Position numbers and translations under genes: made by a program
Assembly: GCA_022496185.1 (NCBI GenBank)
Contig: WTXG01000042.1
Location: 124,001-188,000 of the forward strand
Source of the DNA: Multifurca ochricompacta
Taxonomy: Eukaryota > Basidiomycota > Agaricomycetes > Russulales > Russulaceae
Direction of reading: 5' to 3'
Length of the DNA: 64,000 nt
Notes under the pieces: model-generated
Databases searched by the model: none
What the model was told of the DNA's origin: nothing
The model's input: only the letters and a program-made list of their open reading frames with translations
Shown here: positions 1-64,000 of the stretch, one piece after another
How positions within the stretch are numbered: position 1 is the first letter of the stretch
How the letters are laid out: each line of letters begins with the position of its first letter

Positions 1-1267
1 GAAGAGATTGCTGACCATCTTCCCCTCATTGTGCCCTTGCTGCTGCAGTCCTCCACGTATAAGCCTCCTCTACCGTGCCGCCATGTGTTCTTGCATCCCC
101 TCCCCATGCTACTCTAGGAAACTTGTCTAGTCCTGTTTCGCACCCCGTCTGTTCACGCGTCTCACCAAACCTTCGCTCGTTGGTTTTCTTATCTTCACGG
201 CAATAGACACGCGCACCTCATTACCTATCGGCACAACCGTTATATGATCATATATTGCAGTACTTCCGATGACAGCCTGGCCTCCACTCCCCATTCAGGT
301 CACAATTAGTGACCATTTTCACAACAATGCCAAGGTTGCGTAACATCTGAGCGTAAGTTTTGAAAATTGCACCGAATGTCTGTGCCTCGTTACAGAAAAG
401 TATGGGGAAATAGGCCATTATGTCATGTAGAAAACGTTGTCGGTCACATGGGCGAACCTCGATAAATTTCCCCGGCTGTTGAACCCTAGTACGTCACTGT
501 ATCCGATCCCAGTGTTCCAAGGACGCCAAAGGACCAATAAAGATGACTACCGGCTTTCTCCCATGGACAGTGCGCGTTTCCAAAGTACCATCCGGATCAA
601 ACGATGGATTCAGAATGCCAGTCTCCCGATTGTTGTCTGGTTTTGGCACTTCCAGTGGAAGAAAAAGAGAAGGGTGTAACCTGCTTCACATGTGTGCCGG
701 AATTAGCAGGCGTGCGTCAAACTGCGCACGCGAAAACACATACATATACATACATACACACACACATACACACACACCTGTACAAACTCCTGCATATTAA
801 CTATAAAGCTATCCACCACAGACAACCGATTTGTTTTTTTTCGAGTTAGCTGGGGTCTTGCACGTTTTCGAATAAAAAGTCGGTCGGAGATGAATGATGC
901 AAGGCAAGGCTAGGGAGGGAAGAGAGACGCGGGGTAAACAAAATTCGACCTATTTACTTATCATTTACTGCACTTTATAAAGCAGCCAGAACCTTCAACG
1001 ATAACGCAAAAAAAGATTTATCTTTATCCGACTTGTCTCTCCCTTCCTCCCAGAGAGAGGCTCCCAGAGAGAAGGAAAGGTGTGTTCAGCTCATGCAGAC
1101 TTATGAGATGAGGAGGACAAGAAGAAGAATTAGACCATCGAGTGACCCAAAGGTGTCTTTGTCCCTGAATTTCGTGGCGGAGCGTCTGGATCGAATGTAG
1201 AATCCATAAGGTCATGAGCAATATCGATAACTGGATGCTGTTATTATTATTATTATTGTTGTTGTTG
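1..1267. other. No gene recognised
   Basis: Only short overlapping open frames occur, none with a recognisable domain or a convincing exon pattern. The stretch holds a CA-rich microsatellite near 735-778. It lies just downstream of the 3' end of the SLATT gene, so its right part may include that gene's 3' UTR. Confidence 0.5.
735..778. repeat. CA/TACA microsatellite
   Basis: An alternating run of ACA, TACA and CA units is visible directly. It produces small open frames rich in Thr and His on the plus strand, which are not genes. Confidence 0.85.
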
Positions 1268-1270
1268 TTA
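1240..1270. repeat. TTA/TTG trinucleotide microsatellite
   Basis: TTA repeats pass into TTG repeats just beyond, and touching, the stop codon of the SLATT gene. On the two strands this gives poly-Leu and poly-Asn frames, which are artefacts. Confidence 0.85.
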
Positions 1271-2247
1271 CTGGGGGAGAACATCGATGCCGCGGTCGGG
1301 TCCTTTTCCAGGAGCTGCTGCGTTTGCACCTGCTTCCATGCCCACACTGATGCCAGGATTCTTGCCCATACCCTCTCCACCCCAAGCACAGACACCTACA
1401 CCGACCTCGAGTCCCGCAGGCATAAAGACGCTGCCAGGACGGGATCCCATGTCGTCCCCCATCGCCATGCTCCTAGCCGGGTTGCCAAGTATGCCCTCGA
1501 GACCAAGCCGGAATTCCTCGATACGGCGTCGAGTGCATGGCCAATTTTTGTGTCTGTGGTCGAGTTTGAACCCGTGCACTTCTCGCAAGAACTGATTGAA
1601 GGACTTGGCGTGCAACAACGAGAACTCGGGCTCGTTTGAGCCACGCGCACGGGTGAGGTATGACGCGGCAAGAGTCGACGCGCCGCCGAGGACAGATATC
1701 CCCACGAATGACTGTAGCCGGCAGGTAGGAATTCCCACTCCTGAAAGAGTAACTAATGTACTCACGTACTGACTTACCAGAGAGGGCTGCACCGAGGCCG
1801 GTGGTAAGCGCGCCGAGGACGACTTGGACGCCGATCGCGACATTGAGAGAGTTGCCTGTCATCTTGGCTGCATGATGGATGACGACACGATATATAATCA
1901 ACTGTACGGGAAGGATAGGTAATTGTACGTACCTCGCTTTACAGCCTTGTCCCTCTCATCGGTGGCAGCGCCGATCGTCGGCTGAAGCCTCTCGCTGATC
2001 GTCATCTCGCGTTGCTATTACAGAGAGAAAAATGCGCATACATGGAACAATTTTTTTATCAGCTTAAAGAGAGAGGTGTGTGAGTGATAATGAGAAAGAG
2101 AAACGGCGCCGTTCTTACCTGACTGTTTTCATTTTCCTCTGGCACAATCCAATTCGTGTCAGGTACCAAATACGAGTCATCACCTAACGAGTGTAGGCGT
2201 TGAGCACGCGAACGCGAGTGCGGGGGTGGTGCTGGTGCTGGTGACAT
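1268..2247 (-). CDS. SLATT-domain (fungal type) two-TM protein
   Basis: Four exons fit conserved protein sequence and GT..AG borders: 2247-2119, 2014-1933, 1867-1770 and 1711-1268 (753 nt, 250 aa). The start is the ATG at 2247; a missed upstream exon is possible. Seen: helix with ISERLQPTI, first hydrophobic segment NVAIGVQVVLGALTTGLGAA, second segment VLGGASTLAASYLTRARGSNEPE (split here by position, not by exon), then an acidic/basic helix ending in EGILGN and a Gly-rich tail. This order matches the fungal SLATT family (SMODS and SLOG-associating two-TM effector domain). Bacterial relatives are thought to be membrane effectors of nucleotide-signal conflict systems; the role of the fungal branch is unknown. 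Likely an integral membrane protein. I see no sensor-domain gene next to it. Family call is firm, function is not. Confidence 0.75.
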
Positions 2248-3764
2248 GGAATGAACGCTGCCATGGATACGACCGATTTTCAGCGCCGACAGAGCAAGCA
2301 AGGTTTGCTCGTAGATTCCAGGGGACAATGAGGTTGCGTCTGAATTTCCTATTCCGATTGAACAACCAATGTTGGTTGCATTGAAGCCTGCTCTCTAGGT
2401 ATTGTTGTGACGTAACAGTAGCCGGCTGTGGGTTGCTCATCTGGCCTGTGCTTGTCGATGTACACGATGTTGTCGAGGTCGACAATTATGATGGATCAAT
2501 GAATTCCAATCGACATCGACTCAATACGCAGGTCACGCATTGCCGATGCTAACAGAGTGACTCTACTCATGACTTGAACACCAGCACCAGTACCAGCACC
2601 AGCACCAGGTATACCCCGAGAAAGGACTAGAGTGTCTTGAAAAGGTTTATCAAGTGCAAGTCCCCATGCGCAACTTGGTGCACCCTTCTTTCCTCTCCAT
2701 GGTGCGACAGAAATGCGGTTCAACGTGAGCGCGGCAGGCCAGGTACCATCACCGATGACCAAGACGCTATCTGCAGATAGGTTCGGACCACGGAAATGGG
2801 ATGGCCTTGGCAGCTGCCCCCACAGCATAGCACTTCTCACTTCAGCTTCAGCATCCCAAACCCGATGAGAATTCGGTGGGTGAGTTAGTGCACGTGATTA
2901 CATTCGTTCGTTTGGCCTCAACGTCGTCATAGATAACTCAGGGCTCCCTCTTCTCTCTCTGCCTCTCCCCTTTCGGGAACACGCTTTGCCTCGCACTCAC
3001 CGCAGGTTGTATTCGTACAGGGGTGTGTGTACAGGGGGATGAAAAAATAAGACCGGGGCAGGGGCGGGGTGCGGGCATAGACAAGCAAAAGGTTGTGTTT
3101 TTGGATCCCAGGTCGAGGATGGGGGAATGAGCGACATTAAGAATCGCAGAGATGGGCCCACTTTGCCTGTGAGGTCCTGGATGGGGTTCGTCACATCCAT
3201 TCTTAAGTACATGTATGGTAGGTAGCTGAAGGGATGAGGGAGAGTCATGTAGGCGCATTGCGATGTATGTGTATGGGGAGAGGGTACGAAGGTCAGACGC
3301 GTGCAACATGTGTTTTGGGGGGAGGAGAAGTGTGTGAAGACAGAGGGAGCCATTGTGGAGGAGGGGAAACGCACTCAAGGCTAGTCAACCACGACGATCG
3401 TAGCAGGTAAATATCAGATAATAAATTTCCAAAATAAACTTCGCTCCTCGAAAACTATTTGGAGGCTGTTGAATGAAACCATTACTTGAGAGCTGGTCAT
3501 GCAACAAAATGTGAGGCTACAAGATCAGGAGGGAGATTAGAGTAGTAGAATCTGGAGAGGGAGTTCTGAGAGAGGGGGTAAGACCACGCCTCATTGGTAT
3601 CGCTGTGCCAGGCCTGAACCTTAACATGTCGCAACTGAGCGAAGTAAGATGGATAGACGCCGGATAGTCATGCGTCACAGCCAAACACTGACTATTGACT
3701 ATTGACCATACACATTCATTCGAAAAGCTAGTTTCACATAACATGTATCATACAGCCGTGTCTT
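2248..3764. other. No gene recognised upstream of the SLATT gene
   Basis: Minus-strand open frames at about 2496-2840 and 2938-3378 are compositionally biased (Pro, Cys, His or Gly-Ala repeats from CCAGCA-type repeats near 2580-2608) and show no domain. Part of 2248-2500 may be the 5' UTR or an unrecognised first exon of the SLATT gene. Confidence 0.45.
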
Positions 3765-4770
3765 TCATGCGACCGGCAAATTGTCAATAAGAGGGGACGG
3801 GTTCCAATCAGGATATAGGTGGTTGTCGTTCTCTTTCTCGGATCCTGTCGACCAGAGCTTATGCAAGAATGCGAAAACGTCTCTGGGGTTGGTCGCCAAT
3901 CGCGCATCAAGCTCAGAAACTGGTATATAAGTGATCTCCAGCTTCTTGCCGGTCTTTGCTTCATATTCTTTGAATAACTCGTTGAACGACTGTTTCGAGA
4001 CTCCGTTAATAGGCATCCTTGGGATGTTTCTTTATTCACAAACCTTTTTGTCCCCGGCCATGGCAAAGGAGCGATTGTTCAGCTGCTCAGCTGGTAGTCG
4101 GGTCAGGATATAAGAAACGTATCGTGCAATGTCGACTCGGGAGGTGAATGGATTCTGCTTGTTGCCATCGCCACCGATGGACACTTTCCCGCTCGTGACA
4201 TCGAGTCCGAAGGTCCTGTCCCGGTCCGCTTTCAAACCGACGGTTAAATAGGGGAAAAAGTGGTGCGTACGGTGTCCAAAGGTAATCTGCAAATCCTCCA
4301 GTGTAAAACAGAGTATACGGGAGGCCCAGAGCCTTCAGTTGGGTTTGAATGTTAGCCTTTGCGCCCAAGAAACCTTCCGTTTCCCCTTCTGTTTGTGCTC
4401 CGAATTCTGATGGGACAAAAAGCTGGACACCCGCCTCCTTCGCGGCTTCTGCGAGTCCCACTTGTAGGTTAATGACGGTCGCAGCGATCGTTGAGATGAC
4501 AACGTCCACGCCGACCAGTGCGTTCTTGATGGATTCCTTATTGAGTAGTCAACCGGGATCAATTTGGCGTCGCCGTCAACAGTAGTTTTGGATCCCTGAC
4601 CATGAACGATGAGTGAACCATATACATTAAATCAGCCAGGACCCAACCTCGCGAGTGAGCACGACGACATTGTTAACAATCCCTGCGGACTTGTCCTTTA
4701 AGAGCTGCCGGATAATGAAGCTGCCGGTGCTGCCAGCGCCTACAACAGCGAAGTTCTTGTACCCGGACAT
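3765..4770 (-). pseudogene. NmrA-like NAD(P)-binding reductase with two compensating frameshifts
   Basis: Exons: 4770-4648 (ATG, MSGYKNFAVVGAGSTGS), 4595-4044 and 3989-3765. The last intron (54 bp) has a CTATTAAC branch-like site. Seen: N-terminal Rossmann motif GAGSTGS, a VVISTIAATV strand, the family signature VPSEFG, and a C-terminal part ending PDWNP. This is the NmrA/isoflavone-reductase-like family of atypical short-chain dehydrogenases, usually about 300 aa; substrate unknown. Within exon 2 the frame shifts near 4537-4543 (one base apparently lost) and back near 4255-4265 (one base apparently gained), both beside homopolymers. The 184-codon exon length is kept, but a stop near 4335 would cut the protein. 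Either a recent pseudogene or two indel errors in the assembly. Confidence 0.75.
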
Positions 4771-5261
4771 GTGTTAATATGCGGTTGTTAATATGCGGTT
4801 TGGATTGTGAGATGTTGAGGTCCAACGTCCAGCACACCCATTCTATTTATCCTCCTAGTCATAGGGGCCTTTTGCGTCTTTGTCAACGACAGGAACTATC
4901 AGTTGGCGTGAGCCTGCCATGACTAATTCTAATTACCTGGTCCGGGTACAAATGCAGCCGCACACCATCGCTATCAATAATAATACAAGCTTGACGCAAT
5001 CGTGATCATGCTTTGAGTTGTAAATTCTGACGCAAAATGCAAGGAGTCCTACCTTGCACGTTGATGGTAGTATTGTTCTCGACTAGCCTGCTAATGAAGA
5101 TTACAAATCTAGGATGCCTAGGATGACTAGTGCTAGAGTGCTTAGAGTGCATGCTTACCATTCTAGGCTAGTCATCCTAATTTTCCTGATGTCACTGAGG
5201 GCTGTGTCTCTGCTGGGCATTTACGAGTAGTCACTGCCCAACATCTCTAGTTCTAGTTAAC
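4771..5261. other. Intergenic, small hairpin only
   Basis: Upstream region of the NmrA-like gene. Apart from the hairpin at 5120-5178 I see no coding or RNA feature. Confidence 0.5.
5120..5178. repeat. Short inverted repeat (hairpin)
   Basis: AGGATGACTAG at 5120-5130 is repeated in inverse as CTAGTCATCCT at 5168-5178, with an imperfect extension inward. The neighbouring TAGGATG/TAGAGTG repeats suggest a decayed miniature element or a local foldback. Function not known. Confidence 0.6.
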
Positions 5262-5622
5262 ATGCGATCAAGTGATAACCGGGCCACCCTGTTGTCATTC
5301 CTCCAGGCTGCTCTGCATCAAATGCGGTCCCATGCGTTCCACGTCTACGAAACCTACAGAAGGCAGCATAGTATAGCGGAGCTGCTTCAGGTTTACACCA
5401 GGGGTAGTTCTACCTTGGACTTCAACCAGGCCTCCTCATCTGTTAATGGGTTCATCCAAGCGGTGCAGAGAAACCCAGGCAGAGTTGTGCACAAGGATGG
5501 TTATGGGAGATTGATTGATAATGATGACTTGAATCAGGTGACTTTATTGTATGATATAATTGTGATTAGATAACTTTCTCATTTTCTTCTGATCACTCCA
5601 GACAGTATTGAGCTCCTTGTAA
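5262..5622 (+). CDS. Hypothetical protein, possible two-exon gene
   Basis: The ATG at 5262 opens a frame of even composition (MRSSDNRATLLSFLQAALHQ...). A good donor (CAG/GTGACT at 5538) and acceptor (CTCCAG at 5601) would join it to a short second exon ending in TAA at 5622, giving about 98 aa. No family is recognised. Against it: the product is small, the intron is chosen by eye, and an unspliced reading also stays open to 5573. It may be the surviving 5' piece of a larger gene. Confidence 0.25.
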
Positions 5623-5867
5623 GTTCCTTAGGTCTCTTTACTCACGAATCAACGGTTGCCCTTTCTTTTCTTTGCCCTTGAATGCATAAGAACTGTCTCG
5701 TCATTAGTACTTCGTTGGAACTCCCAACAGACTCATCGAATTAAAACACAGAACAGTAGGCCACCGTTACAATGATGCCTGGGAGGCAGGGAAAGTGAAC
5801 GGGGCCCTATGGTTATAACCTTCGCCCGTGAGAAGCCTCTCGATGGCCGGTTTTATCTGGAGGATTT
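5623..5867. other. Intergenic
   Basis: No coding, RNA or repeat feature recognised between the two hypothetical stretches. Confidence 0.4.
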
Positions 5868-6068
5868 GATAGGACCGGGGTACGCTTTGCTCTGGAGTTT
5901 GATCGCGCCAACCCAGATTCTCGCGATGTGGCCCGTACCCAGGTTGAGTGGCACCTGTGTCTGTGCGTTGCGGCAACCACTGGGTTCGAACGATTGATCA
6001 CTGTACTGGAGGCGAAAGTTGCAGCTGCTCGCGGAGTCGAAGAAGAAATACGAAGCGTTACGCAGGGG
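5868..6068 (+). CDS. Hypothetical exon
   Basis: The frame reading GVRFALEFDRANPDSRDVA onward has gene-like composition and ends exactly at a GGGTAAGG donor-like site at 6068. It includes an amphipathic Ala/Glu-rich helix (LEAKVAAARGVEEEIRS). No start codon or partner exon is clear and no family is recognised. It could be an exon of a short unknown gene or a relic. Confidence 0.2.
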
Positions 6069-6636
6069 TAAGGGAAATGGAGTCGGGTCTTCAAACGGAA
6101 TGGAGCACGGTGTCGGATTTAAGCATGTTGGTAGATTCAGAACCTGAGCAATCATCAGACGAAAGTGAGTATTAGTTAAGTTAATATTGGTATACTAGTA
6201 TTGTAGAGATGAGATGCATGATGTATACTGAGCACCCTAACCGGGTGGTGTCAACTATACGGCATGGCGCAGACATACCATCAGCGCAAAAAGTTGGTCG
6301 GCCAAACCAAAGTTGATCTGTCGTATATGGACTTCGTAAGGGTATAGAGGCGAGGGCGAGAGGGGGACGATTCGAGCTCGAGGAGGCCATGACAGTCGTT
6401 TATTTGTACGAGGAAGCAGCTGAATTAATGACGAAGTTGAGGGTTCTTCTCTTCCCCCTCATTAGCAACTCGGTACCTGGTGAAGGGATTAGTAGATATC
6501 TACTCTACTACTACTACTAAAAGGGTTTGAGTTTGAATTTAGTTAGGGCCGGTACCCGTACCTTGATCCACACTTTGTTGAGGACTTCCTCGTCGTCGCC
6601 ATCTACAACATAACACCATGGATGATACACGTTATG
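6069..6636. other. Intergenic upstream of CHO2
   Basis: No domain-bearing frame is seen. A CTA-repeat lies near 6500-6520. The distal part of the CHO2 promoter probably falls here. Confidence 0.4.
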
Positions 6637-6651
6637 GTATATATTCACGTG
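6637..6651 (+). promoter_or_regulatory. Putative CHO2 core promoter: TATA-like run plus TTCACGTG box
   Basis: GGTATATATTCACGTG lies about 100-115 bp before the CHO2 start codon. The TTCACGTG core resembles the inositol-sensitive element bound by Ino2/Ino4 in yeast phospholipid genes, including CHO2. Whether this fungus uses the same regulators is unknown, and an 8-base match can be chance. Confidence 0.3.
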
Positions 6652-6750
6652 ATGACGTGGACACGGAGAAAGCGAGCGAGAAATAAAGGCGCGTGGACCC
6701 ATGTTCGCTTTTACGTCTGCACGCTGCTTTTTTCTACCCCGACTACCACC

Positions 6751-9700
6751 ATGTCGTCCCCACTCGAGGATAGCCTGCGCCAGCGCATCATACAGTCACA
6801 AGGAGACACCGTGATAGCACAAGAACCCGCGTCTTCTTATGACCAGCCAGATGATGCTAAATCCGCGGCTGCTCGGGATCAGATTGTCTGGGGCAAAACT
6901 CCGTCCGGTCAAGGTGCGCAATTAACGCGACGCTTACTCCTTCATTCCTACCACCGCCATCCTGCTTCGCTTGCTATCTGACACGTTTTTCGACGTATCC
7001 TTTCAGTTTTCCGCGTCCCGACAACCCACGATGTCATCACAGCACTTTTTCACCCTTCCTATCCAAAATCGCACATCGACATTGTCAACCTCGCTCTCCT
7101 CGCGCTCCAGCTGCTCCTCTTTTACGCCTTGCCGTCTACTTCCCGCAAAGTTTTCTTCTTTCTCTATTTCGCGTTCTGGAGAGCCGCCTATGATGCTGGG
7201 TTGGGGTACGTCTTGACAAAGCAGAGCAAGCGCAGGTGGATCGTCAGGTCGGTGCACAGGCTTGGCTGGCTCGATGAGAAACGTAGGCCAGAGGTACGCG
7301 CCTGGATCCGCAGGCAACTCGTGGGTAAGATGGGAAAGGACTATTCCTTTGACGTGCGCCGCTTCCCTCATGTCTGGCCAATTCGCCGTTGCCTTCATTC
7401 AATCCGACTATCCATTTACAGGAACTTCCGCTCGAATACAATACATGGCTGCTCTTTAGACAAGCTGTTGATATTATACTGATCAAGTACGTACTTTTCC
7501 ATTCCGTCCGTGTTCTGTCTCTCAGACGGCCTTCCTCTGATCCTTTCTTCCCTTCTTCAGCGACTTCTTATCATTCTGTTTGTTCGCGTTTGCTTGCTTC
7601 CGTGTGCCATCTGGGCTTTCTATGTTCATTCATGTCTTACGGTCAGTTCCACCATACCGTCACCCCCTTATCCTTCATTAGAGATGTCTGATTGCCCATC
7701 AGCTGGCTTGGCGGGATCGTCCTCATTGCATTCAATCTTTGGGTCAAGTCCGAGGCGCACCACGTCGTTAAGGATTATGGCTGGTATTGGGGTGATTGTT
7801 TCTTCCAGCGTGGTGCGCTCGTATTTGACGGCGTGTTTGAACTTGCGCCCCATCCCATGTACTCCGTCGGTAAGCCCTTATCCCGTCAAATTATCGGTCA
7901 CACAATGACTTATCGGAACGCAAACAGGATACGCATGGATTTACGGCATATCCCTTATCGTGGGCAGCTACCCTGTCTTGTTTGTCAGTCTCGCAGCGCA
8001 CGCAGCTCAATTTGCTTTTCTCGTCTTTTTCGAGAATCCCCGTGAGTTTCTCCTATCAACACTATTCTTTATTTTTCTCGTAATCTGATCCCTTGGCTTG
8101 ACCCTTGAGATATCGAGCGTTTTTACGGTCAGCGTAAACCCCTCGCTCAACGTGTGCCCATCCGCCGAGCCTCGCCGCCCGTCAGCGGCTCGGCAAATGC
8201 ACTGTCTTTGGCGCCTTCGTCATCTCAAGCACAGGGACAAGCACTCTTACGCGCCCGCGCGTTCTCTGACCCTCCCTCAACGCCGTCAGTCACAGAGGGT
8301 TCAACTGCATCTGACAGTGAAACAGAGACGGAGCTTGAGTTGCAGCAACAAGGGGGTGCCAGAACAACTAAGCCCACCAACGTAATACCACCTGCAGATA
8401 CCCCACCTATCGCTCTAGAGAAGAAGCGCAGTCACTCACCGTTATCACACCATGATCTACGTAATAGGTATTTCCGCCGTGACACTATCTTCTTGGTCCA
8501 TCTCGATGTATTCCGGTACGTCCCATTTTTTCCTGTTTGGTGTTCTAGCTCGCTAAGGATTCACTCTTTTTTGGGATGGATGGGGGCGACATTGGATAGG
8601 GCTCAGGATTTTATGCTCCTCCTTGCGATGGCGTACCCGTTTCTGATTGTTGTCCTCCCAAACTTGATGCTTAGCAGCCCAGAGCTACACTTTGGTCATG
8701 CACTTGCTTGGACGCTCTTCCACACTTTCGGCCTTGGACTTGTATTGCAGGCCCAAAGCGCACGAAAGTTCCTCGTGCGACACTTTCTGAAGCACTACCA
8801 CTACCCGGCGCGCGATGGGAGTCGCGGTGCGGTAAGGGAGGCATTTGCTAGCTGGAAGGCGGTGTACAATCTGAGCATGTGTATGAGTTATGGTTCGTTG
8901 CTGTCGGCTCCCCTTTTCTCGTTGTGTTTGGTCAGGTCTGATGGAGATGGGACCAGTGTCGTGCTTTGGGCTCGTGTGGAAGACGTATGACCCACCGCTC
9001 GCTTGGATTACGGGCCACGGATTGCTACGACACACGGTTGGAGCAGTGAGTCCAAAGCATTCTCCCCCTCACCCGTCAAGTTTATGTGCACATATTCACA
9101 GACCCCGTAGATATTGATCGCGTTCCATATCTGGGTAACTACTGAGTCATACGAGGTCCTAGGTGTCTTCGGTCAGTAAATTGGACGTTCTCTGACGCTC
9201 GTCTCTTGACGACGTTGACCTGCAGGCTGGTTCTACGGCGACTTTTTCATGGACGACTACCCCTTTTCGCTCGATTACTCGGGCATATACCGGTAACCCA
9301 CACCGTTTACCACCTGAATCCCGCACAAGACTTAAACCGAACTCTAGGTACTTGAATAACCCAGAGATAGTGGCTGGGGCCGCCTTCTTTGGGATGGCTC
9401 TCATCAGTGGGAGCAAGTTTGTCTATATCCTTGCAGGTGTACGACACATCTCTTACTGGTGGTTCTTGCGTTGCGTTGAGCAGTGCGTTTTTTTAATTGA
9501 TTCCTGCTTTATGTTGGTCACCCGTCCACTCACATGTCACTTGTGTCGTGTCTACTGTAGTCCGCACATGCGGAAGTTGTACGGCGATAGCCTGCGGAAG
9601 GATGCCGGTTTTACAAAGGTGGTGAAAAAGGTCGCGAGCCATAATGCCCGGCTGCTCGAGAGTCGCGCAGGACGGCATGCCCCAGAGATCAGGCGGGTCG

Positions 9701-10906
9701 TGCAAGAGATGCGCGGCACGTTAGATAGGGTGTATGAAGATGCCGCGGAGGTGGTGGAGGAATTCTTAGCCATGTGTATGCTCTGCCTTATATTTTCTAT
9801 CCTTGACAGTCTGCTCCTGCTGACGAAATTCGATGTGCGCACAGCTCGCCCCAAGTTGTCTGAAGTTGTGCAGGACACCAAATTCCTTCTACAACAATCA
9901 CGCGAGAAGCTTGTTATCCCGTGCGTATCTTGTCCTTCACTGTCTTTTAAAGAAATCGGGTTCAGGGTGCTGATGAAGGAATACGGGATTGGGTGATGCA
10001 GGCTCCTGGCAAATGACTTGTCAGCGTACGAGACGGACAAGTACAAGGTACGCGTAGTATCGCGTCGCGCGGACTGTGACGGCGGGGTGCTACGATTCCA
10101 CCTTGGAGAACAGATCAAGATTGCATGGAAAGTGCCACGACACCATTCCCGGAGAGACTGGATCGGCTTGTATCGTGTTGGGGCGAACCAATCGTCGCTG
10201 GTGACGCGTACGTCGTCCTTGGGAATGTGGATGCCCGTCCATGACAAAGAGTGGGATGGTGATTTCCCTATTGGCGAGGATATCAACAGTCATACGAGTT
10301 CCACGAGTTCAAGTTCAGGTTCAGGTTCGGGTTCGAGCTCTGTGAAAGGTGATGGTAGTGTTAGTAGTGGCGGCGGCCCATCAAGCGACGAAGAAAGCGG
10401 TACGGTCGTGTTTCAGGGAGATGCGTTACCGTGGACGGTCGGTCGGTATGAAGTGCGGTATCACCATGATGGGATGTATAATGTCCTTGCGCTGGACGGG
10501 CCCATCGAGATATACGGTGCGTTTTTCCCTTGTACTCTTCACTTCGCTCACTAAATCATGTACATATTCCCCCCTCCCCTAACCTAAAGTGGACCACCTA
10601 GAAAAGGTCGACTTCGAATCGGTGCGCGCTGCACTTGCCCACGTGGTCCCACTCTGTCTGGATGGCGACCCGTCATTGATCCCCAGTTCATGCCCGTCGG
10701 GGGGTAGTGGCGGTAACGAAGAGGGAGAGGGAGGTGACCCTGACGATTTCCGGTTTTGGTCTGAGCGACAGGCATGGCGAATCGCTCGTGCGATAAGGGA
10801 GATGTTTGGAGTGGAGTATGCTCCGGACGTCGTCGTCGCTGATGCGAATCTGAGCGCTCTTGCACAACGGATCATCACGTCTCGACAGATCATCATGCAA
10901 GGTTAA
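6751..10906 (+). CDS. CHO2: Phosphatidylethanolamine N-methyltransferase (CHO2/PEM1 type)
   Basis: SAM-dependent methylation of phosphatidylethanolamine to the monomethyl form in the ER membrane, first step of phosphatidylcholine synthesis by methylation. Sixteen exons join in frame (3174 nt, 1057 aa): 6751-6913, 7007-7353, 7422-7486, 7561-7641, 7703-7869, 7928-8041, 8110-8515, 8558-8892, 8936-9045, 9111-9171, 9226-9292, 9348-9482, 9561-9775, 9845-9920, 10002-10516, 10590-10906. Seen: [26 protein letters not shown] and [12 protein letters not shown] in the N-terminal part, the first methyltransferase repeat ([31 protein letters not shown]), a Ser/Glu-rich linker, the second repeat ([25 protein letters not shown]), and a C-terminal beta-rich domain with DWIGLYRV. 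Exon 8 could instead begin at 8549 in frame. No frameshift or stop; looks functional. It is the last host gene before the transposon nest. Confidence 0.93.
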
Positions 10907-11661
10907 CGGAGTGGAGTGAGATATAACTTACAAAGCACCAGTACACCTTTTACATCTGTACACGTCCGCCCATAGATCCTTTTGTCTGTTTGTCGTTTTT
11001 TAGAGAGGGGGGTTCCATTCACATGATGGTTCTTTTTTTTTGGAAATTGAATTTATTGATGCACTTGCCTAAGTTGCATGGTTACTAGTCTATGTTCCAT
11101 GTCTGAATACACACAAGTCGTTGTATAGAGTATCATTGACTACACTGCTTCAAACCAATCAATCAACAATTCAATCTTGCATAGTAGCATCAAACTCACC
11201 CAGCATGCCAAAATACCAGCAATCAAATCAGAAACAGGTTGGCCACCAAAGGTGGTTGACTAAATCACAGAGGATTGCTTATTGGAGGCCCCATCATAAT
11301 TATCATTGAGCTGGATGAGAAGGAAGGTCCAATCATATTTATTGGTCAGAAAACCATGGAGAACCTTTTTCCGAGAAAAAGTAGGACATTGGAAACATGC
11401 ACTAGAAGCTAGGAGGATCTACTTGCTGAAGAATTCCACATGCATAAAGTAGTGGTGATCTCAGAAGAATAGCTGGAGGAAACAATGAGCTTGGCAGTTG
11501 AGATAAGTCAAGGCAGACTTACCAGCAACACATTGACTTGCTACTATAGCAGTGTAGTCTACAAATCCTGAAAGGGTTGACAAACTTGATGGGCTGATAG
11601 TAGTGGCTGGAACAACATGTTCCATGTTGACAACCATGTGCTTATCTTGTGATAGCATTGC
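10907..11661. other. CHO2 3' flank and unassigned decayed sequence
   Basis: The first 100-150 bp should hold the CHO2 3' UTR (T-rich run near 11030). From about 11,040 the base composition changes to AT-rich, repeat-like sequence with stops in all frames. No element end is recognised before the palindrome at 11662. Confidence 0.4.
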
Positions 11662-11719
11662 AGATGTGTGGAGAAGGAATGTGTCAATCCATGCACAAGT
11701 GCTTGCTTCAGTCTGGCAG

Positions 11720-11943
11720 TGTTGAGAAGTGCCTGAAGCCTAGTAATGGCACACTGTACATGGGTGGACTGGTTATGGCTAGGGCATAACACACAGAAAC
11801 CACCTTGAAGTTCCCAAGGCCATGTAGCTCAGTTGTTAGAGCACTGGACCTAGAATGTCTGGGGGTCTTGGGTTCAATCCCCAACATGGCTATACTTTTC
11901 CTGAGACTGAATGTCCCTTGATTAGGGTGCTGAAACCTCAACA
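11720..11943 (+). mobile_element. Small LTR-like element (224 bp) carrying a tRNA-like unit
   Basis: Ends are TGTTGAG...CTCAACA and the element is flanked by a 5-bp duplication GGCAG (11715-11719 and 11944-11948). The other arm of palindrome P1, near 12555-12565, keeps the empty site with one GGCAG (as CTGCC), so insertion is seen directly. TG..CA ends with a 5-bp duplication fit a solo LTR or a TRIM-type element. Inside at 11818-11892 lies a tRNA-like sequence with A and B boxes. Confidence 0.75.
11818..11892 (+). tRNA. tRNA-like RNA polymerase III unit (apparent anticodon AGA)
   Basis: A 7-bp acceptor stem pairs GGCCATG (11818-11824) with CATGGCT (11885-11891, one G-T). The D stem is GCTC/GAGC, the anticodon loop CTAGAAT gives AGA, and the T arm is TTGGG-TTCAATC-CCCAA. 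A box TAGCTCAGTTG and B box GGTTCAATCC are good. AGA would mean serine, but serine tRNAs have a long variable arm and this one is short, and the anticodon stem needs two wobble pairs. So a tRNA-derived sequence inside a mobile element is more likely than a working tRNA gene. Confidence 0.55.
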
Positions 11944-12660
11944 GGCAGAGTATGTGAGTAGCAGAAAGATTGACAGATTGTTACACACCATCCTAGGAAT
12001 GAGACTTTCCAACAAATGTAATTGATGATACAGGTTTGCAGAAGACCAAAGTTCTTTCTGTCCAAGGGAGGCAGTTGCTGCAATGTGTTCCTTGGAATTG
12101 GGCTTCAAATCAAGAATGCCCATACATATAATTTTCAACTTGGTCAAGTGCTCCATAGTCATACTGGAGAAGGTCAGAGACTGCAGGGAGTGAGTTAATG
12201 GAATACCATTTCATAGTTTGGGTCATACCTGAGGTTCTTCCAGCTTTCAACCCCAACAAAGAGAGCATCATGTCAACCTGCTACTTGAAACCTTCTGGCA
12301 TTCCATTAACTCACTCCCTGCAGTCTCTTACCTTCTCCAGTATGACTATGGAGCACTTGACTGAGTTGAAAATTATATGCACAGGCATTCTTGATCTGAA
12401 GCCCAATTCCAAGGAATGCATCATGGCAACTGCCTCCCTTGGCAGAACAAACTTTGGTCTTCCATGAACCTGTATCATCAATTACATTTGTTGGAAAGTC
12501 TCATTCCTAGGATGGTATGTAACAATCTGTCAATTTTTTTGCTACTCACATACTCTGCCAGACCAAAGCAAGTGCTTGTGCATGGATTGACACATTCCTT
12601 TTCCACACATCTGTAGTGATTGGCAGGGGTAACCCATGAAAATGTGTGCAAGTTCTTTAT

Positions 12661-13162
12661 GTCAAACAATCATGCTGCTGGTTATTAGGGCCTAGCACAA
12701 GTGCACTTGTGAGTTACCTGGATCTGAACTTGTGGGTATTTAGATAAGAAAATGTCATACTCAGATCTGCATGAGTATGTTCCCACAGATCATGTGATGG
12801 TTTCCAGGATGGACACAAGGGTTGAAGTCACATAGCTTGTTATTCTTTTTTTTTTACTTTTACTTTTGCACATGAATGCTCATACCACATGACTTGCTGA
12901 TGAAGGACTTATGACTTACCATTTATACTGCTGATTGATTGCTTACTGAGAACCTTACTCATCTGCTTACTGATCAGTAGTAGAGGGCACAACCCCTCCA
13001 CCATTTTAATCATTCTGGGACATTCTACTGTACAACCATTAGACTGTCTAGTGAAGACCCTAGTAGCTACCAGAATAGTCTCCCCATCAGCATGCATGTA
13101 TATAAGACCCTAGTAGAAAGGACAAGACATTAAGTCTGTTCTTCTGTATTCAATACAGGTGC
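12661..13162 (+). repeat. Diverged gypsy-type LTR remnant (left part)
   Basis: From about 12,900 the sequence follows the gypsy C LTR in order: hydrophobic-run CAACCCCTCC, a CAACCATTAGAC block, TATATAAGACCC TATA-like region, then AAGTCTGTTC and CAATACAGGTGC. The first 30 bases (TGTCAAACAATCATGC) instead match the start of the LTR at 16864. The small copia is inserted at GGTGC (13158-13162); the LTR resumes at 15683. Confidence 0.6.
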
Positions 13163-13792
13163 TGCTGTATTGCGCATTCCGGACAGACCGGCCCGGCCAG
13201 AGGAGAAGGATCTTAGGAGTGTCAAGATCGCACTCGGATACAAGATTATCGCCGCGTTCATTCGCGGCAACTCAAGATGCTTCGGATATTTTGGTTTCAC
13301 GTTCAGAAGAGTAAACGCATTTTATATCTCCATTATCATCTTATTTCGTTTCGATTTTATGCAAGCGCGACTAAAACCATTACAGTTGTACATTACAGTT
13401 CCGCTCCTTTCGCGCACCCCTTTGTCTTGCATTCTTTGCCTTGCATTTCATTCTGATTGACTTGTAGTTTACATTGTATGCCTCTCTGGCCAGATCTTTG
13501 GCCTCTAGTTTCGACTTTACTGTCTTATGTCTCCTATATTTACTCCTATAGCTAAAATGTATAAAAACCTTAGTAGTTTGTTCAGAATCAAGCATCCAGT
13601 TTTGATCCCTTCTATCCACTTGTCTGCTCCGACTCAGTTCTCACAAAAGCGAACTTAAAAATCGCTTTTACTCTTATTCGCGCTCGCTCTGCTCTTAGGT
13701 CGATCTTTGTGCTATTGCCAACTGTACCGGCAAATTCAGTTCGCCGTACCGGACTAACACCGGTACCCCCTATCTATAGTCTATTCCCTCCA
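13163..13792 (+). repeat. copia-1 5' LTR
   Basis: Matches 15053-15682 over its whole length. Starts TGCTGTATTGCGC and ends CTATTCCCTCCA; a TATAAAAACC run at about 13559-13568 is the likely TATA box. The four differences from the 3' copy are all transitions, three of them at CpG sites. Confidence 0.9.
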
Positions 13793-13804
13793 GGTTATGG
13801 GCCC
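13793..13804 (+). promoter_or_regulatory. copia-1 primer binding site
   Basis: GGTTATGGGCCC directly follows the 5' LTR. It closely matches the complement of the initiator-methionine tRNA anticodon arm (GGTTATGAGCCC-like), as used by Drosophila copia with a half-tRNA primer. The same 12 bases follow the copia A 5' LTR. Confidence 0.6.
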
Positions 13805-13894
13805 TGGAGTTGCAAATTAAATCAAGAAACTAGCCGAATTTTCTAAAGCACGTATCCCTAATCTACCCGTTATCAACTTATCACTTTCGCCGAT

Positions 13895-14577
13895 ATGAGC
13901 ATCGATTTACGCACCAACGTCATCAAGTTAGCCGTGGATGGCTCGAACTGGGTCACGTACCGAGACAAGATGCTTTGGACATTCGACGCAAATCAATGGG
14001 ACGAACATCTTACCCATACCAATGTTCTCGCTTCCTACACTCAAGCTGGCATCGTCAATGGCATGACTCTGGAGCGCCGCTGGAGAGTAGAAGAATCCAC
14101 CTTCAAGCAACTGATTGCAGTTACAGTTCCCGACCACGTATTCAACCAAGTCAAAGTCAATACAACTGCCATGGAGGTATGGGATGCTGTGAAGAAGATT
14201 TACCAGACGCGATCAGAGTTGGTACTGATCGAGATGAGCAACAAGCTGAAGAACGCGACGTACGATGAAACCGAGGACATTCGCACGCACTTCACTAGGA
14301 TGCACTCTATGCGGGAGGATCTATCAGCCAACGGGAAGACTCTCAGTGATCAAGAATACTATGCCATTCTTATCAATTCCCTCCCCGCTTCATATGAAAA
14401 CACTAAAAATGCCATCAGTTCAATAGGGCATTTCACCACTGCCGCTATCACCCTGGATGGCGTCATCGGCTTGGCAACCGATGAGTACGATCGACGCGTT
14501 ATCAAGAATGGCAAGGGCAAGACTGGCCCAGAAGAAGCACTCGCAGCAAACGCGTCGAAGAAGAAGGACAAGCGCAC
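13895..14577 (+). CDS. copia-1 Gag
   Basis: ATG at 13895 opens a copia Gag of about 228 residues up to the deletion point. It has the typical start (KLAVDGSNWVTYRDKML), the EVWDAVKKIY helix, and LPASYENTKNAISS of the UBN2-type gag family. No zinc knuckle is left: it falls in the deleted part. After about 14577 the gag frame runs on out of frame through RNase H sequence to a stop at 14698. Confidence 0.8.
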
Positions 14578-15045
14578 GATCTTATTGGATACACAGACGC
14601 AGATGGAGCGTCACAAGAACACCGCCATGCAATATCTGGCTTCGCCTTCCTCATCGACGGCGGAGCAGTCTCTTGGGCTTCGCGAAAGCAAGAGCTAATT
14701 ACCCTTTCTACCGCAGAAGCAGAATATGTGGCCGCAACTCATGCAGCCAAGGAGTGCATTTGGATGCGACGCCTTCTCAAGTCCCTATTCGATATTACCC
14801 TTACTCCGACACCTCTACTATGCGACAATCAAGCCGCAATCCGACTTGCAGAAGACGATAACTACCATGTGCGCACCAAACACATCGACATTCGATTCCA
14901 TTTTATTCGCCAAACGATTACCGATAAACAAATTCAACTCGAGTACTGTCCCACAGAAGACATGACCGCGGACATCCTTACGAAGGCGCTTCCCAAGTAC
15001 AAGGTCGCCACTCACATTCAAAACCTTGGGATTTGTCGCGCTTGA
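14578..15045 (+). pseudogene. copia-1 RNase H fragment
   Basis: Starting at LIGYTDADGA the frame encodes the copia RNase H domain: first Asp in YTDAD, the STAEAEYVA block with the catalytic Glu, the LLCDNQAA block with Asp, and TKHIDIRFHFIRQ near the end. It stops at TGA 15043-15045, eight bases before the LTR. It has no start of its own and lies in another frame than gag, so it is unlikely to be translated. A purine-rich tract (GAAGGGGAG) follows as plus-strand primer. Confidence 0.85.
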
Positions 15046-15052
15046 AGGGGAG

Positions 15053-15682
15053 TGCTGTATTGCGCATTCTGGACAGACCGGCCCAGCCAGAGGAGAAGGA
15101 TCTTAGGAGTGTCAAGATCGCACTTGGATACAAGATTATCGCCGCGTTCATTCGCGGCAACTCAAGATGCTTCGGATATTTTGGTTTCACGTTCAGAAGA
15201 GTAAACGCATTTTATATCTCCATTATCATCTTATTTCGTTTCGATTTTATGCAAGCGCGACTAAAACCATTACAGTTGTACATTACAGTTCCGCTCCTTT
15301 CGCGCACCCCTTTGTCTTGCATTCTTTGCCTTGCATTTCATTCTGATTGACTTGTAGTTTACATTGTATGCCTCTCTGGCCAGATCTTTGGCCTCTAGTT
15401 TCGACTTTACTGTCTTATGTCTCCTATATTTACTCCTATAGCTAAAATGTATAAAAACCTTAGTAGTTTGTTCAGAATCAAGCATCCAGTTTTGATCCCT
15501 TCTATCCACTTGTCTGCTCCGACTCAGTTCTCACAAAAGCGAACTTAAAAATCGCTTTTACTCTTATTCGCGCTCGCTCTGCTCTTAGGTCGATCTTTGT
15601 GCTATTGCCAACTGTACCGGCAAATTCAGCTCGCCGTACCGGACTAACACCGGTACCCCCTATCTATAGTCTATTCCCTCCA
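15053..15682 (+). repeat. copia-1 3' LTR
   Basis: Partner of 13163-13792, preceded by the polypurine tract GAAGGGGAG and followed by the GGTGC duplication. Confidence 0.9.
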
Positions 15683-16863
15683 GGTGCTTGGAACTTACTT
15701 CACATGTCACACACAGGTCCTTTGGCATGTGTCAGTTCAGGTTTGGGTCAAGGTCAATCAAGTCAGTCAAGAGATGCAAGTGTCAAGTTCAGTTAGTGAT
15801 GTTCTGGCCTGGCTTGGCCCAAAAGCCATGGCTTTGGCTTGGCCTGAGGTGGCTCTGGCTTTCCTAAAGTCTGGGCCTGTAACAGGTGCTTCTATCCCGT
15901 GCTTGCTATGTTTGATTAGATTAGATGTAAAGATCGTAGTAAAACTCAGAGGTGAAAATGCCTTGTTGGAAAGCTGCCCAGAACATGGAGATTAATGCAT
16001 GTGTAAGGCTTGAAGCAGTCAGAGGACTCTGCCTTGCTTATGCAGCAAGAATAGACCTATATTGAACTTTGCTAAGAGCCTACAGCCCCAAGAGGACAAG
16101 ATTAGTTGGGCCTAAGTAAATACAAAGATAAAGTGATAAAGCGCACCTACAGCCCCAAGAGGACAAGATGGGGTCTGCAGCGTGCTACAGGGTGTCTTTA
16201 AATATGTCCTAGTACTACTCTATGAAATACCAAAGCCGATCGAGTGTGTGATGTAAATCTAATTAGTTATCAGTGGCCCACTCTCCTGAGTGCCCTGACA
16301 CATCTTATTTACCAATGCGCGATCCTTTCTGCCAGTCTGGCATTATCTAAAATACATACTAGACTACTTTAGATCACTCTATAATCAAATCATCAAATTG
16401 TATTACTCAAACAAAGGCTGCGTGTATCTATCAGTGTCCATTGCTGCATAGGGCAGTGACTACTTTGCATCGCATGGACCGGGTCAGATCGGTCCGAACT
16501 CCTCCTTATCTTATCTAAGTTAAAGAAGGTCGACTCTGCAAGACATGCAATCATGTGATGCCCTCAGGATGGTTTTCAATCAGTCCGGGATGCCAAAAAT
16601 ACGCATCCAGGACAGGGCTGAGCCAAAGCCGCCACAGACAGCTTGGCCCTGGCCTGGCTTGGCCCAAGCTGCAGCTTTTGGTAGAGAAAATTTTATGACA
16701 TATAACTAGTAGTTATAGTTCAGCTAATCCAAATATGACTTAGTGTGTTACATATCACAAAGCTATATCAAAGAAAAAGTTTGAAATGCTGCAATAAACA
16801 TGATCACATGACCCAAATCAACCACTTTGTGATCAGATTTCTACTGATTTTGACGATTGCTAT
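15683..16863. other. LTR remnant and unassigned repeats
   Basis: About the first 120 bp look like the U5 part of the gypsy-type LTR split by copia-1. A 19-base motif CAGCCCCAAGAGGACAAGA occurs at about 16083 and 16148 and again at 17554 and 17654. GGCTTGGCC-rich blocks near 15805-15860 and 16620-16670 face each other and may be decayed terminal repeats. No coding domain is seen. Confidence 0.45.
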
Positions 16864-17373
16864 TGTCAAACAATCATGCTGCTGGTTATACTGACTGTGG
16901 TTAGTAGCGGTGAGGCTAGAAAGACAAGTGAACTTCAGAGGAGAAGAAAACTCTCATATTACTATACTACTGACCTAGAAAGACAAGTGACTACAGAGAG
17001 CAGTTAGTCAAAGGTAAGATAGTAAGAGATATGGGACTTACACTTCAGAGGAGAAGAAAACTCTGAAGTGTAAGAGACGAAACAGACACCCTTATATACC
17101 CATAGGGGCCAAGGGAAATGGTCTGTGTGCACTGGGAATAAGTCCACAAGTGCCAGACAATAAACAATGAGGGATAAAGGCCATTGGCCAAAGGGATATC
17201 ACGTGCTAACTGTGCATTACTAAGGACATCACTAATCAGCTGAGTAAGGTGAGAAAGAAATGTAATAAAGATATCGTAAAAAGTCCAAAACTCCGGAACC
17301 TAATCTAATCTTATCTACAGCTAAAGCGATCCTTAGATGCCTGAAGCATCCCCAGACACGTCCTGTGTCAACA
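16864..17373 (-). repeat. Diverged copia A/B-type LTR (solo)
   Basis: Runs from TGTCAAACAATC to CCTGTGTCAACA and follows the 501-bp copia A LTR block by block: the AAAGACAAGT boxes, the inverted ACTTCAGAG...CTCTGAAGT pair, ACAGACACCCTTATATA, and GCCTGAAGCATC near the end. No matching 5-bp duplication is seen (GCTAT / TCCCT), so it is old or a recombination product. Confidence 0.7.
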
Positions 17374-17466
17374 TCCCTCTGTAATGGGTGAAGCTCCATG
17401 TACACTCAGGAGAAAGAAGGGTGAAAAGAAAGTGACCTAAGTTGTTGGGTGTACTGTGGAGGCAAA

Positions 17467-18289
17467 TGTCACGCATCAAGCAATGATGGGGAACCTTGCT
17501 GCCCACAGTGGTTTATGCAACCATGACAGCGGTGTTCTGAAACCCAAAGAAGCTGCAGCCCCAAGAGGACAAGATCCAAAGGATCGAGTCACACAGGGAG
17601 GCAGTATACCATTAGCACTATGTATCAAACTCGTGTAGACAGTTACTCACCTGCAGCCCCAAGAGGACAAGATGGGGGCTACAGGCTGTTACAGGGGTCT
17701 TATATACATTTCTCAGTGTAACGAGGTAAGCAACAAGTGTAAGCAAGAATCAGCAAGTATCAGTCAGCTGTATTGCTGACTGAGCCTTATCTTTTGTGAT
17801 TCATAAGCTGCTTTACTCTGCTGACTGATCATGCTCCACAGTGTGATGTCATAATGACGTCACTGTGGAGTAGATAACTGATATGTAGTCTAGCCCTTAG
17901 GTCTGGAACATGTCTATCTACTGATACATGTGATTCTGTGCTAAAATTGGCTGTGGCCCAACCTGGGCCCTTATCTAGAGCTCCACTTACCTAGAACCTT
18001 CTAGGCTGGACTCCTCTTATCTTGATAGCAGCTCCACTTGGTCTAGAACCGTCTAGACTGTGGGGCCTCTGCTTATTGTGGTAAACACAATAGAAAGTCG
18101 ACTTGTAATTCTTGAGTGGCTCTTGTGCTGACTAAGCAGCATGTGACTTATTACATGTGACTCGGTCACATGATCCATGTCACAACTACATTCCCATGAT
18201 CATGTGTTGAGACTGCTGGGTAATCTTCCCACAGTCATGTGATCTGAAAGGGAGAAAAATAAAGGAAAAAATAAAGTAGAGCCATGACA
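17467..18289 (-). repeat. Putative 3' LTR of gypsy D
   Basis: On the minus strand it begins TGTCATGGCTC just after a polypurine tract (AGGAAGGGGG), which fixes the right edge at 18289. A TATATAAG box on the minus strand lies near 17697-17706. The left edge is tentative: TGTCACG at 17467 would give TGTCA...TGACA ends. Confidence 0.45.
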
Positions 18290-18300
18290 TTACCCCCTTC

Positions 18301-18568
18301 CTAGGGTGTAACATCCTTGTAAGCCATATAGAGTTGTGTGGGCTGCCAAGGGGCAGTGGCAAAGTGGATTGTGGCAATCTTCCTGGGGGCTCCTGGGTTC
18401 TGTCGATAGAACTTCTGAATGGAGTCCTGTGCATGGGTTAGATTCTGTTCCAGTTCCCATGTATCTTCACCTTCTCCATAACCCTTCCATCGGATAAGGA
18501 ACTTGAGTGTGCGACCAAACATTTGCTATCTCTGATATGGTCCACTTCATACTCTTCCTCACCATCTA
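18301..18568 (-). pseudogene. Gypsy D chromodomain
   Basis: Reading on across the Tc1 insertion gives GEEEYEVDHI, then FLIRWKGYGEGEDTWELEQN, the aromatic-cage signature of a chromodomain, and a stop at 18301. Such domains at the integrase end steer chromoviruses to modified chromatin. A second frame break lies between the two halves of the domain near 18490-18525. Confidence 0.8.
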
Positions 18569-20160
18569 CAGTGGGTCAAAAAACTGTCCCGATGTTTGCA
18601 CCATTTCTAGTATTCACTCTATAGCACCTCAGCATTTAGGAATCTGGTTATGGTGTGGCTGTATGTCTGAAAGCCCTGCTTCCTGGCTACCATGCCCAAT
18701 TTGGATCAAAGAGATTGGCCATGATATAAGCATTTTATGATCAAATCAAATCAATCAATCATCGGGACAGTTTTTTGACCCACATTTTAAATCCACTATC
18801 TGCCCAATTACTCCTTTTTTTCACCCCTTTTTGCCTTGGTAACTCCTTGAATCCTTTTAGTCATCTTTTCTATAACTTTTTGCCATCATTCTGGTGCATT
18901 TTTATTCCACTCCTCCACCACCCTCTCCCACAACTCAGGTATCCCCTTGACTGGTTAAGAACCTTCTTCGGATCCACCCAGAGGTGTCCAATGGGGCTAA
19001 TATTTCAAGGGATTGGGCTATCCATACCAGGCTTCAATATTCCTGTCTTAAAACTGCTGGCTTGCCTTCTTGGAATTGTGTTTTGGGTCATTGTCCTGCT
19101 GAAACATGCTTTCACCCTCCACCATTTCTTACTTTTCAAACCTTTCCACCACTCTGCCATCCAAAATATCACAGTACTGGCATGGATTCATGATCCCCTA
19201 AACCCCTGTAAGCATTCCTAGTCCATTCCACCCCATACAAGACCAATACCATAAGTTCTTCCTCCTCCATGCTTGACTGTCAGGGTGGTGGTTCTGTCAG
19301 AGGGTGGTTCTCCTTATTTTCCCAAGTGTAGCTCCTTCTGTCTGAACCAATTCTGTTCATTATAGTCTCACCTGACCACAAGATCCTTTTCGAGTCATCC
19401 ACTGTCCAATTTTCATGGTAACCACTCTCTGACAGAACCACCACCCTGACAGTCAAGCATGGAGGAGGAAGAACTTATGGTATTGGTCTTGTATGGGGTG
19501 GAATGGACTAGGAATGCTTACAGGGGTTTAGGGGATCATGAATCCATGCCAGTACTGTGATATTTTGGATGGCAGAGTGGTGGAAAGGTTTGAAAAGTAA
19601 GAAATGGTGGAGGGTGAAAGCATGTTTCAGCAGGACAATGACCCAAAACACAATTCCAAGAAGGCAAGCCAGCAGTTTTAAGACAGGAATATTGAAGCCT
19701 GGTATGGATAGCCCAATCCCTTGAAATATTAGCCCCATTGGACACCTCTGGGTGGATCCGAAGAAGGTTCTTAACCAGTCAAGGGGATACCTGAGTTGTG
19801 GGAGAGGGTGGTGGAGGAGTGGAATAAAAATGCACCAGAATGATGGCAAAAAGTTATAGAAAAGATGACTAAAAGGATTCAAGGAGTTACCAAGGCAAAA
19901 AGGGGTGAAAAAAAGGAGTAATTGGGCAGATAGTGGATTTAAAATGTGGGTCAAAAAACTGTCCCGATGATTGATTGATTTGATTTGATCATAAAATGCT
20001 TATATCATGGCCAATCTCTTTGATCCAAATTGGGCATGGTAGCCAGGAAGCAGGGCTTTCAGACATACAGCCACACCATAACCAGATTCCTAAATGCTGA
20101 GGTGCTATAGAGTGAATACTAGAAATGGTGCAAACATCGGGACAGTTTTTTGACCCACTG
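18569..20160. mobile_element. Palindromic Tc1/mariner element (Tc1-1), two 3' halves
   Basis: Arms 18569-19302 and 19427-20160 are both 734 bp and near-identical in inverse; the loop is 124 bp. Ends are CAGTGGGTCAAAAAACTG and the element sits at a TA target (18567-18568, 20161-20162) inside the gypsy D integrase/chromodomain. Both arms carry the transposase C-terminal half (MFQQDNDPKHNSKKA; ELWERVVEEW; KRIQGVTKAK), with many stops. The loop holds the region of the first catalytic Asp, but it reads ILWSGET instead of the usual WSDE. Each arm also has a second, inverted copy of the end repeat about 210 bp in. Confidence 0.88.
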
Positions 20161-20162
20161 TA

Positions 20163-20556
20163 TGGTAATGGGGTCTGGTGGTGTGGGCATCAGCCCATTA
20201 ACGTTGTTGCCTTTGTATAGACTAAGGTGGTCCACATGGAATATGTTGTGGACTTTCAGTGCTGGAGGCAAGTCCAACTTGTAATCCAGGTCGCTGAGTT
20301 TCTTCAGAACTTTGAAAGGTCCTAACTGCTTTGGACCAAGCTTCTGGGACTGCTGGTGGATTTTAATGTTTTTGGACTGCAACCAGACATAATCTCCCTC
20401 TTTTGGGAAATTGTGCCCTGATTGAGCTAGATCACGAGTCATACGTGTCTTGCTAAGCCTCATAGCTGCCTCTGCATCACATCGAGTGAGATGTAACTGT
20501 TGTAAGCATTGGTCTAAACTGGGGATGTCACAGCCAGGTGCCTGCTGTGTCCAGTC
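20163..20556 (-). pseudogene. Gypsy D integrase C-terminal part
   Basis: DWTQQAPGCDIPSLDQC leads into the helix with DAEAAMRLSKTRM, then GDYVWLQSKNIKI and LGPFKVLKKLSDLDYKLDLP, HNIFHVDHLS: the usual SH3-like tail of chromovirus integrase before the chromodomain. Cut at the right by the 20557-21734 insertion and at the left by Tc1-1. Confidence 0.8.
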
Positions 20557-21108
20557 GCGTTTTCGGTGTCCGAAGGCCCTCAAGATCCGGGCACACTCAA
20601 GATTCAAGTTCTAGTAAAGAAGATCCAGTTCAGGTCAACGTTTCAAGTGCCCACAATGATATGGAGGGGGCGCATGCAGAAAATGAGTCGAAGGCAGCGG
20701 CAATAGGCCCTGCTAAGCTACTGGGAAGAAGACTCCTCAAGCTGCTACTTAGGGAGTTCAAGTGGGGTTCTATGAAGTCGAATGCACCTGTATTAGATAC
20801 AAGAGAACAGACCTAAGGTCTGTCTCTGTGATTTAAGTAGCTTAAATACAGTTTTGAGAAGTCAAATCAAAGAGAGGCACATCAGAAGATCTAAGCTAAT
20901 CAGAAGGTTCTGATAGGTATCCCCAGTAGTCATAGATTCCAGGGGTTAGGCCCTGGAGTGAGATAGAATAGGATAAGAGTAAGCAAGAGGGGTTGCACCC
21001 TCAATAAAGAAAATATAGTAGAACAATCATATTCAGAGATCAGAGCGTGTGCAACATACTTGTCACGACTGTGTCACGAACCGTTACGAGTCATCATGCA
21101 ACTGTTAC
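20557..21108 (+). repeat. Diverged gypsy-type LTR remnant
   Basis: Follows the gypsy F LTR in plus orientation: GAGTTCAAGTGGGGTTCT, then ACAAGAGAACAGACCTAAGG with TCTGTCTCT, an AAATACAG TATA-like part, and GGGGTTGCACCCTCAATAA. Edges are approximate; the left one is set by where gypsy D coding stops. Confidence 0.5.
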
Positions 21109-21734
21109 AGGGGATGCCAGTGGCTTGTCCCACAGGGATAGCGAAGTCTGGGGTATACCTGTCATGAACTGACACCCTAGAAAACCTCCTGACCCCCCAG
21201 AAATCCCCAGATGCTCCCAGAGACCTTGTAGAACCCTCAGAGATGAAGATAACCCTAGATTAAGACCAGAGAAGGGCCGGTCTGGACCAGGGCCGGACTC
21301 CTGCCAAATTAGAGACCTGTGGGAAGAGTACTAACAGAACCCCACAATGCCTAAACAGCAGTCCACAAACTGCAGACTGCGGACTGTGGATTTCTAAGCC
21401 CAAAAGAGGGGCTATTCTCATTGGTGGATCAGTAGGGAGTTAAAGCGAAGTTAACCTCCCCTAAAGTGGAGCACAGACCAAAGTCCCGGTTGTAATTACG
21501 TATATAAACCCTTTGGGAATAGAATGGACAGCTCCAGACTGTCCACTTGTGATCCGGTTCCTGATTACCTAGGAGATTAGCCCCACCTTGTGGAAGGCTT
21601 CTCATCCCTTGCCCTTGAGCTGTTCGCTTCGTCCCTCTTGCACTTTCACCCTCACTCTCACCTTTTTGCCCACTTCCAAATCCCTTCCCCTCACATACAA
21701 CCCACTGTCCAGGCAGTTGACAGTGAGTTGTAAC
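21109..21734 (+). repeat. LTR with TGTTACA...TGTAACA ends
   Basis: 626 bp with 7-bp inverted ends, a TATATAAACC box near 21501 and no coding capacity, next to gypsy D coding on its right. No 5-bp duplication is seen (GCAAC left, ATACC right). It forms a composite insertion with 20557-21108. Confidence 0.55.
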
Positions 21735-23654
21735 AATACCCATAGAGTAAGTCAAATGGGGTATGATCCGTTGCTGAGGACTTCCTTGTATTCAATACAA
21801 ACTCCGCCGTGGGGAGTAGCTCGATCCAGTCATCCTGTCTTTTGCCAATGAAGAGTTGTAAATATTGTTCTATTTCTTGATTTTTATGCTCTGTCATGCC
21901 ATTGGCCTGTGGATGATAGGCTGTGGTGAGACTACTGTTCACCCCTAAATGCTTCAAGGTGGCGCACATGGTCCTTGCTGCAAACTGGGGACCCCTGTCA
22001 CTGACAATGCTTTTGGGGATCCCATGCAGAGGGAATACATGGTCGAAGTATATTTTTCCCATGCCATCTGCGGTAATGCCACTTGTAACTGGGAAAAGAT
22101 GCACTTGCTTTGTATAATGATCCACTATTGTTAGGATCGCATCTTTCCCAGAAGAGGAAGGGAGCCCTGTAATCAGATCTACTCCGATTGTTTGCCAGGG
22201 TCCTTCTGGAACTTCCAGCAGTTGCAGAGGGGTGACTGGGTGCTTATCCATCTGATATCGCTGACATCGGTCGCATCCTTTGACATAGCGCGTGATATAT
22301 TGTGCCATTCTAGGCCACCAATAATAGTGTGATACCAACTTGATGGTCCCATTTTTACCAGGGTGACCGGCTGTAACCGAATCATGACAATCCCGAATAA
22401 TATCTTTTCAGAGATCCAGTACATTGGGTACATAAAGTTTCCCTTTGTAGTAAACTAGGCCATCTTCTTCTTCCCAAAGGTTGATGCCATCTTTTAAGGC
22501 ACTGGGAGCAGTTTTTGTAAGGGTTTTTAATCCTTCTATAACTTCTGCTTCCCTGCTTCCTGCCTTCTTAATGTGTTCCGTAAGGGGAGAACTCTGAGGG
22601 CGATAATGTGCCCGTGCTGCACTTAAAAAGTGTTCCGGCTTGAGGACCTGGACTTGTTTGTTGTCCTCATTATCTAACACCTGGTCTGCCAAAAATTGGC
22701 TTAAGGTGTCTGCTTGCATAAGGTGCCCCTTTTTGTATTGGATTGTGAAATTGAATCTGCTCAAGTAGAGAGCCCATCGTGCTTGATGTCTAGTGAGGTC
22801 TCACATGGATCTCCACCATTCAATGTTCTTGTGATCCATTACTATTTCGAACTGGAGAAGCCCTTCCACGAAGTGGCGCCAGTCTTCCAGGGCACAAATT
22901 ATGCCAAGCATTTCCCTATCGTATATTTCATAATTTCTTTCTGCTTCCAACATTGACTGTGATCGGAAGGTGATAGGGTGCCAAAGGCCATCAGTGTGTT
23001 TTTGGGATAATATGCCTCCAGTGGCGAATCCCGAGGCATCTGTTTCGACCTGGGTTGGGAGATCTGGATCATAGATTGCCAAGATAGGCATCTGAATGAA
23101 TCTCCTCTTTAAGGCGTCGAAAGCCTCTTGCTGTGGTCTTTCCCACTGCCAGGGTTGATTTTTCTTTGTCAGGTTGTGAAGTGGTCTGGCAGTAATTGAG
23201 AACCCTTGTATAAAGCGTCTATAGAAATTGGCAAAGCCAATAAAGGCGCAGACTTCTTTCAGGGTTTTCGGTGTTTGCCAGTCTTTGACCACCTGGACCT
23301 TCCCAGGGTCCATCCTGACTTGTCCCTCAGATATGATAAGTCCAAGGTACTCCTTGTGATCCTTATCAAAGTCGCACTTCTGGGGTTTCAAGAAGAGATC
23401 ATACTCTTCTAGTCACTTTAGGACTTCTCTGACATCTTTTCTATGTTTCTCTATATTGGGTGAGAAGACTAAGATGTCATCCATATATACTGTGACTTCC
23501 CCTTTTGCGATCATGTCAGAGAAGATGGAATTCATAAATCCTTGGAAGGTAGCAGGGCTGTTTGTTAATCCAAAATACATTACACGTGGCTCAAAGAGAC
23601 CACAGTTGGTGGAAAACGCTGCTTTATATTTGTCTCCTTCCTTTATCCAGATGT
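21735..23654 (-). pseudogene. Gypsy D reverse transcriptase (C-part), RNase H and integrase
   Basis: In order on the minus strand: YFGLTNSPATFQ and VYMDDILVF (intact RT active site), the thumb, FYRRFIQGF, then RNase H with VETDASGFA and YEIYDREMLGIICAL, the HHCC finger region of integrase (CHDSVTAGHPG, CDRCQRYQ), and the DDE core (GVDLITGLP, VSDRGPQFAA, HPQANGMTEHKNQE). TGA stops at 23413, 22801 and 22408 break it, each where arginine is expected or possible. It ends at the composite LTR insertion after TPFDLLYGY. Confidence 0.85.
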
Positions 23655-24207
23655 TGTGACGGAATTTGAACTGACAAAGGTGACGTGGCTGACTGATGAC
23701 ATTAATGGACTTGTTGTTCTGAAACACTACTTACTGTTTTGCTTACTGAGGGCTCAACCCCTCCATATTCTCCTTAGTTCTAGCTAGTTCTATTGCGCAA
23801 CCACTAGATAACATATCATAGTACTAGAATCTTCCATCTACTATGACATAGCTAGGTCTACCTGTATTTAAAGCACAGTAAAGTAGAAGAGACAGACTAA
23901 GTCTGTTCTCTTGTGTTCAATCCAAGGTGCATTAGACTTCTTTGAACTCTCCCTCTCTGTGAAAAGAACTCCACTTGAACTCTCCAAGATGCGACTTGGA
24001 GAGCCTTTGACCCTCTTGAACTTGTTGCGGGACTGAGTGTCTCTGCCGTCGACTTCGACTCTCGCACGTGCCCTATCGACCTTGTTGAGGGCTTGAACTG
24101 ACTTGACTCTGTTATCGACTTGGAGTCTTGACTTGACTTGGATATATCTTGACTTGGAGGCTAGCTCCTGATCGACGTTTGACACAGTGTCGCACCTAAC
24201 TGTGACA
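23655..24207 (-). repeat. Solo LTR, gypsy C/F-related, inside gypsy D RT
   Basis: TGTGACGGAATTTG...CACCTAACTGTGACA as read on the plus strand, 553 bp, with a GATGT duplication at 23650-23654 and 24208-24212. It contains AAGTCTGTTCT, the conserved 11-mer of this family. Its end order (TGTGACG first, ACTGTGACA last) matches gypsy C, so its transcription would run on the plus strand; the strand given here is that of its host only if read the other way. Left by LTR-LTR recombination. Confidence 0.8.
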
Positions 24208-25263
24208 GATGTTATGATATCCCCATCATACATCCATTTTTGTAAAGATTTTTGCACCCTTAAGTTGATTGATAATGTTGACTGCAAGTGGAAGTGGGTA
24301 TTTGTTTTTGACAGTAATATCATTTAAAGGTCTGTAGTCTTGGATGAGATGGATTTTCCCATCTTTTTTCTTTATGAAGAATACAGGTACCGCCATCGGA
24401 GATTTAGATGGTACGATATACCCTTTCTGGAGATGCTCTTCCAGAAACTTGTCCAGTTCTACTTGCTCATTTGGTGACATGGGATAGACTTTGGCCTTCC
24501 ATTGGGTCTTTGACCCAGGCACAATGTCTATGGTATGGTCCCATGTTTGGTGCTGAGGGAGCCTTTGGGATTCTTCTTCTGAGAAGACCCATGTGAAGTC
24601 TCTGTATGGTGGAGGTACCAAATCTTCAAAAGATTTTCCTTCCATACGAGTTAGGTAATCTTTTGCATAGGCTTCTTGTGAATAAGTGAAGCCTGCACAA
24701 CACCATAACTCATTGGTGGTACAGTCCAAGACTCCGTCTTTTACAAATTGTCAGCGTTCTAATCTGTTTGCCAATATTTGTTCTACTCCTGCAAACCAGT
24801 TGCTTTCATCCTCCATGAGGATGTCTTTCTCAATGGAGTCTTGCAGGGTGACTTCACCCTTTTCCCAATTAATAGAAGGATTGCTATATTTTAACCATGG
24901 AAGTCCGAGTATAACCTTCTCTGGCCCTAAACTTGTGACCAGGAATCGGTGTTTTTCTACCCTTGACCCTATAGTGACTAAAAGGGTGACTGTGTGGGTG
25001 ATATCTCTGGCTACGTTATGACTGCCGTCGATATTATGTACTTGAATTGAGGTTTCCAGTGGTTCTAGAAGCATCTTCTTTTGGGTGGCGAACTTATAGT
25101 CCAGGAACATGGCTGTTGCTCCTGAATCTATCATAGCTGCTACAGTGGTGCTTTTGTTTCGTCCTTTGAGAGTGATGTAAATATGGAAATGCTGATCGTA
25201 TTTATTGATAACTGGTAACGTGCAGGAATCGATTTTTTCTTCTTTTTCAATTTTATCAAGCAA
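24208..25263 (-). pseudogene. Gypsy D protease and N-terminal reverse transcriptase
   Basis: Retropepsin motif MIDSGATAMFLD lies about 45 residues in, then LGLPWLKYSNPSINW. The RT part has FSEEESQRLPQHQTWDH, LEEHLQKGYIVPSKSP, FFIKKKDGKIHLIQDYRPLN and ends FTKMDV before the solo LTR. TGA stops at 24751 (between protease and RT) and 24226 (in the DVRW motif) stand for arginine. The coding frame lies at -1 relative to gag. Confidence 0.85.
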
Positions 25264-25409
25264 GAATGAACCCTACTATGGACATGAGAGGAAGCACTAA
25301 TACTATTGTTCATCTCACAAGCAGATGTAAATACGATCGAGTCATCCAAGTCAGTCTAGAAACAGCACATATATCCGCTTCTTCGGTTGCAGCTACATCC
25401 AAGAAGCCA

Positions 25410-26760
25410 CTAAAAACTTGCCTTCAGAGCTTCGATTTGGGCCTTAAGGTCGGCCACCTGCTTCAGGAGCTCTGAGTTGTCGCTATTGGGGGTGCTTACC
25501 CTTTTTGGAGGTCGACTAGCATTAGCAGCCTGGGTAGGCTGGGTGCTTGCTGGCAGCTTAAGGAGCTGCAGATGCCTGGCTGTCAGAGCCAGCACTTTTG
25601 CTGCTTTGGGCTTTCCAGCCCATTTTTGGTAACAACCTGTGGCAATATGCCCTTTCTTCCCACAGTGATTGCAGAGTTGCTCTTTGTGGTTGCCATTCCC
25701 CAAGTATGGGCACTGCTTCCACATCCTGTGCACTTTCCTTTAAGGCAGCTTTGTAATCATAAAAGCTCTTCTTTCCAGACCCTGTTTGTTGCTGTTTGGA
25801 GGCATCGATCTCCATAGCATTGGGGTCTTTTTGGTGCTGGGTTGGTTCAGGGAGAGTCTCTCCCTTCTTTTCTGCTTCTCTTTGGCGTAATCTTTGGTCG
25901 ATTAGCTGAGCAGATGTGAAGAGTGTCTGCATATCTGTGGGTTGCACTGGCATAATGGCCAAGGTGTCTTTGATTTTGCCGGAAAGGCCATTGTAGAACC
26001 GATTGAAAAGGTCATGGTCCGACCATCCGGTTTGAGGTGAATGCTCGTCGAAGTGAGCTTTGTATTCTGCCATGCTGTGGCGTCCTTGTTGGATTTTCTT
26101 CAGCACTGACTGCGCTGCTTCTCCAATGTCATGTGGTATAAACTGCAAAGTAAATGCCTGTTCGAAGTTACCCCAATTCGCTGAAAAGGGAATAACTCTG
26201 TTTTTTAATTGCTCCAAATGTGGCAGAGCCCACGTTCGTGCGTCTCCAGTCATTAAATTCAAGACTGCCAAGATCCAATCTGCGTCCCTCTTGGACCAAT
26301 TGGTTGTTGTGGGGTCATAGTCATTCAAGTTCTGCTTTTGGTTCCATCCCCAATTATGGAATGCGGCTAGGAAATGCCTGGCATCAGCCGAGTTTCCCTT
26401 TCCATCCCAGGAAGCAGGTCAAGCAACGGAAGAATCTTTTCCGGAGCTGACTGTCTGGGGGGGAGTTGGCTGCCCAAGCTGCTGGACCACTACTTGGATG
26501 TCTGCGGAGAGCTGTGTGATGGCGGCCATCATGGTGCCCATCATATTACGAAGCTCTGCCAGTGTCATTGTAAGCGGGGTCTGTGCTGGCGGCAGGGGAT
26601 TGGTACTGGGTCCACTGGGCCCAGTTGTGGGAGCAGTGCTAGCCATAGGACTAGTAGGACTATTCTGTCTGGCTGGAGGAGTGTCGCGATGAGTAGGAGT
26701 GCTGGAATCAGTAGGAGTGGAAGTAGAAGAAGTAATATCAGGCACACCAGCTTGACGGAG
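25410..26760 (-). pseudogene. Gypsy D Gag
   Basis: A Pro/Thr-rich N-terminus, a helix with LAELRNMMGTMMAAITQLSA, the retrotransposon gag core (ARTWALPHLEQL, FSANWGNFEQAFTLQFIPHD, MAEYKAHFDEH), then a zinc knuckle CNHCGKKGHIATGC and a C-terminal coiled coil ending ALKASF. A TGA at 26419 (arginine expected) and a frameshift near 25730 break it. The N-terminus is lost at the Tc1-H junction (26762). Confidence 0.82.
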
Positions 26761-27119
26761 TACAGTAGCCCACAAAACTGTTCCAATGTTTGGCCACCCT
26801 GAAGAGATTGACCTACCACACAATGAGAATAATTTCCAAAATTAGTAGAAAGTAGTAGAAGATAGTGTAGCATCTAAGCTTCAATTAGAGCCTATAATAA
26901 TGTCAATTGGATCAGTGGTTCATGATATATAAAATGTTTTGTGAGGCATTATCATTGGAACGGTTTTGTGGCCAACATGTGAGATGACAAAACCGGTATC
27001 TGGTGGTCATGGGAATGCATTGACAGTCATGTGACAATGTTTAATAAGTTGAACACACACCAAATAATCATCAAGAACACTTGCTTCTTACCATGCATGC
27101 CCTCTCTGCTGCCAAAAGG

Positions 27120-27640
27120 TGTGACGAATCTGGATTGACAAGGTGACATGACATGCTGATGAAGAGACGGACTTAGTTCTGAAACAATTATCCATGCTTA
27201 CTCATAGAGGGCCCAACCCCTCCTTATTCTCCATAGTTCTAGCATAGTCTACTGCGCAACCATTAGACATTATATCATAGTACTAGAAGCTTCTACTCTA
27301 CTATGACATAGCTAAGACTACTTGTATTTAAAGAGTAGTAGGATAGAGAGGACAGACCTAAGTCTGTTCTCTTGTGTTCAATCCAAGGTGCCTTGACTTC
27401 ACTTGAATCCCTTCAGTAAGAACCCCACTTGAGCCCTCCAAGACGCGACTTGGAGAGTCTTCGATCCCCTTGAACTAGTTGCAGGACTGAGCGTCTCTGC
27501 CGTCGACTTCGCCTCTCGCGCGTGCGCCCTCTAACCTTGTTGTGGGCTTGAGCTAGACTTGATCTTCTGTGACCTTGAACCTTGACTGAACTTGCTCCCT
27601 CTTGTTCGACCTCGACACAGTACCGCACCTAACTGTGACA
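27120..27640 (+). repeat. Gypsy C 5' LTR
   Basis: TGTGACGAATC...CTAACTGTGACA, repeated at 33795-34315. TATTTAAA at about 27325-27332 stands roughly 30 bases before AAGTCTGTTCT (27360-27370), so transcription probably starts at or near that 11-mer. Confidence 0.92.
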
Positions 27641-27642
27641 TT

Positions 27643-27653
27643 AGAACAGACTT
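27643..27653 (+). promoter_or_regulatory. Gypsy C self-priming site
   Basis: AGAACAGACTT, two bases after the 5' LTR, is the exact reverse complement of AAGTCTGTTCT at the predicted RNA start (27360-27370). This is the layout of Tf1 of fission yeast, whose first 11 RNA bases pair with the primer site and act as primer. Confidence 0.65.
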
Positions 27654-28087
27654 CTTACCAACAAGAGGACACCAGAGCTCACCGAACGTACAAGGCGACG
27701 ACGACGCGTCCCTTGCCTTGACACCCGAACCCGAACCCCGACCACAGAATTAATAACGATCCCCGAAGCTGTTTAGATACCAGCGCGATCAGTAACATCC
27801 ATAAACGAACACTCGAAACACTCACCTGACCCGCAAGGAGACGACACCGCGTCCCTTGCCCGTACCCCGACAGCACGACGTCTTACTCAGCGCGTGATCC
27901 CCGATCCCCAACCTCCGAAGAAGCGTCTCTTGAAGACCACTCCCCACTCCAGTACCTAACAGAAGAATTAGAACCACAAACGCACGGCGACTTACCAATC
28001 GAATTCCATAATCGCTTTGCTCTTCTTGCTGCAGCAGACAGCCCCACCCCGAACGACGAAGGCACAGTAGTACCTACCCCACATACA

Positions 28088-29254
28088 ATGACGACCAGAC
28101 CGAATACCAGGCAGGCAAGGAGGGCCGCGGAGGAAGATATCGTTGAATCTCAGACCGGTCGACCCGAGCGAAGCCCCGAAGACAGACCAGCCAGAATATC
28201 TGGAAGAAACCCTGATGAACCACCACAAGGACCTCCCGCTCCAGGAATGGGAACGACGTACTCAGGAGGGCCCATGATGGGCGTACCACCACCTTTTTTG
28301 ACGGCGACCGAGATATTGCAATGGATTGGTTCGCTAAACTTGAACTATTCTTTAGCTTGAACGAAACAGTAGCCATGGTCCAAAACGAAAGGACGAGAGT
28401 TGCGTTCACATTAGGATTGCTCCGGGGACCACGAGTGGACCGCTGGGTGATAGACCAAATCAAGTGGCTGACCGATATCAAAGAAGGAAACATCCGGGTC
28501 CCATACATTTGGGACAAATTTAGACAAATATTCCAGGAAGCATGGGCCGACATGGCGGCTGGACAGAAAGCGCTGCGAGCGCTAGATCGCTTACAAATGA
28601 GAGATTCCAATATTGACGAATACATCGCCGAGTTTCGCACGCTGGCCACAAGGGCCGAACTCCATATTGACGACCCAGCCGCTCGGCAATTTTTTCACCG
28701 AGGTCTCCCCACACGGCTAGTTCAGACTATGCTCTTATTCGACCAACCTAAGACGTTTGACGAAGCAGCGGCCTCGGCTAGAAAGCACCATGCCAATTGG
28801 TTGTACAGCAAAGATGCCCTCGGCACACGGTCAACAACGAACACACCACCCCGAGGTAACAAGTTCACGTTTTATAAGAAACGCGAATCAGACCCACGCC
28901 CACCAAGTATCGACGTCATTAAAAAGGCAATTACAACCGAAGAGAAAGAACAGTATAAGAGAGATGGCCGATGCTTCGAGTGTGGCCGTCAAGGCATCTC
29001 GTCAGAGATTGCCCGAAGAAGAAGCCACGCATGAATAGCAACACCAATACCAGTAGCCCGGCTCGGACTGCGACGATCACCGAGATCCCCCAGACGACTG
29101 CGACGGTACCCACTAAAGCCCACGATCCGAAACCCGTGGAAGTCCCCGAAATAGATGTCGACGCCCTCGCCAACGCCCTAAGGTCCATGAACGACGACCA
29201 ACGCCTCGCTCTACAGAGTAAATTCAAGGGAGACGAGGATTTTTATATCGCTTG
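28088..29254 (+). pseudogene. Gypsy C Gag
   Basis: ATG at 28088 (MTTRPNTRQARRAAEE), though an open frame without ATG also extends upstream. Gag core: AKLELFFSLNETVAMVQNE, LRGPRVDRWVIDQIKW, LDRLQMRDSNIDEYIAEFRT, FHRGLPTRLVQTML. One base is lost in a T-run near 28290-28297, and a further break near 28985 scrambles the zinc knuckle (CFECG...; sister F keeps CFECGH). The end (DDQRLALQSKFKGDEDFYIA) stops at TGA; pol overlaps it in the -1 frame. Confidence 0.85.
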
Positions 29255-31110
29255 AATGACGCGGCCTTCATTCGAGCACTAATCTCACACCATGTATTTA
29301 GATCACCTATTAGAGCAATGACAGTAAATGTTCCTTTACATGGGGTGAAACCAATGGCCAAAGTAAATGCGCTCATAGACAGTGGAGCAACCGAAAATTT
29401 CATAAACTTCAAAACTGTGATCAAGTATCGACTTCCCACAAAACAACTAACCATCCCCAAGCGATTACAAAACGCCGATGGGTCTCCTAACGCCACCCGA
29501 CATATTACACAATGTGTCGATCTTCGCGTCATCACGAATGATAAAGAACAACGACATCGATTCTACGTCGCATCTATCAGGGCCGATGAGGCAATCCTCG
29601 GATACCCATGGTTTGCAGCGACCAATCCACAGATAAACTGGACCGAGGGACGCCTCACTGATAGCCTCAAATTCGAATTACCAATGGAACAGATTAAACG
29701 GCTTAATATAGCACAAGAATTAGCAATCAAAGCGAAAGACACGATCGAACGATCTTGGAATCAAATTGTTCCCTCTGAATATCACTGACATCAGAAAGTG
29801 TTCAGTGACCAAGAAGCCCAACGCTTCCCAGCTGAGAGAACCTGGGATCACAAAATTGATTTGAAACCGGATGCTCCGACAACGCTAGACTGTAAAATCT
29901 ATCCGCTGGGGCCGGGTGAACAAGATGCACTGAACAACTTTTTGGAAGAACACCTGCAGAAAGGCTACATTTCAGCCTCAAAGTCCCCGTATGCCTCCCC
30001 GTTTTTCTTCATCAAAAAGAAAGACGGAAAACTCCGGCCTGTTCAGGACTACCGAAAACTCAACAGCTGGACAATCCGTAACACCTATCCACTTCCCCTC
30101 ATACCGGAACTAATTGATCGCGTCCGCGGTAGCACACTGTTTACTAAAATGGACATCCGCTGGGGTTATAACAATATCCGGATTGTTCCGGAAGACCGAT
30201 GGAAAGCCGCGTTCAAGACTAACCGAGGCCTCTATGAGCCGAACGTTATGTTCTTCGGTCTGACAAATTCCCCCGCAACGTTCCAAACTATGATGAATGT
30301 AGAATTCAAAGAGGAACTTAATGAGCACGACGCAGAAGGAAAGGCTTGGTTCACAGTTTACATGGACGACATCTTAATTCATACCAATCACGATCTCGCA
30401 AATCATCGGGCTAAGGTGCATCGAATCCTCGACAAGCTCAGTCGTTTAGACCTCTATCTTAAACCGGAAAAGTGTGCGTTTGAACAGACCCGAATCGAAT
30501 ATCTAGGACTTATACTCGAAGCAAATCAAGTACACATGGATCCAGTAAAAGTCGAAGGGGTCGCCAATTGGAAGATCCCTACCACTGTTAAGGAAGTCCG
30601 ATCCTTCCTGGGATTCTGTCAATTTTACCGCGCTTTATTCAGGGATTCAGTAAATTAGCTGCACCTCTAAACGCCCTTACTAGTGCAAAACAGCCATGGA
30701 AATGGACAGACATCGAACAAAAAGCGTTCGACACTCTCAAACAACATGTAACTTCGCAACCAGTGCTCGCTCAGCCAAATTTTGAACAACCGTTCATAGT
30801 AGATACGGATGCCTCTGGGTATGCTGTGGGTGCCACCTTAAGTCAAAAGGACGATGCCGGACGCCTACATCCTATTGCGTATCTCTCGAAGACGTTAGAT
30901 GAAACTCAACGTAACTGGGACGTTTACGACCGCGAGTTGTTCACCATCATGGTAGCCCTTCGATTATGGCGCCAGTATCTCCTCGGCGCCCGCCACAAAG
31001 TACAAATTCGCACTGATCACAACAACCTCCAGTATTTCAAAGAACCGCAGAAGCTCAATCGACACAAGCGCGTTGGCTCCAGGAACTCGCAGATTTCGAT
31101 TTCTCCCTAG
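29255..31110 (+). pseudogene. Gypsy C protease, reverse transcriptase, RNase H
   Basis: Protease IDSGATENFINF, then ILGYPWFAATNPQINW. A TGA at 29786 stands where gypsy F has CGA. RT: FFIKKKDGKLRPVQDYRKLN, FTKMDIRWGYNNI, FFGLTNSPATFQ and VYMDDILIH (active site intact), LGLILEANQVHMDP. A frame break near 30630-30655 separates RT from RNase H (VDTDASGYAVGATLSQKD; YDRELFTIMVALR), and another near 31060 separates RNase H from integrase. Confidence 0.88.
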
Positions 31111-31136
31111 AGCATGTACCCGGGAAGCTTCACACG

Positions 31137-32549
31137 GTGGCGGATATGCTCTCGCGGCGACCCGACGCTGATCGAGGAAATGATGACAATGAAAAGGTTA
31201 CAATCCTCCCGAATGCACTGTTCCTTCGTACAATACAGACGGTGAAGCGCCCCTTTCCTTCCGATCTATTAGCACGACGAGAGATTCTCCACCGCTATCA
31301 CGATCATGTCCTAGCGGGACACCCTGGTATTGACAAGACTACGCGAAAGGTGCTAGCTGAATATGATGGGAACGACCTTAAGGCGTTTGTCCGGGAATAT
31401 GTCCAGGGTTGTGCCAAGTGTCAAGAGAATAAACCTCGGTTGACTAAGAAAGCCCCCCTTTTCCCATTTGACGTACCGGCCTCGGCCGGACCATTCCAAT
31501 ATGTCGCGATGGATCTTATTACGGATCTCCCTCCGTCTGGGCGCTACGATGCGGTGCTCACGATTGTTGACCAGGGCTGTTCGAAATCTGCGAAGTTTAT
31601 TCCCTGCTCGAAGGCCATCTCGGGCGAAGGAGTGGCTACTCTATACTATTGACATGTTTTCCCGCTCTTTGGCGTCCCTAAACGTATCATCTCCGACCGC
31701 GATCCACGGTTCACCTCACATTTCTCTCGCGAACTAGCCGCGTACTCGGTATTCAACAAACCTGTCAACCGCTTTCCACCCCCGCACAGACGGCGCAAGC
31801 GAACGGATGAACCTTTGGCTCGAACAATACCTCCGTCTTTGGCTAGGCGACGATCAACACCGATGGCCAGATTACCTACCACTAGCTGAATTTGTCCATA
31901 ACTCTTGGACACATGACAAATCTAAACTGTCACCGCACTCGCTAATACACGGTGTTTCGTTCGATTGGAACGGACAGCTGTCAGACTCTAGTGTTCCCCA
32001 AGTCGACTCCCGTCTCCGCGACCTCCAAGCTGCGCGCACCCATGCCGAACTAGCTCTCCAGACCCCCATGACTCGACCAACGCGCCCGCCGCTTGTTGTG
32101 GGTACCCACGTCTGGTTAGAGGGCAAGAATCTGAAGACCCACTTCCCGTCCGCCAAATTAGCCCCCCGTCGCTACGTCCCTTCCGCATTCTAGACTGTGT
32201 TTCCCCTGTGGCTTACTGCTTGTCCCTGCCTTCCCACATGAAAATTCACAACGTGTTTCATATTGACCTTCTATCTCCCTATCTGGAAACTGAAGCACAT
32301 GGCCCCAATTACCTCAGGCCCCCACCAGACCTTGTGAATCAGGAGGAAGAATATGAGGTTGCAGCTATTCTGAATCACCGGCTTTATGGGCGCTCTAAGA
32401 AGCTTCAGTTTCTGGTCAGCTGGGTGGATATCCTGCCAGTGAGAACTCCTGGGTTGATAGTTCCGACTGCCATGCCCCTGCGCTACTCAAACAATACTAT
32501 GATTCTATTCCCGGCGTCAGGGACGACACCGCCCTTAAGAAGGGGGTAA
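31137..32549 (+). pseudogene. Gypsy C integrase and chromodomain
   Basis: HHCC region (YHDHVLAGHPG, CAKCQENK), DDE core starting VAMDLITDLPPSGRYDAVL, and an out-of-frame stretch near 31730-31800 where the second Asp region has lost bases. TGA at 31650 stands where F has CGA (YYRHVFP). The tail reads VFHIDLLSPYLET and EEEYEVAAILNHR...LQFLVSWV, a chromodomain. Confidence 0.85.
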
Positions 32550-32598
32550 CTACATGGTTTTCCCATCCCTTTCCCCCACACATACCTCTCTCTTTATC

Positions 32599-33736
32599 AT
32601 GGCTCGCACCAAACGTCTTACCCGCCTCTTTTCCCCCCGCAAAGGTGTTAACCAGGACCCAGAATGACCACCACACGCCGACCCACCAACACTCACTCTT
32701 CCACTCCACTCCCTACGCTGCGGGACCAATTTGCGCAGCTGCTGCTGATGCTGCAAACTTGGGTGCACTCAATTCCACAAGACGCCCCTACACTTCCAAC
32801 CACACCAGTTTCTTCAACTCCCCCCTCACATTTTTCCTTCACAATGTCCGACGACCCTATTCAAACCCTCACCAATGCCATTTCTATAACAGCAACTGTG
32901 AATCAGAATCTAGACCCAGATATCCATAACTGAGTATTAACCATGTTACAGGAGACGCGTTCACGCTTAGAGGCTGCTGCCACTGGAGACACTCAGGCTC
33001 AGGGCAACACTGGAACTCAACAACCACCAACTCCAGATCTAGACTGTCTACCTGAAGATGCTGCTGTTGCTCGACGATCACCCATCCCCTATACCCCTCC
33101 AGGCCTTCCATTCATCCGCAACCACATTCACAATACTCGCCACTACTTCCTCATCTCATCACAGACTCACATGGTTATCAAAGGATTGCCTGCTATGTTG
33201 CCTACACTTCCGACAAGATGAGCCCACAGTTGTCTGCACCATGGGGGCTGATGAGCCCATCTTCCGTTTCCCTCTCTATGCACGACCCCATGCTTGACAC
33301 CCAGGGTTCCCCAATCCTATTCTTACACTTTTTCAACAACGACTCTTTGACCCAGACATGGAGTTCACCCAATTGTTAGTCAGCCTTAGACGAACTTCAG
33401 GATCCAGGTGCTTGGGCAGAAGTGGCTCGCTTCCGCTATGCCACTCGACGACTGGATGGTGCCCTTAGAGAACTGGCCCACTGGAGACGACAGGTCAGTC
33501 GAGCTCACCAAGACATCCAGGAAACGGTCCATGCCATGTCCAGGGCTGATGTTTACTACCGCCTCTTCCCCTATTTAACCTATGTCTACACACCCACCTG
33601 GGATACAATCCCCACCTCTGCAGAAGCCATGACCTTTGCCCCCACTCCTGAACTCCGTGCAATCCTCCAAGCAGGTGGAGTTGGTAGTACACGTCGCCCC
33701 CCTCCCGTCGACGACTTACCCTACCTCCTCACATGA
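32599..33736 (+). pseudogene. Gypsy C third ORF (accessory, decayed)
   Basis: Begins ATG at 32599 (MARTKRLTRLFSPRKG), as in gypsy F, and runs through a Pro/Thr-rich region to helix-rich sequence (ALRELAHWRRQVSRAHQDI; MSRADVYYRLFPYLTYVY; PELRAILQAGG) before the polypurine tract. Several frameshifts and stops. No signal peptide, TM segment or known domain is seen. It sits where some retroelements carry env, but nothing here looks like an envelope. Possibly related to ORF3 of gypsy G. Confidence 0.6.
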
Positions 33737-33794
33737 TTACATTCACAGTCGGTCATTGAGCTTGGGGGCAAGCTGACCCATACAAAGGGGGTGA

Positions 33795-34315
33795 TGTGAC
33801 GAATCTGGATTGACAAGGTGACATGACATGCTGATGAAGAGATGGACTTAGTTCTGAAACAATTATCCATGCTTACTCATAGAGGGCCCAACCCCTCCTT
33901 ATTCTCCATAGTTCTAGCATAGTCTACTGTGCAACCATTAGACATTATATCATAGTACTAGAAGCTTCTACTCTACTATGACATAGCTAAGACTACTTGT
34001 ATTTAAAGAGTAGTAGGATAGAGAGGACAGACCTAAGTCTGTTCTCTTGTGTTCAATCCAAGGTGCCTTGACTTCACTTGAATCCCTTCAGTAAGAACCC
34101 CACTTGAGCCCTCCAAGACGCGACTTGGAGAGTCTTCGATCCCCTTGAACTAGTTGCAGGACTGAGCGTCTCTGCCGTCGACTTCGCCTCTCGCGCGTGC
34201 GCCCTCTAACCTTGTTGTGGGCTTGAGCTAGACTTGATCTTCTGTGACCTTGAACCTTGACTGAACTTGCTCCCTCTTGTTCGACCTCGACACAGTACCG
34301 CACCTAACTGTGACA
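33795..34315 (+). repeat. Gypsy C 3' LTR
   Basis: Preceded by the polypurine tract ACAAAGGGGGTGA and followed by AAAGG. Partner of 27120-27640. Confidence 0.92.
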
Positions 34316-34658
34316 AAAGGACTCACATCATCTCCCTCCTCACTTCAGGCAAATCTGCCCATAAAGTGTCAACTATGACTGGCCATGGCACTATTATCAT
34401 CTCAAGATGGGTCATAAATACTGCCCTTACCATCCCAAGTCAAATGGAGGGAGACCAAGGAGGCTGACAGAGAGAAATGCTCAGCATGCTGTTTGCCTTA
34501 TCTCCTCTGGCAGGGCAGACACAGATGTGGAAGTGACTAGAGCACTTCAGAAGTTGTTAATGGGTTCCTCTATCAACATAATATGCCCATCCATCCTCCT
34601 ATCAAGTTTTCAAGCCATAACTGGCCCCTCCCATATCATACACCCCCATTCCATCATA

Positions 34659-36875
34659 CAGTGCCTCACAAAACTGAGTCAATGTTTTGCACTTTTGCAC
34701 TGTTTGTTGAATATCACATCAGCCAAAACAAATATAAACAAAGTCTTGGTAGACCATAAAAGGTACAAGATAAGGGTTATGTAATGCAACAATAATTATG
34801 TAATTCTGATCAAACCCTGTGGAGCTATGCCCATTTCAAATTGGGGACTCATTGACTCAGTTTTGTGAGTGGGTATCAGAAATATCAGAATCTGATGCTC
34901 CACCAAATGTACAGCAACCAATCCTTAATATATGGTTACCATAGTTGTCTTAATATTGATGGGACCTGGAATAGAGCTATTTAACCATGGTTTACATTCC
35001 CAGAATATTATAATTTCCCAATGCACCCCACCTCCTCTGCTCAGAAAGAAAACATGCTCTCTCTGGCCTCTGAAGGTCATTCCACTCACAATATTGCCTC
35101 CAGACTCAGCCTCAGCCAGTCCAGAGTCTCTAGGACACTCAGAACCCTCCTTCCCAACCATCAGTCACCTCATTTTAGTCATCCTTCCAAGCTCTCTGCT
35201 ACCTCTGAACATGCTATCATGATTAGTGTTCGCCACGGGTAACCCACGGGTAAAAACACATGGACCTGTACCCGTACCCGTATGTACCCGGACCCTTACA
35301 CCAAGGGTACGGGTTTGCCATACTACAGGTACGGGTACACCACGGGTCGTATACCTGCGGGTAAGGGTAGATATTTACATTTTAAGTCTGATGGCCTAGA
35401 ATAACATTGTACTACTTAAGCTATAATCCATTCATCATCTGGCCATTCTTCATTGTTTTTGGTATCAGGTTGAGATGCTGCATACTTTAGATCAGCAGTC
35501 TCTACATAACTGGCCTTCATCCAAGCTCCCAAACATAGAAGAGCCTGAGTTGTATGCAATGGACCACTGGGTCTGTATACAGTATCTACAATACATGTAC
35601 TGTATAGTTTTTCTGTGGCTGGTGCAATGCCACATGCATTGCCGCCCTCATTGCCGCCCTTCCAATTTCAGCTTACCCGCTCTGGCGGGTAAGGGTTGGG
35701 TGTCTGCGGGTAGGGGTCACATGAGGGGTATGAAGATGTGACCCCGACCCGTACCCGCATGTACCCTGACCACATACCCGGCGGGTTGCGCCTACCCGTA
35801 GCGAACACTAATCATGATACAAATCACCACAGGAAAGGTTGCCAATGCTGTCCAGGCCACAAAGCACATCAATTCCATCATCCCCAACCATGTCTCTTCA
35901 CAAACTGTGCACTGGGTTCTTAAACAACATTCATTCAAGGCTGTAACAAAGAAGAAAAGGCCACTACTCTCTGCAGTACATTGCAAGAAGCACTTAGCCT
36001 TTGCTTTGAAGTACCAAAACTGGACTATGGAGGACTGGAAGAGGGTGATTTGGTCAGATGAGACCAAAATCAACAGGTTTGGGTCAGATGCCAGTCCTCC
36101 ACAGTCCACTCTCTGTACTTCAAAGCAAAGGCTAAGTGCTTCTTGCAATGTACTGCAGAGAGTAGTGGCCTTTTCTTCTTTGTTACAGCCTTGAATGAAT
36201 GTTGTTTAAGAACCCAGTGCACAGTTTGTGAAGAGACATGGTTGGGGATGATGGAATTGATGTGCTTTGTGGCCTGGACAGCATTGGCAACCTTTCCTGT
36301 GGTGATTTGTATCATGATAGCATGTTCAGAGGTAGCAGAGAGCTTGGAAGGATGACTAAAATGAGGTGACTGATGGTTGGGAAGGAGGGTCCTGAGTGTC
36401 CTAGAGACTGTGGACTGGCTGAGGCTGAGTCTGGAGGCAATAGTGTGAGTGGAATGACCTTCAGAGGTCAGAGAGAGCATGTTTTCTTTCTGAGCAGAGG
36501 AGGTGGGGTGCATTGGGAAATTATAATATTCTGGGAATGTAAACCATGGTTAAATAGCTCTATTCCAGGTCCCATCAATATTAAGATAACTATGGTAACC
36601 ATATATTAAGGATTGGTTGCTGTGCATTTGGTGGAGCATCAGATTCTGATATTTCTGATACCCACTCACAAAACTGAGTCAATGAGTCCCCAATTTGAAA
36701 TGGGCATAGCTCCACAGGGTTTGATCAGAATTACATAATTATTGTTGCATTACATAACCCTTATCTTGTACCTTTTATGGTCTACCAAGACTTTGTTTAT
36801 ATTTGTTTTGGCTGATGTGATATTCAACAAACAGTGCAAAAGTGCAAAACATTGACTCAGTTTTGTGAGGCACTG
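34659..36875. mobile_element. Palindromic Tc1/mariner element (Tc1-2), two 5' halves
   Basis: Arms 34659-36038 (minus 595 bp of MITE plus duplication) and 36091-36875 are both 785 bp and near-identical in inverse; the loop is 52 bp. Ends are CAGTGCCTCACAAAACTG with TA on both sides. Both arms code, pointing inward, for the N-terminal HTH half of a Tc1 transposase (MHPTSSAQKENMLSL; GHSTHNIASRLSLSQSRVSRTL; VHWVLKQHSFKAV); the loop carries VIWSDETKINRFGSD with the first catalytic Asp. The C-terminal half is absent, so it makes no full transposase. Left neighbour is Tc1-H, right neighbour copia B. Confidence 0.88.
35224..35810. mobile_element. hAT-type MITE
   Basis: 587 bp with ends TAGTGTTCGCCACGGGTA / TAGTGTTCGCTACGGGTA (inverse), flanked by an 8-bp duplication ATCATGAT (35216-35223, 35811-35818). 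The opposite arm of Tc1-2 keeps the empty site. An 8-bp duplication and such ends fit the hAT superfamily. Internal GGGTACCCGTA-type repeats; no transposase. Confidence 0.82.
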
Positions 36876-37040
36876 TATTGTCTGAGGGTGTGTGGTGTCC
36901 ACATTATGTGTGGGTGTGGTAGGCTGTGGTGGTAATTGGGGAGGTGCAATGTCCTCCTGTTCCTCTTCCAGGTTTTCCTCATCTTGAGGACCCTCAGGAA
37001 CGTATGTAGCAGTTGCTGGTGGTGGCTGGACTGAGCCACC

Positions 37041-37541
37041 TGTGAAACAGGCATGTGCGCAGCATACTGACTGTAAAGTTAGCGGGTTAGGCTAGAGAAA
37101 GACAAGTTACTTCAGAGGTAGAAGAAACTCTATTATACTATACTACACACCTAGAGAAAGACAAGTTCTATATACAGAGTTAGTCTTAAAGTAGTGATGA
37201 TAGTAGAGAGGACGACTTACACTTCAGAGGTAGAAGAAACTCTGAAGTGTAAGAGACGAAACAGACACCCTTATATACTATCCAAGGGGTGGTCTGTGCA
37301 CTGGGAATAAGTCCTCAAGTGCCAGACAGAGTCCAAACAATAAACATGAGGGAGAAAGGCCATTGGCCACTACAGAAATCACATGTTACATAGTGCATCA
37401 GTCAGCTACTGCGGAATGTGAGAAAGAAAGTAATAAAGATATGGTAAAAGTCCGAAACTCCGGAATCTAATCTAATCTACAAAGTAGCTAATCTAATCAC
37501 CTGATGCCTGAAGCATCACCGAACATCTTCTGTGTTCAACA
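37041..37541 (-). repeat. Copia A 3' LTR
   Basis: TGTGAAACAGGC...TGTTCAACA as read on the plus strand. Partners are 43096-43596 and the LTR at 61172-61672. Contains the inverted pair ACTTCAGAG/CTCTGAAGT. Confidence 0.92.
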
Positions 37542-37812
37542 TCCCTCCATGCTGAAGGCATCTGGTCATGGATGGAAAATGAGTTGGATGAGCACACTGC
37601 CATCACAATTAAATGAGCATATTGCCAGCCAGAGATCCAACTTCTCTAACTCTTCTGAGTGCGAGAGAGGCATGGTGTTCAGAGGCATATCGCGGTGATT
37701 CGCTTATGCAAACTGAAACCATACACACCTCTTGCGTCACTCTCGAAGTTGAGAGTTTTTCTCATGGTGGGAAAGTGAGACTGGTATACAAAGTCTCCAG
37801 ATTCCAGCTCTC

Positions 37813-40800
37813 TCATTCCAGCATAAGTCCAAGTCCATTTACCATGGTTTCAAGCGATGCTCTTGGTAGAGGCTTAGTGAAGCCATCTGCCAGCATCTCA
37901 CCTGTGGGGGTACGCACTAGCTCTATTGTGCGTGATTCAATGTACCCCCTAATGGCATGGTACTTGATAGGTATATGCTTTGACCGCCTTCCTGTGACTG
38001 GGTTTAATGCCAAATCTACGGCTCCCTTGTTGTCACAGTGGAGTAATATAGGGGAGGATACCTCATACCCTAATTCCTCCATAAATGTCCTATACCACGC
38101 TGCCTGATTTGCAGCCTCAGAGAGGCTCATATATTCGGCCTCAGTGGTGGACTGTGCTACTGTTTTCTGCTTTCTGGAACACCATGAAATGGCAGCATTT
38201 GCCAAGAAAAACACATAGCCTGAGGTAGAGCGGCAGTCCTCTTGATCTCCCCATGAGGAATCTGCAAAGCCATGAAGGCCACTCTCCCCAGTCCCTCCAG
38301 AATACCGCAACTTGTAGTCTTTTGTACTATTAAGATACTTTAAGACATATTTTGCAAGTCGCATGTGATCTTGAGAGGGGTTGGAAGTGTATTGACTAAG
38401 GTGTGCAACAGCAAAACTGATATCTGGTCTGCTTCCAATCTGCACCCATAGCAGAGACCCCATCAGCTGTTGGTACTTCTTTATTTCAGAAGTAGATGCC
38501 TGGCCTTCAAATTTGACCAGATGAACATCAGCGCCAGAGGGAAGAGGAGTATATACTCGGTTGGAATCCCTCATCCCAAACTTCTCAATAATAGATAAAA
38601 CGTAGGCTGCTTGGTCAATCTCCAGTGTCTTGTTAGGACGATCCCTGGTGATGTTAACTCCAAGGTACGACTGGATTTCTCCCAAGTCAGTCATCTCATA
38701 TCGATTAGATAGAGCTGACTTCAGCCACGTTATCTTATCATTGGAAGACCCGAGTATAGTAATGTCATCTACATAGAGAATGACATAAAGTGAATCATCC
38801 TCCTCCTTTTGATGATACACGTATACTCCTGCATCAGAGTACATCCGAGTAAAGCCTAGTTCATTAAGAACTCCATGGAATTGAAGATTCCATGCTCGGG
38901 AGGCTTGTTTGAGGCCATATAATGCTTTTTGTAGCCTGCAAACTTTGGACTCTTGACCAGTAACGACGAAACCAACCGGTTGCTCCATATATATTTCTTC
39001 ATCCAGATCGCCATGTAGGAATGCTGATTTAACATCCATCTGGTGGATTTCCCAATCCTCTAGTGTAGCTAGTGCTAGTAATAGTCTTAATGACTCAAAT
39101 CTGGCGACTGGAGAAAAAGTTTCGTCGAAGTCCACCCCTTCTACTTGGGTGAAACCTTTTGCCACAAGCCTTGCACGAAACCGTCCATCTGGTTTCAACT
39201 TGAAAACCCATTTTGACTTGACAGCCTTTCTTCCCTTAGGAAGATCCTCAAGGCGCCACACATTAAGTTTATCTAAGGCATCTATTTCATATCTACATGC
39301 CTCAAGCCATTCATTGGCATTGTCAGACTCCATTGCCTCCTGAAAAGTCAGGGGGTCTCTATAAGAGACACCTGCGGCATTTAGCAATTCCATATGTCCA
39401 AGTCTGGAAGAACCCTGCATGAACTCAGCATTATCCTCATTATAAAATCGAGGATTCATGCGGCATGAACGTCTGGGATGGGCAGTATCAAGATCTAGAT
39501 CTTCCTGCACAGCCCTGTCACGTTGCTGAGAGCGTGGACTTTCCCTAGTAAATACTGGTTGGGAAATTTTGCCAACATTCTTTTTAGACTGTCTTTTGGC
39601 ATGGGTTCTCTGAGGGAGTTCAGAGGGTTCCATGATTTGGGATGGTGGTGTCTGATAGATGGTTTGATCGTGTGTGTCAAGCTCGTTTTCAGGTGTGGTA
39701 GGCTCAGGATTTATTTGAGGAGGTTCCACTACCTCCTGTTCCTCAACCTCGGCGTCCTTGTCTTCAGGAGCCTGAGGAACTGTGGCTATTACTGGTTGAG
39801 GCTGGACAGGCCTCTCAACTTCTAAGACAAAAGGTGTAACTTTTTCCTTTTGTTTTCCCTTGCTGTCCTTCGCAAGGTTGGATGGAAAGGACCCTTCATC
39901 AAATGTCACATCTCTTGACAATACGAAGGATCGGGTATGCATATCCCAAAGAAGATATCCTTTAGAGTGGGGTGCATACCCAACAAAGACTGTCTCCCTG
40001 GCTTTGTGATCCAGTTTATGTCTTTTGTCCTCTGGGACAGTGTAGTAGGCTAAGCAGCCAAATATTTTAAAGTAAGAAACATCTGGAATGTCCCCATCCA
40101 GAAGTTCTAGCGGTGTCCTCCACTTATTAGAGCGGATAGGCATTCTATTGTATATGTGACAGGCTGTTCGCACTGCACATTCCCAGAAACCAAGGGAAAG
40201 ACCAGCATGATGCAGCATACTGGTGGCCTTTTCCATGATGGTTCTGTTGAACCTTTCAGCCCTTCCGTTCTGTTGTGGGGAATATGGCATTGTCAATTTA
40301 TGCTCTATGCCAGCCTTCTCAAGTATTGACTTCAGCTCCCTATTGACAAATTCGCCACCTCAGTCTGTGTGTAAGGTCTTTATTTTCTTGTCTGTTTTAT
40401 TTTCCAAGAATGCCTTAATATTACTGAAGACCGATGTGAAATCACTTTTCGCTTTCATAGCAACAACTAGAGCTGTCCTGCTAAAGTCGTCTATGAAAGT
40501 GGCGAAGTATAGGTTCCCTTGAATTGAAGTGGATTGCAAAGGACCAACTAGGTCACTATGAATGACTTCCAAGGGTGCTGAAGCTCTCTTTTGAGAGGGA
40601 GGGAATGGAAGACGGTGTGATTTTCCCATTTCACAGCCATAACACAGCTTGTCTTCCACTTGGCTATTATCAATACTAAGGCCTTTTACAGCCTTAGGAG
40701 CATGTCTTTTGAGGGCCTCTTTTGACATATGACCCATGCGCAAATGCCAGGTATCAAGGCTACTTGATGCAGATTTGTGGGAAGCAGTATTTAAATTCTG

Positions 40801-42171
40801 CATAGTTTTCCCAAAGACCCAATAGAGTCCCATAGCCTTGACACCTTCTGCTATAATTGCATTATTGTACTTTATTTTGACCTCAGATGGAGAGAACTCC
40901 ACTGAACCGCCTTTGTCTGTGATGCAGCTTGTCGACAGTATTCTTTCACTGCCGGGCATATAGAAGACGTTATTTAACTCCAACTCGTAATTATTGCGGG
41001 TATGGAGGATAACTTTGCCTGTTCCTTCGACTTGGACTATGGATCCATCACCAATTGTCACCGAGTGCCCCTTGTGAGGGTAGTACTCAGAGAAATCTTC
41101 TAAGTATGGTGTAAAATGGGTGGTGGCTCCGCTGTCCATCATCCAAGGATTGCTGCCATCATCGACTTCTTGCGTATGTTCAGTCATCATATAAAGTGAA
41201 ATGTGAGGTGTCTCATGCACCTCCTGTATTCTGCCACTACCATTAACTATGGTAGCTACTTGTGTGGAGTTATTATGTACACTGGGGCCTTGCCCCTTCC
41301 TCTTGTTGCCCTTTTTGCCTGCATCAGCATTGGCTCTGTCCTGTTTCCTTTGCCGACATTCATTTGCCTTGTGGCCTGGCTTCTGGCAATAGAAGCAGGT
41401 GACATCATTGGACGATGATGCACCTGCAGGAGGTGGCGTGAAAGATACTTTTTTGTTTTTGTTTTTGTTGACATGGGCTGCCTTGTTAAGGGCAGCCCCA
41501 ACACCACTTCCTGCGGGGCCGGCAAGTTGGCTTTCCTCATTTAGGAACCTTTGCACAAGGTCCTGAGGGGAAAGGTGGTCAGGAGGACCTGACGCCAGGA
41601 TTGAGCCAGCAATGGCTGAGTAGGATGGAGGTAGGGATTGGAGCAATATAAAGCTCAACTGGAGGTCAGAGATCTCCATCCCATTTTCCTTTAGAGTACT
41701 CCTCACATCCAACACACACTGCAACTGGGGTCTGAATAGTTTTCCTTCTTCCAAGCGGAAGGAGGATACAGAACACCACAAGTTGTAGGTGGCCATGCTA
41801 CCTACTGAGCCATAGAGCGATTCCAAACACTCATACTTGGCATTGACAGAGGGGTAAGTTCTGTCAGAGGCAATTTGGGAGTATGTTTCTGGCGATGTGA
41901 CCATCACCAGAACTCCCATGAGGACTTCCTCAACTCTATTCCACTCCAAGTACATTGGCTCTGACCAAAGCGCAAAGCGCTTGGCATAGTCCTCATCCTT
42001 TTCTCCATCTTCTGGCTTGGGAGCATTCAGGAACTCAGGGGCATCGTGTGTGATGTGCCTCTTCATCCCATTGATCCTCAGCAGGGCTGTGAAGGACACC
42101 GACCACTGCTGCCAGTTGGAGCCATCAAGCTTGTCAAACTTGAAGGTAGGGGGGAAGATGATGGAAGACAT
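37813..42171 (-). pseudogene. Copia A Gag-Pol polyprotein, one stop
   Basis: ATG at 42171 (MSSIIFPPTFKF). In order: gag (LDGSNWQQWSVSF), zinc knuckle CFYCQKPGHKANEC, protease MMDSGATTHFTPYL, GAG-pre-integrase (WHLRMGHMSKEAL; CYGCEMGKSH), integrase DDE core (HSDLVGPL; FIDDFSR; YSPQQNGRAERFNRTIM), RT (WVFKLKPDGRFRARLVAKGF; MDVKSAFLHGDLDEEIYMEQ; active site ILYVDDITI), and RNase H (GFADSSWGD; STTEAEYMSLSEA; LLHCDNKGA). Stop at 37813. The only break is a TGA at 40360-40362 in the HTD-GGE motif of integrase, where arginine (CGA) is likely. Apart from it about 1,450 residues are open; one reversal or read-through would give a complete polyprotein. Confidence 0.92.
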
Positions 42172-43095
42172 TTGAGATGATTTTAAAAAAGTTGATCCTG
42201 GATCCAAGGAGCAGTTAGAACCAGTTGTCCAGGTCTCATTGAAGAGGGCCCATCCATTCTGTGGTGCTATGCTTCAGAACTTAAAAAAGTCCTGCCTCTG
42301 ATGTGCGACTTCTAAGTAGTATAGTAGGCTATCTAGCGCCATCTACAACAAGTCCTAAGCCCACATCAGGGGGACATTGTGTAAATAGATGGGGAGTCAT
42401 GTCATGGAGGAGCCAACCGCAAGTTCCACTAGAGACAAAGGGTATAGAGCCCTTCCTCTAGTGCTGGTGGTGGAGTCCATGATTAAGCCCTAGATGATTG
42501 GGGCCATGACTATAGTAGACTATTAGGTTTCCTCTGGTTGGGGCGAACCCCCAATGAAAGCAGCGGGTACTTCTGCCCAGAGACAAAACCCTCTAGCTAC
42601 TGTGTATATACTATAGTAGTTCAAGCCTACTTGTATCGAGCCCAAGCGTCATGGGAGTGACTACCCATGCCTTGTTCTAGACCCTAAACTCTACCAGCAG
42701 GTCGCTAAACCTGGCTTACGGATCGAGCCAAGCATTGACTGAACCTATAGCCCCAAGCCTTCTGGGCAAGTGGCCTACTAAGTCTATGGATGGGATGAAA
42801 ACCCAGCTATAACTATGAATACTATTTACTTAGAGCGCACACGAGGAACTCAAGGTGTTTCACCCGCTTAGGGTCCCTCATCACCTCTTGCAAGAATCCC
42901 CTGAGGGACTAGCCAGACAGATCAAGGTGGGCACATGAAGCGCACCACCTTGTGGACAGTTAAGGGCAAGGGAAAGAAATCGAAGCTCACTGTAAGACTG
43001 ATTGGGAAAGACGAAGTCTTGAAGCTGTGAGCTTTGAAGAAAGTGTTGGACTGATCAAAGTGAAGTCAGTTAATGTGTGCCCAGGGCCCATAACC
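42172..43095 (-). other. Copia A untranslated leader and primer site
   Basis: About 920 bp between 5' LTR and gag. GGTTATGGGCCC (complement of 43084-43095) follows the LTR directly, the same tRNA-iMet-type primer site as in copia-1. The leader has no long frame and is shared in part with copia B up to about 42706. Confidence 0.75.
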
Positions 43096-43596
43096 TGTGA
43101 AACAGGCATGTGCGCAGCATACTGACTGTAAAGTTAGCGGGTTAGGCTAGAGAAAGACAAGTTACTTCAGAGGTAGAAGAAACTCTATTATACTATACTA
43201 CACACCTAGAGAAAGACAAGTTCTATATACAGAGTTAGTCTTAAGGTAGTGATGATAGTAGAGAGGACGACTTACACTTCAGAGGTAGAAGAAACTCTGA
43301 AGTGTAAGAGATGAAACAGACACCCTTATATACTATCCAAGGGGTGGTCTGTGCACTGGGAATAAGTCCTCAAGTGCCGGACAGAGTCCAAACAATAAAC
43401 ATGAGGGAGAAAGGCCATTGGCCACTACAGAAATCACATGTTACATAGTGCATCAGTCAGCTACTGCGGAATGTGAGAAAGAAAGTAATAAAGATATGGT
43501 AAAAGTCCGAAACTCCGGAATCTAATCTAATCTACAAAGTAGCTAATCTAATCACCTGATGCCTGAAGCATCACCGAACATCTTCTGTGTTCAACA
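43096..43596 (-). repeat. Copia A 5' LTR
   Basis: Partner of 37041-37541. A TATATA run near 43326 lies on the transcribed side. Followed on the right by CCACC. Confidence 0.92.
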
Positions 43597-45037
43597 CCAC
43601 CAGGTAAAGTAAATGAGCTACCTTCTGTAGGTTGCTCTATTGTTTTATCTGCTCTGTTGTCCTTTACAGAGTGGGATGGGAAGGATCTCTCATCAAATGT
43701 AACATCTCGTGAGAAAACAAGAGACCGGATATGACTATCCCAAAGTGTATAGCCCTTAGAAGTGGGCTCATATCCAACAAAGATGGCTTCCCTGGCTTTG
43801 GGATCCAGTTTACGCTGCTTGCCCTCTGGAACATGATAATAGGCTTTGCAGCCAAAGACTTTAAAGTACGAGACATCTGGTTTGTTCCCAACCAGAAGCT
43901 CAAGTGGAGTCTTCCACTTATTAGAACAGATGGGAGTTCTATTATATATATGACATGCTGTCTCGACAGCACACTCCCAAAAACCAAGAGACAGGCCAGC
44001 ATTATGCAGCATGCTAGTGCCTTTTTCCATAATGGTTCTATTAAATCTCTCAGCCCTTCCATTCTGTTGTGGACTATATGGCATTGTAAGTTTATGCTCT
44101 ATGCCAAAATCTTCAAGCATTGCCTTCAGCGCCTTATTCACATACTTGCCACCATGATCTGTATGAAGACACTTGATTTTATGATTAAATTTGTTTTCAA
44201 GTAGTGTCTTCAGTTTATTAAAAACTGGTGTAAACAGATCTTTCGACTTCATTGGAATGATTAAAGCATATCTGCTAAAGTCATCCAAGAAGGTGGCAAA
44301 GTATAGATTCCCTTGTATTGAACTGCATTGCAAGGGACCTACAAGATCACTATGAAGGATCTCAAGGGGGGCTGATGCACGCTTTGAAGATGGGGGAAAT
44401 GGAAGGTGATGGGACTTGCCCATTTCACAGCCATAACACAGCTTGTCTTCCACTTGGCTATTATTAATTTTGAGGCCTTTTACCACCTCAGGAGCATATC
44501 TTTTGAGGGCTTCTTTAGACATATGGCCCATTCTTTGATGCCAGATTTCTAGTGAGGCAGATGCAGATGTATGGATACTTGTTAGGATGTGTTTGCCTAG
44601 TACCCAATACAGTTTGCCAAACTTCCATGCTTCTGCTATTATATTTTTGCCATATTTAATTGTTGCCTTCTTATTATCAAAGAACACAGTTGCCCCTTTT
44701 TCTACTAGGGCACTGGCAGAGAGTATTTTATGTCCTCCAGGCATGTGGAGCACATTGCTCAATTGCAAGTCAAAACCTTGATCAGTCCTGATGGTCACGG
44801 TTCCAACTCCACTTGTTTTGACTATGGAGTTGTCACCTAGCGATACTTCATGGGTGGTGTCGACTTTATATGTATCAAAGTCTTCAAGGTCGGGACTGAA
44901 ATGAGATGTTGCTCCACTATCAAGCATCCAATAATCTGAATTTATATCCAGATTATAGGTGTGCACATAAAGGCGAATGTGAGGTGCTTCTTGCACCTCC
45001 TCTATTTTGCCACTACCATTAACTATGGTGGCTATAG
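43597..45037 (-). pseudogene. Copia B protease and integrase part
   Basis: Continues the gag frame of 59767-60643 after gypsy G. Protease YWMLDSGATSHFSPDL, GAG-pre-integrase WHQRMGHMSKEAL, CYGCEMGKSHHLPF, integrase HSDLVGPLQC, FLDDFSRYAL, HTDHGGKYV (no stop here, unlike copia A), YSPQQNGRAERFNRTIM. It is open throughout. The last 165 bp of the element follow at 37040-36876, beyond copia A. Confidence 0.88.
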
Positions 45038-45623
45038 TGTTACATCCAGTGCGGGACGTTCCACACGACTTGTGTGACAGCGCGAGCTTCAGATTCAGGT
45101 AAGAGACCAATAAGGTCCCTTGGAGTTTTAGAGGTGACAAGTCAAAGTCAAAGAGGCTGTACTCTAAGACGATGTTGAATGGAGAAGTGCCAGAAGCACC
45201 GAGACAACTGAGCTCAAGGATCAAAGGGAAGTCCAGAAGACAAGCACCGATGTATTCAATAAGTTGAGTCTGAGTCTACAGTGTAGTCTACAGTGGGCTT
45301 ATATACATAATGAGGTGAGCGCCTATTGATAAGAAACACGGAGTCAAGTGGGCCCAAATATCTGGAAGTGGAGGGCGTAAAGCCTGGCCTCTACTGATAG
45401 GGAATTAAGTAATTGTCCGGCTGTACGATAAGAAGATAAGAAGATAAGTCCAAGCAAAGGAAAACGACAGGTCAATATGTACAAACAAAGAGGTCATGTG
45501 GAGGGACGTAGGGCATGTGACGGATCCCACAATGGAGATGTGATCTGATAATGAAGTGTGGGCAGCAGAGAGGGGTCATTGTTGGGCAGGAAGAAAAAGA
45601 TGGGAAGAGATGGGTTCATAACA
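45038..45623 (-). repeat. Gypsy G 3' LTR
   Basis: TGTTACATCCAG...TTCATAACA on the plus strand, next to a polypurine tract on the minus strand (AGAAGAGGGGGTGA). Partner of 59175-59761. Confidence 0.9.
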
Positions 45624-45958
45624 TCACCCCCTCTTCTGGTTCTAGCAGTCCCGGCTAGAAACGACTCATACCGTCATCATCCTGTACCAGCTCCAAGTAG
45701 TCGTCAGCTACATTACGATCGTCCATCTGGTAAGACTCTAGCTCCTGTGGACATGCATGGGTGCAAAGAAAACCGTATGGGCCGCGCTGACCACATGCGC
45801 GGCACAAATCGTGGATAGGGCAATCAAGTTCCTGATGCCCGGCATTGTGACGAAGACATTTGCCGCACCACCCCAATGGGTTGTTGATTGTTGGGGCCAC
45901 CCCTACACATCGGAAGATACAATGCCAACTCCAGTGGAGGTTGCTTTGACAGTGTTGA

Positions 45959-46483
45959 TGTCACAGTTAGGTGCGGGAACTGTGTCGAGGTCGAACAAGA
46001 GGAAGCAAATTCAGTCAAGTCTCAAGGTCACAAAGGGTCAAGTCTGGTTCAAGCCCACAACAAGGTCAAAGGGCACGCGCGCGAGGGTCGAAGTCGACGG
46101 CAGAGACACTCAGTCCTGCAACAAGTTCAAGAGGGTCGAAGGCTCTCCAAGTCGCGTCTTAGAGAGTTCAAGTGGGGTTCTTTCTGGGAGAGTTCGATGA
46201 AGTCACAAGCACCTTGGATTGGAACACAAGAGAACAGACTTAGGTCTGTCTCTCTACTTTACTGCACTTTAAATACAGGTGGGTTTAGCTATGTCATAGT
46301 AGGTAGAAGGTTCTAGTACTATGATGTATGATCTAGTGGTTGCACAGTAGAACTAGCTAGAACCAAGGAGAAAGTGGAGGGGTTGAGCCCTCAGTAAGCA
46401 ACAGTAAAGTAGTGTTTCAAATGAAAGTCTGTTTCTTTGTCAGTCAACCTCATGTCACCTTGGCCAGTGTAGAATCCGTCACA
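45959..46483 (-). repeat. Gypsy F 3' LTR
   Basis: TGTCACAGTTAGG...GAATCCGTCACA on the plus strand; polypurine tract CAAGGGGAGTGA on its inner side (minus strand). Confidence 0.92.
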
Positions 46484-46518
46484 TCACTCCCCTTGTATGG
46501 TTCAGCTTGTCCCCAAGC

Positions 46519-47689
46519 TCAGTGACCAACTGTGAATGTAATCATGTGAGGAGGTAGTGTGAGACGACGGCGGGAACGAGGGCGGCATGTACTGCCAACT
46601 CCACCAGCTTGAAGGATTGCACGGAGTTCAGGATTGGGGGCAAAGGTCATGGCTTCTGCTGCAGTGGGGACTATGTCCCAAGTGGGTGCATATACATAGG
46701 TGAGATAAGGGAAGAGACGATAGTAAATGTCAGCCCTAGACATGGCGTGGACTGTCTCTTGGATGTCTTGGTGGGCTCGGCTAACCTGTTGTCTCCAGTG
46801 GGCCAGTTCATGAAGAGCACCATCCAGTCGTCAAGTAGCATGGCAGAAGCGGGCAACTTCTGCCCAGGCACCTGGATCCTGAAGTTCATCCAATGCATGA
46901 CTGACAATTGGTGTAAATTCTGTGTCTGGGTCAAAAAGTCATTGCTGAAAGAGTGTGAGAATAGGATTAGGGAAACCGGGTGTCGGGTATGAGGTTGAGC
47001 ATATAAGGGAAAGCGAAAGATGGGCTCATCAGCCCCCATGGTGCAGACAACAGTGGGCTCATCTTGTCAAAGTCGTAGGCAATGTAGCGAGCAATCCTTC
47101 GATAACCATGTGAGTCAGTGATTAGATGGGAAAGTAGTGACAATGTTATGCATATGGTTGCAGATAAATGGGGGGCCTGGGTAAGTGTAAGGAATGGGTG
47201 ATTGTCAGGTAGCAGCAGCATCGCCCGGTAGACGTTCCAGTTCTGGGGTAGGTGGTCTCTGGTCTTCAGTACCATTCTGGGTCTGAGTCCCTCCAGTGGC
47301 ATCAGCCTCTAAGCGTGAACGCGTTCCTGTAGCATGGTCAATACACGGTTACGGACTGCTGGGTCTAGATTTTGAGTCACAGATGTTGTGATAGAGATGG
47401 CATTGGTGAGAGTTTGGATGGGATTGTCGGACATGGTAAAGGAAAAATGTGAAGGAGGGGTTGATGAAGCCGGTGTGGATGGAAGTGTAGGGGCATCTTG
47501 TGGGAATTTGAGTGCACCTAAGTTTGCTGCATCAGCAGCAGCAGCAGCAAACTGGTCTCTGAAGTTAGGGTCTGGGGTGGAGGGTGAAGGCTGAGTGTTG
47601 GTAGGTCGGCATGTGGTAGACATCCTGGGGCCTGGTTTGATACCTTTGCGTGGGGAAAAGAGGTGAGTGAGTCGTTTGGTGTGAGCCAT
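46519..47689 (-). pseudogene. Gypsy F third ORF (accessory)
   Basis: Begins MAHTKRLTHLFSPRKGIKPG at 47689 and matches the gypsy C third ORF: Pro/Ser/Thr-rich start, FTMSDNPIQTLTNAISITTS, MGADEPIFRFPLYAQP, HELAHWRQQVSRAHQDI (about 46760-46810), MSRADIYYRLFPYLTYVYAP, PELRAILQAGG. Split over three frames by indels. Not envelope-like. Unknown family. Confidence 0.6.
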
Positions 47690-47770
47690 GATAAGAGGAT
47701 GAGGTGTGTATGGGGGAAGAGAGGTGGGAAGAAAAAAAAACGTGTAGTCACCCCCTTCTTAAGGGAGGTG

Positions 47771-50700
47771 TCATCCCTGACGCCTGGGAAGAGAATCATA
47801 GTACCGTTTGATCAGTGTAGGGGCATGACAGTCAGAGCTATCAACCCAAGAGTTCTCACTGGCAGGATAGCCAACCCAGCTGACCAGAAATTGGAGCTTC
47901 TTAGAACGCCCATGGAGCCGGTGATTAAGGACAGCTGCCACTTCATATTCTTCTTCCTGATTAACAAGCTCTGGTGGGGGCCTGAGATAATTGGGGCCAT
48001 GTGCAACAGTTTCTAGATAGGGAGATAGAAGATCAATATGAAACACATCATGGATATTCATGTGGGAAGGCAGGGACAAGCGATACGCCACAGGGGAGAT
48101 ACAGTTCAGAATGCGGAAGGGGCCGTAACGGTGGGGGGCTAACTTAGTCGATGGGAAGTGGGTCTTCAGGTTGCACCCCTCCAACCAAACCTGAGTGCCC
48201 ACTGCGAGAGGAGGTCGCGTCAGGCGACTCATGGGGGTTCGAAGCGCTAGTTCGGCACGGGTACGTGCAGCCTGAAGGTCGTGGAGACGGGTGTCGACTT
48301 GGGGAACGCTAGACTTGGATAATTGTCCGTTCCAATCGAACGAAACGCCGTGTATTAGCGCATGCAGAGATAGTTTGGATTTGTCGTGTGTCCATGAATT
48401 ATGGACGAATTCGGCTAATGGCAAGTAGTCTGGCCATTGAGATTGATCGTCACCAAGCCAAAGGCAGAGGTATTGTTTGAGCCATAGATTCATACGTTCG
48501 CTCGAACCATCCGTTCGGGGGTGAAAAGTGGTCGACAGGTTTTGTTGGATACCCAGTACACGGGCAAGTTCACGGGAAAAGTGTGAGGTAAACCAGGGAT
48601 CCCGATCAGAGATGATACATCGTGGGACACCAAAGGTTGGAAAAACATGTCGGTAATACAGGGTAGCAATCCCTTCCCCTGTGATATCTTTTGAGCAGGG
48701 AATGAATTTTGCTGATTTGGAGCAGCCTTGGTCCACGATTGTGAGTACCGCATTGTAACGTCCCGAGGGCGGGAGATCTGTGATAAGATCCATCGCGACA
48801 TACTGAAAGGGGCCGGCCGAGGCCGGTACATCGAATGGAAACAAAGGGGCTTTTTTAGTTAACTTTGGTTTATTTTCTTGACATGTTGCGCAACCCTGAA
48901 CATATTCTCGGACGAATTCCCTAAGACTGATGCCGTCGTAATCGGCTAACACCTTTCGTGTAGTCTTTTCAATACCCGGGTGTCCCGCGAGGACATGATT
49001 GTGATAGCATTGGAGAATGTCCCATCGTGCTAGCAGGTCAGACGGGAAGGGGTGTTTAACTGTTTGTAGCGTTCGGAGAAATAATTTGTTGGGGAGGATT
49101 ACGACCTTTTCATTGTCTTCGGTTCCGCGATCAGCGTCAGGCCGTCGTGAGAGCATATCTGCCATGGTGTGTAATTTTCCAGGGACGTGTTCCAGAGAGA
49201 AATCAAAATCAGCCAATTCCTGAAGCCAACGAGCCTGTCTTCAGTTGAGTTTTTGTGGTTCTCGGAAATACTGTAAGTTATTATGGTCTGTGCAGACCTG
49301 AACTTTGTGTTGGGCTCCAAGGAGATATTGACGCCAGACACGAAAGGCTACCATAATCGCGAATAATTCCCTATCATATATGTCCCAATTCCTCTGAGTC
49401 TCATCAAGCATTTTCGAGAGGTATGCGATAGGATGTAAGTGTCCCACAGGGTCCTTCTGGCTTAACGTGGCGCCAACGGCATATCCAGAAGCATCTGTAT
49501 CTACGATAAACGGCTGCTCAAAATTCGGTTGTGCGAGCACCAGTTGAGAGGTTACACGTTCTCTGAGTGTATCGAAGGCATGCTGTTCCACTGTCATCCA
49601 CTTCCATGGATTCTTGGCACTGGTTAGGGCATTCAGAGGGGCGGCGATCTTGCTAAAGCCCTGAATGAAGTGACGATAGAACTGGCAGAACCCTAAGAAC
49701 GATCGGACTTCTTTCACGGTTGTGGGAACCTTCCAGGTGGCGACGCCTTCCACTTTGACTGGATCCATATGAACTTGATTCGCCTCCAAGATGAGCCCAA
49801 GGTATTCTATTCGCGTTTGTTCGAAGGCACACTTTTCTGGTTTGAGGTATAGATCTAGGCAATTAAGTTTATCCAGAACACAATGGACCTTGGATCGGTG
49901 ATTGTCAAGATCGTTATCTGTGTGAATAAGGATGTCGTCCATATAGACTGTAAACCACGCCTTTCCTGTTGCGTCGTGGTCATTGAGTTCATCTCTGAAT
50001 TCGGCATTCATCATGGTCTGGAATGTCGCTGGGGAATTGGTTAAGCCAAAGAACATCACATTGGGTTCAAAGAGACCCCGATTAGTTTTGAACGCGGCTT
50101 TCCAGCAGTCTTCAGGTATGATACGGATATTGTTGTAGCCCCAGCGAACGTCCATCTTTGTGAACAAAGTACTTCCTCGGACTCGATCGATAAGTTCTGG
50201 GATAAGCGGGAGAGGATAAGTGTTCCGGATCGTCCAGTTATTCAGTTTACGATAATCTTGTACGGGTCTAAGTTTTCCGTCCTTCTTTTTAATAAAGAAG
50301 AATGAAGATGCGTATGGTGATTTCGATGCTGAAATATAGCCCTTTTTCAAATGTTCGTCGAGGAAAGCGTTCAACGCGTCTTGTTCTCCCAGTCTGAGTG
50401 GATAGATCTTACAATCCATTGAGGCCGGAGCGTCTGCTTTTAGTTCGATTTTATGGTCCCAGGGTCGTTCTGCGGGGAAGTGTTGAGCTTCCTGGTCACT
50501 GAATACTTTCTGGTGTCGGTGATACTCTGAAGGGACAATCTGATCCCAGGATCGTTCTATCTTATCTTTAGCTTTGATTGCTAATTCTTGCGCGATGTTG
50601 AGTCACTTTATCTGTTCGGTAGGTAGACTGAATGTGACCTTGTCCATAAGGTGTCCTGCTGTCCAATCTATGTGTGGATTATTTGCTGTGAACCACGGAT

Positions 50701-51054
50701 ATCCTAGAATCACTTCATCCGTTCCAATTGACACAACATAAAATCTGTGTTGTTGCGCCTTGTCGTTGGTGACGACACAGAGATCGACGCATCGTGTGAT
50801 ATAACGCGTGGCATTAGGTGATCCGTCTGCATTTTGTAATCATTTTGGGATTGTCAGACACTTTGTGGGGAGTCTGTGTTTGATTACTGTTTTATAATTA
50901 ATAAAGTTTTCAGTGGCTCCACTGTCGACAAGAGCTTCTATGTTGGCCTCTTTTTTCACTCCATGTAATGGGACAGAGATTGTCATTGCTCTAATAGGTG
51001 ATCTAAATACATGGTGTGAGATTAACGCTCGAATGAAGGCCGCATCATTCAAGC
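47771..51054 (-). pseudogene. Gypsy F Pol polyprotein
   Basis: Protease VDSGATENFINY, RT FFIKKKDGKLRPVQDYRKLN, FFGLTNSPATFQ, VYMDDILIH (active site intact), RNase H VDTDASGYAVGATLSQKD and YDRELFAIMVAF, integrase finger (YHNHVLAGHPG; CATCQENK), DDE core (VAMDLITDLPPSGRYNAVL; SDRDPWFTSHF; HPRTDGSSERMN), and chromodomain (EEEYEVAAVLNHR; FLVSWVGYPASENSWV). Stop at 47771. Breaks are TGA at 50840, 50603 and 49241; gypsy C has CGA at the first and third. Pol starts in the -1 frame over the gag stop. Confidence 0.92.
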
Positions 51055-52221
51055 GATATAAAAATCCTCATCCCCTTTGAATTTACTCTGAAGGGCGAGG
51101 CGTTGATCATTGTTCATGGATCGAAGGGCGTTGGCGAGCACGTCGACGTCTATTTCGGTCATCTCTACAGGTTTCTGTGCGTGAGCTTTAGTAGGTGCTG
51201 TTGTCGTTGTCGAAGGGACTTCTGTGATCGTGGTGGTCCGAGCCGGGCTACTGGCGCTGGCATTGGTATTAATGCGCGGCTTCTTATTCGGGCAGTCCCT
51301 GACGAGATGTCCTCAGTGCCCACACTCAAAGCATCGGCCATCCTTCCTATACTGCTCTTTCTCTTCTGTCGTAATTGCCTTTTTGATGACGTCGGCTCCT
51401 TGTGAGTGTGGGTCCGACTCGCGTTTCTTATAAAACGTAAATTTGTTGCCTCGGGGTGGCGTGTTTGTTGTCGACCGCGTGCCGAGGGCGTCTTTGCTAT
51501 ACAACCAATTTGCATGGTGCTTCCTGGCCGAGGCCGCTGCTTCATCAAACGTCTTAGGTTGGTCAAATAGGAGCATAGTCTGAACCAATCGCGTGGGGAG
51601 GCCTCGGTGAAAGAATTGCCGAGCGGCTGGGTCATCAATATGGAGTTCGGCCCTTGTAGCCAGCATGCGAAACTCGGCGATGTATTCGTCGATATTAGAA
51701 TCTCTCATTTGTAAGCGATCTAACGCTCGCAGCGCTTTCTGTCCAGCCGCCACGTTGGCCCATGCATCTCGGAATATTTGTCTGAATTTGTCCCAAATGT
51801 ATGGGACTCGGATGTTTCCCTCTTTGATGTCAGTCAACCATTTGATCTGGTCTATCACCCATCGGTCTACTCGGGGTCCTCGTAGCAATCCTAGTGTGAA
51901 CGCAACTCTCGTTCTTTCGTTCTGAACCATGGCTACTGTTTCATTGAGGCTGAAGAATAGTTCCAGTTTGGCCAGCCAGTCCATGGCTATGTCTCGATCT
52001 CCGTCGAAGAAGGGTGGTGGTACGCCCATCATGGGCCCTCCCGAGTACGTTGCCCCTCCTCCTGGAGCGGGGGGTCCTTGCGGTGGTTCATCAGGGTTTC
52101 TTCCTGTCATTCTGGTAATTGGCCTATCTTCGGGGCTTCGTTCGGGTCGACCGGTCTGAGATTCAACGATCTCTTCCTCCGCAGCCCTCCTTGCCTGTCT
52201 AGTATTCGGTCTGGTCGTCAT
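51051..52221 (-). pseudogene. Gypsy F Gag, one stop
   Basis: ATG at 52221 (MTTRPNTRQARRAAEE), with an open but ATG-less frame further upstream to about 52440. Gag core as in C (AKLELFFSLNETVAMVQNE; LRGPRVDRWVIDQIKW; FRQIFRDAWANVAAGQKAL). Zinc knuckle CFECGH-GHLVRDC holds a TGA at 51313 in place of arginine. It ends DDQRLALQSKFKGDEDFYIA (with N for D in places) at TGA 51051-51053. Confidence 0.9.
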
Positions 52222-52669
52222 CGTGTGTGGGGTAGGTACTTCGGTGCCTTCGTCGTTCGGGGTGGGGCTGTCTGCTGCCGCAAGAAGAGCGAAGCGGTTA
52301 TGGAAGTCAATAGGTAAGTCGCCGTGCGATTGTGGTTCTAATTCATCTGTTAGATATCGGAGTGGGGAGTTGTCTTCAAGAGACGCTTCCTCAGACGTTG
52401 GGGATCGGGGATCACGCACTGAGTAAGACGTCGCGCTGTCGGGATACGGGCAAGGGACGCAGTGTCGTCTCCTTGCGGTTCAGGTGAGTGTTTCGAGTGT
52501 TCGTTTATGGATATTACTGATCGCGCTGGTATCTAAACAGCTTCGGGGATCGTTGTTAATTCTGTGGTCGGGGTTTCGGGTTCGGGTGTCAGGGCAAGGG
52601 ACGCGTCGTCGTTGCCTTGTACGTTCGGTGAGTTCTGGTGTCCTCTTGTTTGAAAGAAGTCTGTTCTAA

Positions 52670-53194
52670 TGTCACAGTTAGGTGCAGGAACTGTGTCGAG
52701 GTCGAACAAGAGGAAGCAAATTCAGTCAAGTCTCAAGGTCACAAAGGGTCAAGTCTGGTTCAAGCCCACAACAAGGTCAAAGGGCACGCGCGCGAGGGTC
52801 GAAGTCGACAGCAGAGACACTCAGTCCTGCAACAAGTTCAAGAGGGTCGAAGGCTCTCCAAGTCGCGTCTTAGAGAGTTCAAGTGGGGTTCTTTCTGGGA
52901 GAGTTCGATGAAGTCACAAGCACCTTGGATTGGAACACAAGAGAACAGACTTAGGTCTGTCTCTCTACTTTACTGCACTTTAAATACAGGTGGGTTTAGC
53001 TATGTCATAGTAGGTAGAAGGTTCTAGTACTATGATGTATGATCTAGTGGTTGCACAGTAGAACTAGCTAGAACCAAGGAGAAAGTGGAGGGGTTGAGCC
53101 CTCAGTAAGCAACAGTAAAGTAGTGTTTCAAATGAAAGTCCATTTCTTTGTCAGTCAACCTCATGTCACCTTGGCCAGTGTAGAATCCGTCACA
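52670..53194 (-). repeat. Gypsy F 5' LTR with self-priming site
   Basis: On the minus strand AAGTCTGTTCT follows a TTTAAA box, and AGAACAGACTT begins two bases after the LTR end (complement of about 52657-52667), as in gypsy C. Followed on the right by GTTGA. Confidence 0.9.
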
Positions 53195-54190
53195 GTTGAC
53201 ACCACTTGCAGTTGAGGGGCAGTTCCAGCTGATGTGGTACTTACTGTCGCAGCGCCAGCAAGTTTCCCCACGTGGGTTCTCATTCAAGTGCGGCATCTCA
53301 AGATGGTTTGGCAGCAGCGTTGGGGCGGCGCCCAATGCTCGAGGGGGGAGGGGGCGCGCATAGGTGTCGGCATACCTTTCAGCAATCGTTTGATAGGCGT
53401 CCCCTGCCTCCAACCTCTTTCTAATCTCCACAATCTCTTGTTCCAACTGAAACATCCCATTGGTCAACTTTGCCATCATCTTTGCATGTTCTTTATATTG
53501 TTGGCTCAATGTCCTCCGCAGGGTGATGCTTTTCCGCAGCCTCATGACTTCTGCTTTGAGGCGCGGAAGTCTCATGTTGTTTATCACCTCTTTGATTGCA
53601 AAGGCACAACAGTCTTCTGCCACGAGGTGGCCCAGCTGCTTGTCGGTTAGCGTGTGATGGAGCCAGCCTGTATACCTCTCCTCCAAGTAGACGGGAGCCC
53701 CATAAACCGGTCCATCTTTCTTCATGCATCCCGCCACATCCATTCCTCCATTGGTGTAGTAGATGTATTTTGCGATGGCTGTGGAACCATCGGCCATGGT
53801 GATCTCCAGGGGGAAGTACATGGATGAATTGGGGTTGTTGGGGATGAAAGGAAATTCGGGGGCTTCATCGTTGATCTCCCCGTTGAGCAGGTCGTTAGGG
53901 TGAGGCTCTTCACAGTGGGTGAAATCGTCGTTCAGGTTTGGGGACTGATTCTTGACATGGGCTTCTGCAGCTTCATAGTCAATGGGGGAGGAGGGACAAG
54001 TGGAGGGATGAGCGGAAGGGAAATTTTCGATGACGGTCATTGGGGAAGTGAAGGTGTCAACAGCGGCAGAGGCGGCGATGAAGGACATGTTGGATTGTTC
54101 AGTGGTAGTAATTCGCTGGGGTGGCATATACTGGGGAGTCTGATGGGGTCTGGGGTTGTTCTTTTAACGGTTCTTGGGCACTTCTGGGTG

Positions 54191-55669
54191 TCAGGTATGG
54201 AACTCCGCGATAAGGACCGGGGCAGAGATATCTCCGGCTGGTTCCCATGAGTTGTCTGAGGCTGGGAATCCCTTCCACTTAATTAGGTAGTACAGCTTGC
54301 GCCCTCGGCCTTGTCGCTTCGAATCTAGAATGCGTTCTATTTCCCACTCTTCTTCTCCGTTGATAAGGTCAGGTGGGGGTCTCGGGAAGTTTTCCCCATG
54401 CAGAGACGTTTCTTTGTAAGGTGTAAGCAATCTGGCATGGAAGACTGGATGAATGCGCCATGCAGGGGGGAGTTTGAGTTCATATGACACATCTGACAGC
54501 TTCCTTGTTATCTTGAAGGGTCCATGACGTTGGGGCGCTAACTTGGCTGTTGGATGTGACATGTGAATGTTCTTCCCCTCCAACCATACCAGGTCATTGG
54601 TTCGATAAGGTGTGAACCTTGTGGGTTTCTCTGCCAGGGTCCTTTGCGCCTTCAACAGGTTTTCATTGGCCGATTTCCTGATCTCTTCCCATTGGTTGAT
54701 ACACTGTGTGGCTGAAGGGACGTTCATTGGCTTTCCCATCCATGTGGCTCGGGGTGTCCATCCCATGATAAGTGAGAATGGGGAGTGTTTCGTGGTACCA
54801 TTGGGCCAAGAGTTGTGTGCGAATTCTGCCGTTGCAAGCCAGTCAGCCCAGTCATCCTGTCGTCTGTTGCACCAGAACCGAAGATACTGTTCGAGCCACT
54901 GGTTTGTTCTTTCTGACTGTCCATCTGTCTGTGGGTGATATGCTGTGGAGATGTTTTGGGTTACATTCAGCATTTTGCAGAGCACCTTGGCAAATGCGGA
55001 TGTGAAACGTGGGTCACAGTCTGAAATGATCTTTTCAGGGAGGCCATAGTGTCTGTAGACGTGATCTAGGTAGAGTTTGGCCACTCCCTCTGCCGTGACA
55101 GACTCATTGCATGGTATGAACAGTGCTGCTTTCGAACAGTCGTGGTCCGTGATGGTCAGGATGGAGTCGAAGCCTCTGGAGGTGGGGAGTTTGACAATAA
55201 AATCCATGGCAATAGTCTGGAATGGTTGTGATGCCGTTGGTGTGATTGGGAATGGTGCTGGTGGGTGCAGGTGCATGTTTACTTTGTTAGCCTGGCAGTC
55301 TGCACATCCCTTCACATACTCCTCTATGTCCTTCTTCATATTTGGCCACCAATAGTCTCATTTAGCTAGGGTGTATGTGTTGGCAATACCTGGGTGTCCT
55401 GCAGAGGGAAGATCATGGTGAAAATGGATCACCCCCCTCTTAATGTTGTTGCCACCGGTGACAACGAGACGATCCCCCTCTTTCCACCATAGGCCGTCGA
55501 TCTTCTTTAGGTTATGTGCCTCTGCCCATGACTCGCATAATTGTTGGTTCATGTTTTGCGACACCTGGGCCCACAGGTCCATGTCATGGAGACTGATGAC
55601 CACTGTCTTCGCGAAGACCTCTTCAGGGAGTACTGTGATGTCATTGTTGTCCTCTTCTCCATTGTTCAA
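54191..55669 (-). pseudogene. Gypsy G integrase and chromodomain
   Basis: Linker with HFHHDLPSAGHPG, then YWWPNMKKDIEEYV and CADCQANK (HHCC finger), DDE core (IAMDFIVKLPTSRGFDSIL; SDCDPRFTSAF; HPQTDGQSERTNQWLEQ), tail VWLEGKNIHM, FHARLLTPYKE, and chromodomain GEEEWEIERILDSK with YYLIKWKGFPASDNSWEPA. Stop at 54191. A TGA at 55358 stands before DYWWP, where arginine is likely. Confidence 0.88.
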
Positions 55670-55678
55670 ATCTGGTCG

Positions 55679-57099
55679 TCATGACAGGGCATCCGCCCAT
55701 GCATTACAACTGCCTGCAATATGCTTTAACACAAAATTATATTCTTCCAGTTCCAGGACTTCGTGGGCGACCCATCGACTGATCTTATGGGGTTCTTTCC
55801 AGTAGAGTAGATTAGAGTGATCAGTGTGAATGACGGTTTTATGGGGGGTTCCCGCTAGATATGGTCGCCAGTGTCATAGTGCCTTGACAATGGCCAGTAG
55901 TTCTCTGTCCCAGATATCGTAATTTCGTTCTGCTGGCGAGAATGTCTCGGAGTAGAAGGCAACTGGGTGAAGGAGCCCAGCTGTGTCTCGTTGGTTTAGT
56001 ACAGTGCCATTGGCGAAATGGGACGCATCCACTTCCAGTTCAAAGGGCTTCTCCAGATTGGGTTGTAAGAGAACTGGTTCTGAGCCAACAATATTCCGAA
56101 TCCGTTCGAAAGCTCGTTGTTGTTTGTCCACCCAATGCCAGGGTACATCCTTTTTCAATAGTCCATTCAATGGTTGGGCGATGCCTGAAAACCCCCGGAT
56201 GAATCACCGATAGAAGTTGCAAAACCCAATGAAGGATCACACATCTTTGATGCATGTGGGTACAGGCCACTCCCAAATTCCTTGTACTTTCACCGGATCC
56301 ATCCGCACATGTCCCCTTCCAGGATAACTCCCAGATACTCCACACTTGACTGTTCAAATGAACATTTGGCTGGTTTGAGGTACAGGTCATGTTCGTGCAG
56401 GATGTCTAGCACCTGGTGCACTCGTCTCCGATGATGAGCCAAATTGTCAGTGGTGGCCACTAGTATGTTGTCCATGTACACCACCACTTTGCCTGTAAGA
56501 ATAAGGTCGCAGAAAATGTGGTTCATCATTGCTTGGAAAGTGGCAGGCGAGTTGGTAAGACCAAAGAACATGACGTTTGGTTCAAAGAGTCCCTGATTGG
56601 TCTTAAAAGCTGCTTTACACTGGTCTCCTTCTTTGATCTGAATGTTATTGTAACCCCAACGGACGTCCATTTTGGAGAACAGGGATTTATCCCTCATGGT
56701 GTCAATGAGCTCCAAGATGAGCGGCAAGGGGTAGGCATTCTTTACAGTGTAGGCATTTATCCGTCGGTAATCCTGAACAGGTCGAAGTTTGCCGTCCTTC
56801 TTCTTGATAAAGAAGAATGGCGACGCATAGGGTGATTTTGATGGACAAATGTACCCCTTTGCAAGATGTTCCTCAAGGAATGCTGTGAGCGCGGTCTGTT
56901 CTGCCTGTGACAACGGGTAGATTTTACAGTTGATTGCTGATGGGGTGTTGGATATGAAGTCAATGGCATGGTCCCATGGCCGTGCTGGTGGAAAACGTTG
57001 GGACTCCTCCTCGGAGAATACCTTCCAATGTCGATGATACTCCTTTGGTACTACCTCCTCAAACGTCTTTTCCGTGTGCCCCTCAACTGCTTTTTGCAC
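55679..57099 (-). pseudogene. Gypsy G reverse transcriptase and RNase H, active site changed
   Basis: RT: FSEEESQRFPPARPWDH, FFIKKKDGKLRPVQDYRRIN, FSKMDVRWGYNNIQI, FFGLTNSPATFQ, then VVVYMDNIL: the second Asp of the YMDD active site is Asn (codon AAC at 56467-56469). A frameshift near 56310 separates RT from the thumb. RNase H: VDASHFANGTVLNQRD, YDIWDRELLAIVKAL. TGA stops at 56237, 56204, 55874 and 55679 all sit where arginine is expected (DV-SFIGF, FYR-FI, KAL-HW, ALS-RPD). Confidence 0.88.
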
Positions 57100-57640
57100 A
57101 GTTCCGATGCTTTGGTAGCAAAACAGTAGCCTGGGTCTTCACCTTCTCTTTCTATTCTACGCACCACTGAATGTCGCACAGCATAGTCGTATCCTATCGA
57201 TGTGATGAGGACAGGGTAGAAATCTTTGTCCATGGTCGCATCACTCCAATTGATCTTTGGTTCGAAGGCAGCAAGCCAGGGATATCCCAAAACTAGATCT
57301 TCATCACCCAGATTGGTGACTAAAAAGTGGATAATCTTCGTTCTTTCCCCCACTTGGACTTTGAGGTTGGTGTAGTGTGTGATTTTTCCTGCTTGGTTGG
57401 CTGTTCCATCAATATTCCAGATATTCTTTTCCTGGGGAAGTGCCAGCATTCCTAGTCCCATGGTTCTTGCCATTCATGGACTGATGAAGTTATCTGTGGC
57501 TCCTGAATCTATCAGGATGTCATGGTCGGCCGTCCTCTGTGTAGTTTCGAAATGTACTGGTATTTTCAAAGACTTGAAGCGACTAGTATACACAGAGGTT
57601 ACATGTAGTGCTCGTGCCCAGGCCGATGGGTTTGAGCCAA
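57100..57640 (-). pseudogene. Gypsy G protease
   Basis: Starts in the -1 frame over the gag end (GFLIGSNPSAWARALH), retropepsin motif ILIDSGATDNFISP, then LVLGYPWLAAFEPKINWSD. A TGA at 57474 follows FISP where arginine is expected. A frame change near 57060-57100 precedes RT. Confidence 0.82.
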
Positions 57641-59165
57641 TCAAAAATCCTTCTTTGCGAATGCCTTTTCTACTAGAATGGCTCGCACTTCCTCACTTTC
57701 CTTCATCATATTCACCCATATTTCTTGTGCTTTCTCCTCTTTTGTCGGCGTTTTCTTTTCAATGGTTGGTGGGTTGTTACGTACTGGAGCAGTTGTAGCC
57801 TTGGCCGCTCGCACCCCCTTCTTCAGGCATTCCCTCGACATATGTCCTTGTGCTTTGCAACGAAAGCACTGCCCTTCTTTCATCAATGTTTGTTGTTCAT
57901 CTTCAGTGAGCGTGGCCCTGGCCCGGGTTCTGTCTGCCAATGTGTCCATGGCATTCGGATCTCTTTGACTAGAGTGTGCAGGTTTGACCCCAAAGGCGGC
58001 CTTCCATTGGTTGCGGGTCTTTCCCTTCTTGGTATCGACCCCGAAGTGTGTCTGGAAATCCAGGTAATCCTGTTGTTGTTGTCAAGCAGCATCTACCCAT
58101 GTATCCCAGTCGTTGGGATGGTGAAACTGGATAATATTCTTCACCAGTGGGTTGGGTAACCCCTGGGAGAAGAGATCCAGCATTGCTTCTTCGTCCGTAT
58201 TGTAGCCTGCCCTGTTAGCCAGGCTCCTGAACTTCGCCACATAGGCGTCCAATTCTCCCTTCTCCATTCGCAGGGACTTAAGTTCTCAAGCGGCCTTCTG
58301 CTTGGCCTGCCCATCTGTGTACACATCTTTGAATCGTTGGGCGATAGTTTCCCAAAGCCCTTCACTGGTGGTGCGGCAGCCACTCTCAATCTGTTCATTC
58401 AGCCACTCTAGCTGCTCCATAGTCCAATCGTCCACTGCCTCCCCTCTGATTAGAGACAGGAAGAGGTTAGCACGTTGGAAGGGATTGATGATCTGGGGGA
58501 CGTCATGGTTGAAATTTTTGAATGTCGTGAACTCCAGCATGAACTTCTTGCTCTGTGAACAATCCCCTGTGAACGTCTGTGGCAGTACTCCTGATAGGCA
58601 TCCTGAAGGTGGGGGAATGTTTGGAGGTAACATGGCTGGAGGTGGAGGAGGGGGAGGGGCTGGGTCTGGGAGCTGAGTGGCGATGGTGGACATGGTTTGG
58701 TAGAATGGGGTAACGGTGTCGGTGGACTGGATGGAGATCTGGGGAGTTGTCAAAGCAGGGGCTCTGGTCGTGACAACTTCGGGTGCAACTGGGGTTGTAG
58801 TCGACGCTAATACCAGTGCTTCTTTGCTGTGTTCTTCTACGTACTCTTCTGGTTCAGAGTCTGTAACAATGGCTGGGGGATTCTCTCTCCATGGCCCTAA
58901 TCCAAATTCAGGTGGGGCAGGTCCTGTAGTGACCCAAGAGTGGCGGCTGTCCGAATATCGGATACAATACCAAACTCTTTTCTCGTCATCGTATTCTACC
59001 GGTTGGTATCTTCCATCATGATAGACGTAGTATCCAAACTTGGACTCAAAGTCTTTCCAGGTGGCAGAGCCAAGTACTTGCTGTGAAAGATCAGGCTCGT
59101 CCCTTCATTCAATGGGTTCTTCTTTAAAGAGGGTCTGACTGCGGCTGGAAGCCACGATGAGAGAC
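57641..59165 (-). pseudogene. Gypsy G Gag with long N-terminal extension
   Basis: First in-frame ATG is at 58693 (MSTIATQLPDP), but a coding-like frame runs upstream to about 59165 (LGSATWKDFESKFGYYVYHD; VEYDDEKRVWYCIRYSD; GPAPPEFGLGPWRENPP) with no ATG, so the start may be lost, non-AUG or spliced. Gag core: FTGDCSQSKKFMLEFTTF, RANLFLSLIRGEAVDDWTM, AYVAKFRSLANRAGY, LFSQGLPNPLVKNII; zinc knuckle CFRCKAQGHMSREC. TGA stops at 59105, 58286 and 58082 replace likely arginines. Ends KKDF at TGA 57641. Confidence 0.82.
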
Positions 59166-59174
59166 TCGACTTGA

Positions 59175-59761
59175 TGTTACGTCCAGTGCGGGACGTTCCA
59201 CACGACTTGTGTGACAGCGTGAGCTTTGGGTTCAGGTAAGAGACCAATAAGGTCCCTTGGAGTTTTAGAGGTGACAAGTCAAAGTCAAAGAGGCTGTACT
59301 CTAAGACAATGTTGAACAGAGAAGTGCCAGAAGCACCGAGACAACTGAGCTCAAGGATCAAAGGGAAGTCCAGAAGACAAGCACCGATGTATTCAATAAG
59401 TCAAGTCTGAGTCTACAGTGTAGTCTACAGCGGGCTTATATACGTAATGAGGTGAGTGCCTATTGATAAGAAACATGGAGTCAAGTGGGCCCAAATATCT
59501 GGAAGCGGAGGGGGTAAAGCCTGGCCTCTACTGATAGGGAATTAAGTAATTGTCCAGCTGTACGATAAGAAGATAAGAAGATAAGTCCAAGCAAAGGAAA
59601 ACGACAGGTCAATATGTACAAACAAAGAGGTCACGTGGAGGGACGTAGGGCATGTGACAGATCCCATGATGGAGATGTGATCTGATAATGAAGTGTGGGC
59701 AGCAGAGAGGGGTCGTCGTTGGGCAGGAAGAAAAAGATGGGAAGAGACGGGGTTCGTAACA
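59175..59761 (-). repeat. Gypsy G 5' LTR
   Basis: Partner of 45038-45623, one base longer. TATATAAG on the minus strand near 59440. The sequence after the LTR (TCAAGTCGAGTCT) nearly pairs with AGACTCAGACTTGA in the LTR, a weaker hint of self-priming. Confidence 0.9.
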
Positions 59762-59766
59762 TATAG

Positions 59767-60643
59767 TATGTACATTTTGGGCCTCAGCCCTCTTCTTGTT
59801 CCCTGCCTTGCCTTTTCTGGCATTTTCCAGGTCCTTCTTCTTCTTTGCACAAGTGTTGGACTTATGTCCAGGCTTTTGGCAATAGAAGCAGACCACCCCT
59901 TGTGAACCAGGGGCAGCAGCAGGAAGTGGTGATAAATTTGTAGGTTTTTTTGATTTGACAGGTGCAGCCTTAGATAGGACTGCACTACCACTTCCTGAGG
60001 GACCTGCCAGGCAACTTTCCTCATTTAGGAACCTCTGCACAAGGTCCTGAGGAGAAAGCCATTCTGGATCACCAGAGGCTAGTATGGAGCCAGCAATGCT
60101 ACTGTAGGAGTCTGGGAGAGCTTTCAGCAAAATGAAGCTCATCTGGAGGTTATTAACCTCCATCCCATTCTCCCTTAGGGTACTCCTGGCATCCAGGACC
60201 TTTTGTAATTGGGTCCTGAATGGCTGTCCTTCATCCAAACAGAAGGACACCAGGGCAAGCCACAAATTATAAGTGGCCATGCTCCCTACAGCACCATATA
60301 GCTGCTCCAACTTACTATACTTCTCAAAAAGAGAAGGATAGTCAGCATCAGAGGTTACTTGAGAGTAAACCTCTTGGGTGACATTTAGATAGAGGAGCCC
60401 AATCAGCATTTCCTCTTCTCCCATCCATTCCCTAAGGATGGGATCAATGACTTCCTTCTGCACTTTCTCCTTTTCCTCTTTATCTTCAGGGAGCAGAGGC
60501 ATGTCAGGGTAGGAGGTAATAATGTGCCTCCTAAGCCCATTCATCCTCAAAAGGGTGTTGAAATTGGCAGACCAAGCCTGCCAGTTTGACCCATTGAGGC
60601 ACTCCATCTTGGAGGAGGGAGGGAAGACAATTGAAGATGGCAT
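59767..60643 (-). pseudogene. Copia B Gag
   Basis: ATG at 60643 (MPSSIVFPPSSKMECLNGSN). Gag helices (QAWSANFNTLLRMNGLRRH; YNLWLALVSFCLDEGQPF), and zinc knuckle CFYCQKPGHKSNTC. Open to the gypsy G insertion, where the frame continues at 45037. Clearly a relative of copia A gag but visibly diverged. Confidence 0.88.
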
Positions 60644-61171
60644 TTTTGAGATGTTATAGATGTTCCTGGTTCCAAGGAGCAGTTAGAACCAGTGCCCAGG
60701 TCTCGCTTAAGAGTGCCACCCCATACTGTGGCGCTATGCTTCAGAACCTAAGAAGGTCCTGCCTCTGTTGTGCAACTTTCTAGGTATAGTAAAGCTGTCT
60801 AGCGCAATCCTGCAACTAGACATAAGCTCTGGTAGACTAGCCAGAGTGTCTAGTGTAATCAGGACTGGGAGTCATGTCATGAAGGAGCCAACCGCAAGTT
60901 CCACTAGAGACAAAGGGTATAGAGCCCTTCCTCTAGTGCTGGTGGTGGAGTTCATGATTAAGCCCTAGATGATTGGGGCCATGACTGAGTAGACTATTAG
61001 GTTTCCTCTGGTGGGGCGAACCCCCACAACATGGCAGCGAATACTCCTGCCCAGAGACAAAACCTTCTAGCTACTATGTAAAGACTATAGTAGTGCAGCC
61101 TACTTGTATCAAGCCCAAGTGTCATGGGAGTGACTACCCATGCCTTGTTCTAGACCCTAAACTCTACCTGC
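60644..61171 (-). other. Copia B leader, shortened
   Basis: Matches the copia A leader up to ACTCTACC, then jumps straight to an LTR end. About 390 bp that include the primer site in copia A (42706-43095) are missing. Confidence 0.7.
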
Positions 61172-61672
61172 TGTGAAACAGGCATGTGCGCAGCATACTG
61201 ACTGTAAAGTTAGCGGGTTAGGCTAGAGAAAGACAAGTTACTTCAGAGGTAGAAGAAACTCTATTATACTATACTACACACCTAGAGAAAGACAAGTTCT
61301 ATATACAGAGTTAGTCTTAAGGTAGTGATGATAGTAGAGAGGACGACTTACACTTCAGAGGTAGAAGAAACTCTGAAGTGTAAGAGACGAAACAGACACC
61401 CTTATATACTATCCAAGGGGTGGTCTGTGCACTGGGAATAAGTCCTCAAGTGCCGGACAGAGTCCAAACAATAAACATGAGGGAGAAAGGCCATTGGCCA
61501 CTACAGAAATCACATGTTACATAGTGCATCAGTCAGCTACTGCGGAATGTGAGAAAGAAAGTAATAAAGATATGGTAAAAGTCCGAAACTCCGGAATCTA
61601 ATCTAATCTACAAAGTAGCTAATCTAATCACCTGATGCCTGAAGCATCACCAAACATCTTCTGTGTTCAACA
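61172..61672 (-). repeat. LTR of the copia A type at the outer end of copia B
   Basis: 501 bp, almost identical to the two copia A LTRs although the copia B genes differ clearly from those of A. Flanks CCTGC and AACCC show no duplication. Confidence 0.85.
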
Positions 61673-62852
61673 AACCCTGGGGTATCCTTGTTGGTACCCA
61701 TACCCGTACCCGTACCTGTCACTATGGGTACGGGTAACCCGCGGGTTACCTGTGGGTCACCCATGAAAACGCGTGCAAGTTCTTTACTTGCATCACACAT
61801 TTCAGATACCCGGCCCGGGACTTCCTGGACCAAGAAGATACACAATGCGTTCATTTGTGGCTGCTTAAGATCCCTCAATGACTCTTATTTTATGTTCAGA
61901 AGATTAAGATAATTCATTATTCCATTATTATTTTATTATTCTGCTTTCAATTTTATACAAGCACAACTAAAATACAGTATACAGAGATGATTAGATAGGA
62001 TGTTATAGAACATTGATGAAAAGCCTGTCAGATAACCACACAGAATGCAAAATAATTTGATGAACACATAGCAATTTGCAGGGGTAACCCCTGGGTAATT
62101 GTTTTGATACCTGGGTTACCCATAAAATGAAATGTGTGCAAGTTCTTTACTTGCATCGCACATTTTGGACATCCGGCCCGGGACATCCCGGTCAAGGAGA
62201 TACGCACTTGGACACAATGTGTTCATTTATGGCTACTCAAGATCCCTCAAAATTCCTATTTTATGTTCATAAGATTAAGATAATTTATTATTCCATTTTT
62301 ATATTATTATTCTGGTTTTAATTTTATATGAGCGTGACTGTTCTTTGCATTTCTGCACATTTCGGATAAGTGGCCCGGGCCATCCCAGTCAAGGAGATAA
62401 GCACTTGGACACAACGCGTTCATTTATGGCTACTCAAGATCCCTCAAATATTGTTGGTTTATGTTCAGAAGATTAAAAGGATCCTTTATTTACATTATTA
62501 TTTTATTATTCTGGTTTCATTTCATACAAGTGCAACTGTCCTTGTGTGTTTAAGTCAACCTTCCTTAATAGGAAGGAGGTCAGACCACCATGTGATGCAA
62601 TGTAGTCACTGCCCCATGCAGCTTGTAGATACATGCAGGCCTTTTTTCAGTAAACTAATTTGATAATTAGATTATATTATAGTCTAAAGTAGTCTAGAGA
62701 GTATTTTAGATAGTGCCAGACCGGCAGAATTGGTCATGTGTTGATAAAACAGGTGCATCATGATTTTCAAGAAGTGGATCACTGATAACACTTTTATTTT
62801 ACATCGCACCGTTAATCTGCTTTGATATTTCATATGATAATACTAGAACATA
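61673..62852. repeat. Three tandem diverged copia-like LTR fragments and decayed repeats
   Basis: Units at about 61775-61985, 62131-62340 and 62341-62545 share a GGCCCGGG...GGAGATA block, GTTCATTTATGGCTACTCAA and TTTATGTTCAGAAGATTAA, all in the order seen in the copia-1 LTR. Near 62690-62750 a block (AAAGTAGTCTAGAGAGTATT, then GTGCCAGACCGGCAGAA) matches 16320-16380 in inverse. GGGTACGGGTAACCC-type repeats at 61690-61760 resemble those inside the hAT MITE. No gene. Confidence 0.6.
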
Positions 62853-64000
62853 CAGTCGATATCCTCATAATGCATGACCTAATAATGCATAACCTCCAAT
62901 AATGCATGGCTTGAGGCTGGAACCAACATGGGACATAGGGATTTATGCATGCATTCTCATTTCAAATAATGCATGGCACATTTTGGGGTTATGCATTACC
63001 ATATTTACCATATTTAGTAATTTGTGGCTGGAAGTGGTCCCCAAATACTGTGTGTCTGCTTGTGCATCAAGTCTAAAATGCTGATGTAAAGCTCAAACAA
63101 ATGCCAGGAGTGCCTGGAAATTTTCTCTTCATTGATGCCTGCCAGAAATGTCAAACACAAGCCCTGCCAAGGCCAGAAGCCCTATAATCAGCCTCCCAAA
63201 CCTTCCAAAAACAAAAATCCACCCAAAACATCAGCCATAACAAAGCCCAAGCATGCACGGAGCAATTTAACTCTATCTGACTGGCTCAAAGTTGTGCAAT
63301 ACTACGATAACAATCAACCTCTCTCACAGCCAGAAGTGGTAAAATACTTTGCCAACCACACAGAGGGTGCTTTGCTATTCTCTCAGTCAGCTCTTTCTCG
63401 TCATTTGGCTGTAAAGGGATGAGAAGAAGATCAGCAACATCTTCTTGCAAACCCATCTGCCCTTTCACGCAAGAGGGTCTGGGTTGTAACTCGGCCTGAT
63501 GTTGAAAAGGCTCTTGTTTTATGGGTCAAGCATATGGAAGAAAAGCTGGAGCATGTGACATCTGCCATGCTTGTCACCAAACGAGGTATATTTGAGGATT
63601 TAATGGATGTTCCAGAAGAGGAGAGGCTGCATAGTGATGGGTGGGTTCAGAAATTCTGTCAAGCGTAAGCCTCTTTGCACAACAATTGTGGTTTAATGGT
63701 GACAATTTCTTGTAGTTATAACTTGAAAGAATACAGGAGGCATGGAGAGGCAGCTTCAGCAGACCAGGACGCAGCAGAAGATGAGAGGAAATGGGTGTCA
63801 AAAATCCTAGCCCCTTATGCAAAGAGAGACAGGTGGAATGTTGATGAGAGCGGTCTATTTGGATTTGCACCACCAGATCAAGGTCTTGCTTCAAAGCAGA
63901 TGAAAGGGAAGAAATCAAACAAATTTCGAATTACTGTAACATTTGCATGCAATGCTGATGGCAGTGAAAAGTTACCAATTTTCTACATTGGGAAGTCCAA
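62853..64000 (+). mobile_element. Pogo/Tigger-like transposon, 5' part (runs off the window)
   Basis: Starts CAGTCGATATCC after TA (62851-62852). The first 150 bp hold at least five ATAATGCAT-type repeats in both orientations, typical of transposase-binding subterminal repeats. The transposase gene follows at 63132. The right end lies outside. Confidence 0.75.
63132..64000 (+). pseudogene. Pogo/Tigger-like transposase (CENP-B HTH plus DDE), partial
   Basis: A basic N-terminal tail, a first HTH (NLTLSDWLKVVQYYDNNQP; SQSALSRHLAVKG), a CENP-B-type second HTH (DVEKALVLWVKHMEEKLEH; LHSDGWVQKFCQ), then the start of the DDE domain with RWNVDESGLFG carrying the first Asp. An intron at about 63665-63716 (GTAAGC...TTGTAG) joins FCQA to YNLKEYRRHG. 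A TGA at 63420-63422 breaks the frame where arginine (CGA) is likely. Members cut and paste DNA at TA sites. The C-terminus is outside the window; start codon uncertain (ATG at 63136 or slightly downstream is possible). Confidence 0.8.

Follow-up and report, generated by a model that had tools for sequence, protein, structure and literature searches.

A tRNA-bearing solo LTR in Multifurca ochricompacta, probably derived from a Helenus-type TRIM mobilised by Copia

The closest described relatives of the element considered here belong to Helenus (TRIMp3), a group of tRNA-bearing TRIMs (Kojima 2024, PMC10886601). As given in the main text of that paper, the autonomous partner of Helenus is deduced from primer sites and a single internal region in common, and nothing points to a partner for Cassandra, a plant TRIM that likewise carries an RNA polymerase III gene in its LTR and that would, by analogy, work in the same way. 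Apart from Helenus, no paper on tRNA-bearing LTRs was seen in the titles and abstract beginnings of the literature on TRIMs, Cassandra, template-switching, and basidiomycete LTR elements. A third relevant system is the set of template-switch insertions of cereals, for which the parts of the paper by Sabot and Schulman (PMC1950507) drawn on here use flanking duplications to separate hybrids formed before integration from those formed after it.

The sequence analysed here (the window) is a 64-kb stretch of the M. ochricompacta genome. The 224-bp unit that it contains is probably a solo LTR of a Helenus-type TRIM, that is, of a non-coding element of ∼540 bp that has a tRNA-derived RNA polymerase III promoter in its LTRs and would be mobilised by Copia.

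The solo LTR of the window and its complete relatives

The features of the unit and of its insertion site are as follows:
11715..11719, no strand: left target-site duplication, GGCAG
11720..11943, + strand: solo LTR of TRIM family A, 224 bp, with the same ends in many copies
11720..11726, + strand: LTR 5' end, TGTTGAG, which pairs with CTCAACA at 11937-11943
11720..11817, + strand: putative U3, taken as the part upstream of the tRNA-like start
11818..11892, + strand: tRNA-like sequence of 75 nt (ARAGORN, Rfam), putative R region
11825..11835, + strand: box A, TAGCTCAGTTG (TAGCTCAGTGG in most other copies)
11844..11862, + strand: anticodon arm of 19 nt (6-bp stem, 7-nt loop), compared with the canonical 17
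11871..11881, + strand: box B, GGTTCAATCCC
11896..11899, + strand: T4 run, putative weak RNA polymerase III terminator
11900..11943, + strand: putative U5
11937..11943, + strand: LTR 3' end, CTCAACA
11944..11948, no strand: right target-site duplication, GGCAG
12552..12613, - strand: other palindrome arm, spanning the empty site

The sequence bears out the original prediction in its TG..CA ends, its 7-bp inversion of the termini (TGTTGAG/CTCAACA), and its duplication of GGCAG. The prediction that the other palindrome arm keeps the empty site also held: once both arms are brought into one orientation, the partner shows a single, uninterrupted GGCAG and lacks the insert. In the inverted-repeat comparison of the window, 12552-12613 pairs with 11661-11722 at 90%, and 11944-12559 is itself an inverted repeat (84%). 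The LTR copy of the window has a second place in the assembly, C412:2231-2454, with near-identical flanks. Positions 11720-11943 are a complete solo LTR and not a whole element, because complete elements with two LTRs occur elsewhere in the genome. A neighbouring gene is similar to phosphatidylethanolamine methyltransferase (its one hit that carries an organism name, a weak one, comes from Athelia and hints faintly at Agaricomycetes), and the window is rich in LTR retrotransposons, with reading frames at 28219-32549 and 47771-59104 that by eye are of the Gypsy gag-pol type.

A search for further copies, the check suggested in the original prediction, showed that copies with the same ends are numerous. 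Searching the 53.8-Mb assembly with the 224-bp unit gave at least 42 scored matches, of which 15 cover positions 1-224 at 96-100% identity and 2 cover them at 90-92%, the rest being shorter; 40 of the 163 first-look candidates were scored, so the copy number is a lower bound. Three related LTR families could be distinguished: A, which includes the copy in the window (222-224 bp), and B and C (222 bp each). In all three, paired LTRs enclose a short internal region, which bears out the description of the unit as a miniature LTR-like element; the complete two-LTR elements are non-coding and span 523-543 bp. Ten complete pairs measure 541-543 bp in family A and 534-535 bp in families B and C, with internal regions of 97 bp and 90-91 bp, respectively, and all ten have a 5-bp duplication. 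Four more pairs, of 523-535 bp, are also duplicated without exception (CAAAC, GGATA, TGATA, and TCCAG); one family-B element totals 523 bp and therefore has a shorter internal region. Before the 3' LTR lie short G-rich ends (GCAGGGGGCA, GTGGGGGCG, and GTAGGGGCG), a candidate polypurine tract.

Identical 5-bp flanks were found at 27 of 28 distinct complete insertions (18 solo LTRs and 10 pairs; the exception is L052) and at none of 756 crossed-flank controls. Family A contributes 11 of 11 distinct solo insertions and 2 of 2 paired ones. That set excluded ten half elements, namely four that were later recognised as pairs, two chimeras, the two arms of one palindrome, and two with an interrupted 3' LTR that were left unscored. 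Seven further insertions (the four additional pairs, the palindrome on C122, and the two hybrids described below) are all duplicated, bringing the overall count to 34 of 35 complete insertions scored. The two LTRs of a pair differ at 0-6 of 222-223 positions and are identical in 4 of the 10 pairs, which makes recent activity likely, above all in family C.

Several copies have unusual structures or contexts. At C122:34950-35700 (L093) a 596-bp family-B insertion is palindromic, with an LTR 3' end at either extremity and CACAT in both flanks; it is probably an aberrant reverse-transcription product that was integrated. Two distinct insertions, at positions 3001-3078 of L042 and 2928-3005 of L043 (the same site in L044), begin with the first 78 bp of family A (90%) and continue with ∼200 bp of other sequence that has no tRNA-like part, constituting an LTR variant. 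The same insertion with the same flanks is found on the contig pairs L015/L016, L018/L022, L026/L027, L031/L032, L036/L039, L040/L041, and L043/L044, as if these were two haplotypes or recent segmental copies. A repeat starting AGTGATTGGCAGGGGTAACCC, or its complement, lies at the breaks of several TRIM copies (L023, L053, and L045) and at that of the palindrome of the window near 12614; in L023, TRIM positions 170-178 are present on both sides of this repeat.

The T4 run and the putative transcript

The presence of boxes A and B suggests that the TRIM is transcribed by RNA polymerase III. Recruited through these boxes, the polymerase would start near the 5' end of the tRNA-like sequence in the 5' LTR, would often pass the single T4 run of that LTR, and would stop at the T4 run of the 3' LTR. 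The tRNA-like sequence (∼80 nt) would then form an R region repeated at both ends of the RNA. The T-run is strikingly uniform. Exactly four Ts stand between Cs in 67 of 69 copies, and the remaining two are cut by insertions at this point; the 69 copies, some of which are twins of one insertion on two contigs, were kept from 87 matches after dropping 14 that were incomplete or ran off the end of a locus and 4 with the same context. All 49 complete LTRs of families A-C have CTTTTC together with box A and box B, in keeping with the expectation that the tRNA-like part would be shared across the family, and none of the 49 has five Ts in its 3' part.

A single T4 would be a weak stop in many fungi. 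Among 20 host tRNA loci, for each of which 12-24 bases were read, 15 show at least five Ts in a row. The T4 run of the LTR would suit a leaky terminator, as would be needed if both LTRs carry one and the same terminator. Two observations count against this model: the T4 run of the 5' LTR could stop the polymerase before the rest of the element is copied, and the other 5 of the 20 host tRNA loci likewise have no run longer than T4, including that of the initiator tRNA-Met with its two T4 runs (two of these five loci are AT-rich and might lie outside the nuclear genome). The model is accordingly best seen as a testable proposal.

Alternatively, a U3 promoter could direct RNA polymerase II to make the full-length RNA of the same TRIM, with RNA polymerase III producing only short tRNA-like RNAs that end at T4. 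This is unlikely but is the strongest of the competing explanations. It would account for the position of the T4 run, a few bases 3' of the tRNA-like part in both LTRs, and family B has, by eye, a TATATAA ∼30 nt upstream of the tRNA-like start, a motif that either polymerase could use. However, family A lacks a clear TATA at the equivalent place (by eye), and between family A and the other two U3 is poorly conserved while boxes A and B are kept.

Primer sites, the Copia family, and the Copia-TRIM hybrids

The initiator tRNA-Met gene of the host lies at C24:473840-473965 and has A1, U72, and a CAT anticodon, which is followed by a 9-nt insert that was read as an intron. It was found with a pattern built from the TRIM primer site and was read by eye and with a script; ARAGORN called no tRNA in either of the stretches tested, this locus included. 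A second match of the same pattern looks like chance, the one place that matched a separate initiator tRNA-Met pattern turned out on reading to contain no tRNA, and another such pattern had no match.

In families B and C, the primer site TGGTAGCAGCAC is fully complementary over 12 nt to the initiator tRNA-Met 3' end and its CCA, and 16 of the first 17 nt match. The primer site of family A is weaker, with 13 of the first 15 nt matching. A pattern joining the LTR end to the primer site was found at 17 places (0 in the control), all of which have a TRIM internal region and one of which is the chimera on C12. An extended primer-site pattern occurred 15 times, always in a TRIM or chimera, but 14 times in its control as well, which makes this count alone meaningless. 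The window contains one near-match, as chance predicts.

Genome searches found no autonomous element sharing LTR or internal sequence with the TRIMs. The internal region of family A matched only its own two elements, and that of family C gave 18 matches at TRIM or chimera places (one of them, C598:91906, was judged solely by the adjoining LTR match). The window itself contains a Copia element of the family that recurs in the chimeras:
37041..37541, - strand: 3' LTR of the Copia element, with the duplication GGTGG on both sides of the element
37813..42273, - strand: Copia reading frames (gag, integrase, and RVT_2)
43082..43095, - strand: Copia primer site, 14 of 14 nt complementary to the anticodon arm of initiator tRNA-Met without the intron
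43096..43596, - strand: 5' LTR of the Copia element, ends read by eye

Its LTRs are 99.4% identical, and its assignment to Copia is based on RVT_2, a copia-type gag, and an integrase core domain (rve_3 over the cut-off, rve just under it). The Copia primer site still matches 13 of 14 nt when the intron is retained, so splicing is suggested but not proved. Both kinds of initiator tRNA-Met primer site are recorded among fungal Helenus and Copia elements in the main text of Kojima (PMC10886601).

Two hybrids, on C85 and C12, join the 3' part of a family-B TRIM to the 5' part of this Copia family. Each starts with the Copia 5' LTR, leader, and gag, and finishes with the end of a family-B LTR; over the stretches compared, the Copia parts are 88.6-94.5% identical to the family in the window. 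They are independent insertions, each having its own perfect 5-bp duplication (TGGGT and CTGTA). In the C85 hybrid, an 11-nt stretch, TGGTAGCAGCA, leads from the Copia gag to the TRIM primer site; it also occurs in the gag of two other Copia copies (the copy in the window differs there). The C12 hybrid is joined where the tRNA-like part ends on its 3' side, and the two sequences have no clear bases in common there. A complete family-B TRIM on C290 (L096 with L061) that is nested in Copia gag and flanked by the GGATA duplication is an ordinary nested insertion.

As the duplications embrace the whole of each hybrid, the joint most likely preceded integration. Recombination between integrated elements, which would make the hybrids uninformative about the partner, appears improbable. 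TRIM copies do sit in Copia DNA, as on C290, and the left LTRs of the hybrids were read apart from 109 bases (C85) and 169 bases (C12) between the LTR start and the next stretch. Nevertheless, each hybrid has unlike outer LTRs and yet identical 5-bp flanks, and equal 5-mers were found by chance at random places of the loci used in only 141 of 125,993 comparisons (∼1 in 890 per locus). The hybrids indicate that the cDNAs of Copia and TRIM came together ahead of integration, with a single integrase acting on the two ends. The case for Copia as the partner is fairly strong for family B, to which both chimeras are confined.

With Copia as the probable partner, the remaining steps of the life cycle could be as follows. 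The TRIM RNA would enter the virus-like particles of a Copia family, where initiator tRNA-Met would prime reverse transcription, with R used for the first strand transfer; Copia integrase would insert the product, and recombination between its LTRs would later leave solo LTRs such as that in the window. The one tRNA would serve both elements, the TRIM binding its 3' end and Copia its anticodon arm. In the C85 hybrid, the Copia plus strand may have replaced the plus-strand strong-stop DNA of the TRIM in the second strand transfer. The model as a whole, in which the hybrids reveal the Copia partner, a leaky T4 run makes the tRNA-like part the R region, and TRIM and Copia share particles and initiator tRNA-Met, is put forward tentatively, with its chances of being right in every part a little short of even. 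Counting against the broader reading of the unit as a Helenus-type TRIM moved by Copia are the poorer fit of the family-A primer site to initiator tRNA-Met, the restriction of the hybrids to family B, the shortness of the candidate polypurine tract, and the searches that found no autonomous element with LTR or internal sequence in common.

Conservation of the tRNA-like part and comparison with known systems

The tRNA-like fold with A and B boxes that had been predicted was recovered by two programs: ARAGORN calls tRNA-Ser(aga) at 11818-11892, and the Rfam tRNA model scores 50.9 bits (E = 5.7e-8), the sole match above the gathering threshold in the 64 kb. Comparison of single LTRs of families A and B gives identical columns at 64 of 75 positions in the tRNA-like part, 35 of 96 upstream, and 25 of 60 downstream; for the more closely related B and C, the counts are 73 of 76, 57 of 79, and 47 of 61. 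In an alignment of 39 copies (39 of 41 distinct sequences, two insertion-cut ones being excluded), conservation is 98% in box A, 99% in box B, 88% in the acceptor stem, 84% in the anticodon arm, and 70% in the bases just 5' of that arm. The first G of the D-loop GG, present in most copies, is T in the window copy and its C412 twin and C in L018. Two A-like insertions, present at three places, lack the tRNA-like part, and truncation affects many of the other matches. In families B and C, variation in the tRNA-like part is by eye mostly CG to CA or TG, resembling an effect of cytosine methylation. Covariation in the fold is not above that of shuffled controls and gives no sign of selection on structure as such. 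Judged from the sequences, the conservation looks like that of a promoter in which boxes A and B are maintained, and not like that of a working tRNA.

A cargo tRNA gene that functions in the host and adds to its tRNA supply is a very improbable reading, although both ARAGORN and Rfam accept the tRNA-like part as a tRNA. The anticodon arm exceeds the canonical 17 nt by two, and one anticodon-stem pair is broken in 17 of the 36 rows that have letters there. The anticodon loop differs between families, and the serine call is made without the long variable arm. The nearest of the 17 host tRNAs sampled is tRNA-Ile(AAT), at 56-59 identical columns of 77-80, and not a tRNA-Ser. A tRNA-derived SINE or MITE would also be short, non-coding, and multicopy, but this reading is refuted by the paired LTRs and can be set aside, the primer site, the fixed 5-bp duplications, and the lack of a 3' tail in the flanks read also speaking against it. 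Of at least 62 Rfam tRNA matches in the genome, 31 lie in these LTRs (by matching of places; 63 of 1851 first-look candidates were scored), and tRNA gene counts are therefore inflated in such genomes.

The original comparison with plant Cassandra stands as an apt analogy, but the closer published match is Helenus, as described in the main text of Kojima 2024 (PMC10886601). Cassandra carries 5S rRNA, whereas the LTR of the window carries a tRNA-like sequence in which Rfam finds only tRNA; a reading of the unit as Cassandra itself was rejected on this ground. With Helenus, as that text presents it, the families described here share the TRIM organisation, the tRNA-derived sequence with boxes A and B in the LTRs, and the primer site. 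Helenus elements are likewise mostly shorter than 1000 bp, with several families per genome, and those of fungi have the same 5-bp duplications, initiator tRNA-Met primers, and affinity to Copia. Families A-C fit Helenus in the features described there (PMC10886601).

What goes beyond the known Helenus kind is the evidence on the Copia partner and the T4 model. The main text of PMC10886601 gives no T-run ("TTTT" is absent from it, and "terminator" appears once, about Cassandra) and no Copia hybrids ("chimer" and "template switch" are absent). The model of a single T4 run with the tRNA-like part as R makes a clear prediction for the RNA ends. The hybrids, in turn, resemble the cereal insertions of Sabot and Schulman (2007, PMC1950507), which, in the parts of that paper drawn on here, are likewise fused, flanked by 5-bp duplications, and inferred to have been joined before integration. 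The cereal hybrids, however, unite close relatives with matching outer LTRs, whereas those described here combine a Copia LTR with a different, TRIM LTR. Such duplication-flanked hybrids show directly, at the level of the genome, that there is evidence for Copia particles able to accommodate both elements and for one integrase able to use the ends of both.
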